The notes under the pieces are model-generated. The model ran no database searches. It was given only the letters and a program-made list of their open reading frames with translations, and was not told the origin of the DNA. The position numbers and the translations under genes were made by a program. From Deltaproteobacteria bacterium (GTDB lineage Bacteria; Desulfobacterota; Syntrophobacteria; BM002): a stretch of 36,900 nt of DNA. This document shows, piece by piece, positions 1 to 36,900 of the stretch. Location of the stretch: NCBI GenBank assembly GCA_020353215.1, contig CP070692.1, positions 245,133 to 282,032 on the forward strand, given 5' to 3'. Every line of letters starts with the position of its first letter. Positions within the stretch are counted from its first letter, which is position 1.

Positions 1-138
1 TTCAATCCCGACGGTACCTGCAGCACGGGTACCATTTACCTGCACAACCGCAAAGGTCGAACTTGCGCTATCCGTCTGCGCTATACCGGGTTCGCTCAAC
101 TCTGGCGTCACGATGGTTCCGGGTGGGAGCGGAGGTAG
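1..138 (+). CDS. GspH/FimT-like pseudopilin, C-terminal fragment (cut by window edge)
   Basis: Frame 1 is open from the first base to a TAG at 136-138 and gives 45 residues beginning FNPDGTCSTGT. The pattern of a Phe-x-x-Asp-Gly-Thr strand, then a Gly-Thr-Ile-Tyr-Leu strand, then a basic tail with a Gly-Phe-Ala-Gln-Leu-Trp segment is the usual end of the GspH/FimT pseudopilin domain, the beta-sheet head of a minor pilin of type IV pili or type II secretion. The N-terminal helix and prepilin peptidase site lie outside the window. A second FimT-like gene starts at 714, so the two would be tandem paralogues. The family call rests on a short fragment and is moderate. Confidence 0.55.
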   Translation, partial: FNPDGTCSTGTIYLHNRKGRTCAIRLRYTGFAQLWRHDGSGWERR

Positions 139-713
139 GTCGTTATGCGTATCCACTATGCAGTGGAGTCGTTAGGCACCGAGCGGAATAATTGTAACAT
201 CTGCCTTCCCTGTCAAAAGTCCCACTTCTTATTCGCGCCTTCTTACAAAAGCTCCCAAAACCCCCTCTCCCTTGAGGGTGTATAGACTGGAGTCAAGGGT
301 TACAGACGTTCGGGGACATAGGTTACACTTTTTTAGTTTTAGCCCGGATGTTTCATGAGCTGGTTCCAATAGCCCAAAAGATAGAAATCGTTAGAGGAAT
401 CCCTGGAGGATGCGAAACTTGGGTTGCAGCTATAAAAAAAGTTTATAGTTGAAATTTATTTAATACGTCTCTTCGCGTAGATTATGTCAGTTGGAAAAAT
501 CCTGAGAAGTATTTGGTCAGAGTGGTTAATTTTTCGGCTTTATTTCCAATACGTTAAGGGAGTAAAGGCATCCTTTCCTGCTGTTCTGTCTTCCTGGCAT
601 GCCTTATGCAAATTGTGAGGTGGTCCGAAATGGCCCGAAGGCAGAGACCGAGCTTGTATTATGGAAGGTAAGTCGGACTTTGACCGTTGGCGGTAACAGA
701 TTGAAACCTAATA
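139..713. other. 575-bp intergenic region upstream of the minor-pilin operon
   Basis: I see no convincing gene here. A small hairpin (TCCACT, loop ATGC, AGTGGA; 152-167) follows the truncated pseudopilin and could end its transcript, but it has no T-run. The middle (about 425-550) is AT-rich. A sigma-54 type promoter is marked separately at 595-610. The segment near 313-335 (GGGGACATAGGTTACACTT) resembles the kind of sequence seen at insertion-sequence ends, but no partner end or transposase is present. Confidence 0.5.
595..610 (+). promoter_or_regulatory. Putative sigma-54 (-24/-12) promoter of the minor-pilin operon
   Basis: The sequence TGGCATGCCTTATGCA matches the RpoN consensus TGGCACG-N4-TTGCA: GG and GC are separated by exactly 10 bases, and only the C at position 6 and the first T of TTGCA differ. 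It points toward fimT, about 100 bp away. Pilin genes of many proteobacteria use sigma-54 with an NtrC-type activator, and such an activator is encoded at 10971-12359. The link to that activator is inference. Confidence 0.55.
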
Positions 714-1262
714 ATGGATCTTAGGATGATGAAAAGAGTTTTTGGTACCAAATGTAGGGGCATGACCGTCGTGGAGCTCGTGGTGACCATCGGTCTTCTC
801 GCAACCGCGGCAGCGTTCGCTGCGCCCAACATCATAGAGTGGTTGCCAAACTATCGCTTGAATGCTGCGGCCAGGGACATGGTCAATCACATGAACAGGG
901 CCAAGTCATCGGCACTCAAAAACGACTGCTACGGAGTAATCACATTTGATCTGGACATCTCCGGGACCACTTATGACTATGTGATCTACCTAGATCGTAA
1001 CAAAGATCTGCAGTATGACTCCAGTGAGACAATCCTGTTCCTGGTGAATTTCAATACCGACTACAGCCAGAGCGTGTCCCTCGCCAGCGTACCAACCTTC
1101 CCCAACAATGGCAATGGCCGCCCCACCCTTGCCTTTAACCGGAGAGGATTAACTATCGTTGCCGGGGGAGGTCTGGCCTCGGGCACGGTGGACCTGATCA
1201 ATACCAATGGTAAGACCAAACAAATTACCGTTTCTGCGGTTGGAGGACTGAGGATTTCATAA
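714..1262 (+). CDS. fimT: Type IV pilus minor pilin, GspH/FimT family
   Basis: A 182-residue prepilin-like protein. After a short basic leader, a class III signal reads CRG then MTVVELVVT: Gly at -1, Glu at +5, followed by a hydrophobic helix. PilD is expected to cut and N-methylate it. The head domain ends with LAFNRRG and a Gly-Lys-Thr-Lys-Gln-Ile-Thr-Val strand, typical of GspH/FimT. Minor pilins of this class help prime pilus assembly in the inner membrane. Three in-frame ATGs (714, 726, 729) are possible starts; none has a well-spaced ribosome binding site, so the exact start is open. The stop overlaps the ATG of the next gene by one base, indicating translational coupling in a fimT-pilW-pilV-pilX-pilY1 operon. 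Confidence 0.85.
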   Translation: MDLRMMKRVFGTKCRGMTVVELVVTIGLLATAAAFAAPNIIEWLPNYRLNAAARDMVNHMNRAKSSALKNDCYGVITFDLDISGTTYDYVIYLDRNKDLQYDSSETILFLVNFNTDYSQSVSLASVPTFPNNGNGRPTLAFNRRGLTIVAGGGLASGTVDLINTNGKTKQITVSAVGGLRIS

Positions 1263-2101
1263 TGGATGACTTCAGAAGGACAAAGCGGTTTATAGATACG
1301 AGAGGGTTTACCTTAGTTGAAATCCTTGTGACTCTGGCCATTGCGGCATTAGTTACCGCCGCCATCTACAATCTTTTCATCAAACAGAATAGAACCTACA
1401 TCGTCCAGGATGAGGTTGCTGAAATGCAACAAAACCTGCGGGCAGCCATAGATATCATGGTGAACGAATTGAGGATGGCAGGGTTGGACCCGTCGGGAAA
1501 TGCGGAATCTGCAATTGTATCCGTTGGCGGCAATAGCGTGAACTTTACCGCGGACCTCACCGGCGGAGAAAGTGACGGTATCGACAATGATGGTGATGGC
1601 TACACCGATGAACCTGATGAGACTTTCGACGGCGTTCTCAGCATTCCCGGCGACGATATTACCTACTCTCTGGTTGGCGGAAATTTACGGAGAGACGACG
1701 GGACCGGCGCCCAGATCCTGGTCGAAAACATAGAGGCCCTGAGCTTCGCTTATGCCTATGACAACGACAACGATGGCCTGCTGGATACCGCCGGCGGTAA
1801 TGTCATTTGGGCCGTAGACAAGGACAACGACAACGACCTGGATCACAATCTGGACACGGACACGGACGGGGATATCGATGTTGACGACAATCCCGCCGGA
1901 ACCGCATTGCCCGCCGACGTAATGCTCGACAGAATAATGGCGGTGCGGATATGGCTCCTTGCCAGAACAGGCATGGAAGACACTGAGTTCACTGACCCGG
2001 ATACATACCTAGTCGCGGGCCAGGCTCCCTACGCTCCGAATGACGGTTACAGACGCCGCCTGTTAACAGCAACAGTTAAGTTCAGAAACTTGGGGTTATA
2101 G
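1262..2101 (+). CDS. pilW: Type IV pilus minor pilin PilW-like, with Asp-rich calcium-type loops
   Basis: A 279-residue prepilin. The cleavage motif TRG then FTLVEILVTLA (Glu at +5) is followed by a membrane helix to about residue 38, and the next segment (QQNLRAAIDIMVNELRMAG) is typical of PilW/GspJ-like minor pilins. Three Asp/Asn/Gly-rich stretches stand out: residues 105-120 (DGIDNDGDGYTDEPDE), 167-175 (DNDNDGLLD) and 186-209. They match DxDxDG calcium-binding loops of thrombospondin-3 or dockerin type, unusual in number for a minor pilin. The gene starts inside the fimT stop and ends 2 bp before pilV. It probably acts in the priming complex under PilY1. Assignment as PilW rather than another minor pilin rests on order and the N-terminal segment. 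Confidence 0.82.
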   Translation: MDDFRRTKRFIDTRGFTLVEILVTLAIAALVTAAIYNLFIKQNRTYIVQDEVAEMQQNLRAAIDIMVNELRMAGLDPSGNAESAIVSVGGNSVNFTADLTGGESDGIDNDGDGYTDEPDETFDGVLSIPGDDITYSLVGGNLRRDDGTGAQILVENIEALSFAYAYDNDNDGLLDTAGGNVIWAVDKDNDNDLDHNLDTDTDGDIDVDDNPAGTALPADVMLDRIMAVRIWLLARTGMEDTEFTDPDTYLVAGQAPYAPNDGYRRRLLTATVKFRNLGL

Positions 2102-2103
2102 TA

Positions 2104-2544
2104 GTGATGAACAAAGCACATGAAAACGGCTTTACCCTCTTGGAAATCCTGGTGGCCATTTCCATATTCGCCATTGGCCTGCTGGCGGTGGCCTCCATGC
2201 AACTGTCTTCCATCCGGGTGAATGCTTTTGCCGGCGATCTCACCCAAGCAACCACGGTGGCCCAGACCAAGTTGGAAGAACTGGTGGCCATTCCCTACAA
2301 TGATCCCGCAGATGACACGCAGATTCATCCACTGTTGGTCGACGGTACGGGGATAAACGACGGGCTGGCCGGCTTGGATGATACCGGCCCTGCCGACCAG
2401 ACGGAAAATGTTGGTATCTACCAGGTTTTCTGGAATACGGCTGTTGACCAACCGATTACCGACACCATGACCATACGGGTAATTGTGAGGTGGACGGACA
2501 AGGGCATGCAGAAACGTGTGGTCCTTGACCACATACAAGCCTAA
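2104..2544 (+). CDS. pilV: Type IV pilus minor pilin PilV-like
   Basis: A 146-residue prepilin with the processing site ENG then FTLLEILVAISIFAIG; Glu is at +5. The run AIGLLAVASMQL is the classical PilV/GspI helix continuation. The rest is a small head ending in a basic strand (RVIVRWTDKG). Either GTG at 2104 or the adjacent ATG at 2107 can start it; both lie just behind the pilW stop, so coupled translation is likely. PilV-type minor pilins join PilW and PilX in the pilus-initiating complex. The head domain is short but complete, and no break in frame is seen. Confidence 0.85.
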   Translation: MMNKAHENGFTLLEILVAISIFAIGLLAVASMQLSSIRVNAFAGDLTQATTVAQTKLEELVAIPYNDPADDTQIHPLLVDGTGINDGLAGLDDTGPADQTENVGIYQVFWNTAVDQPITDTMTIRVIVRWTDKGMQKRVVLDHIQA

Positions 2545-2584
2545 GGTATGTAAGCCCGTCGCACTGGGCAACGATGCGGAAAGG

Positions 2585-3085
2585 ATGGAACTCGTGAACA
2601 GAGCACTCGATCGCGTAAGAAATGAAGATGGCTCGGTACTGGTGATTGTCATGTTGATGCTGGTGCTCCTGACCTTTATCGGCATGGCGGCAACCACGAC
2701 GAGCACCACAGAAGTGCAGATCGCGGGAAACATGAAGGTCTACAAGCGGAACCTCTACCGGGCTGAAGCCGGGGCGATTGTCGCGGGTCAACAGTTAGAA
2801 AACGCCACCGTAGACGAGCTGACAAATTGGGGTCCTGATTGGCTGAATGTGCCGTCGGACTTACCTCGCCCCGATAAGATGATCAACGTCAACAACTGGG
2901 TGGCAGCCCATTCCGTACAGGCAATAGATACCGAAAACCGTTACCTGGTGCTGGATTTGGGAATTGACAACCAGGCCTCCCTGGACATGAGCGGAACCAT
3001 GGTCCACAAGTACTATATCTACGGTCGGTCTAATGCAAATAAAGGCCTGGCCTTAGTGGAAATGGGTTACAGGAGGCGCTTCTAG
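2585..3085 (+). CDS. pilX: PilX-like pilus assembly protein
   Basis: About 166 residues from the ATG at 2585. The N-terminus reads NEDGSVLVIVMLMLVLLTFIG, the PilX_N pattern: a Gly-Ser-x-Leu helix with no Glu at +5, followed by TTSTTEVQIAGN and a RNLYRAEAG segment common to PilX/GspK-like proteins. The open frame extends upstream to a GTG at 2516 inside pilV, but that would add a non-homologous hydrophilic leader. A GTG at 2594 with AGG about 9 bases upstream is another possible start. The protein is expected in the inner membrane as part of the minor-pilin complex that displays PilY1. It lies between pilV and pilY1, the usual order. Confidence 0.8.
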   Translation: MELVNRALDRVRNEDGSVLVIVMLMLVLLTFIGMAATTTSTTEVQIAGNMKVYKRNLYRAEAGAIVAGQQLENATVDELTNWGPDWLNVPSDLPRPDKMINVNNWVAAHSVQAIDTENRYLVLDLGIDNQASLDMSGTMVHKYYIYGRSNANKGLALVEMGYRRRF

Positions 3086-3149
3086 TGCCATTCGTTGGAA
3101 AGGCTGCAGCCTCCTCAGTGGTAAGAACCTGAATATAGGTGGGCACACC

Positions 3150-6100
3150 ATGGCTATTACCAGTAAGAACAGGCGCACTGTATCAATAGTTCAAACTGGC
3201 AGGACATTTTGGCGACTGGTCATAATGTCCACCCTCTGTCTGGCACTCTTCCTCGTATGTTTCGGCGGCGTTGCTGAGGCCAGCAGGATCCGGGTGTACA
3301 TCGAGCCTGTGGAAGCACGTGATGCAGGGGCTCAATGGAGGATGCGCAACGTCACTAGTGGTGGATCGTGGTCAGCTTGGCTGAATTCAGGAGACCACCG
3401 TAACGTACGGGGCGATCGCACATACGAAATAGAATTCAAGGACATTAGCGCTGGTTCTCCTTGTTCGAGGCCCGCTAATGTTACCTTTGATGGTTGGTGG
3501 GTGGGGACCAGAACCTTAACACAAGTGGCTGGTCCCGATGCTGGAACGTATACCTGTGTATCTCATACCATAACCTCGAGTGCAGGAGCCGGCGGCAGTA
3601 TCGCCCCATTCGGAGCTGTTGCCGTCGCAGACGGAGGCGACCAAACCTTTACCATAACGCCGGATGGAGGCTATCGTGTGCTCGATGTGACGGTGGATGG
3701 GGCGTCAGTTGGCGTGGTAACCAGCTATCCATTCACCGGTGTTATTGGCGACCACACGATCCACGCAGACTTTGAAAGCACTCCCACTTATACCATATCC
3801 GTGACTGCCAACGCCGGTGGGAGTTTCTCCCCGCCGAGCCCAATTACTGTCAGCGAAGGAGACAATCAGTCCATAACCATAACCGCCGATTCCGGCTATC
3901 ATATCCAAGACGTAGCCGTGGATGGCAGTTCAGTGGGTGCGATCAGCCCGGTTTCCTTTACGAATGTGACCGCGAATCATACCGTCACCATAACCTTTGA
4001 AGCAAATGCTTCTTACACCATAACAGCCACTGCAGGAGCCAACGGCAGTATCTCACCGGAAGGCTCAGTGACGGTTCTGGAGGGAGAGGAACCGACCTTC
4101 TCCATCGCGGCAAATCTGGGCTACGAAATATCCGATGTAACCGTGGATGGGGTCTCCCAGGGCGCCATCAGTACGTACACCTTCCCGCCTGTTACCGCAG
4201 ACGGCCATACCATAAGCGCGACTTTTTCTGTATCTGTTGCGCCACCGGCTTCATGCCTGGACGTCGCCGATTCCCCTCTGAGCACCCAGCTTCGGGCGGC
4301 TCCAGCCAACATCATGTTCGTCCTTGACGACTCCGGGAGCATGGACTGGGAGATGATGGTGGATGAAGCCGACGGAACGTATCACTACTCCAACAATGAA
4401 TACGTCTACGTCTTCGATATGTCAGACAATGTGTACACTAGCTATGATACTCTTGATAGCACCACCAAAGCCCACTGGAAACCGCAGTGTTCGACCTATA
4501 ACAAGGTATACTACAACCCGAAAGTCACTTACCAACCGTGGCCGCTCAAGTCCGATGCAACTCCCACGGCTGCCAGATCCAATCCAAACAACGCCAGCCC
4601 CACATTGGATCTCACTGCCGAGTATTATTCCATCAGCAACAGTATCGTGATTGACGAAAGGGATGCGGAGTTCACCGAGGTCGGCAGTTGGAGCGAAGGC
4701 GTTGATCAGCTTTGGGAAGCTTATCCGGAACCCGACAATGGCCAGCATTACAGGGTGACGACCGGCACTTGCACCACCCAGACTGCAACTTGGACCCCGA
4801 GCCTCACCGCAGGAGACTACGAGGTGCGGGCCTGGTGGCGGGACGATAGTGGTTATTCCACAGCGGCGCCCTTTACCATCAATCATTCGGGAGGGTCGAC
4901 AACGGTCACGAAGGATCAGACGAATTATGATTCACAATGGAACAGTCTCGGCAACTTTCACTTCGACGGGATTTCGGGAGACGTGACCCTTTCCTGTGAC
5001 CCGGGTGACTCGAGTAAGGAGGTGTGCGCCGATGCGGTGGAGTTCGTGCCTGCGGACGCCGTGATCAGCATCAAGAATGCGCACTACTTCACCTGGCATG
5101 ATGCCAACACCAACGATGCGGTGGATAGCGGTGAAGTCTATCTCATAAACATAGACAGCGACGATTCGGAGATCGAGTACTGGCAGTGGGACGGCAACGG
5201 AACCAGCGTTACGGAAAGCGGCACCAGTTTCACCCGAATCATGAGCCCCCCAACGGCAATCATTCCCAAGAATGAGGATTGGACTAACCGCACCTACCAG
5301 CAGGAGCTGCAGAACTTTGCCAACTGGTTTTCCTATTATAGAAGACGAGAGTTGACCACCAAAGCTGCAGTTGCCAATGTCATCGACGAGATGCAGGGAG
5401 TTCAGGTGGGTTTTCTCTCCATTCACGATCGGTTGAAGCAGACCGTCCTCAAGGTGAAAATCCAGGAAGGAGCCACCCTTGAGGACAATACCAGCACGCT
5501 GCTGACATCGATGTACGCCAACTATAACTCCAACAGCGGCACACCGCTGAGAAACGCCCTGGATAATGTCGGTGAGTATTACCATCAAAATGACGGCAGA
5601 ACGGGCGGGTTGGGCAGCTCTCCCTATGCCAGCGCTGCTGACGGCGGCGAGTGCCAGCAGGCTTTCGCCATTGCCATGACAGATGGGTTCTATAACGGCA
5701 GCAGCCCTGGGGTGGGAAATCAGGATAATGGTCTGGGTGATCCTTATGAGGATAACTACTCGGACACCCTTGCAGATGTGGCCATGAAGTATTACAAGAA
5801 CGACCTCTCCTCGGGCCTGGATGACCTGGTGCCGACAAACTTCTATGACCAGGCCACCTATCAGCACATGGTCACCTATGGGGTGTCCTTTGGGGTCACC
5901 GGAAACCTGAACCCTGACGATTACGATCTGTTCCACAGCAACCCTGCCCAGAGGGTTTACCCCACCTGGCCTAACCCCTCAAACGGCGATCAGCAGAAAA
6001 TAGACGATCTCTGGCACGCTTCCGTGAACGGCAGAGGCTCCTTCTTGAGCGCCTCTGATCCCCAAGAACTGATCGATTCATTGCTCGGCGTCCTGCAGAA

Positions 6101-8159
6101 TATTGAATCCAGGGTCGTGTCCGACGCCTCGGTGTCCATCAACGGAGAAGAACTGCACGCCGGCACCACCATGTTCCAGTCCAGTTACTCAGCAGACGGC
6201 TGGACAGGGGATGTGAAGGCCTATGGGGTGGATCAAGTAACAGGAGAGGTACTGCGAGACACTTACGTCTGGTCTGCCGCCGAACAACTGGATGGTATCG
6301 ACTGGGACACCGGCAGAGAAATTGCCACCTACACCGGTACGGCAGGTATACCATTCAGGTGGGCAAATCTGGACAACTCGCCAATCGTAAGACACCCCAC
6401 CCTTGGCCTCATTGGTCAGCAGGATGCCCTGAACAATGACCCGACCGTTCTCGATTATATACGGGGTGATCATTCCCTTGAAGCCCATGGGGATCCGGGG
6501 GGCTCTTTCAGGGATCGTATCTCTGAGCTCGGGGATATCATCCACTCGGCACCACTCTATGAAGACGGTGTCCTCTATGTTGGCGGAAATGACGGCATGC
6601 TCCACGCCTTCGATGCAACCACCGGTTTGCAACTCTTTGCTTATGTGCCCAATCTTGTCTTCCCGCAACTGATTGATCTAGTGGATACATCCTATACCCA
6701 TAAGTTTTATGCTGACCTGACTCCTTTTGCCAAAAGAATCAGCAGCTCCCTTTCCATGCTGGTGGGGGGCTTGGGCAAAGGGGGAAGGGGATACTATGCC
6801 CTGGACATCACCAACCCTGCAAGCAATACGGAGTCTAACGCCGCTTCGTGGGTAAAGTGGGAATTCCCGAGGTTCGATACCGACGGTGCCGATATCAATG
6901 ATCTCGGTTACAGCTATAGCAAGGCCTTCATCGTTCGCTCCAATGATGCCAGCGTCGACTCAGGCACCTCCACTGAAGGCTGGGTAGTAATTTTCGGTAA
7001 CGGTTACAACAGCACAACCGGCAACGCCGTGCTCTTTATCCTCAAGGCTTCGGACGGCTCGGTGGTAAAGAAGTTAGACGTGGGAGTAGGCGGTTGCAAT
7101 GGCCTTTCAACTCCTGTTCTGATTGACGTTGACAACGACCACAAGGTGGACTACGTGTATGCTGGAGATCTGCAAGGCAACATGTGGAAGTTTGACCTGA
7201 CCGACTCCAGCAAGAACAACTGGGAAGTGGCCTATAAGGACGGTGCAACACCAAAGCCTCTGTTTCAGGCCAAAGACGCCAACGGGAACCCCCAGGCGAT
7301 CACCACCAAGCCTGATGTCATGAGACACTGTGAAAAACACGGCTATCTGGTGGTTTTTGGCACCGGAAAGTACCTCGGAACCACGGATTTTTCCAACAAC
7401 GGCACCCACACCATATACGGAATCTGGGACTACGGGGATGACAGTGACGATCGCGAATACCTCGGGTCTTTCGATAGAAGCTCAACACCCCAACTCTCGA
7501 ACCAGCCGGATACGGTCAAACTGCTGGCACAAAGTGAAGTTGACTGGAGGGAAGTGAGCGGTCACAACCTGAGGACGTTGAGTGATAACGAGCCGGATTG
7601 GGGAACTATTAGCGACAATGTAGATACGCATGCGGATTCCAACCAGAATCAGAGTGAGTCTGAGCATCCGAACCCCGGTATCGATCCAGCCGATACGGAG
7701 ACCACCGAGGTGCATGCGGGATGGTATTTTGACCTTCCCCTCAATCAAGGGGGGCCGCGTCACGAGCGGGTGATTGGAGATCTCATGATCAGAGACGGGA
7801 ACTTAATCGTGACCTCATTTGCTCCTGCGGACTCGGCTTGCTCGGCCGGGGGGAGTTCAGTCATTCATGAATTGAACCCCTGCTCCGGATCCAGGCTCGA
7901 TAAGCCCCATTTGGATATAAATGGTGATGGGACAATAGATGATAACGACCTCATTAACATCGGCACGCCGGAAGACCCGGTCTGGGTGGCCCCGTCCGGC
8001 CTGGAGCGTCAGGGTAAACTCTACCCTCCGGTCATATTGAGAATGCCGGGTGGACGGGAAGAGATGAAGTATTTCAGCACCACCACCGGGACCATAGAAA
8101 TGGTTAAGGAGAAAGCTGAAAGGCGCGGGCTTTACTACTGGAGGGCGTTCCAAGATTAA
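3150..8159 (+). CDS. pilY1: PilY1-family pilus tip adhesin/assembly protein with extra domains
   Basis: A 1669-residue secreted protein. The start has an AGGTGGG ribosome site, and a signal peptide with a hydrophobic core (about residues 21-40) ends near VAEA. Residues ~135-360 hold three tandem ~70-residue beta repeats (AGAGGSIAP..., NAGGSFSPP..., GANGSISPE...) of the divergent InlB B-repeat type. A von Willebrand A domain starts near residue 386 with MIDAS residues D393-x-S395-x-S397. It is interrupted at about 495-633 by a golvesin/xanthan-lyase-like beta domain (VGSW, AWWRDDSGY, DQTNYDSQWNSLG, ADAVEF). The C-terminal half is the PilY1 beta-propeller (GGNDGMLHAFDATTG, VGGLGKGGRGYYALD) with the calcium loop D1326-VDNDHKV-D1334. 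An EF-hand-like DINGDGTIDDND loop lies near the C-terminus. PilY1 controls pilus extension and surface attachment. The extra beta domains suggest an adhesin role. Confidence 0.92.
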   Translation: MAITSKNRRTVSIVQTGRTFWRLVIMSTLCLALFLVCFGGVAEASRIRVYIEPVEARDAGAQWRMRNVTSGGSWSAWLNSGDHRNVRGDRTYEIEFKDISAGSPCSRPANVTFDGWWVGTRTLTQVAGPDAGTYTCVSHTITSSAGAGGSIAPFGAVAVADGGDQTFTITPDGGYRVLDVTVDGASVGVVTSYPFTGVIGDHTIHADFESTPTYTISVTANAGGSFSPPSPITVSEGDNQSITITADSGYHIQDVAVDGSSVGAISPVSFTNVTANHTVTITFEANASYTITATAGANGSISPEGSVTVLEGEEPTFSIAANLGYEISDVTVDGVSQGAISTYTFPPVTADGHTISATFSVSVAPPASCLDVADSPLSTQLRAAPANIMFVLDDSGSMDWEMMVDEADGTYHYSNNEYVYVFDMSDNVYTSYDTLDSTTKAHWKPQCSTYNKVYYNPKVTYQPWPLKSDATPTAARSNPNNASPTLDLTAEYYSISNSIVIDERDAEFTEVGSWSEGVDQLWEAYPEPDNGQHYRVTTGTCTTQTATWTPSLTAGDYEVRAWWRDDSGYSTAAPFTINHSGGSTTVTKDQTNYDSQWNSLGNFHFDGISGDVTLSCDPGDSSKEVCADAVEFVPADAVISIKNAHYFTWHDANTNDAVDSGEVYLINIDSDDSEIEYWQWDGNGTSVTESGTSFTRIMSPPTAIIPKNEDWTNRTYQQELQNFANWFSYYRRRELTTKAAVANVIDEMQGVQVGFLSIHDRLKQTVLKVKIQEGATLEDNTSTLLTSMYANYNSNSGTPLRNALDNVGEYYHQNDGRTGGLGSSPYASAADGGECQQAFAIAMTDGFYNGSSPGVGNQDNGLGDPYEDNYSDTLADVAMKYYKNDLSSGLDDLVPTNFYDQATYQHMVTYGVSFGVTGNLNPDDYDLFHSNPAQRVYPTWPNPSNGDQQKIDDLWHASVNGRGSFLSASDPQELIDSLLGVLQNIESRVVSDASVSINGEELHAGTTMFQSSYSADGWTGDVKAYGVDQVTGEVLRDTYVWSAAEQLDGIDWDTGREIATYTGTAGIPFRWANLDNSPIVRHPTLGLIGQQDALNNDPTVLDYIRGDHSLEAHGDPGGSFRDRISELGDIIHSAPLYEDGVLYVGGNDGMLHAFDATTGLQLFAYVPNLVFPQLIDLVDTSYTHKFYADLTPFAKRISSSLSMLVGGLGKGGRGYYALDITNPASNTESNAASWVKWEFPRFDTDGADINDLGYSYSKAFIVRSNDASVDSGTSTEGWVVIFGNGYNSTTGNAVLFILKASDGSVVKKLDVGVGGCNGLSTPVLIDVDNDHKVDYVYAGDLQGNMWKFDLTDSSKNNWEVAYKDGATPKPLFQAKDANGNPQAITTKPDVMRHCEKHGYLVVFGTGKYLGTTDFSNNGTHTIYGIWDYGDDSDDREYLGSFDRSSTPQLSNQPDTVKLLAQSEVDWREVSGHNLRTLSDNEPDWGTISDNVDTHADSNQNQSESEHPNPGIDPADTETTEVHAGWYFDLPLNQGGPRHERVIGDLMIRDGNLIVTSFAPADSACSAGGSSVIHELNPCSGSRLDKPHLDINGDGTIDDNDLINIGTPEDPVWVAPSGLERQGKLYPPVILRMPGGREEMKYFSTTTGTIEMVKEKAERRGLYYWRAFQD

Positions 8160-8225
8160 TTTGCCCATCCGGTCATGAGAGGATCATCTGTGCATTGGAT
8201 GAAGATATCCGAGGAGGATTTGGCA

Positions 8226-8615
8226 ATGTCGCCTTCAAACAAAGAGCGTTTTGTGCTGGGAATCGGATTGATCTCGATATTCTTTGTTGTGGTTACCTCA
8301 GCAGGCTTCTTGCCTTGCGTCTCGGCTCAAGAAACAGAGGTCAAGATAAAGGAGATCAAACCGGCGGCCCCATTCCAAACCAAAGAGGGAGTTGAGTTTC
8401 CCGAGGAGTTTGACGGAAAGGGTCGGATCGATCGGGTGGGGCAGGATGAGTTCGTCATTGCCGACAAACTACTCAAGTTTTCCTTTGGAGTGAGATTCCA
8501 TACACAGACCCGGAGAAATGTATCCAGGTACAATTTCAGTGAAGGTGATTTCGTGGGCTATCTGAAAAATGAAAGAAACGAACTTGTGGCGGTATGGAAG
8601 TTAACAAACCCATGA
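8226..8615 (+). CDS. Small exported protein of unknown function in the pilin operon
   Basis: A 129-residue protein. The ATG at 8226 is preferred because GAGGAGGA lies 7 bases upstream; the open frame reaches back to 8175 without a good site. A signal peptide (hydrophobic core VLGIGLISIFFVVVTSAGF, likely cut after VSA) precedes a charged linker. Next comes a compact ~65-residue domain with alternating strands (GKGRIDRVGQDEFVIADK, a SFGVRFHTQT segment, FSEGDFVGYLKNERNEL, VAVWKL). This looks like a small beta-barrel, perhaps OB-like; that is a fold guess only. It follows pilY1 by 66 bp, so co-transcription and a pilus-related periplasmic role are likely. I do not recognise a characterised family. 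Confidence 0.7.
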   Translation: MSPSNKERFVLGIGLISIFFVVVTSAGFLPCVSAQETEVKIKEIKPAAPFQTKEGVEFPEEFDGKGRIDRVGQDEFVIADKLLKFSFGVRFHTQTRRNVSRYNFSEGDFVGYLKNERNELVAVWKLTNP

Positions 8616-8710
8616 AATATAGTATAGTCAATGACTAAATCAATCCAACCGGTTTCCTGGCAACTGAACTGACAAGCTTGAACTGGTGTTTAACCGGAAA
8701 CACCTTATAG

Positions 8711-8747
8711 CCTCCCCCCTCGTCGAAGACTTCGGCGCGGGGGGAGG
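8711..8747 (+). terminator. Strong GC-rich hairpin between the pilin operon and the DUF4124 gene
   Basis: CCTCCCCCC (8711-8719) pairs perfectly with GGGGGGAGG (8739-8747), and an inner CGAAG-A-CTTCG hairpin lies in the loop. It is followed by GTGGATTTTCC, with only four T bases. It could be a factor-independent terminator or attenuator after the pilin operon, or an mRNA 3'-end stabiliser. Confidence 0.45.
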
Positions 8748-8810
8748 TGGATTTTCCGGATGGACACCTTCTAGAGCGCCTGACGTTAACGTTTGGAAAG
8801 GGATGGTTCG

Positions 8811-9374
8811 ATGGACGCAGGGAAGTGGCTGATTCTGCTCGTGGTACTGGTTACACCGTCACTGGTTGCGGCGGAACTTTACAAGTACACGGACAAACAC
8901 GGCACAGTCCATTTCACAGATAACCTCGCCAATGTCCCCGTGGATCAGCGATCATCTGTGAAAAGCTACAAAGAGATTAGAGTAGCACCCTCCCAACAAC
9001 GAACGGCCCCTGGCGAGAACAAGCAACCAGGCACCGCTGAGAGGACCCCGGAATCATCTTCGGACCTGGTAGAGCAGAAGGGAACGCAGACAACCCCGTC
9101 TGAGCAACAGGCTGTTGCCCAGAGACTGAGCACAACCAGAAAAGCATTGGACAGGGAATACCGTCAGCTTTCCGAGGAAAGCGAAACCATCGCGAAACAA
9201 CGAAGAGGTTGTGTGACTGACACTTGTCGCAAGAAGTATAACGATAAAGCAAAAAGTCTCAACAGGAGGATTGAAGCTTACGAAAACAAAAGGAGAACAT
9301 TTGACAAGGAAGTTGAAGCTTTCAATGCCAGGACTAGTGGTGACCGCTCGGCGTATTCAGTCACCATCCAGTAG
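8811..9374 (+). CDS. DUF4124-domain periplasmic protein with coiled-coil tail
   Basis: A 187-residue protein from the ATG at 8811, which has GGAAAGG about 9 bases upstream; a TTG at 8793 is also in frame. A signal peptide (WLILLVVLVTPSLVAA) leads directly into the DUF4124 motif ELYKYTDKHGTVHFTDN, a short beta unit common in proteobacterial envelope proteins. The middle is Gln/Thr/Ser-rich and probably disordered. From about residue 105 a charged helical stretch (REYRQLSEESETIAKQRRG) is likely a coiled coil. It carries two cysteines five residues apart (CVTDTC). No catalytic function is known for DUF4124. It lies downstream of the hairpin at 8711, so it may be a separate unit or a read-through gene of the pilin operon. 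Confidence 0.8.
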   Translation: MDAGKWLILLVVLVTPSLVAAELYKYTDKHGTVHFTDNLANVPVDQRSSVKSYKEIRVAPSQQRTAPGENKQPGTAERTPESSSDLVEQKGTQTTPSEQQAVAQRLSTTRKALDREYRQLSEESETIAKQRRGCVTDTCRKKYNDKAKSLNRRIEAYENKRRTFDKEVEAFNARTSGDRSAYSVTIQ

Positions 9375-9701
9375 TTGCTCTCCCCAACCTCTCCATCGCT
9401 GTGAGAACCCTTTGTCTCCCCCGTATGAGACATTGCTGTGTATACAAGACGCAAGAACCACTGCACATATCATCCTCTCATGTTGCGCAAGGGCACGATT
9501 GGAAAAGGATGCACGATTATTTATGACGCTATCTATAAGTATCAGGTAATTATCCGATCCTCTCCCCATAACACTCTCCCGTCCCAACTAGCCAGCATTT
9601 TCCACAGGGGAGGGAAAATCAAGGTGCGGATGGATCTTGGGTTAGCTCGGAGGTAACGATCTTCGCACAAACCATATTCCAGACCGCGCAAACAGGTTTT
9701 C
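9375..9701. other. 327-bp region between convergent genes
   Basis: The plus-strand DUF4124 gene and the minus-strand lipoprotein gene converge here. The only structure I see is a weak 7-bp inverted repeat ATTTTCC/GGAAAAT (9597-9619) with a 9-base loop, which may serve as a bidirectional transcription end. No gene with homology is visible; the overlapping short open frames have no ribosome site or recognisable sequence. Confidence 0.4.
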
Positions 9702-10652
9702 TCAGCGGGCCAGAACCGTCAAACTGATCTGCTGGAAGGTTTTACCGCCTTCGGGATCCTCGGCGATTACCACAAAACTGTAGGAGGACTCCTCCTCAGA
9801 CGATTCTGGGTCCCATGTTAACACGCCGGTGGAAGCGTTGATCGCCATGTCTTCAGGCGATTCGCCATGGAGGGAAAATTGCACAGGGTCGCCGTCAACA
9901 TCCACCGCCCGAACCGCGTATCTGTATAGTCCCTCCTCGGCTTTTCCGGGCGGCTGGGATACGATCTCCGGCGGACTATTCTCGATGACGATTTCCGCTT
10001 GTACAGGCGTTCCGAAATCCGTATCGTCATAAGGGGTGACCGTTACCTGCACCCGGTCTTCCCGGCTAAAATTGGTACTGGCCAATTCGGGACCTTCCTG
10101 GCCGACTATCGTCTCTCCGTTCACTCTCCATTCGTAGGTTAAACTCATCGTATCTCCATCCCAATCACGCGAATCGAGCCTGGCTCGGAGGTCATCATTG
10201 GATGTGGCAGGTCTGGGCGCGATGGCCACCCAGTGAACAACCGGCGGTGAATTCTTTATCGAGACGGAATCGGAAATAGCCGTTACCTTGCTGCCATTGG
10301 GTTGACTTACCTGGATTTGAACAGAAATGAAATCTCCTTTGTGCACGTACTGGTTGTCGAGGCTGGACGTGATGGCGCCGGGGATGGGAACCCCATCGTT
10401 CAACCACTGATACGATACTCGTGCGGATTCTGTGTCACTGAAGCCCACATCCGCCTCCAGAGTCGAGCTTGAGGTGGGTTCACTGGGGATTATCTGCACA
10501 GCCCTTATCCTGGTTGGACCAGAACTCTGGAGATCAGTTGCGGCCGGGATTGTTGCCTTTCTTTGTTGCTCACTACAGCCAAAAACTGCCAGTCCAAGCA
10601 ATAGGGCCATTATGGCATGCAATTTATTGGGTCGTTTCATAACCTTCTTCAC
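9702..10652 (-). CDS. Lipoprotein with Ig/PKD- and cadherin-like domains
   Basis: A 316-residue protein. The signal peptide ends in LGLAVFGC, a lipobox whose Cys26 would be lipidated; the next residue is Ser, so outer-membrane sorting is plausible. Three beta domains follow. Domain one has VSYQWLNDGVPIPG (Ig-like) and domain two LTYEWRVNGETIVGQ (Ig/PKD-like). Domain three has YRYAVRAVDVDGDPVQFSL and INASTGVLTWDPES, the He_PIG/cadherin-like pattern. DxDGD turns in domains two and three suggest calcium binding. GTG at 10652 or ATG at 10640 can start it; GAGG lies 11 bases before the latter. The role is unknown; surface binding or envelope assembly is a guess. It stands alone, convergent to the pilin block. 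Confidence 0.8.
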   Translation of the reverse strand: MKKVMKRPNKLHAIMALLLGLAVFGCSEQQRKATIPAATDLQSSGPTRIRAVQIIPSEPTSSSTLEADVGFSDTESARVSYQWLNDGVPIPGAITSSLDNQYVHKGDFISVQIQVSQPNGSKVTAISDSVSIKNSPPVVHWVAIAPRPATSNDDLRARLDSRDWDGDTMSLTYEWRVNGETIVGQEGPELASTNFSREDRVQVTVTPYDDTDFGTPVQAEIVIENSPPEIVSQPPGKAEEGLYRYAVRAVDVDGDPVQFSLHGESPEDMAINASTGVLTWDPESSEEESSYSFVVIAEDPEGGKTFQQISLTVLAR

Positions 10653-10970
10653 CTCAGTGTATAGGGTTGTGTTCCGATATTGCCCCCGGACTCCCAGGCC
10701 GTGAACATCAGTGAAAACCCTATAGCTGATCTACTGGTCATCGTCCTAGAAGACATCTTCGAACCTCTCCGAGGCTCTGAACAGATGAGCAAGAAGAATG
10801 CCAGATTAACCCTAACGCAGTGATAGTCACGGCAAGATGCCGCTCCCACAGTGACCTGAGTTCCGGTGTGCTTCGGCCTCAAGACTGTAGCCCCCGTGGG
10901 CAACAGCCGGTAAACGTCTAGCGGGAGAGGAATGTGCGGTTACCAATGGCAGTCCATTAACCCATGAAAC
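10653..10970. other. 318-bp intergenic region with a REP-like palindrome
   Basis: Lies between the response regulator's 3' end and the lipoprotein's 5' end, so it should hold the lipoprotein promoter, but I cannot point to a clear -35/-10 pair. On the minus strand, TGGGAG and GGGGCAA with 10 bases between GG and GC give only a weak sigma-54 resemblance. The REP-like element at 10826-10855 is listed separately. Confidence 0.4.
10826..10855. repeat. REP-like nested inverted repeat
   Basis: GTCAC (10826-10830) and GTGAC (10851-10855) flank an inner perfect stem CGGCA-AGA-TGCCG (10830-10842). On the minus strand it reads TGTGGGAGCGGCATCTTGCC, similar in layout to bacterial REP sequences. Only one clear copy lies in the window, so its repeat status is not shown here. 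Confidence 0.35.
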
Positions 10971-12359
10971 TCAATCTTGCGAGGAATGATCGAGACCGTA
11001 GGACTTGATCTTGTAGAGCAGGGCGGGGTGACTGATCTCCAGAATTTTTGCAGCCTGAGTTCGGTTACCGCCAGTTTTTTGGAGAGCTCGCTGAATGAGC
11101 GTTTTCTCCAACCGGCGGCTGGCCTCTTTAATGGAAAGGGTCTCATCGTCGGTAAGCACTTCCGTATATTGGGGCCTTGACTGAAAGGATTGAAAGGTAT
11201 CCGGCAGGTCTTCCACCTCAATGGCGGAGCCGCCGGCCATGACTATGGCATGTTCGATAACATTCTCCAACTCTCGGACGTTTCCGGGCCAGTCGTAGCG
11301 CTGAAGGGCGCGAACAACCGCAGCACTTGCTCCTTCGACCTGCGTCTGCAACCGGAGATTCGTCTTCTCAACGAAGTGTGGAAGCAGAAGGGGTATGTCT
11401 TCCCTCCGTTCACGTAGAGACGGCACCCTTACATTCACCACGTTGAGCCGGTAGTAAAGATCCTCCCGGAAACGGCCATCACGGATCTCTGCACTCAGAT
11501 CTTTGTTGGTGGCAGCCATTACCCGTGCGTCCACTTTTACGGTACTGGTGCTACCTAACGGTTCAAATTCACTGACCTGGAGTACCCGGAGAATTTTGGC
11601 TTGGGTGGAGGGTGACATCTCCCCGATTTCATCCAGGAATATGGAGCCGGTATGAGCCAACTGGAAACGTCCCTGCTTCCGAACCACTGCGCCGGTAAAG
11701 GCTCCCTTCTCATGGCCGAAGAGCTCGCTTTCTAAAAGAGTTTCAGGCAACGCAGCACAATTGACCTTGATGAGGGGCTGTTCCCGGCGGGGGCTCTTTT
11801 GGTGGATGGCTTCGGCGATCAGTTCCTTACCGGTGCCGCTCTCACCGGTAATCAGAACCGTGGTTGTGTACTCTGCCACCTTGTCGATGGTGGCAAAGAC
11901 CTCCTGCATGAGGGGGCTGCGGCCAATCATCTGGGCAAAACTGTACCGCTCTTGCATGGTCTGCTGCAACCGCCTGTTTTCTTGACGCAGCCTTTCTCTT
12001 TCCTCGGCCTTTTTCAGTGTCAGAAGTATTTCGTCCGGCTTGAAGGGTTTGGAAACATAGTCATAGGCACCACGTTTCATCGCCTCAATGGCCGTGTCCA
12101 GGGTGCCGTACGCAGACATAACGATGACGGTGGACTCCTGCTGTGTCTCCTGAAACTTATCAAGGAAGGCCATGCCGTCCATAACCGGCATCTTTAGGTC
12201 ACATAGGATGATGTCGAAAAGATCCTCATTGACGAACTCCAGACCCGTTTTGCCATCGGCGGCGCTGGCCACCTGGTAGCCCTCTTTTTCAAGGAGCACT
12301 GCGAGCATGTGACGCATGTTTTCTTCGTCGTCGATGACGAGAATTCTCTTCTGTTCCAC
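10971..12359 (-). CDS. NtrC-family sigma-54-dependent response regulator
   Basis: A 462-residue three-domain activator. Receiver: phospho-acceptor Asp54 (LCDLKMP), acidic pair at 10-12 (DDE), Ser82 and Lys104. AAA+ domain: Walker A GESGTGKE (172-179), the sigma-54 contact loop GAFTGA (219-224), Walker B IFLDEIGEM and an arginine finger region FREDLYYRLN. C-terminal Fis-type helix-turn-helix GGNRTQAAKILEISHPALL. Phosphorylated oligomers of this family remodel sigma-54 RNA polymerase. The GTG start has AGGA 8 bases upstream. The kinase gene at 12503-14206 precedes it in the same transcript, so they form a pair. The target is not shown; the sigma-54 site upstream of fimT is one candidate. Confidence 0.95.
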   Translation of the reverse strand: MEQKRILVIDDEENMRHMLAVLLEKEGYQVASAADGKTGLEFVNEDLFDIILCDLKMPVMDGMAFLDKFQETQQESTVIVMSAYGTLDTAIEAMKRGAYDYVSKPFKPDEILLTLKKAEERERLRQENRRLQQTMQERYSFAQMIGRSPLMQEVFATIDKVAEYTTTVLITGESGTGKELIAEAIHQKSPRREQPLIKVNCAALPETLLESELFGHEKGAFTGAVVRKQGRFQLAHTGSIFLDEIGEMSPSTQAKILRVLQVSEFEPLGSTSTVKVDARVMAATNKDLSAEIRDGRFREDLYYRLNVVNVRVPSLRERREDIPLLLPHFVEKTNLRLQTQVEGASAAVVRALQRYDWPGNVRELENVIEHAIVMAGGSAIEVEDLPDTFQSFQSRPQYTEVLTDDETLSIKEASRRLEKTLIQRALQKTGGNRTQAAKILEISHPALLYKIKSYGLDHSSQD

Positions 12360-12371
12360 GTTGTGATTCCT

Positions 12372-12407
12372 TTGAAAAGTCCAGCCCTCGGCTTTTCAAT
12401 GGGCTGG
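12372..12407 (-). promoter_or_regulatory. Two mutually exclusive hairpins just before the response-regulator start
   Basis: In the minus-strand transcript CCAGCCC (12407-12401) can pair with GGGCTGG (12387-12381), while TTGAAAAG (12399-12392) can pair with CTTTTCAA (12379-12372). The two stems interlock and cannot form together as simple hairpins; they could only coexist as a pseudoknot. The second ends at the AGGA ribosome site of the GTG start. This layout could regulate translation of the regulator relative to the kinase. Confidence 0.4.
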
Positions 12408-12502
12408 TGTCGAGTGAGTAGTGTACATCGACTGATCCGGTGCAATCCCGTTGGTGGGCGATGCCAGGCCTACATTACTGCTTGGTCTGCAGTGCCTACC
12501 GC

Positions 12503-14206
12503 TTAGTGTCTACGGTCTGTCACCGGCTGCGCACTATTTGTTGTGAGCTTCTCCGCTTCCTCATCGAAGAGCGGAAGGAAGATGGACACCGTGGTCTCCT
12601 CTCCAGGGCTGCTGCTCAATTCTATGCGCCCTCCTAAAGTCTGAATGATCTGAATGGACACGGAAAGCCCCAGGCCTGTACCTTTTCCCACCTCCTTGGT
12701 AGTGAAGAACGGATCAAAAACTTTTTCTCGGTCTTCCTCGGCCACTCCAACCCCGGTATCGGCAAACTGAATTTCAATCCAGCGGTTGTCTCCCGTTGCG
12801 TGTGCCCGCCGCAGATGGCGGTAGTCCGCCGCGAGCGGATCGGTTCGCCGCCGCAACGGCTGCTCCTGCCCGTTTTCTGTGGCCCGTATCCCGAGAGTGA
12901 GAGATTTGGTGCTGACCCGTAATTGACCACCCTGGGCTCGCTCATCGGTTGCCGCCATTGCATCAGCAGCGTTCACCATGAGGTTAAAGAACACCTGTTT
13001 GAGTTGATCCGCATTAGCCAAGACAGTGTCCGGGTTGGCGTTCAGATCCAAGAATACCTCTACCTCCTGTTTTCTATATTGGTGCTCCAAAACGGCTAGG
13101 GTTTCTTGGACCAGAGTATGAACCGAGATGCGCTGTCGGTCTGTCGAAGTGGGCCTGGAGAAATCTAGGAGTTGTCTTATAATTTGGTGAATACGCTGAA
13201 TCTCTCTCCCCATGCGTCTGATGAGTTCCTGCCGTTCATCATCCCCAATGTCTTCCCTTTGCAGCAACTCGAGATACCCCAAGACGATACCGATGGGGTT
13301 ACCAATCTCGTGGGCGATACCTGCCGTTAAGCGTCCAACAGAGGCCATTTTTTCACTAAAAATGACCTCTTGCTGAGCACGCTTCAGCTCTAGGTTGGCC
13401 TGCTCCAGGGAGATGATGTGCTGCTTCAACTCTTCTTTGTTCTCAGCCAATCGTTGCAGCATTGCGTTGAGCGCCTGTGCTAGCTTGCTTAACTCATTTT
13501 GCTCTTCTTCACTCAGATCGGGCAACCGATCCCCTTCTTGAAAACCTTCCGCAGTCCGCACCAGGTGCTCTACTGGTCTTACCACCAACTTAGAAAAGAG
13601 ATACGTCCCGAAAGCAACGAGTACGAGAATGTCGAGAACAATGTAAAATAATAGAAGCTTCTGCGATCGCCAAAGGCTTCGGCGAACATCAGCCAAAGAT
13701 GTTTCCAGGCGGACGGCCCCCATAATCTTCGCATTCCTAAAAAGGGGGGAATCAAGCACGATTTTTTCCGGAAGCAACCAGGAAAAAGGCAGAGAGGAGG
13801 GGGTGAAAGAAATGTTATCCACTCCCAGTCGCATCACCCGTTGGAGTTCAGGCAATCGTTGGGGTTTTCTCTTTTTCTTGATATCACTGGCATGAATCAC
13901 TCGCCCAGAACGGTCGGTCAAAGTAATCTGCCACGTTCCAGCAATCTCTTGGGCTTCGGCTGTAAGACTGGGCAGCAGCTGATTATCGTGCACGAATTCA
14001 AGTTTGGAGCGACTGGAGGCGGGTTCGGTGCGTATTAATCGAGCCAAAGAGGACTTGAGCAACAGTCCCTGCTCCACCTTGGCCTGAATCAGGTCGCGTT
14101 GGCTCAGCTTGAGCATGACCACGCCGATCAGCAACATGGCTGAAGCCATCAAAAAGGTGAGGCTGAGCACCACCTTGGTTCTCAAGCTCATCTGGAAGCG
14201 TTTCAT
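12503..14206 (-). CDS. Membrane sensor histidine kinase, partner of the NtrC-type regulator
   Basis: A 567-residue kinase. Membrane segment one (~11-33) and two (~184-206) bracket a ~150-residue periplasmic sensor region. A HAMP linker ([19 protein letters not shown]) and a coiled coil (~250-285) follow. The HisKA box has the phospho-acceptor His299 in [12 protein letters not shown]. The ATPase domain has an N box ([10 protein letters not shown]), G1 (FADTGVGV), F box (FDPFFTTK) and G2 (GKGTGLGLS). An extra ~45-residue Arg/Gln-rich insert lies between the N box and G1. The upstream ribosome site is AGGA about 10 bases before ATG. The sensor region is not a family I can name, so the signal is unknown. 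It is the first gene of a two-gene minus-strand operon. Confidence 0.93.
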
Positions 14207-14501
14207 GGTAGGCTGTTCCTGCCGGTAAAGCAGTGATGACCATTATAGTCGCGTCTTGAAAATTGCACAACCGAGTTGGCATTGTGTGGCTCTACGGGCT
14301 GCATCCCACTACGGGCTGCAAAAACCGCGCCCCGGGGGCTTCACCAACCAACGCCTCTGCCTCGAAAGAAGTGATGAACGTATCTAGCCATGACCCGACT
14401 TCCGGGTTTCATGTGGGAGTGACTTGTGCTGCATCCCGGCGTCGGCGTAGCCACCATATACCCGGGTGAATAGCATCGTTTCGCGGCGAGACCGACTCTG
14501 T

Positions 14502-14526
14502 CAGCCTACTCCGCCGGAGTAGGCTG
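14502..14526. repeat. Perfect 11-bp inverted repeat
   Basis: CAGCCTACTCC, loop GCC, GGAGTAGGCTG. There is no T-run on either side, so it is less like a terminator and more like a dyad binding site or a small structured RNA element. It lies about 300 bp upstream of the kinase start and about 430 bp upstream of rnfC. Confidence 0.5.
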
Positions 14527-14705
14527 TGGGTACGAAGGCCGGGAAGTAGCTTCAGGTGAGACGGCTGTATTGTCACTTGCACAGGAAGTATTGATCTGAA
14601 AGAAAAGAGACTCGAAAGTTGAGTAAAGAAAATGACAGCTCAGTATGCTCGTCGCATCTCCGCCTTGCTACTGCACTTTCCCGGGATGCTCGTGAAAAAA
14701 TGTTC

Positions 14706-14738
14706 TTGACTAAGCCATGTTCTTGTGTTTTATATAGT
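14706..14738 (+). promoter_or_regulatory. Sigma-70-like promoter of the rnf operon
   Basis: TTGACT (14706-14711) is followed, after 17-19 bases depending on register, by the TTTATATAGTAT run (14728-14739), which supplies a -10 hexamer. It faces rnfC and would give a leader of about 210 bases. Confidence 0.5.
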
Positions 14739-14958
14739 ATCTGCAAAAAAAAAGTTTCACAATCGAAGAGCCCTGAAGCCTAGGGCATCTTGAAATTGTT
14801 ACACTTTTTGCCTTCAAGAGCATAACGTCTTGCCTGCAAAGCCATGGCAACTCTGGCGACTGCTTTTTCCACACAACGAGATGTCTACTTTATATTCCGT
14901 GGTGAGCTAGACCTTGTTTTTTTCTCTCATTCCAACCATCCGTAATAGAAGGTAAGTT

Positions 14959-16299
14959 ATGGGTCCCAAAGCATCCTTTCGCGGTGTCTCTTTTCCTCCG
15001 CAAAAAGTTAGCAATCCAGCCATCGAGGACGCTCCTCTACCTCAAAGGGTAGTTCTTCCCCTCGGCGAAGATAGAGATCGGGTTTGCCAGCCCGTTGTTG
15101 AAGTGGGGGAGCAAGTCAAGACAGGACAACTTGTGGGCCAGAGTGCGGATTTCCTCTTGGCACCGGTGCACTCGTCCATCTCCGGGCGGGTAACTGACAT
15201 TCGGCCGTGGTTCGACCAGAAAGGCGGTGAGGTACTGTCCGTCATCGTCGAATCCGACGGCATCGATTCCTGGCAAGAAGAACTCCGTTCGGATGAGCGT
15301 TTCTTGGAAAGAGCGACCGTGCAGATTCTGGCCGACCTTAAGGCTTCTGGAGTTGTGGAAATTGGTCCTCCCGCCATGCCTCTCCATGCCAAGTTTGCCC
15401 AACCCGAGCGCCCAAAAGAGTTTCTTTTCCTGGTGGGAATTCCCCGAGCTAAAATGGTGGATACCGTAATAATCAATGGTATTGACGCTGAACCAGGGAT
15501 GGCAACAAAAAAGGCCATTCTCCAAAAGAACAGCTCGGAGATTCTTGCTGGAATAAAGATTATTCAAAAGCTCTTGGGGTCGGCCCGAGTCGTCCTCGCT
15601 GTAGGTTCCAATGGTTCTCTCAACTCACCCTTGACCAGCGAACTCGCAGGACTGGGCGTTCGGGTTTTCCAGGGCAAAGACAAATATCCTTTGGGCCTCA
15701 ACCCAATCCTGATCAAATGCGTCACCGGCCGAGAGATTCCACTGCCCGATGGCAGTGAACAAGACATCGGTGTGGCGGTGGTTGATGCAGTTACTCTGGT
15801 GCATTTGGTGGAGGCTGTTCGAGATCGAAAGCCCCAAGTGGAAAAGGTGGTGAGCGTATCTGGCGCAGGCATGAGTGCCGTGAAGAACTTCAAGGTTAGA
15901 CTGGGAACGGTCATAAGCGATCTCGTAGAGCAACTGGAAGTTCTTAAGGGTGAGCCTGTGAAGGTGATCGCCGGGGGAGCCATGACAGGTGATGCACTGT
16001 TTAGCGCAGACATACCGGTCACCAAAGAGACAGATGCCCTGGTCTTTCAAACGGCAGGCGAGGCAAAAAGCTTTTCTCCAGACGCTTGCATCAACTGCGG
16101 CATGTGCGTCCGTCATTGTCCAGCCAAGCTCCTTCCCAATGAGTTGTCTAAGTACTGCGAGTTCAGCATGTTCGAGGAGGCCAGAGATGAATACCTGCTT
16201 CACTGCATTGAATGCGGCATCTGCGCCTATGTTTGTCCTGAAAAGAGACCCATGCTGCATCTGATGCGATATGGTAAACGTGAGCTAAGTCTAGTCTAA
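14959..16299 (+). CDS. rnfC: Rnf electron-transport complex subunit C
   Basis: A 446-residue peripheral subunit. The N-terminal part (VSFPPQKVSNPA, APVHSSISGRV) is the RnfC barrel-sandwich/SLBB-type region, and the middle has the NADH/FMN-binding Rossmann segment related to complex I NuoF. Two ferredoxin-type clusters lie at C377, C380, C383, C387 (CINCGMCVRHCP) and C416, C419, C422, C426 (CIECGICAYVCP). RnfC passes electrons between NAD(H) and the other Rnf subunits on the cytoplasmic side. It is the compact form without the long repeat tail of E. coli RsxC. AGAAGG lies 6 bases before the ATG. It is the first gene of the rnfCDGEAB set and 12 bp precede rnfD. Confidence 0.95.
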   Translation: MGPKASFRGVSFPPQKVSNPAIEDAPLPQRVVLPLGEDRDRVCQPVVEVGEQVKTGQLVGQSADFLLAPVHSSISGRVTDIRPWFDQKGGEVLSVIVESDGIDSWQEELRSDERFLERATVQILADLKASGVVEIGPPAMPLHAKFAQPERPKEFLFLVGIPRAKMVDTVIINGIDAEPGMATKKAILQKNSSEILAGIKIIQKLLGSARVVLAVGSNGSLNSPLTSELAGLGVRVFQGKDKYPLGLNPILIKCVTGREIPLPDGSEQDIGVAVVDAVTLVHLVEAVRDRKPQVEKVVSVSGAGMSAVKNFKVRLGTVISDLVEQLEVLKGEPVKVIAGGAMTGDALFSADIPVTKETDALVFQTAGEAKSFSPDACINCGMCVRHCPAKLLPNELSKYCEFSMFEEARDEYLLHCIECGICAYVCPEKRPMLHLMRYGKRELSLV

Positions 16300-16311
16300 G
16301 AGGTCGACCGC

Positions 16312-17307
16312 ATGGATAGAGCAATTTCATTAGGTAAGCCAATGCTTCGAGTTTCAGTCGCCCCTCACATTCTGCAAAAAATCACCACTTCGAACCTCAT
16401 GTACAACACGCTGATAGCGCTGGTACCTGCCCTTTTGGCTGGCATATATTTCTTCGGTTTCGCCGCGCTGAAGCTGGCCCTTATATGCATGGTCACTGCG
16501 GTGGCGTGTGAGGCCGGAATGCAGGGTCTCACGGGTCGCAAGCTTGCTATCAAGAATGGCAGCGGCCTGCTGCTGGGTCTCCTTTTCGCTCTGATCTGCT
16601 CCCCTGAAATTCCTTGGTGGACCGCTGTGGCGGGTACTGCCATAGCCGTGATTTTGGGCAGAGAGATTTATGGCGGTCTGGGCAACAACCCTTTCAATCC
16701 TGTGCTGGTGGGATGGGCCGTGGCCAGAATTTCATGGTCGGATCACATGACAACCTGGATAATGCCTGAACCGCTTTTCGGTTTGGAACCTGGAGGGTAC
16801 ATCGAGTATCCTCCCTTGGAGGTTATCAGGGTGGATGGACTTGAGGCCCTGGTTGACTTGCCCTGGCTGGACCTTTTCATTGGAAACGTTCCTGGGACCA
16901 TTGGTACGGTTTCGGTGGCTGCCGTCCTTATTGGGGGCATCTACCTCCTGGCGCGGCGCATAATCACCTGGCACGTACCGGTGAGTTTTCTGGCCTCTGC
17001 GTGGCTTTTCGGCTTGATCTTCTGGCTTATCGACCCGGAGACCTATGCCAACCCCACCATATATATATTGAGTGGCTGGATGGTTCTGGGTGCCTTTTTC
17101 CTGGCTACCGATAAAGGTACCGTGCCGGTGACGGGACCTGGGATGATTATTTTCGGCATTGGTTGCGGTTTGATTACGATGATCATTCGTTATTGGGGTG
17201 GATTCGTAGATGGTGTGGCTTTTGCCATATTGCTCATGAATGCTACCACACCGCTATTGGACCGGGTGCGACCCCGGGTCTACGGGAGGGTGAAAGAAGT
17301 TGCGTGA
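16312..17307 (+). CDS. rnfD: Rnf complex membrane subunit D
   Basis: A 331-residue integral membrane protein with about eight to ten hydrophobic segments. Family signs include the opening VSVAPHILQKITTSNLMYNT, the GGLGNNPFNPVLVGWA loop and the C-terminal AFAILLMNATTPLLDR followed by PRVYGR. RnfD carries a covalently bound FMN on a threonine and forms part of the ion-translocating core. The gene follows rnfC by 12 bp, and its stop overlaps the start of rnfG. ApbE, the enzyme that attaches this FMN, is encoded at 23754-24797. Ion specificity (Na+ or H+) cannot be read from this sequence. Confidence 0.95.
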   Translation: MDRAISLGKPMLRVSVAPHILQKITTSNLMYNTLIALVPALLAGIYFFGFAALKLALICMVTAVACEAGMQGLTGRKLAIKNGSGLLLGLLFALICSPEIPWWTAVAGTAIAVILGREIYGGLGNNPFNPVLVGWAVARISWSDHMTTWIMPEPLFGLEPGGYIEYPPLEVIRVDGLEALVDLPWLDLFIGNVPGTIGTVSVAAVLIGGIYLLARRIITWHVPVSFLASAWLFGLIFWLIDPETYANPTIYILSGWMVLGAFFLATDKGTVPVTGPGMIIFGIGCGLITMIIRYWGGFVDGVAFAILLMNATTPLLDRVRPRVYGRVKEVA

Positions 17308-17878
17308 TCTAATCAAGATGGTCGTGGTTTTGGCGGTGATTTGCACCACTTCTGGGGTGGTATTGTCCTATGTTAATACGGCTACAGAAGCGCCCAGGGA
17401 GTATCAGTACATCAAGTTCGTGCAAGAGCCTTCCATGAAGGCAGTTCTGAGCGACTATGACAACGATCCCATCAAGGAACGGATCAAGTTGGTGGTGGGA
17501 GAAAACGAGGAAGGCAACCCCATAGAAACGGTTGTGTTTCCAGCAAAGAAGGGCGGAAAAACTCATGCCGTCGCTTATAGTGCTACGGCTAAAGGATACC
17601 ATGATCTGATAGAGGTCATGGTGGGGGTTGATCCGGACGGCACGCTCACCGGAATCAGTATTATGACCCATACCGAGACCCCCGGTTTGGGTGCGCGCAT
17701 TGAAGAGCCTGAGTTCACTGACCAATTTCAGGGCTTGGACGTGGACACAGCCAAACTTAGTGATGAGGGTGGGCAGGTTGACGCTCTCAGCGGGGCCACC
17801 TTCTCCACCGCCGGTGTAATTGCCGCGGTTGGTTCCGCTCTGGAGCAGTTTCCTCAAATCAAGAAGGAGACCTTCTAG
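17300..17878 (+). CDS. rnfG: Rnf complex flavoprotein subunit G
   Basis: A 192-residue protein with one N-terminal membrane helix (MVVVLAVICTTSGVVLSYVN) and a periplasmic FMN-binding domain. The covalent-flavin motif SGAT lies at residues 164-167, with Thr167 the expected attachment site. The upstream HTETPGLGARIEEP segment is typical of RnfG/NqrC. A TTG start at 17300 overlaps the rnfD stop and has GGAGG about 10 bases upstream; an ATG at 17318 would shorten the N-terminus by six residues. It accepts electrons from RnfD/E/A and needs ApbE for maturation. Confidence 0.95.
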   Translation: MRDLIKMVVVLAVICTTSGVVLSYVNTATEAPREYQYIKFVQEPSMKAVLSDYDNDPIKERIKLVVGENEEGNPIETVVFPAKKGGKTHAVAYSATAKGYHDLIEVMVGVDPDGTLTGISIMTHTETPGLGARIEEPEFTDQFQGLDVDTAKLSDEGGQVDALSGATFSTAGVIAAVGSALEQFPQIKKETF

Positions 17879-17880
17879 TC

Positions 17881-18480
17881 ATGAGTGTGGTCAAGGAATT
17901 TACCAAAGGATTATGGCAGGAGCTTCCACCTTTCCGGCTGGTGTTGGGGCTGTGCCCAACCCTCGCAGTCACAACCATGGCCAAAAACGGGTTGGGAATG
18001 GGGTTAGCCACTACGTTCGTCCTTATCAATTCCAACGTTATTGTGTCTGTACTCAGAAAAATCATACCCGGTAAGGTTCGAATAGCCTCCTACATAGTGG
18101 TTATCGCCTCTTTCGTGGTCATGGCGGAATTACTTCTTCAAGCTTACTGGTACCCCATGTATGAGGAACTGGGAATCTTCGTGCCCTTGATAGTCGTTAA
18201 TTGTATTATCCTTGGCCGGGCCGAGGCATTTGCCTCCAAGAACCCAATCGTTCATTCACTTGCGGACGGACTCGGAATCGGATTGGGCTTCACCATTTCT
18301 CTGACAATCCTTGGCGGTATTCGCGAAATTCTTGGAACCGGAGAATTCTTCAGTATGGCAGTTATGTGGCCCTCGTATGAACCGTTCAGCTTCATGGTCA
18401 AGGCGCCCGGCGCCTTTGTCTGTTTAGGGTTCCTACTTGGCTTGATGAATATAATAAGTCGCAGAAGACCGGCACATTAG
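17881..18480 (+). CDS. rnfE: Rnf complex membrane subunit E
   Basis: A 199-residue membrane protein of the RnfE/NqrD family. It opens with EFTKGLWQELPPFRLVLGLCPTLAVT, has about six hydrophobic helices and contains the family segment LIVVNCIILGRAEAFASKN. RnfA and RnfE are homologous, inversely oriented subunits that hold a shared iron-sulfur cluster at their interface; the Cys in LGLCPTLAV and the Cys in VNCIILG are the conserved positions visible here. It starts 2 bp after rnfG and lies 35 bp before rnfA, consistent with one transcript. Confidence 0.95.
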   Translation: MSVVKEFTKGLWQELPPFRLVLGLCPTLAVTTMAKNGLGMGLATTFVLINSNVIVSVLRKIIPGKVRIASYIVVIASFVVMAELLLQAYWYPMYEELGIFVPLIVVNCIILGRAEAFASKNPIVHSLADGLGIGLGFTISLTILGGIREILGTGEFFSMAVMWPSYEPFSFMVKAPGAFVCLGFLLGLMNIISRRRPAH

Positions 18481-18515
18481 ACATAAGTCTCGACCTGAAA
18501 GGAAGAAAGATTGCC

Positions 18516-19094
18516 ATGTCTGAATATCTACTTCTCATTGTCAGCGCCATTTTGGTCAGTAATATCGTTCTTGCCCGTTATCTGGGAAATTGCCCCTTCC
18601 TGGGCGTGTCCCAAAAAATGGACACTGCCGTTGGTATGGGAATGGCGGTAATTTTTGTCGTCACCCTCGCCGGAATGATCACCTGGGTGGTGCAGTACGC
18701 AATTTTGAATCCTCTGGGTCTTGAATACTTGCGGACAATTGCCTTTATCTTGGTCATTGCCTCACTTGTGCAGTTGGTGGAAATGTTTTTGCAGAAGTCG
18801 ATACCGGCCCTGTACAAAGCCTTGGGCATCTTTCTTCCTCTAATCACCACTAACTGTGCAGTACTCGGTATAGCCATCATTAATATCCAAGAGGAATATG
18901 ATTTCATGCACACGGTGGTATTTTCCTTCGCCTCGGGGGTGGGATTTACTCTGGCTATGGTGCTGCTGGCCAGCCTGCGGGAAAGATTCCCCACGGCCAG
19001 GATTCCCACCACTTTTGCCGGAATGCCCATCGCCATGATCACCGTGGGTCTTCTAGCGTTGGCTTTTCTGGGATTCACCGGATTGGTGGATTAA
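18516..19094 (+). CDS. rnfA: Rnf complex membrane subunit A
   Basis: A 192-residue membrane protein of the RnfA/NqrE family with about six helices. Typical segments are NIVLARYLGNCPFLGVSQ and LPLITTNCAVLG; these two cysteines mirror those in RnfE and form the intramembrane iron-sulfur site. GGAAG lies about 10 bases before the ATG. About 200 bp separate its stop from rnfB, a larger gap than elsewhere in the operon, but no terminator is visible there. Confidence 0.95.
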   Translation: MSEYLLLIVSAILVSNIVLARYLGNCPFLGVSQKMDTAVGMGMAVIFVVTLAGMITWVVQYAILNPLGLEYLRTIAFILVIASLVQLVEMFLQKSIPALYKALGIFLPLITTNCAVLGIAIINIQEEYDFMHTVVFSFASGVGFTLAMVLLASLRERFPTARIPTTFAGMPIAMITVGLLALAFLGFTGLVD

Positions 19095-19297
19095 CACGGC
19101 AACCATGGAATAGTGGAAAATTGCCGCAAATCGGTAAAGATAAGTGGGTCAGTTCGTTACTTCTTGAACTCCCCAAGGGTCCAACATTCCAATTGTTCCG
19201 ATCTTCCATAAGAGTGGCAAAAGCTAAAACGTACCGAAATGCTGGAATCCCCAATACGTTGGGAAAAACTTCGAGACTTGATTGAGGAGATGTGAGT

Positions 19298-21370
19298 ATG
19301 CTTGCGGCGGGCTTGGCTATAGGAGGTCTTGGTTTGCTGGCTGGCGTTGGACTGGCCGTGGCCTCCAGAGTGTTTTATGTTTACGTGGATCCTCAGATCA
19401 TAGAGGTTGAGGAGGCTCTCCCTGGTGCCAACTGTGGCGGCTGTGGACTTCCTGGCTGTAGCTCCGCCGCCCAGGCCATTGTGGTCGGCCAATTGGCTCC
19501 CAATGCCTGCGTAGGCGGCGGACCGGACGTGCACACAAAGGTGGCGGAAATCCTCGGGGTGGAAGTGGAGCTTAAAGAGCCGGAAATCGCCCAGATCGGC
19601 TGTCGTTACAGCGTTGCCAAGGCAGATATCAAATATCTATACGACGGTGTTTATGACTGCCGGGCCGCCATGCTCCTGAATGGTGGGGCCAAGGAATGTC
19701 CCATTGGATGCATTGGGTTGGGCTCCTGTGTAAAGGCCTGTCCCTTCGGCGCTCTTTCCATGGGAGACGACGGCCTTCCTGTTGTGCACGAGGATATTTG
19801 TACCGGCTGCGGCACCTGTGTGCGCACTTGTCCGAAAGATATCATCACCTTGACCTCGGTAAGTAACCGTATCTTAGGGGAGTATACGACGTCCGAGTGC
19901 ACCGCTCCTTGTCAACGAACCTGTCCAGCGGGCATCAATATACCGGAGCAGATCAGACAAACAGTCCTCGGCAATTATTTGGAGGCAACACGGATAATCA
20001 AAGAGCGGAATCCCTTGCCGTTGGTTTGCGGTCGGATTTGTCCTCACCCTTGCGAGTTTGAGTGCCGCCGCAACTTGGAAGATGAACCGGTGGCCATCAA
20101 TTACTTAAAACGATTTGTGGCCGACTATGAGCGAGCAAGTGGCCGGCGGCTGCAGCTCTTCAAAGCACCCGAGACGGGCCGGCGTCTCGCTGTTGTGGGC
20201 GGTGGGGCCGAAGGGTTGACTGCAGCTTGTTTCATGGCCCGATTGGGTCATTCACCCACTGTCTTCGAGGCCATGCCCAAGTTGGGTGGTCTGCTTCGCA
20301 CGGTAATCCCCGAATCCCGTCTGCCTAGAGACGTTCTCGATTGGGAGATTGAAGGCATCTTGGAGATGGGAGTTGAGGCTCAGACCGGCAAATCGCTCGG
20401 GAGGGATTTCACTGTGGCATCGCTCCTGAAGGAGGGATATGAGGCGGTTCTTCTTGCCACTGGCGGCTGGGACGCCATGCTCATGCGTGGGCAGGAACCC
20501 AATGTAGAACAATCCGTTCCCGGGCTCTACCTGCTGCTCCCCGTTTCACTGGCCTGGGCCCTGGGCATTGACGTCCCCGTGGGCAAGCGAGTTGCAATTG
20601 CCGGCGGTGGAGAGATGGCACTTGATGCTGCCAAGCATTGCTTGCAGTTGGGCGCAGAACAGGTCACGATCTTCCACCGTCGTTCCCAACAAGAGTTGGG
20701 ACTTCCGGACTCTGAACTGACCAAGTTAAGTGACCAGGGAATCCAACTCCTTTTTCGCTCCACTCTTACCCAACTCAAAGGGATAGACGAGCAACTGACC
20801 CAACTAGTTTATCGCCAACTCGCTTCGGGGAACGGCGGCGACTCTATTCGTTCGGCGCCGGGACGGTTTAAGGAAACATTCCTCGCGGTGGATACTGTCA
20901 TCGCCGCCGGCGGCCGGTTACCGGAAATGATTTTCGTTAAAGTACCGTCTCTTGAAGGAGAGGAATCTCCGCTGCTCTGGCAAACCATATCGCCTTACCA
21001 CGAACCTCCACCCGTGAGAACAGAGGGTGTTTTTGACACCTCGGAACCCATGAGTGACTATCGCGCGGCGGTGGAGGCCATAGGCGCTGGTCGGCGGGGC
21101 GCCGCATCCGTCCATCTTTACTTAGCGGGCAAACAAGTTATCCCGCCAGAGAATATGATCACCACCGTAACAAAGGTGCTGGACGTGGGTCAGGTGGAGA
21201 ACCTGATGCCAGCAGAACCTCGACAAAAAATGCCCGAACGGACTACTGAAGAACGAGTTGATCCTTCGCTGGAAGTAGAACTCGGACTGAATGAGGAAAT
21301 GGCCCGACAAGAATCCGCCAGATGCCTCAACTGCGGACTGATCTGCTACACAAGGAGTAAGTATCATTGA
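19298..21370 (+). CDS. rnfB: RnfB fused to a GltD-like FAD/NAD(P)H oxidoreductase
   Basis: About 690 residues; standalone RnfB is usually 190-330. Residues 1-190 are RnfB: an N-terminal membrane helix, the [4Fe-4S] motif C46-C49-C54-C71 (ANCGGCGLPGC ... NAC), then two ferredoxin clusters (CIGLGSCVKACP, CTGCGTCVRTCP). From about 195 a full GltD/NfnB-like module follows. It has an Fe-S helical part (CTAPCQRTCPAGINIP, CGRICPHPCEFECRRN), an FAD site (VVGGGAEG), a nucleotide site (IAGGGEMALDAAK) and a C-terminal ESARCLNCGLICY. RnfB receives ferredoxin electrons; the added module should exchange them with NAD(P)H or another partner. ATG at 19298 is chosen because GAGGAG lies 8 bases before it; a GTG at 19292 is too close. 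The reading frame is continuous. Confidence 0.93.
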   Translation: MLAAGLAIGGLGLLAGVGLAVASRVFYVYVDPQIIEVEEALPGANCGGCGLPGCSSAAQAIVVGQLAPNACVGGGPDVHTKVAEILGVEVELKEPEIAQIGCRYSVAKADIKYLYDGVYDCRAAMLLNGGAKECPIGCIGLGSCVKACPFGALSMGDDGLPVVHEDICTGCGTCVRTCPKDIITLTSVSNRILGEYTTSECTAPCQRTCPAGINIPEQIRQTVLGNYLEATRIIKERNPLPLVCGRICPHPCEFECRRNLEDEPVAINYLKRFVADYERASGRRLQLFKAPETGRRLAVVGGGAEGLTAACFMARLGHSPTVFEAMPKLGGLLRTVIPESRLPRDVLDWEIEGILEMGVEAQTGKSLGRDFTVASLLKEGYEAVLLATGGWDAMLMRGQEPNVEQSVPGLYLLLPVSLAWALGIDVPVGKRVAIAGGGEMALDAAKHCLQLGAEQVTIFHRRSQQELGLPDSELTKLSDQGIQLLFRSTLTQLKGIDEQLTQLVYRQLASGNGGDSIRSAPGRFKETFLAVDTVIAAGGRLPEMIFVKVPSLEGEESPLLWQTISPYHEPPPVRTEGVFDTSEPMSDYRAAVEAIGAGRRGAASVHLYLAGKQVIPPENMITTVTKVLDVGQVENLMPAEPRQKMPERTTEERVDPSLEVELGLNEEMARQESARCLNCGLICYTRSKYH

Positions 21371-21393
21371 GGAAATCGCTCCGCAATTTGGTA

Positions 21394-21421
21394 AAATATT
21401 GGAGCTTGTTTGAAATATTGG
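21394..21421 (+). repeat. 9-bp direct repeat upstream of the REC-flavin reductase gene
   Basis: AAATATTGG occurs at 21394-21402 and 21413-21421, 19 bp apart start to start, close to two helical turns. It lies 33-60 bases before the next start codon and could be an operator, but no regulator is known for it. Confidence 0.35.
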
Positions 21422-21453
21422 CGCAATGAAGTATTGAGAGGATGGAGGACAGC

Positions 21454-22332
21454 ATGGCTCAAATCTTGGTTCTGGACGACGTCCAGGAGGCCGTAGACGC
21501 CGTCCGCAGAGTGTTGGAGAAAAGAGGGTATGAGGTCGTCGGCTTCACGGATGAAGATGCGGCCATTGATCATGTGAATAACCATCCGGTTGATCTTGCA
21601 ATCCTCGACATAAAACTGAAAAAGATGGATGGCGTTCAGGTCTTAGGCAAGCTGAAGCAGATCCAACCCTCCATTAAAGTCATTATGCTTACAGGTTATC
21701 CCACACACGCAACCGTTGAGGAAGCTATGCGCCTCGGTGCGAGTGCCTACTGTATGAAACCCATCGACCGGAGCGAAATTGAAAGCAAGGTGGCCGAGGT
21801 TTTGGCTCAGGAGACCCGTATAGAGCTGGTTGGGTGGCCCGATAAGGCAGAAGTGAACACGCAAGATATTCTCTTCAGGTCCTTAACCAATGGCGTCTAT
21901 ATCGTCACGGTTCAGGGCGAAGGCGAGATTAATGGGGTCACCACACCCTGGGTCAGCCAGCTATCGTATGACCCCCCGATGGTGATGGTTGCCATTTCAC
22001 CTCTGAGAAAATGCCACGAAATGATCACCAACAGCGGGCAGTTTGCGGTGAACGTTCTGGGATCCGGCCAGGTAGATCTCGCCTCCCGATTCGGTTTAAC
22101 TACAGGACGCGAAATGGACAAATTCGAAGGGGTTGTCCCTGAGCGAACACCCGCGGGCAACCCTCTCTTGTCGAATGTTGTTGCTTATATTGATTGCGAA
22201 CTAGTGAAAACGGTAGCGGTTGGAGACCATTCCTTGTTCGTTGGCGAGGTGATAGGGGCGGAAGTTCTTGACCTGACCTTATCGCCCCTGACATTTGACC
22301 CGTCTGATTATTTTTGGGAAATTCGCCCATGA
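21454..22332 (+). CDS. Response-regulator receiver fused to a flavin reductase-like FMN domain
   Basis: A 292-residue two-domain protein from ATG 21454, which has GGAGG 5 bases upstream (ATG 21442 lacks a usable site). Residues 1-120 are a CheY-like receiver with all key residues: acidic pair in LVLDDVQ, phospho-acceptor Asp52 (AILDIKL), Thr80 (MLTGY) and Lys102 (CMKPID). Residues ~135-290 match the flavin reductase/flavoredoxin FMN-binding fold: LFRSLTNGVYIVTV, NGVTTPWVSQLSYDPPMVMV, CHEMITNSGQFAVNVLG and a YIDCELVKTVAVGDHSLFVGEV strand pair. Receivers normally drive DNA-binding or enzymatic output; a flavin reductase output is rare. It follows rnfB by 83 bp, and its stop overlaps rseC by 4 bp. 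No partner kinase is adjacent. Function is inferred: phosphorylation-gated electron transfer to or from flavin. Confidence 0.88.
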   Translation: MAQILVLDDVQEAVDAVRRVLEKRGYEVVGFTDEDAAIDHVNNHPVDLAILDIKLKKMDGVQVLGKLKQIQPSIKVIMLTGYPTHATVEEAMRLGASAYCMKPIDRSEIESKVAEVLAQETRIELVGWPDKAEVNTQDILFRSLTNGVYIVTVQGEGEINGVTTPWVSQLSYDPPMVMVAISPLRKCHEMITNSGQFAVNVLGSGQVDLASRFGLTTGREMDKFEGVVPERTPAGNPLLSNVVAYIDCELVKTVAVGDHSLFVGEVIGAEVLDLTLSPLTFDPSDYFWEIRP

Positions 22333-22766
22333 TTACGGAAGAGGGCATGGTCAGAAGAACAATGGGCAACAAAGCCTGGGTTATTACCAAGCGGAGCGAA
22401 ATGTGCGAAGCTTGCGCTTCCCATGGAGCCTGTAAGACTTTAGGTGGCGGGAAAGAGATGGAGGTGGAGGCAATAAACGACGTCCAGGCCAGAGCCGGAG
22501 ACCAGGTGCTCTTGACCCTGCAGGACCAGTCCCTGGTGAAACTATCGTTCTTGGTCTATATGTTCCCCATTTTGGCTTTGATTGTAGGAGCTGCGCTTGG
22601 GCAAAAAGCAGCTCCTTTTGTGGGAGTAAATTCTGAGTTGAGCTCCTTTGGGCTTGGTGCCATCTTTTTCGGACTCGCTTTTCTCCTCGTCAGAAAGAAA
22701 GACAGGAAGTTGGAGCGGACCGGGGGAACCATTCCCAGAGTTGCTCGAATCATTAAGGGAGAATGA
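22329..22766 (+). CDS. rseC: RseC/MucC-family membrane protein (SoxR-reducing system component)
   Basis: A 145-residue protein. The ATG at 22329 overlaps the preceding stop (ATGA), indicating coupling. The N-terminus reads ITEEGMVRRTMGNKAWVIT, then the cysteine cluster CEACASHGAC (C-x2-C-x5-C), a small beta domain, two membrane helices (FLVYMFPILALIVGAAL; GLGAIFFGLAFLLVRKK) and a basic tail. In E. coli RseC works with the Rsx (Rnf) complex to keep SoxR reduced. Here there is no soxR in view, but the linkage to rnf is kept. The cysteines probably bind a metal or Fe-S cluster. Its stop overlaps the next ATG by 3 bases. Confidence 0.88.
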   Translation: MITEEGMVRRTMGNKAWVITKRSEMCEACASHGACKTLGGGKEMEVEAINDVQARAGDQVLLTLQDQSLVKLSFLVYMFPILALIVGAALGQKAAPFVGVNSELSSFGLGAIFFGLAFLLVRKKDRKLERTGGTIPRVARIIKGE

Positions 22767-23575
22767 TGAAAGAACAAATTCAGGAGCACGTTAAGAATCT
22801 TCTTGCAGAGGGAAGAATCGAGGGCTTCTTAGGGTTGAGGCAGCAAGGAACCGACATCGGCCCCCACCTCTTCAAGAGTGCTGACGAACTCGGCGATCTG
22901 TCACTCGGCGATCGGCAAGACCCAGGTGACTCTCGCTACCCTTTGGACAAAATCCTCAGCCGCCTAGCCTTCAACTATCCAACGGACACTTTCGGTGTGC
23001 TGGTCAGAGGTTGTGACGAACGTGCTCTCCAGCAGCTCTTCACGGTTAGTATGCTACACCGAGATCGGGTAGTCCCGGTGGGATTTGCCTGTCCACCCGA
23101 GTTGGCCGAGGCCCATCAATGCTGGAAGCCTTTCCCGGAAGCTTTAGTGGCAGGGGAGCCTAGTCCGGGAGTCGTCGGTGGAGAAGATGCGGTAGGGTCC
23201 CAGCTGGGACTGCTCGGCAAACTGCAGGAGTGGTTTGATACTTTCGACCGTTGCGTGAAGTGTTATGGCTGCCGCAACATCTGCCCTGTTTGTTATTGTC
23301 ACGATTGTACGCTCGAGGAAGCTGCCTTGTTGCCCACAGGAGAGATTCCTCCTGCAAACCCCAACTTTCTCATGACCCGTGCGATGCACATGGTTGGCCG
23401 TTCTTTATGCATTTATTGCGGCCTCTGTGAAGAGGTCTGCCCTGCAGATATCCCTTTGAAGAGCCTGTATAGACTGGTGTCGAAGATCGTGGGCCAAGAG
23501 GCTGTAACTCCAGAAGGTCTTGCCGCACGTCAGGAGACAGCGGGCCAATCCGTTGATAAGGCGGCAGCAGGATAA
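22763..23575 (+). CDS. FdhB/FrhB-like iron-sulfur electron-transfer protein
   Basis: A 270-residue soluble protein. The segment GVLVRGCDERALQQLF and the following RDRVVPVGFACP match the FrhB/FdhB C-terminal domain (F420-hydrogenase and formate dehydrogenase beta subunits). Two ferredoxin clusters follow: C164, C167, C170, C174 (CVKCYGCRNIC), extended by extra cysteines in PVCYCHDC, and C216, C219, C222, C226 (CIYCGLCEEVCP). A ribosome site AGGGAG precedes the ATG, which overlaps the rseC stop. No F420 dependence can be claimed. Given the downstream fdhF, it is a good candidate for the electron-transfer subunit of that formate dehydrogenase, linking it to Rnf. The C-terminal 30 residues are low-complexity. 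Confidence 0.8.
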   Translation: MMKEQIQEHVKNLLAEGRIEGFLGLRQQGTDIGPHLFKSADELGDLSLGDRQDPGDSRYPLDKILSRLAFNYPTDTFGVLVRGCDERALQQLFTVSMLHRDRVVPVGFACPPELAEAHQCWKPFPEALVAGEPSPGVVGGEDAVGSQLGLLGKLQEWFDTFDRCVKCYGCRNICPVCYCHDCTLEEAALLPTGEIPPANPNFLMTRAMHMVGRSLCIYCGLCEEVCPADIPLKSLYRLVSKIVGQEAVTPEGLAARQETAGQSVDKAAAG

Positions 23576-23608
23576 TGGCAGTTTTTCAGGGTTTAACCGG
23601 TTGAGTCA

Positions 23609-23701
23609 GTTTAGTCGGTTTTGCCGGTAACTCTATTCATTTTATCTTCTGGTGGATTTCATCTTTTCATGAACTGGCTTAACTGGCCAAACCGGCTAAA
23701 C
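23609..23701. repeat. Imperfect 22-bp inverted repeat in the gap before apbE
   Basis: The left arm GTTTAGTCGGTTTTGCCGG (23609 on) matches, with three substitutions and one gap, the reverse complement of the right arm ending at 23701. Further CCGGTT-like units lie just outside (TTTAACCGGTT at 23592-23602). It could be a transcript-processing hairpin or a decayed mobile repeat. Confidence 0.45.
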
Positions 23702-23753
23702 TCACATCCAGACTCGAAGGGTTGAAGATACTCTCTCCAAGGAGGCACACATT

Positions 23754-24797
23754 ATGAATCAACCTCTGCCCAATATGCCCAAACCGATCAGCCGGAGGAC
23801 CTTTTTGTCTCTTACAGGTACGCTGAGTTTGGGCGTGGCCACTGTTGGTATTCCCCTCCCCGCGGAAGCTGTCAAATTCAACCGTACCTTGTACAAGGTT
23901 TCCAAGAGCCGGTTAGGCATGGGCACTTTTATCAACATGATCGTTTTCCATCCTTCCAAGGGAGAGACCGACGAAGCTATGGGGCGAGCCTTTGAAGAGA
24001 TTAATCGGTTAACCAGTCTCATGACTCGCTTTCAGAGCACCTCGTACATCGGCCACCTGAACAGTAGTGGCACCCTTAGAGAGGCCCCTCCCGAGGTGAT
24101 GGAGGTGTTGAGGTCTTCACTCCATTACCATACGATCAGCCAGGGAGCCTTCGATATAACAGTTATGCCCATTGTTGACCTCTATCAGCGAAGTTTCCAA
24201 GCTAACAATTCTCCTCCTTCCCCGCGAGCCTTACGGGAGACAATGGAGAGGGTGGGCAGCCAACATCTTAGAATCACTAATGATTCCGTTTCTTTTGCCC
24301 GAAGTGGCATGGAAGTTACCCTCGATGGCATTGCCAAAGGATATATTATTGATCGAGCCATGACGGTTCTTCGACAGCAAGGGCTGCAGCACGCCCTGAT
24401 CAATGCGGGTGGAGATATCGTGCTCCACGGCGGCAAAGGGGAGGGCAAACCCTGGAAGATCGGTATTCAGGACCCCTGGAACCGCAAGGGTCATGTGGAT
24501 GTGGTTACTCTTAATACTGGGGCAATTGCCACCTCGGGTAACTACGAGGTCTTTTTTGACCGAGAGAGATTGTTCCATCATCTCATCAGACCCAATTCTG
24601 GCAACCCAGCTCCTGAGACTGCCAGCGTTACTATTAGGGCAGCTAGCTGCATGGAAGCCGACGCCATAGCAACCAGTGTCTATGTAATGGGACCTGGTAG
24701 AGGGAACCAGTTTATTGGACAGCTTCCGTCCATAGAGGGGCTCGTCATAAATAGTCAGCGAAAGAAAATGCCATCCTCAGGATGGAATAGAATCTAA
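23754..24797 (+). CDS. apbE: FAD:protein FMN transferase ApbE, with Tat-type signal
   Basis: A 347-residue ApbE-family enzyme that moves FMN from FAD to threonine in proteins such as RnfG and RnfD. The N-terminus carries SRRTFLSLTG followed by a hydrophobic stretch, a twin-arginine signal, with probable cleavage after PAEA. Family motifs: LMTRFQSTSYIGHLNSSG, FDITVMPIVDLY, LDGIAKGYIIDRA, LINAGGDIVLHGG, AIATSGNYE and a C-terminal EADAIATSVYVMG. AAGGAGG lies upstream. Export fits the periplasmic location of the RnfG flavin domain. It is 10 bp from fdhF. Both follow the repeat-bearing gap, so they may be read from the rnf transcript or from their own promoter. Confidence 0.95.
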   Translation: MNQPLPNMPKPISRRTFLSLTGTLSLGVATVGIPLPAEAVKFNRTLYKVSKSRLGMGTFINMIVFHPSKGETDEAMGRAFEEINRLTSLMTRFQSTSYIGHLNSSGTLREAPPEVMEVLRSSLHYHTISQGAFDITVMPIVDLYQRSFQANNSPPSPRALRETMERVGSQHLRITNDSVSFARSGMEVTLDGIAKGYIIDRAMTVLRQQGLQHALINAGGDIVLHGGKGEGKPWKIGIQDPWNRKGHVDVVTLNTGAIATSGNYEVFFDRERLFHHLIRPNSGNPAPETASVTIRAASCMEADAIATSVYVMGPGRGNQFIGQLPSIEGLVINSQRKKMPSSGWNRI

Positions 24798-24807
24798 GGA
24801 GTCTTGC

Positions 24808-26844
24808 ATGGACTACAAAACTGTTTTGACCACCTGTGCCTATTGTGGCTGCGGTTGTGGCCTCTACCTAGAGGTTTTGGACGGCCGTCTCATTGGCACG
24901 CTACCCTCCAAGACCAATCCCATCAATGAGGGTAAGCTTTGTGTGAAGGGCTGGAACATCCACGAGTTTGTCCAGCACCCGAGCCGGCTCACCAAGCCGC
25001 TGATTCGCAAAAACGGCACCCTTACTGAGGCCTCTTGGGATGAAGCCCTGGACTACACCGCCTCCCGGCTCAAGGAGATCAAGGAAGCTCATGGCAGTCA
25101 CAGCATTGCTTTTCTGGCCTCGGCCAAGGTGACCAATGAGGAAAACTACGTAATCATGAAGTTTGCCCGAGCTGCAGTGGGGACCAACAATGTGGACCAC
25201 TGCGCCCGGCTCTGACACTCCTCCACGGTGGTAGGTCTTGCCGCCGCTTTTGGCAGTGGAGCCATGACCAACTCCGTTGCCGAGATTGAGGATGCCGACT
25301 GCATTTTTGTTATCGGCTCCAACACCACCTCATCGCACCCTCTGGTTGCCACCCGGATCTTTCGGGCCATAGCGAAAGGGGCCAAGCTGGTGGTTGCAGA
25401 TCCCAGAAGGATTCAGCTGGCCCTTAAGGCTGATACCTACGTGCGCCAAAACCTTGGTACTGATGTGGCTTTGCTAAACGGGATGATGCATGTGATCTTG
25501 AAGAACAACTGGCACGATCAAGCCTTCGTTGAGGAGAGGTGCGAGGGTTTTGAGGAGTTCAAGGAGGTAATTGACAATTATCCCCCGGAGAAGGTGGCTG
25601 AGACTACCGGGGTTTCTGCTGATGATATTGTCAAAATCGCCGAATACTACGCCAAGGCGGAAGCAGCCTCAATTGTTTACTGCATGGGGATTACCCAGCA
25701 CACCACAGGCGTTGACAACGTGAAATCCCTGGCAAATCTTGCCATGCTCACCGGCAACATGGGCAAAGAGTCCACCGGGGTGAACCCGCTTCGAGGCCAA
25801 AATAACGTCCAGGGCGCCTGTGACATGGGAGGCTTGCCCAATGTGTATTCGGGCTACCAGGCAGTAAATGTCATCGACAATCAGACCAAGTTTGAGAACG
25901 CCTGGAATGCCAAGCTTTCGGACCAGATCGGTCTCACCATTCCTTTTATGCTCTCCGGGCTTTCTGAAGGCACGTTGAAGGCCCTTTACGTGGTGGGGGA
26001 AAACCCCATGGTGAGTGACCCTGACATCGGCCATGTGGAAAAGGCCATGAAGAACGCAGAATTCTTGGTGGTCCAGGATATCTTCCGAACCCCCACTGCG
26101 GAGTTTGCTCACGTGGTTTTGCCCGGAACCTCATTTGCCGAAAAGGATGGCACCTTCACCAACACCGAGCGTCGGGTGCAACTGGTCAGAAAGGCCGTTG
26201 AGCCCGTGGGGGAGTCCAAGGCTGACTGGGAAATTATCCAGGAACTCTCCAATCGCTTCGGCTATCAGATGAACTATGAGAGTGCCGAAGATATCATGGA
26301 GGAGATCTCCACTCTTACGCCATCTTATGGCGGCATCACTTACGAGAGGTTGCAGGGAGAGGGTCTTGCCTGGCCATGCCCGGACAAGGAACATCCCGGC
26401 ACCAAATTTCTGCACAAGGACAAATTTGCCCGAGGCCTGGGACTCTTTCATGCCATTGAATATAAGCCGCCGGCCGAGGTGGTGGATGACGAGTTTCCTT
26501 TCTGGCTCAGCACCGGTAGAGTGCACGTCCACTATCATACCGGCACCATGACCCGAGTGTCTCCCTCGCTTCATGCAGAGATCCCGGAAGGGACCTTGGA
26601 GATGCACCCCGAAGACGCCCAGCGCTTGGCTGTGCGTGAGGGGGAGAAAGTCAAGGTTGCCTCCCGCCGCGGTGAGATTACAGCGAAGGTGACCGTGACC
26701 GACCGGGTGGACGAGGGCGTGGTGTTCATGCCGTTTCATTTTGCCGAGACCTGCGCCAATGTTCTCACCAACCCGGCCCACGACCCCACGGCCAAAATCC
26801 CTGAATTCAAGGTATGCGCCGTGAAGGTGGAAAAGGCGGCCTGA
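24808..26844 (+). CDS. fdhF: Selenocysteine-containing formate dehydrogenase catalytic subunit (in-frame TGA at 25213)
   Basis: One 678-residue molybdenum or tungsten bis-pterin enzyme read through TGA 25213-25215. That codon is residue 136, in DHCARL-U-HSSTVV, aligning with Sec140-His141 of E. coli FdhF. The N-terminal [4Fe-4S] ligands are C10, C13, C17 and C45, and Lys47 follows as in known formate dehydrogenases. Further family motifs: GSNTTSSHPLVATRIF, DPRRIQLA, MGITQHTTGVDNV, GNMGKESTGVNPLRGQNNVQGACDMG, FLVVQDIFRTPTAEFAHVVLP and the C-terminal molybdopterin-dinucleotide barrel (FWLSTGRVHVHYHTGTMTR). It oxidises formate or reduces CO2. No signal peptide is seen, so it is cytoplasmic. Placement after rnf, the FdhB-like protein and apbE suggests electron exchange with Rnf or ferredoxin. 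It is not a pseudogene: homology continues without a shift across the TGA. Confidence 0.95.
25213..25251 (+). promoter_or_regulatory. Bacterial SECIS element directing selenocysteine insertion in fdhF
   Basis: Right after TGA, GGTGG (25227-25231) pairs with CCGCC (25241-25245) and closes on the loop AGGTCT (25233-25238). Both the loop sequence and its distance from the TGA (17 bases between) equal those of the E. coli fdhF SECIS bound by SelB. Confidence 0.85.
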
Positions 26845-27212
26845 GATTGTGACAACCATTTCACGCAAGCGAAATTACCAAATCCTTGCAAAAGAAATGC
26901 ATGGAAGCGGCAAGATAATGTCCAAATAAAGCAATCATCACAATGAAGGATTGACCAGAATAGGTTCCGTTCTATTCAGCTCGATTCGAAGTCTGCATGT
27001 CGTTTATGTCCGTTCAAGATTAGTTGGACACACAGAAGGGTAAAAGTCCGAAACTGCCACTTTCTTTGCTCGCCTGTAAGACCTCCTCTGTTGCCTTGTC
27101 ACCAACAGGTCTGTCCTCAAAAACCAGTTGGTTTTGCCTAGCTAATCTGCTAAGTTTACCCGATCAAATCTTGAAAGGCTTCGTAGGAACTCGCATTGCC
27201 GAGAAAAGCTAC
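26845..27212. other. Region between fdhF and plsB
   Basis: Weak inverted repeats follow the fdhF stop (ATTTC/GAAAT at 26861-26878 region; CTTGC/GCAAG at about 26884-26914) and may end the transcript, but neither has a clear T-run. The plsB frame is open back to a TTG at 27024, so part of this region could be coding. Confidence 0.4.
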
Positions 27213-29891
27213 ATGGCGTTATTTAAACGTAAACCAACCAAAAGCCCTGCTGATGACCTGTCCGCAACTATGTCGGATGCAGACTTAGGCTGTAGTCTGG
27301 GCCGTTTTCCCACCTCGATTCTTGATCGTCTATTGGATAAAGTCTTTTCCAAAGCCTCCTTTCTGGAAAGTCAGCAACATTTGCTTCAAGATTTTAAACA
27401 GCGAGGCCTCCTCGTCTATTCAGTCAAACACCGCAGCCAACTCGATTTCTTGTTCCTCAACTCGAGGCTCCGCCTCGCCGGACTGAGGCCTCCGGGGACT
27501 GCCTTCGACATGCGTCCAATTCTCTGGTTGCCTGCCTTTCAGGCGATAGGTCTGCTTCTCAAATTCATACGCCATTATGTCAAAGAGGGTCATTTGCCCA
27601 ATCCTTACCAAACCGGGTACTATCGCGAATTGGTTCGGCAACGTGAATCCTCTGTCCTATTTCTGCTGGCCAAAGGAGGGTACTACCGGCGTTTCGGCTT
27701 TGCCGAGGAAGACCCACTTCACCTGCTCATTGAGATGCAGCGCCAGATAGATTACCCAATTACCTTAGTGCCGAGCCTGATCTTTCACGGCAAGGGACCG
27801 GAGAAACGCCAGAGGAGCATCGTGGACATTTTCTTTGGCAACAAAGAGAGGCCTGGCCGCTTGCGCAAGCTTGTCACTCTCCTCCGGAATTACAAGCACA
27901 ACGTTCTGGAGATTGCGGAACCTCTCAACCTGATGGGTTGGTTGACCAACCAAGAGATCCAGGAATCGCCGGAGACAGAACTCGCCTTCCAACTCCGCCG
28001 GGAACTCATCGACCGGACTGACGGTCACCGCCGCGTCGTAACTGGCCCGGTTATGAAGAGCCGCCTGGAGATAAAAGAAATCGTTGTTCACAACAGGGAC
28101 TTGCAGAAGAGTATCGAGCGCCGGGCCAGGGCGAACAACAAAAGTCTAGAGGCCGTGCGCATGGAAGCCGACGGTTATCTCAACGAGATCGCCAGTGACT
28201 ACAATATGACCTATGTCCAGCTTTGGGACCGCCTGCTTACCTGGACTTGGGGTACGATATTTGACGGCATCGACTTGGATGTGGATTCACTGAATATGGT
28301 CAAACAGGCCGCAGCCAAGCGAGTCCCACTGGTTTACGTACCGTGCCACAAGAGCCACATGGACTATATGATTCTCTCTTACCTGCTTTTCAAGAACAAT
28401 CTCAGCACCCCCTACGTTGCTGCCGGCAAGAATCTGGCCTTTTGGCCCCTTGGCCCCGTCTTTCGCAAGTCGGGGGCCTTTTTTATTCGCCGTAGTTTTC
28501 GAGGGCAGAAATTCTATGCCGAGGTTTTTGCAGCATATATAAAGACACTGGTGAATGAGGGCTACAATATTGAATTTTTCATCGAGGGCGGACGCAGTAG
28601 GACCGGAAAACTGGTTCTGCCCAAACTCGGCTTGCTGGTGATTCTCATGCAGGCAGTGCAGGAAGGCTACTGCGATGATTTGATCTTCGTCCCAACCACA
28701 ATTAACTACGATAGGGTTCTGGAGGAGGGAGCATACCTGAGAGAGGTAAAGGGCAGCCGCAAGCAAGACGAAAACCTCTCCCAGTTGGTTCGCGCTCGGA
28801 GTTTCCTGAGGAAGCGGTATGGAAAGGTTTACGTGAGATTCGCCCAACCGACGTCTCTGAGAAGCTACATGGAGCGGTTCAAACTGGAATTCGAAACCAT
28901 GCACCCCAAGGAACGTCACGCCATGTACCGGGATTTCGCCTGGCGCATCATCCACAGCATCAACAGCGTTTCCCTGATAACTCCATTCTCCCTGGTGGCA
29001 GCCGCCTTTCTCACCAGTTCCAAGCGAGGGATTTCTCTGGCGGAAGCCAAGATTATCGTCCACAACTATTACGACTACTTGAAGCACCAAGGGGTACGTA
29101 TGGCAGACACTCTCCAGGACCTAGAAAAGACGGTTCAGGACACATTAGGGCTGATGGAAAAGAGCAAGTGGTTGGAACTGCTCGCAGACGAGGAGGAGAC
29201 CGAGGAAGAAGAACGCATCTATACCATCGATGACAGCAACAGGCTCCAATTGGAGTATTATAAGAACAACCTGATTCACTTTCTGCTCCCGGCAGCCTAT
29301 GTGTCCACAGCCATTCTGGCCAAGCAAGCTTTTGATTTCGACCTATCGGGGATCGAAGAGGATCTTTACTTTTTCAGGGATTTCTTTAAATTCGAGTTTG
29401 TCTACGATGCCGACGAAGACCTGGAGGTAACCGTAGAAGAGGTACTGAACTACTGCATCTCTCGAGGCTTCATAATCGCCTTGAACAACCAGCAGAACAC
29501 CTACCGCATCTCGCACCAGGGACTCAAGGCACTTTCTTGTTTCGCAAGTTTCTTGCGAAGCTATTTCGAGTCCTACTGGATCGTGTTGAGAGCGACCAAG
29601 TATCTTGCCAAAAAACCATACAGTGACCGCGACTTCCTGAAAAAGATCAGCGTGTTGGGAAATAAGCTCTACAAGTTGGAAATTGTTGAGCGTTTCGAAA
29701 GCATTTCGCGTATCACCTTTGAAAACGGACTCCAGTACTTTTGCGAAAAAGGCGTGATTCGCAAACACGAAAAAGTGGATAACGGCAAGAGAAAGGTCAG
29801 GTACGAGGATGCCGACAACAAAGAAGCCGTGTCATACTATAACCGCATGATCGATCGGTACCTACGCAATTCCCACTTCACCTTCCAATAA
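27213..29891 (+). CDS. plsB: Glycerol-3-phosphate acyltransferase PlsB
   Basis: About 892 residues from ATG 27213; the frame is open to TTG 27024 (955 residues), but that extension lacks family features and a clear ribosome site. E. coli PlsB has 807. The acyltransferase motifs are all present: block I H379-KSHM-D384, block II GAFFIRRSFRG, block III FFIEGGRSRTGK and block IV VPTTINYDRV. It makes lysophosphatidate from glycerol-3-phosphate and acyl-ACP or acyl-CoA at the inner membrane. The N-terminal domain also carries an HxxxxD motif, H73-RSQL-D78, followed by GTAFDMRPILWLPAFQAIG; this duplicated, usually degenerate acyltransferase-like domain looks better preserved here. The C-terminal ~250 residues are the helical PlsB tail with an acidic insert (DEEETEEEERIYTIDD). 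Confidence 0.93.
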   Translation: MALFKRKPTKSPADDLSATMSDADLGCSLGRFPTSILDRLLDKVFSKASFLESQQHLLQDFKQRGLLVYSVKHRSQLDFLFLNSRLRLAGLRPPGTAFDMRPILWLPAFQAIGLLLKFIRHYVKEGHLPNPYQTGYYRELVRQRESSVLFLLAKGGYYRRFGFAEEDPLHLLIEMQRQIDYPITLVPSLIFHGKGPEKRQRSIVDIFFGNKERPGRLRKLVTLLRNYKHNVLEIAEPLNLMGWLTNQEIQESPETELAFQLRRELIDRTDGHRRVVTGPVMKSRLEIKEIVVHNRDLQKSIERRARANNKSLEAVRMEADGYLNEIASDYNMTYVQLWDRLLTWTWGTIFDGIDLDVDSLNMVKQAAAKRVPLVYVPCHKSHMDYMILSYLLFKNNLSTPYVAAGKNLAFWPLGPVFRKSGAFFIRRSFRGQKFYAEVFAAYIKTLVNEGYNIEFFIEGGRSRTGKLVLPKLGLLVILMQAVQEGYCDDLIFVPTTINYDRVLEEGAYLREVKGSRKQDENLSQLVRARSFLRKRYGKVYVRFAQPTSLRSYMERFKLEFETMHPKERHAMYRDFAWRIIHSINSVSLITPFSLVAAAFLTSSKRGISLAEAKIIVHNYYDYLKHQGVRMADTLQDLEKTVQDTLGLMEKSKWLELLADEEETEEEERIYTIDDSNRLQLEYYKNNLIHFLLPAAYVSTAILAKQAFDFDLSGIEEDLYFFRDFFKFEFVYDADEDLEVTVEEVLNYCISRGFIIALNNQQNTYRISHQGLKALSCFASFLRSYFESYWIVLRATKYLAKKPYSDRDFLKKISVLGNKLYKLEIVERFESISRITFENGLQYFCEKGVIRKHEKVDNGKRKVRYEDADNKEAVSYYNRMIDRYLRNSHFTFQ

Positions 29892-30100
29892 GGGTGGTAT
29901 GCTTTTGTTCGTTGTCTGCTGACGGTTGTTAAGGGTACGCTGGGCTCACCCGTTATTCGCTTAATTGACCGAAACATATGGCCAGGAGAGAGGGCCGATG
30001 CGAGGCAAAAGGACATGAACTGTCCAGCCTGGCTCATTGCTCATGGTGTTTGCGCTAAGCTACCAACTGAGAAGCAGTTGAACTGCAGATACTACTGATT

Positions 30101-32563
30101 GTGACCACACACAATGTTCGCGCCTCAGGAATCAGTTTGTTTACGGAAAAACAGCCAACACAAGCCAACGATAACAGTGGAGAACATCCGGAGACCATTC
30201 CTGAAGAACTCCCTCTCTTACCCGTCAGAGATGTGGTGGTCTTCACCTCAATGATTTTGCCACTCTTCGTTGGCCGTGAGCGCTCTATCCGCGCTATCGA
30301 AGAAGCATTGGCCACCAATCGCCTTATTTTTCTAGCCACCCAGAAAGACCAACAGGAAGAAGATCCCTCTCCCGAAACCATTTATGGAGTTGGCACAGTG
30401 GCCACGATCATGCGGATGATAAAGCTTCCGGATGGTCGCGTTAAGATTCTGGTACAAGGGTTAGTGAGGGGTTCCATCGTCGAGTTTACCCAACTGTCAC
30501 CCTACCACCGACTGCGTATTATCCCGCTGGCCGAAATGGAGTCGCCGTCAACTAGTGTGGAATTAGAAGCGCTAATGCGTAATGTGCGGGAGCAGAGTGA
30601 ACAGATCCTGTCCCTCCGGGGCTTGCTATCCAATGATGTGGTGTCTGTGCTCGATAACGTTGAAGAGCCTGGACGCCTGGCAGACTTGGTGTCTTCAAAC
30701 CTCCGTCTCAGGATAGAGGACGCCCAAGAGATCTTGGAAATCACGGATCCGGTGGCGCGCCTCCACAGGGTGAATGAGTATCTGGCCAAAGAACTGGAGT
30801 TGTCCACGGTGCAGGCCCGGATCCAGTCTGAAGCCAAAGAGGAAATGAATCGCACCCAGCGCGAATACTACCTTCGGGAACAACTGAGGGCCATAAAACG
30901 CGAACTGGGAGAATTGGACGAGCGGGATGAAGAAATCGAACAGTTCAGAGAAAGAACTGAGCGGGCTCGGCTACCGAAAGTTGCTCGAGAAGAGGCCCTC
31001 AAACAGTTGCACCGTCTCGAGCAGATGCATCCGGACGCTGCTGAGGCGTCCATGGTTCGCTCATACCTTGAGTGGTTGGTGGAACTCCCTTGGAGCCGTA
31101 GCACCAGAGACCATCTCGATCTGAAGAAAGCAAAACAAGTATTGGATGAAGACCACTACAATCTGGATCCGGTGAAGGAACGAATCCTTGAATATCTAGG
31201 CGTTCGCCAGCTCAACCCCAAGATGAAAGGCCCCATCTTCTGTTTTGTAGGTCCCCCCGGAGTTGGCAAGACTTCGCTGGGACGTTCCATCGCTCGAGCC
31301 ATGGGACGCAAATTCACTCGCATTTCCCTCGGTGGGATTAAAGACGAAGCTGAAATCCGCGGACATCGCAGAACCTATATCGGTGCACTCCCGGGACGTA
31401 TTCTTCAGGGACTAAAGACTGCTGGCTCCAACAATCCAGTTTTCATGATGGACGAGATCGACAAAGTAGGTACCGATTTCCGGGGCGATCCTTCAGCGGC
31501 ACTGTTGGAAATCCTTGATCCAGAACAGAATGCTGGTTTCAGCGATCATTATCTTAATGTGCCGTTTAATCTGTCTAGAGTGATGTTTATTACCACCGCC
31601 AATCTGATGGATCCTGTTCCTTCAGCGCTGCGGGATCGTATGGAGGTCATTAGGCTTTCCGGTTATAGTGATGAGGAGAAAGCGCAGATCGCCAGCGCTT
31701 ACTTGCTACCTCGGCAGCTGAAAGAAAATGGACTCTCCCGGAGGAATCTCCAAATCTCTCGGCCGACTGTGTTCTCCATAATTAACCACTACACTCAGGA
31801 AGCAGGGCTCCGAAATCTTGAACGAGAAATCGCGAAGATTTGCCGAAAAGTGGCCCGGCGTTTAGCTGAGGGCGAACGGGGCCCTTTTCGAATTACTCGC
31901 GCAAATCTTCACCGGTTCCTTGGAGTGCCCAAGGTAGCACCGGACGCTGAGCCGAAATCCGATGGCGTTGGGGTGGTGACCGGCCTTGCCTGGACCCAGT
32001 TTGGCGGTGAAATTATGCGCATCGAAGCCGCAACCATGGTAGGCAAGGGAAAGCTGATGCTTACCGGGCAATTGGGCGAGGTGATGAAGGAATCTGCCCA
32101 AGCTGCTCTGAGCTATGCCCGAACACGGGCAGAGCAACTTGGGTTGAAGCCCGACTTTTATGAAGAACTCGACATTCACATCCATGTGCCCGCTGGGGCG
32201 ATTCCAAAGGATGGACCGTCAGCGGGGGTTACCATGGCAACGGCACTGATATCCTCTCTCTGTCAGAGACCTGTTCGGAGGGATTTGGCAATGACCGGGG
32301 AAATAACCCTTCGCGGCCACATCCTCCCGGTGGGTGGCCTTAAGGAGAAGTCACTAGCTGCGTTACGAGCAAGGGTCAACACCTTGCTAATCCCGTCCCA
32401 AAATCGAAAAGATCTGGTGGAAATCCCAAAAAGAATCAGACGTAAACTTCGCTTCAAAACCGTGAACCACATGGATGAGATTTTGGACTTAGCATTGAAT
32501 CCTTCGGATAAGGAAGTTTCAGGCGCAAAGGATACAAAGAACGCCAAGAAGAAAGACGGCTAA
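30101..32563 (+). CDS. lon: ATP-dependent protease Lon
   Basis: An 820-residue LonA. The substrate-binding LAN domain starts with [23 protein letters not shown], and a coiled-coil helical part runs through [13 protein letters not shown]. The AAA+ module has Walker A GPPGVGKT (384-391) and Walker [12 protein letters not shown]. The serine-lysine peptidase has Ser707 ([10 protein letters not shown]) and Lys750 ([11 protein letters not shown]), 43 residues apart as in E. coli Lon. A GTG start is used. It degrades misfolded and regulatory proteins in the cytoplasm. The last ~14 residues ([14 protein letters not shown]) are lysine-rich, and the DNA coding for them resembles the repeat found in the lon-larC gap, so the tail may come from a repeat insertion. 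I saw no clear heat-shock promoter upstream. Confidence 0.97.
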
Positions 32564-32813
32564 GATCTTCCCTGATCTCTGCAGTCCCCATGGTTAATTC
32601 ACTCGCTCCGTTGATTGGGCTTCAGTTGCCGTGACATCTATTCCGTCCGGGGTGCGGAGGAACGAGCTTTCTCGCCGGGGAAGCTGCTTGGAAGAGTCAG
32701 ACTAAACCCCTTCAGCACCAAAGACACCAGGACAACAAAGAACTGCAAGAATATCGAACCAGTTTCTTTATGGGCTTTGTGCCCTTTGTGGGTGCTTTCT
32801 TTTTTATCGTGGT
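32519..32813. repeat. Imperfect repeats spanning the lon 3' end and the lon-larC gap
   Basis: AGGATACAAAGAACGCCAAG (in the lon 3' end, about 32527-32546) is nearly repeated as AGGACAACAAAGAACTGC in 32728-32745. An inverted partner is visible as CTTTGTGCCCTTTGTGGG followed by TGCTTTC (about 32777-32801). Together they look like a repeat-type element with arms in lon and just before larC. Confidence 0.45.
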
Positions 32814-32820
32814 GGAAGCT

Positions 32821-34041
32821 ATGCGAATTGCCTATTTTGACTGTTTCTCAGGAATAAGCGGCGATATGATCCTAGGTGCCTTGATCGATTTGGGTCTGGA
32901 CCAGGAGGTACTCAAAGCCCATCTGTCTATGTTATCACTTGGTGGCTATCGGATCAGTGTATCCCGAGAGCCGCGGGGACCGATCACAGGAACAAGAGTG
33001 AAGATAGATTTTTCAGAGGAGGAACAACCAGCTCGCTCCTCGGGCGATATTCAGAGACTCATTGCTAACAGTAGTCTTCCAACTCCGATCAAGAAAACCA
33101 GTCTGGCTGTGTTGCTGCGACTCGCTGAGGTGGAAGGTAAATTGCACCAATCTCACCCGGAACACGTACATTTCCACGAAGTTGGAGCGGTTGACTCCAT
33201 AGTAGACATGGTGGGAGCTTCCATAGGACTGCATTATCTAGGTATTGAGCGGGTGGTAGCTTCTGCTCTTCCTCTAGGTCGGGGCTTTATCCGCTGCCAA
33301 CATGGATTGCTTCCATTGCCTGCTCCTGCCACTTTGGCCTTGCTGGAGGGGGTGCCGGTGCTTGACTCTGGACAGGAGCGGGAACTGGTGACGCCCACTG
33401 GTGCTGCCATTATTACGACTGTGAGTTCGGAATTTGGCGGATTTCCACAGATGAAACTCGGGCGAGTAGGCTACGGTGTGGGTCATCATCCAGAGAGTCA
33501 TCCTCCTAATCTTCTGCGGGTCGCCCTTGGCCAGACTTCCACCCTTATGTTCAGGGAACGGCTTCTTCTGCTGGAGACCAGTATCGATGACATGAATCCT
33601 GAATTTTACGGACACCTCATGGAACGTCTCTTCAGAGCAGGCGCCCTTGATGTCCACGTTCTGCCAGCCCAGATGAAAAAAAACCGTCCGGGACAATTGC
33701 TGCGCGTCCTTTTTTCCCAGGGGCTGCGGGAAGCAATTCTTCAGATCCTTTTTAGCGAGACTACCAGCATCGGTGCGCGTATCCATGAGGTGGAACGCTG
33801 CAGTATGCCTAGACGCACCATCCGTGTCCAAACCTCTTATGGCCGTCTGCCGGTCAAAGTTGCAACTAACCCGGAGGGCAACTTCAACTTGGCCCCTGAA
33901 CATGATTCCTGCCAGAGAGCAGCGTTGAGGTATCAGGTACCTTTGAGACAAGTCTACGAGGAAGCGCTGCGCAAGGCTAGGGATCGACTCCATAAGTCTA
34001 ACGCGGCGACGCGAGGACGCCGTGACGCGGAGAGAAAATAA
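32821..34041 (+). CDS. larC: LarC, nickel insertion into the pincer cofactor (DUF111 family)
   Basis: A 406-residue protein from ATG 32821 (MRIAYFDCFSGISGDM, the family's conserved opening; GGAAG precedes it). The frame is open to 32770, but that stretch lies in the repeat arm. Other signs: the His-rich HPEHVHFHEVGAVDSIVD loop, GVPVLDSGQERELVTPTGAA, ETSIDDMNPEFYGHLM and MKKNRPGQLLRVL. LarC is a CTP-dependent nickel insertase that finishes the nickel-pincer nucleotide used by lactate racemase and other LarA-like enzymes. In Lactobacillus it is made by frameshifting; here both halves are in one frame. The basic C-terminal tail (ATRGRRDAERK) is extra. No larA, larB or larE is in the window. Confidence 0.93.
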   Translation: MRIAYFDCFSGISGDMILGALIDLGLDQEVLKAHLSMLSLGGYRISVSREPRGPITGTRVKIDFSEEEQPARSSGDIQRLIANSSLPTPIKKTSLAVLLRLAEVEGKLHQSHPEHVHFHEVGAVDSIVDMVGASIGLHYLGIERVVASALPLGRGFIRCQHGLLPLPAPATLALLEGVPVLDSGQERELVTPTGAAIITTVSSEFGGFPQMKLGRVGYGVGHHPESHPPNLLRVALGQTSTLMFRERLLLLETSIDDMNPEFYGHLMERLFRAGALDVHVLPAQMKKNRPGQLLRVLFSQGLREAILQILFSETTSIGARIHEVERCSMPRRTIRVQTSYGRLPVKVATNPEGNFNLAPEHDSCQRAALRYQVPLRQVYEEALRKARDRLHKSNAATRGRRDAERK

Positions 34042-34108
34042 GCGTTTTCCGCTTCGCCGCCTCCCCGTGTCCGCGACAGACCTATGGATTTGAGGAAGAC
34101 TTGTTCGC

Positions 34109-34567
34109 ATGCAGGCTAATCGAAGAAATGACGTGGTTGTCTTCCTCGCGACGGGCTGCTTCACCGGATTCCTCCCCCGCATGCCTGGAACCTGGGGCAC
34201 CTTTGCTGCCATACCACTGGTGATACTTACCCATTCTGGAGGTCCATTCGTCGAATTCATAACTGCCTCCCTTTTTTTGGTCACTGCAGTGTGGCTTGCC
34301 GGGAAAGCTGAAGTCCTTCTGGGGAGTCGGGATGCGAGCCAGATTGTCATAGATGAGATGTTCGGTTTCGTCATTAGTCTTTTATGGCTTCCACTCAGCT
34401 TGAAACACTTGTGTCTGGGTTTTGTTTTTTTTCGCTTCTTTGATATCGTTAAACCTCCCCCGATCGCCTATCTGGAAGTGAAGTTGCCGGGAGGCTGGAG
34501 TGTGGTCTTGGACGATGCCCTGGCTGGGGTCTATACGAACATTGGTCTAAGGCTCTTGTTGGCTTGA
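34109..34567 (+). CDS. pgpA: Phosphatidylglycerophosphatase A (PgpA family)
   Basis: A 152-residue membrane enzyme of the PgpA family. It begins with FLATGCFTGFLPRMPGTWGTFAAIPL, a near-perfect family opening, and contains the acidic IVIDEMFGFVISLL motif, FFRFFDIVKPPPI and a C-terminal VVLDDALAGVYTNI. The Asp/Glu residues of IDEM and LDDALAG are expected Mg2+ ligands. Three to four helices. It removes phosphate from phosphatidylglycerophosphate in phospholipid synthesis at the inner membrane, which fits the presence of plsB upstream. GAGGAAG lies about 10 bases before the ATG. It is 67 bp behind larC. Confidence 0.92.
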   Translation: MQANRRNDVVVFLATGCFTGFLPRMPGTWGTFAAIPLVILTHSGGPFVEFITASLFLVTAVWLAGKAEVLLGSRDASQIVIDEMFGFVISLLWLPLSLKHLCLGFVFFRFFDIVKPPPIAYLEVKLPGGWSVVLDDALAGVYTNIGLRLLLA

Positions 34568-34758
34568 TTTGGAACTCCTTGACTACTCTCCCGATGAAGT
34601 GGCCTCAGTGGCCGGTTACACGTGCCCGGTAAGAGGATCGCGTATCCGTGTGGTGGTTGACCGGTCCACCTAGCTCTGCTTAATAAGGCTAGCTCGAAAA
34701 TGACAACCAGCCAATCACCAAAGCAAACAAATCAATCGTGCTACAGGGAAACGCTGCC

Positions 34759-36030
34759 ATGTACGGCGAATTGATAACCGTAGGAGACGAACTGCTCTCA
34801 GGGCTGGTGGTCAACAGTAATGCCGCTAGAATTGCCCACGACTTGGGACTGGCAGGGTTTAGATTGCGCTGGACAACGGTGGTTGGAGATCGAGAAGAGG
34901 ATATTACCGATGCCCTCACCCATGCCATGGGGCGAGCCGCCTTTATCCTGGTCACCGGCGGCTTGGGCCCAACTGACGATGACCGGACCAGTGTTGCAGC
35001 TGCAAGGGCCCTAGGTCGACCTGTCGGACGTGATCCTCTGTCCTGGGAGGTTCTCAACAATCATCTAAAAAAGCTCAACTTGTCCATGACCCCGGGCATC
35101 GCCAAAATGGCCGACCTGCCGGAGGGTGCTAAACGAATTGATCTTGTCGGTCCCCGGGCTGGATTCTATCTGGAGGATTCTGGCACGCCTCTCTTCTTTC
35201 TGCCCGGCATTCCCGAAGAAATGACGGATATGATGGCAAGTTTTGTCCTGCCAACTCTAAAGAAGCAGTTTCCGGGCCGAGCAGAGCTTCGCTCGCGTCT
35301 ACTCCGCACCTTGGGTCTGAGGGAATCTGAAATAAATTACCGTTTGGCCAACCTGGAAACAAAATATCCGGACCTGAACTTCGGTTACCTGCCCCGTTTT
35401 CCAGAAAATCACCTAACCCTAACCGTCCAGGCTGCGACAGCAGCAGCGGCAGAGTCTCTACTGGAAGAGGTCGCTCAAGAAGTGGCCCGGCGGTTGGGGC
35501 TCTATGTCTATGGACAGGGGAACGATTCTTTGGAAAAAGTGGTTGGGCGTCTTCTCCTGGAAAAAGGCCATACGCTGGCTCTCGCTGAATCCTGCACGGG
35601 CGGCCTCATCGCTCATCGCATAACCAATTCTCCTGGGAGTTCCGCCTATTTCGATCGTGCTATCGTGACTTATAGCGATACTGCCAAAGTCGTTCACCTG
35701 TTCGTTTCCCCGAAAATCATTGCTCGGCACGGAGTCGTTAGCCTCCAGGTGGCCGAAGCCATGGTTAGAGGCCTTCAGGAACAAACCAAGGCAACCATGG
35801 CGCTGGCTGTCACCGGCGTCGCTGGGCCGTCGGGCGGTACTCCGGAGATACCGGTAGGTACAGTCTTTCTGGCCCTGCTATGCAATGGAGCTTTGCGAAT
35901 TGAGGGTTTCCAGTTCAGAGTTGAGCGTCTAAAGGTCAAGGGTGCAGCCGCCGCTACTGCACTTGATTGGTTGCGGAGGGCAATGATCGATGATTCTTTC
36001 TTTCCTGGCGGACCACAACGGGACGCCTGA
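34759..36030 (+). CDS. cinA: CinA-like nicotinamide-nucleotide amidohydrolase
   Basis: A 423-residue two-domain protein. ATG 34759 is chosen because AGGGA lies about 9 bases upstream and the family begins with AELITVGDELLSG; a GTG at 34738 is also in frame. The N-terminal MoCF/COG1058 domain (ITVGDELLSGLVVNSNA, LVTGGLGPTDDD) has ADP-ribose pyrophosphatase activity in some members. The C-terminal PncC amidohydrolase domain shows LALAESCTGGLIAHRI, YFDRAIVTYSDTAK and ALAVTGVAGPSGGT. The enzyme recycles nicotinamide mononucleotide to nicotinate mononucleotide in the pyridine nucleotide cycle. It overlaps the next gene, a NadD-like adenylyltransferase, by 41 bases, so the two NAD-salvage steps appear coupled. 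Confidence 0.95.
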   Translation: MYGELITVGDELLSGLVVNSNAARIAHDLGLAGFRLRWTTVVGDREEDITDALTHAMGRAAFILVTGGLGPTDDDRTSVAAARALGRPVGRDPLSWEVLNNHLKKLNLSMTPGIAKMADLPEGAKRIDLVGPRAGFYLEDSGTPLFFLPGIPEEMTDMMASFVLPTLKKQFPGRAELRSRLLRTLGLRESEINYRLANLETKYPDLNFGYLPRFPENHLTLTVQAATAAAAESLLEEVAQEVARRLGLYVYGQGNDSLEKVVGRLLLEKGHTLALAESCTGGLIAHRITNSPGSSAYFDRAIVTYSDTAKVVHLFVSPKIIARHGVVSLQVAEAMVRGLQEQTKATMALAVTGVAGPSGGTPEIPVGTVFLALLCNGALRIEGFQFRVERLKVKGAAAATALDWLRRAMIDDSFFPGGPQRDA

Positions 36031-36703
36031 GTCACAACTTCCGCGCTTGGATCTCATAGTTCGAGCCACTGCCGGCTTGCCTCCCAGCGGCGGGCGCTTG
36101 GGAGTTCTCGGTGGTTCGTACAATCCCCCTACCCGCGCGCATCTTGTGTTAGCCCGTGCAGCAGTTGCCGAGTTTAATCTTCACGAGGTAGTCTTTGTAC
36201 TGTCTGAGCTTCCCCCCCACAAATCCCTCATCGGCGCCTCCATTGACGAGCGCCTCAAAATGATGCGCCTTGGCACCATTGCTCTCCCGTTTATCTCCGT
36301 GGGCCTCTGTACCCATGGCCTGTTTCTGGACATTTGTGTTGCCCTGCGACAGGTCTACCCTCACCACCCTGAGCTGTTCTTCATAACTGGACGTGATGCG
36401 GCTGAGCGGATTCTAACTTGGCACTATGAAGATCCTGAGGAAGCTTTGGCGAGCATGTTTGCTGCTTTCCAGCTATTGGTCTTTGACCGCCAGGGAGAGC
36501 TCCGACTGCCTAACATCCCATTGTTCAAGAAATACGCCAGCCGTATACACTCTTTGACCGTGTCCGAGAATCTCGACCATGTTTCCTCTAGCAAGGTACG
36601 CGAGCGAATACGCGTCGGCTTGTCCATTCGGGATTTGGTGCCTAGGGAGGTGGCTGCTTTCATCGAGCAGAACAATATCTACACGAACCTGTCGGGGGAT
36701 TAA
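35990..36703 (+). CDS. nadD: NadD-like nicotinate-nucleotide adenylyltransferase
   Basis: A 237-residue nucleotidyltransferase. The core begins at about residue 37 with LGVLGGSYNPPTRAHLVLA, where the family usually has GG(T/S)FDPxHxGH; here the first His is Thr and the Gly is Ala. Other NadD features are kept: ELPPHKSLIGASIDERLKMM, FFITGRDAAERILTW and a C-terminal DHVSSSKVRERIRVG with LVPREVAAFI. The ~36-residue N-terminal extension is unusual. It starts inside cinA, with GGAGGG 9 bases before the ATG. The function would be adenylation of nicotinate mononucleotide in NAD synthesis, following CinA's reaction. The altered motif leaves some room for a related nucleotidyltransferase. Confidence 0.85.
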   Translation: MILSFLADHNGTPESQLPRLDLIVRATAGLPPSGGRLGVLGGSYNPPTRAHLVLARAAVAEFNLHEVVFVLSELPPHKSLIGASIDERLKMMRLGTIALPFISVGLCTHGLFLDICVALRQVYPHHPELFFITGRDAAERILTWHYEDPEEALASMFAAFQLLVFDRQGELRLPNIPLFKKYASRIHSLTVSENLDHVSSSKVRERIRVGLSIRDLVPREVAAFIEQNNIYTNLSGD

Positions 36704-36900
36704 TCTGCGGTCCTCCACTCTTACCCGTCGCCCGACTTTGAAGGTTGGCAAGTCTTCAATTCCTAAGAAGACATGCACACCGGAACCTCATGGTAAACTC
36801 CTGTGTTCAACGAACATCTCGACCCTCCAGTTGATTAAAGCGCTTGTCAACTGTAGAAGTAAGACTACGCAGAATGCGAGAAAGATCGGCTGGGGCTACT
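36704..36900. other. Terminal intergenic stretch
   Basis: No gene can be supported. A minus-strand frame is open from the window edge to a TGA at 36807-36809 (about 30 codons) and a plus-strand frame is open from about 36835 to the edge; either could be the end or start of a gene outside the window, but both are too short to judge. Confidence 0.3.

Follow-up and report, generated by a model that had tools for sequence, protein, structure and literature searches.

A receiver-flavin reductase fusion in an rnf operon: composition, origin and exchange between lineages

The rnf operon in the window (the whole 36,900-nt stretch of DNA analysed, from a 4.70-Mb assembly referred to here as G000) includes a gene that joins a response-regulator receiver to a flavin reductase in one reading frame. 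Judged by its sequence, the product is a response regulator with an HpaC-like short-chain flavin reductase as its enzymatic output. The composition, conservation, origin and exchange of this fusion are established below. Close relatives carry a plain reductase in the same slot, and the fused gene has displaced this enzyme in situ as it moved between lineages. Of the mechanisms considered, gating of the reductase by phosphorylation is the likeliest; it is discussed after the evidence on how the gene arose and spread.

Composition of the fusion protein

The fusion is encoded by a single open frame of 292 codons with no internal stop. The start at 21454 suits the GGAGG ribosome site better than does an upstream ATG at 21442. 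Its features, with the basis of each in brackets, are:

21454..22332, + strand: REC-flavin reductase fusion protein, 292 aa (open reading frame and domain matches)
21463..21792, + strand: receiver domain PF00072, residues 4-113 (Pfam; alignment of receivers)
21607-21609, 21691-21693 and 21757-21759, + strand: codons of receiver residues D52, T80 and K102
21817..21855, + strand: core of the linker, residues 122-134, low-confidence and probably flexible (pLDDT below 50)
21850..21861, + strand: fossil of the old reductase start, GAA GTG AAC ACG, with ACG (Thr136) at 21859-21861 (alignment at the join)
21877..22311, + strand: flavin reductase-like domain PF01613, residues 142-286 (Pfam; Foldseek)
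21964..21978, + strand: (S/T/C)xxPP motif, here SYDPP, residues 171-175 (HpaC-like reductase motif)
22222..22230, + strand: GDH motif, residues 257-259 (HpaC-like reductase motif)

Both domains match far above the curated cut-offs, PF00072 with an E-value of 5e-26 (91.4 bits against 30.2) and PF01613 with 2e-39 (135.5 bits against 27), which bears out the one-frame join to a flavin reductase-like domain proposed in an earlier, sequence-only reading of this DNA. The residues on which that reading based its intact CheY-like receiver (Asp52, Thr80 and Lys102) were also confirmed, and the acidic pair D8 and D9 is present as well. In an alignment of 20 receivers of the subfamily, D8, D9, the phospho-acceptor D52 and K102 are invariant, and at position 80 a single sequence has S where the other 19 have T. 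A linker of ~20 residues leads to the reductase. By sequence the protein belongs with the enzyme-output response regulators: one polypeptide combines a receiver with an entire enzyme domain, and the combination is conserved in more than one genome.

HpaC-like short-chain flavin reductases are defined by the (S/T/C)xxPP and GDH motifs, and the His of GDH contacts nicotinamide or flavin (PMC11795597). In the first motif, the second P is replaced by L in one fusion (L041) and one plain enzyme (L043). An AlphaFold2 model (59-row alignment) is confident for both domains, with pLDDT mostly above 90, and falls below 50 in the linker core. Because its pTM is 0.56, the model does not fix the orientation of receiver and reductase, and provides no interface to back allostery. 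The best structural matches of the modelled reductase are solved flavin reductases, headed in Foldseek by the A. fulgidus ferric reductase 1i0r (36% identity, 1.4 A).

The rnf operon

The genes around the fusion are:

10971..12359, - strand: NtrC-type sigma54 response regulator (comparison with relatives)
12503..14206, - strand: HAMP histidine kinase, divergent from rnf (comparison with relatives)
14959..16299, + strand: rnfC (Pfam, NCBIfam)
16312..17307, + strand: rnfD (Pfam, NCBIfam)
17300..17878, + strand: rnfG (Pfam, NCBIfam)
17881..18480, + strand: rnfE (Pfam, NCBIfam)
18516..19094, + strand: rnfA (Pfam, NCBIfam)
19292..21370, + strand: RnfB fused to a GltD-like NAD(P)H oxidoreductase domain (Pfam, NCBIfam)
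22329..22766, + strand: rseC, its ATG overlapping the TGA of the fusion by 4 bp (sequence, domain match)
22763..23575, + strand: 4Fe-4S protein, 270 aa (domain match)
23754..24797, + strand: apbE, FMN transferase (Pfam, NCBIfam)

The order is thus rnfC-D-G-E-A-B, then the fusion, then rseC. This order, with the genes identified by Pfam and NCBIfam, agrees with the rnf operon context claimed earlier and with the claimed site between rnfB and rseC, where the 4-bp overlap can be seen in the sequence as ATGA at 22329-22332. No terminator-like site was found between rnfB and the fusion, and no Rfam families in the window; matches to a sigma-54 promoter pattern upstream of rnf are no commoner than in shuffled sequences. 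The histidine kinase/NtrC pair divergent from rnf (10971-14206, minus strand) is conserved in those relatives whose contigs span that region, and likely regulates transcription of the operon.

Several other features of the window deserve mention. The C-terminal part of RnfB consists of PF14691 plus Pyr_redox (GltD-like) and is conserved in the operon-bearing relatives; the RnfB-GltD of G014 is 48% identical to that at 19292-21370. Through such a fusion, the ferredoxin-side subunit of Rnf would carry a module linked directly to NAD(P)H. Downstream, 24808-26844 encodes an FdhF-like formate dehydrogenase whose residue 136 is taken to be selenocysteine, its codon being the in-frame TGA at 25213-25215; gene callers would divide this gene into two. 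At the other end of the window, 714-8159 holds type IV pilus-type genes (PilW-like, N-methylation motif) followed by a 1669-aa ORF.

Distribution of the fusion

In whole-genome searches within the family, G004, G005 and G010 proved to carry this fusion too, at the corresponding locus. A scan of 84,980 species found it in the metagenome assemblies Desulfobacteraceae bacterium BM002, Deltaproteobacteria bin40 and Deltaproteobacteria bin63, which appear to be the same three assemblies. When the full protein was searched against 56 genomes from the class and 395 from the phylum, with only the top candidates in each genome scored, no other locus matched both domains. Independent receiver-flavin reductase fusions may exist beyond the phylum searched.

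The sequence-only reading had proposed that absence of the fusion from related genomes would mark it as an artefact. It is present in four assemblies at one locus, and relatives without it have the plain enzyme in that slot. An assembly or frameshift error as the source of the fused ORF might be suspected because several of the genomes were assembled from metagenomes, in some cases with N spacers at the joins, but the four copies differ from one another (88-91% identity), their frames are continuous, no N occurs in the region, and the codon at the old reductase start has changed in the same way in each. With independent copies in four assemblies this reading was rejected, and its probability is now negligible. 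The window itself has no N gaps. Elsewhere, runs of about 100 N occur in single-contig G004 (L039 4618-4717, 10024-10123 and 14100-14199) and apparently in G000 (L067); these are probably joined contigs, so gene order across the joins is unreliable.

The plain reductase and the fossil start codon

In four other members of the family (G001, G002, G007 and G009) rnfB is followed by a plain flavin reductase of the same subfamily, about 60-72% identical and with no remnant of a receiver; the G009 contig stops inside this gene. The slot is the same and the leader is homologous to that of the fusion, but these genes start at an ATG that the fusions have as ACG, and they end in ...DYF, lacking the WEIRP tail with which the fusion overlaps rseC. 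At the join, GAA GTG AAG ATG CAG in the plain gene of G001 aligns with GAA GTG AAC ACG CAA in the window. The change of the plain gene's ATG to ACG (Thr136) is found in all four fusions, and what was the leader of the plain gene now supplies codons of the linker. A lost start and a leader turned into coding sequence indicate that the plain enzyme is most likely the ancestral state, and that the receiver was added at its 5' end. A reading of the stand-alone reductases as interrupted by stops and completed by readthrough was rejected, these stops being natural ends (...DYF, then stop). In G007, about 240 nt with palindromic stretches lie between the plain reductase gene and rseC (L043 2587-2826).

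In the phylum, as in Nitrospirota, more distant plain relatives (36-50% identity) are frequent. Outside this bacterial family none of those with neighbours examined has rnf genes beside it. Among the relatives examined, the subfamily is therefore not regularly encoded with rnf, as an accessory component would be, although the slot is conserved within the family; a role as dedicated Rnf partner would be family-specific at best. In Chloroflexota (L088-L092 and L094), PF01613 is fused to a C-terminal domain resembling, by eye, an HMG-CoA lyase/DRE-TIM enzyme (about 460 aa).

Exchange between lineages

Exchange is seen in G010. Along the operon its rnfB and rseC are mostly 80-99% identical to those of G001 and G007, which have the plain gene, but its receiver-reductase segment instead resembles those of G000, G004 and G005 (about 80-98%). 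Just before this segment G010 retains the relic leader of the plain reductase gene, in common with G007 and G009, and the 3' switch point falls in the first codons of rseC. Trees conflict accordingly: monophyly of the four fusions is rejected for the flanking proteins (AU p 0.00027), and for the reductase a grouping of G010 with G001 and G007 is rejected (AU p 0.00015).

Synonymous distances point the same way. Between G000 and G010 they are 0.23 for the receiver and 0.16 for the reductase, against 0.98 for rnfB and 1.25 for rseC; between G000 and G004 they are 0.42 and 0.33, against 1.84 and 0.95. The sister pair G004 and G005 has no such gap between cassette and flanks, as vertical descent predicts. 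The conflict between trees, with a synonymous divergence several-fold lower in the cassette than in its flanks, shows that the fused gene was exchanged between lineages, and as the pattern goes beyond G010 a single chimeric contig cannot explain it. Purifying selection constrains both halves: dN/dS is 0.07-0.15 in the receiver and 0.12-0.32 in the reductase.

Origin of the receiver and candidate kinases

The receivers closest to the fused one are stand-alone genes of G004, G005, G010 and G012 (76-79% identity), and a receiver tree places the fused receivers next to these. A gene for a multi-PAS protein comes after the stand-alone receiver gene in G004, G005 and G010. The G004 protein, of 835 aa, has HisKA and HATPase domains and is a histidine kinase; the G010 contig ends within this gene, and in G005 the frame stops once the PAS domains have been encoded. 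A kinase gene adjoining a stand-alone receiver lies at L150 6863-9370. In G010 and G004, HdrA- or HdrD-like redox genes are found upstream of the stand-alone receiver. The nearness of stand-alone receivers of the subfamily to HdrD- or HdrA-like genes as well as to multi-PAS sensors (L150 3988-6702, L168 2570-7917) hints that this type of receiver serves energy metabolism.

The stand-alone CheY-like receivers (L168, L149 and L150) share the catalytic residues of the fused one and nearly the same kinase-facing surface, with 8-12 of 14 residues the same in alpha1 and 7-8 of 9 in beta5-alpha5, but they are single-domain proteins beside multi-PAS sensors elsewhere in the genome. With these surfaces nearly identical, the same kind of kinase may serve both receivers. 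A donor was also sought in the genome of the window, where the nearest paralogue is just 50% identical (L067 8174-8542), so that the donor type would be absent or lost there. No close orthologue of the multi-PAS kinase was found in that genome (91.5% complete), the best match being 42% and covering only the C-terminal part. The divergent histidine kinase/NtrC pair was rejected as a source of the receiver, its receiver being only about 34% identical to the fused one. The rnf-adjacent kinase of that pair (12503-14206, minus strand) is the other candidate that could phosphorylate the fusion.

Possible roles of the fusion

The history that best fits these data begins with a flavin reductase gene already in place between rnfB and rseC. 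A CheY-like receiver gene, of the type found beside multi-PAS sensors, was joined in frame to its 5' leader, the reductase lost its own start (ATG to ACG), and recombination then put the fused gene in the place of the plain one in further lineages. As homodimers, HpaC-like reductases transfer hydride to flavin from NAD(P)H, and in receivers it is the alpha4-beta5-alpha5 face that changes upon phosphorylation. A sensor kinase would phosphorylate Asp52, and the receiver, flexibly tethered to a presumed homodimeric reductase, would alter its activity or the access of its partners, putting NAD(P)H-to-flavin or metal electron transfer beside Rnf under fast post-translational control. The reductase would take or give electrons in an Rnf-associated pool; the RnfB-GltD protein, the Fe-S protein, ApbE and the downstream selenocysteine formate dehydrogenase suggest that it may trade electrons there. 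The sequence-only reading had inferred that phosphorylation could gate electron flow between Rnf, a flavin and a downstream acceptor; the data bear this out in part, namely for a genuine fusion that keeps its phospho-acceptor residues and reductase motifs under purifying selection in an rnf operon.

An enzymatic-output response regulator, in effect a kinase-controlled reductase whose fused gene spread by replacement, is the best explanation at present, held with a little better than even confidence. A more specific version, in which a kinase switches an NAD(P)H:flavin (or ferric) reductase exchanging electrons with Rnf/RnfB-GltD, and selection favours the switch as an allele that passes from species to species in place of the unswitched enzyme, can be put forward only tentatively. 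If true, it would be phosphorylation rather than transcription that apportions cytoplasmic electrons to energy conservation or to a flavin or metal acceptor.

Of the other roles that might be imagined, the one to be taken most seriously, though somewhat unlikely, is that the receiver is a docking or localisation module bringing a constitutively active reductase to a kinase complex, a receiver-binding partner or Rnf, with no gating of catalysis. The predicted flexible linker and the lack of a reliable domain interface in the model would suit this, as would the stand-alone receivers of the subfamily, which act without an output domain, beside sensors and in some cases near HdrA-/HdrD-like genes. 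Pure docking, however, would not need the full phospho-acceptor set (D8, D9, D52, T80 and K102) that has been conserved. Single-domain receivers can also act as a phosphate sink, and descent of the fused receiver from a single-domain subfamily beside multi-PAS sensors would be consistent with a reversed flow of information, in which the flavin domain senses redox state and tunes a receiver that drains, or competes for, the phosphoryl groups of a kinase. This seems improbable, given that a receiver placed N-terminal to an output domain usually controls that output, and that the reductase has retained its SxxPP and GDH motifs. Less probable still is a receiver carried as a neutral passenger on a reductase that functions as it did before the fusion. 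The plain enzyme does serve the same operon in sister species, but the low dN/dS of the receiver, its active-site residues invariant over synonymous distances of 0.2-0.6, and the exchange of the whole fused unit between lineages all speak against it.

For the kinase-controlled reductase, replacement of the plain enzyme by the fusion suggests that cells of these few related anaerobic bacteria may tune a redox reaction directly and not via gene regulation. Two-component systems are mostly regarded as regulators of gene expression. Closely related bacteria provide a matched pair, one rnf operon whose reductase bears a receiver in some species and lacks it in others, plus the stand-alone parts, and by comparison of fused and plain forms a direct control of redox metabolism by a kinase can be put to the test. 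In its fossil start codon and leader, the gene preserves an unusually clear record of the birth and spread of an enzyme-output response regulator.

Comparison with known systems

No description of a flavin reductase as the output of a receiver was found in the open-access papers searched. Enzymes are recognised outputs of response regulators; such proteins form a class of narrow phyletic distribution, limited to one family or a few genera, and REC-thioredoxin reductase and REC-pyruvate phosphate dikinase proteins have been reported from metagenomes (PMC5847659). Since receiver-enzyme fusions are thus known, the architecture described here is unusual but not unprecedented in kind.

Among HpaC-like reductases, of which the nearest solved are A. 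fulgidus 1i0r and Thermus 1wgb, the fusion shares the fold and both the SxxPP and GDH motifs, but has an N-terminal receiver and is encoded, within this bacterial family, in an rnf operon. Unlike in HpaC-like systems, no gene for a two-component monooxygenase was found among its annotated neighbours. With the REC-metabolic enzyme fusions (PMC5847659) it has in common a receiver joined to a metabolic enzyme and a narrow distribution. It differs from them in that the output is a short-chain flavin reductase in an rnf operon, that a fossil start codon records the join, and that the plain enzyme in place was replaced by exchange.
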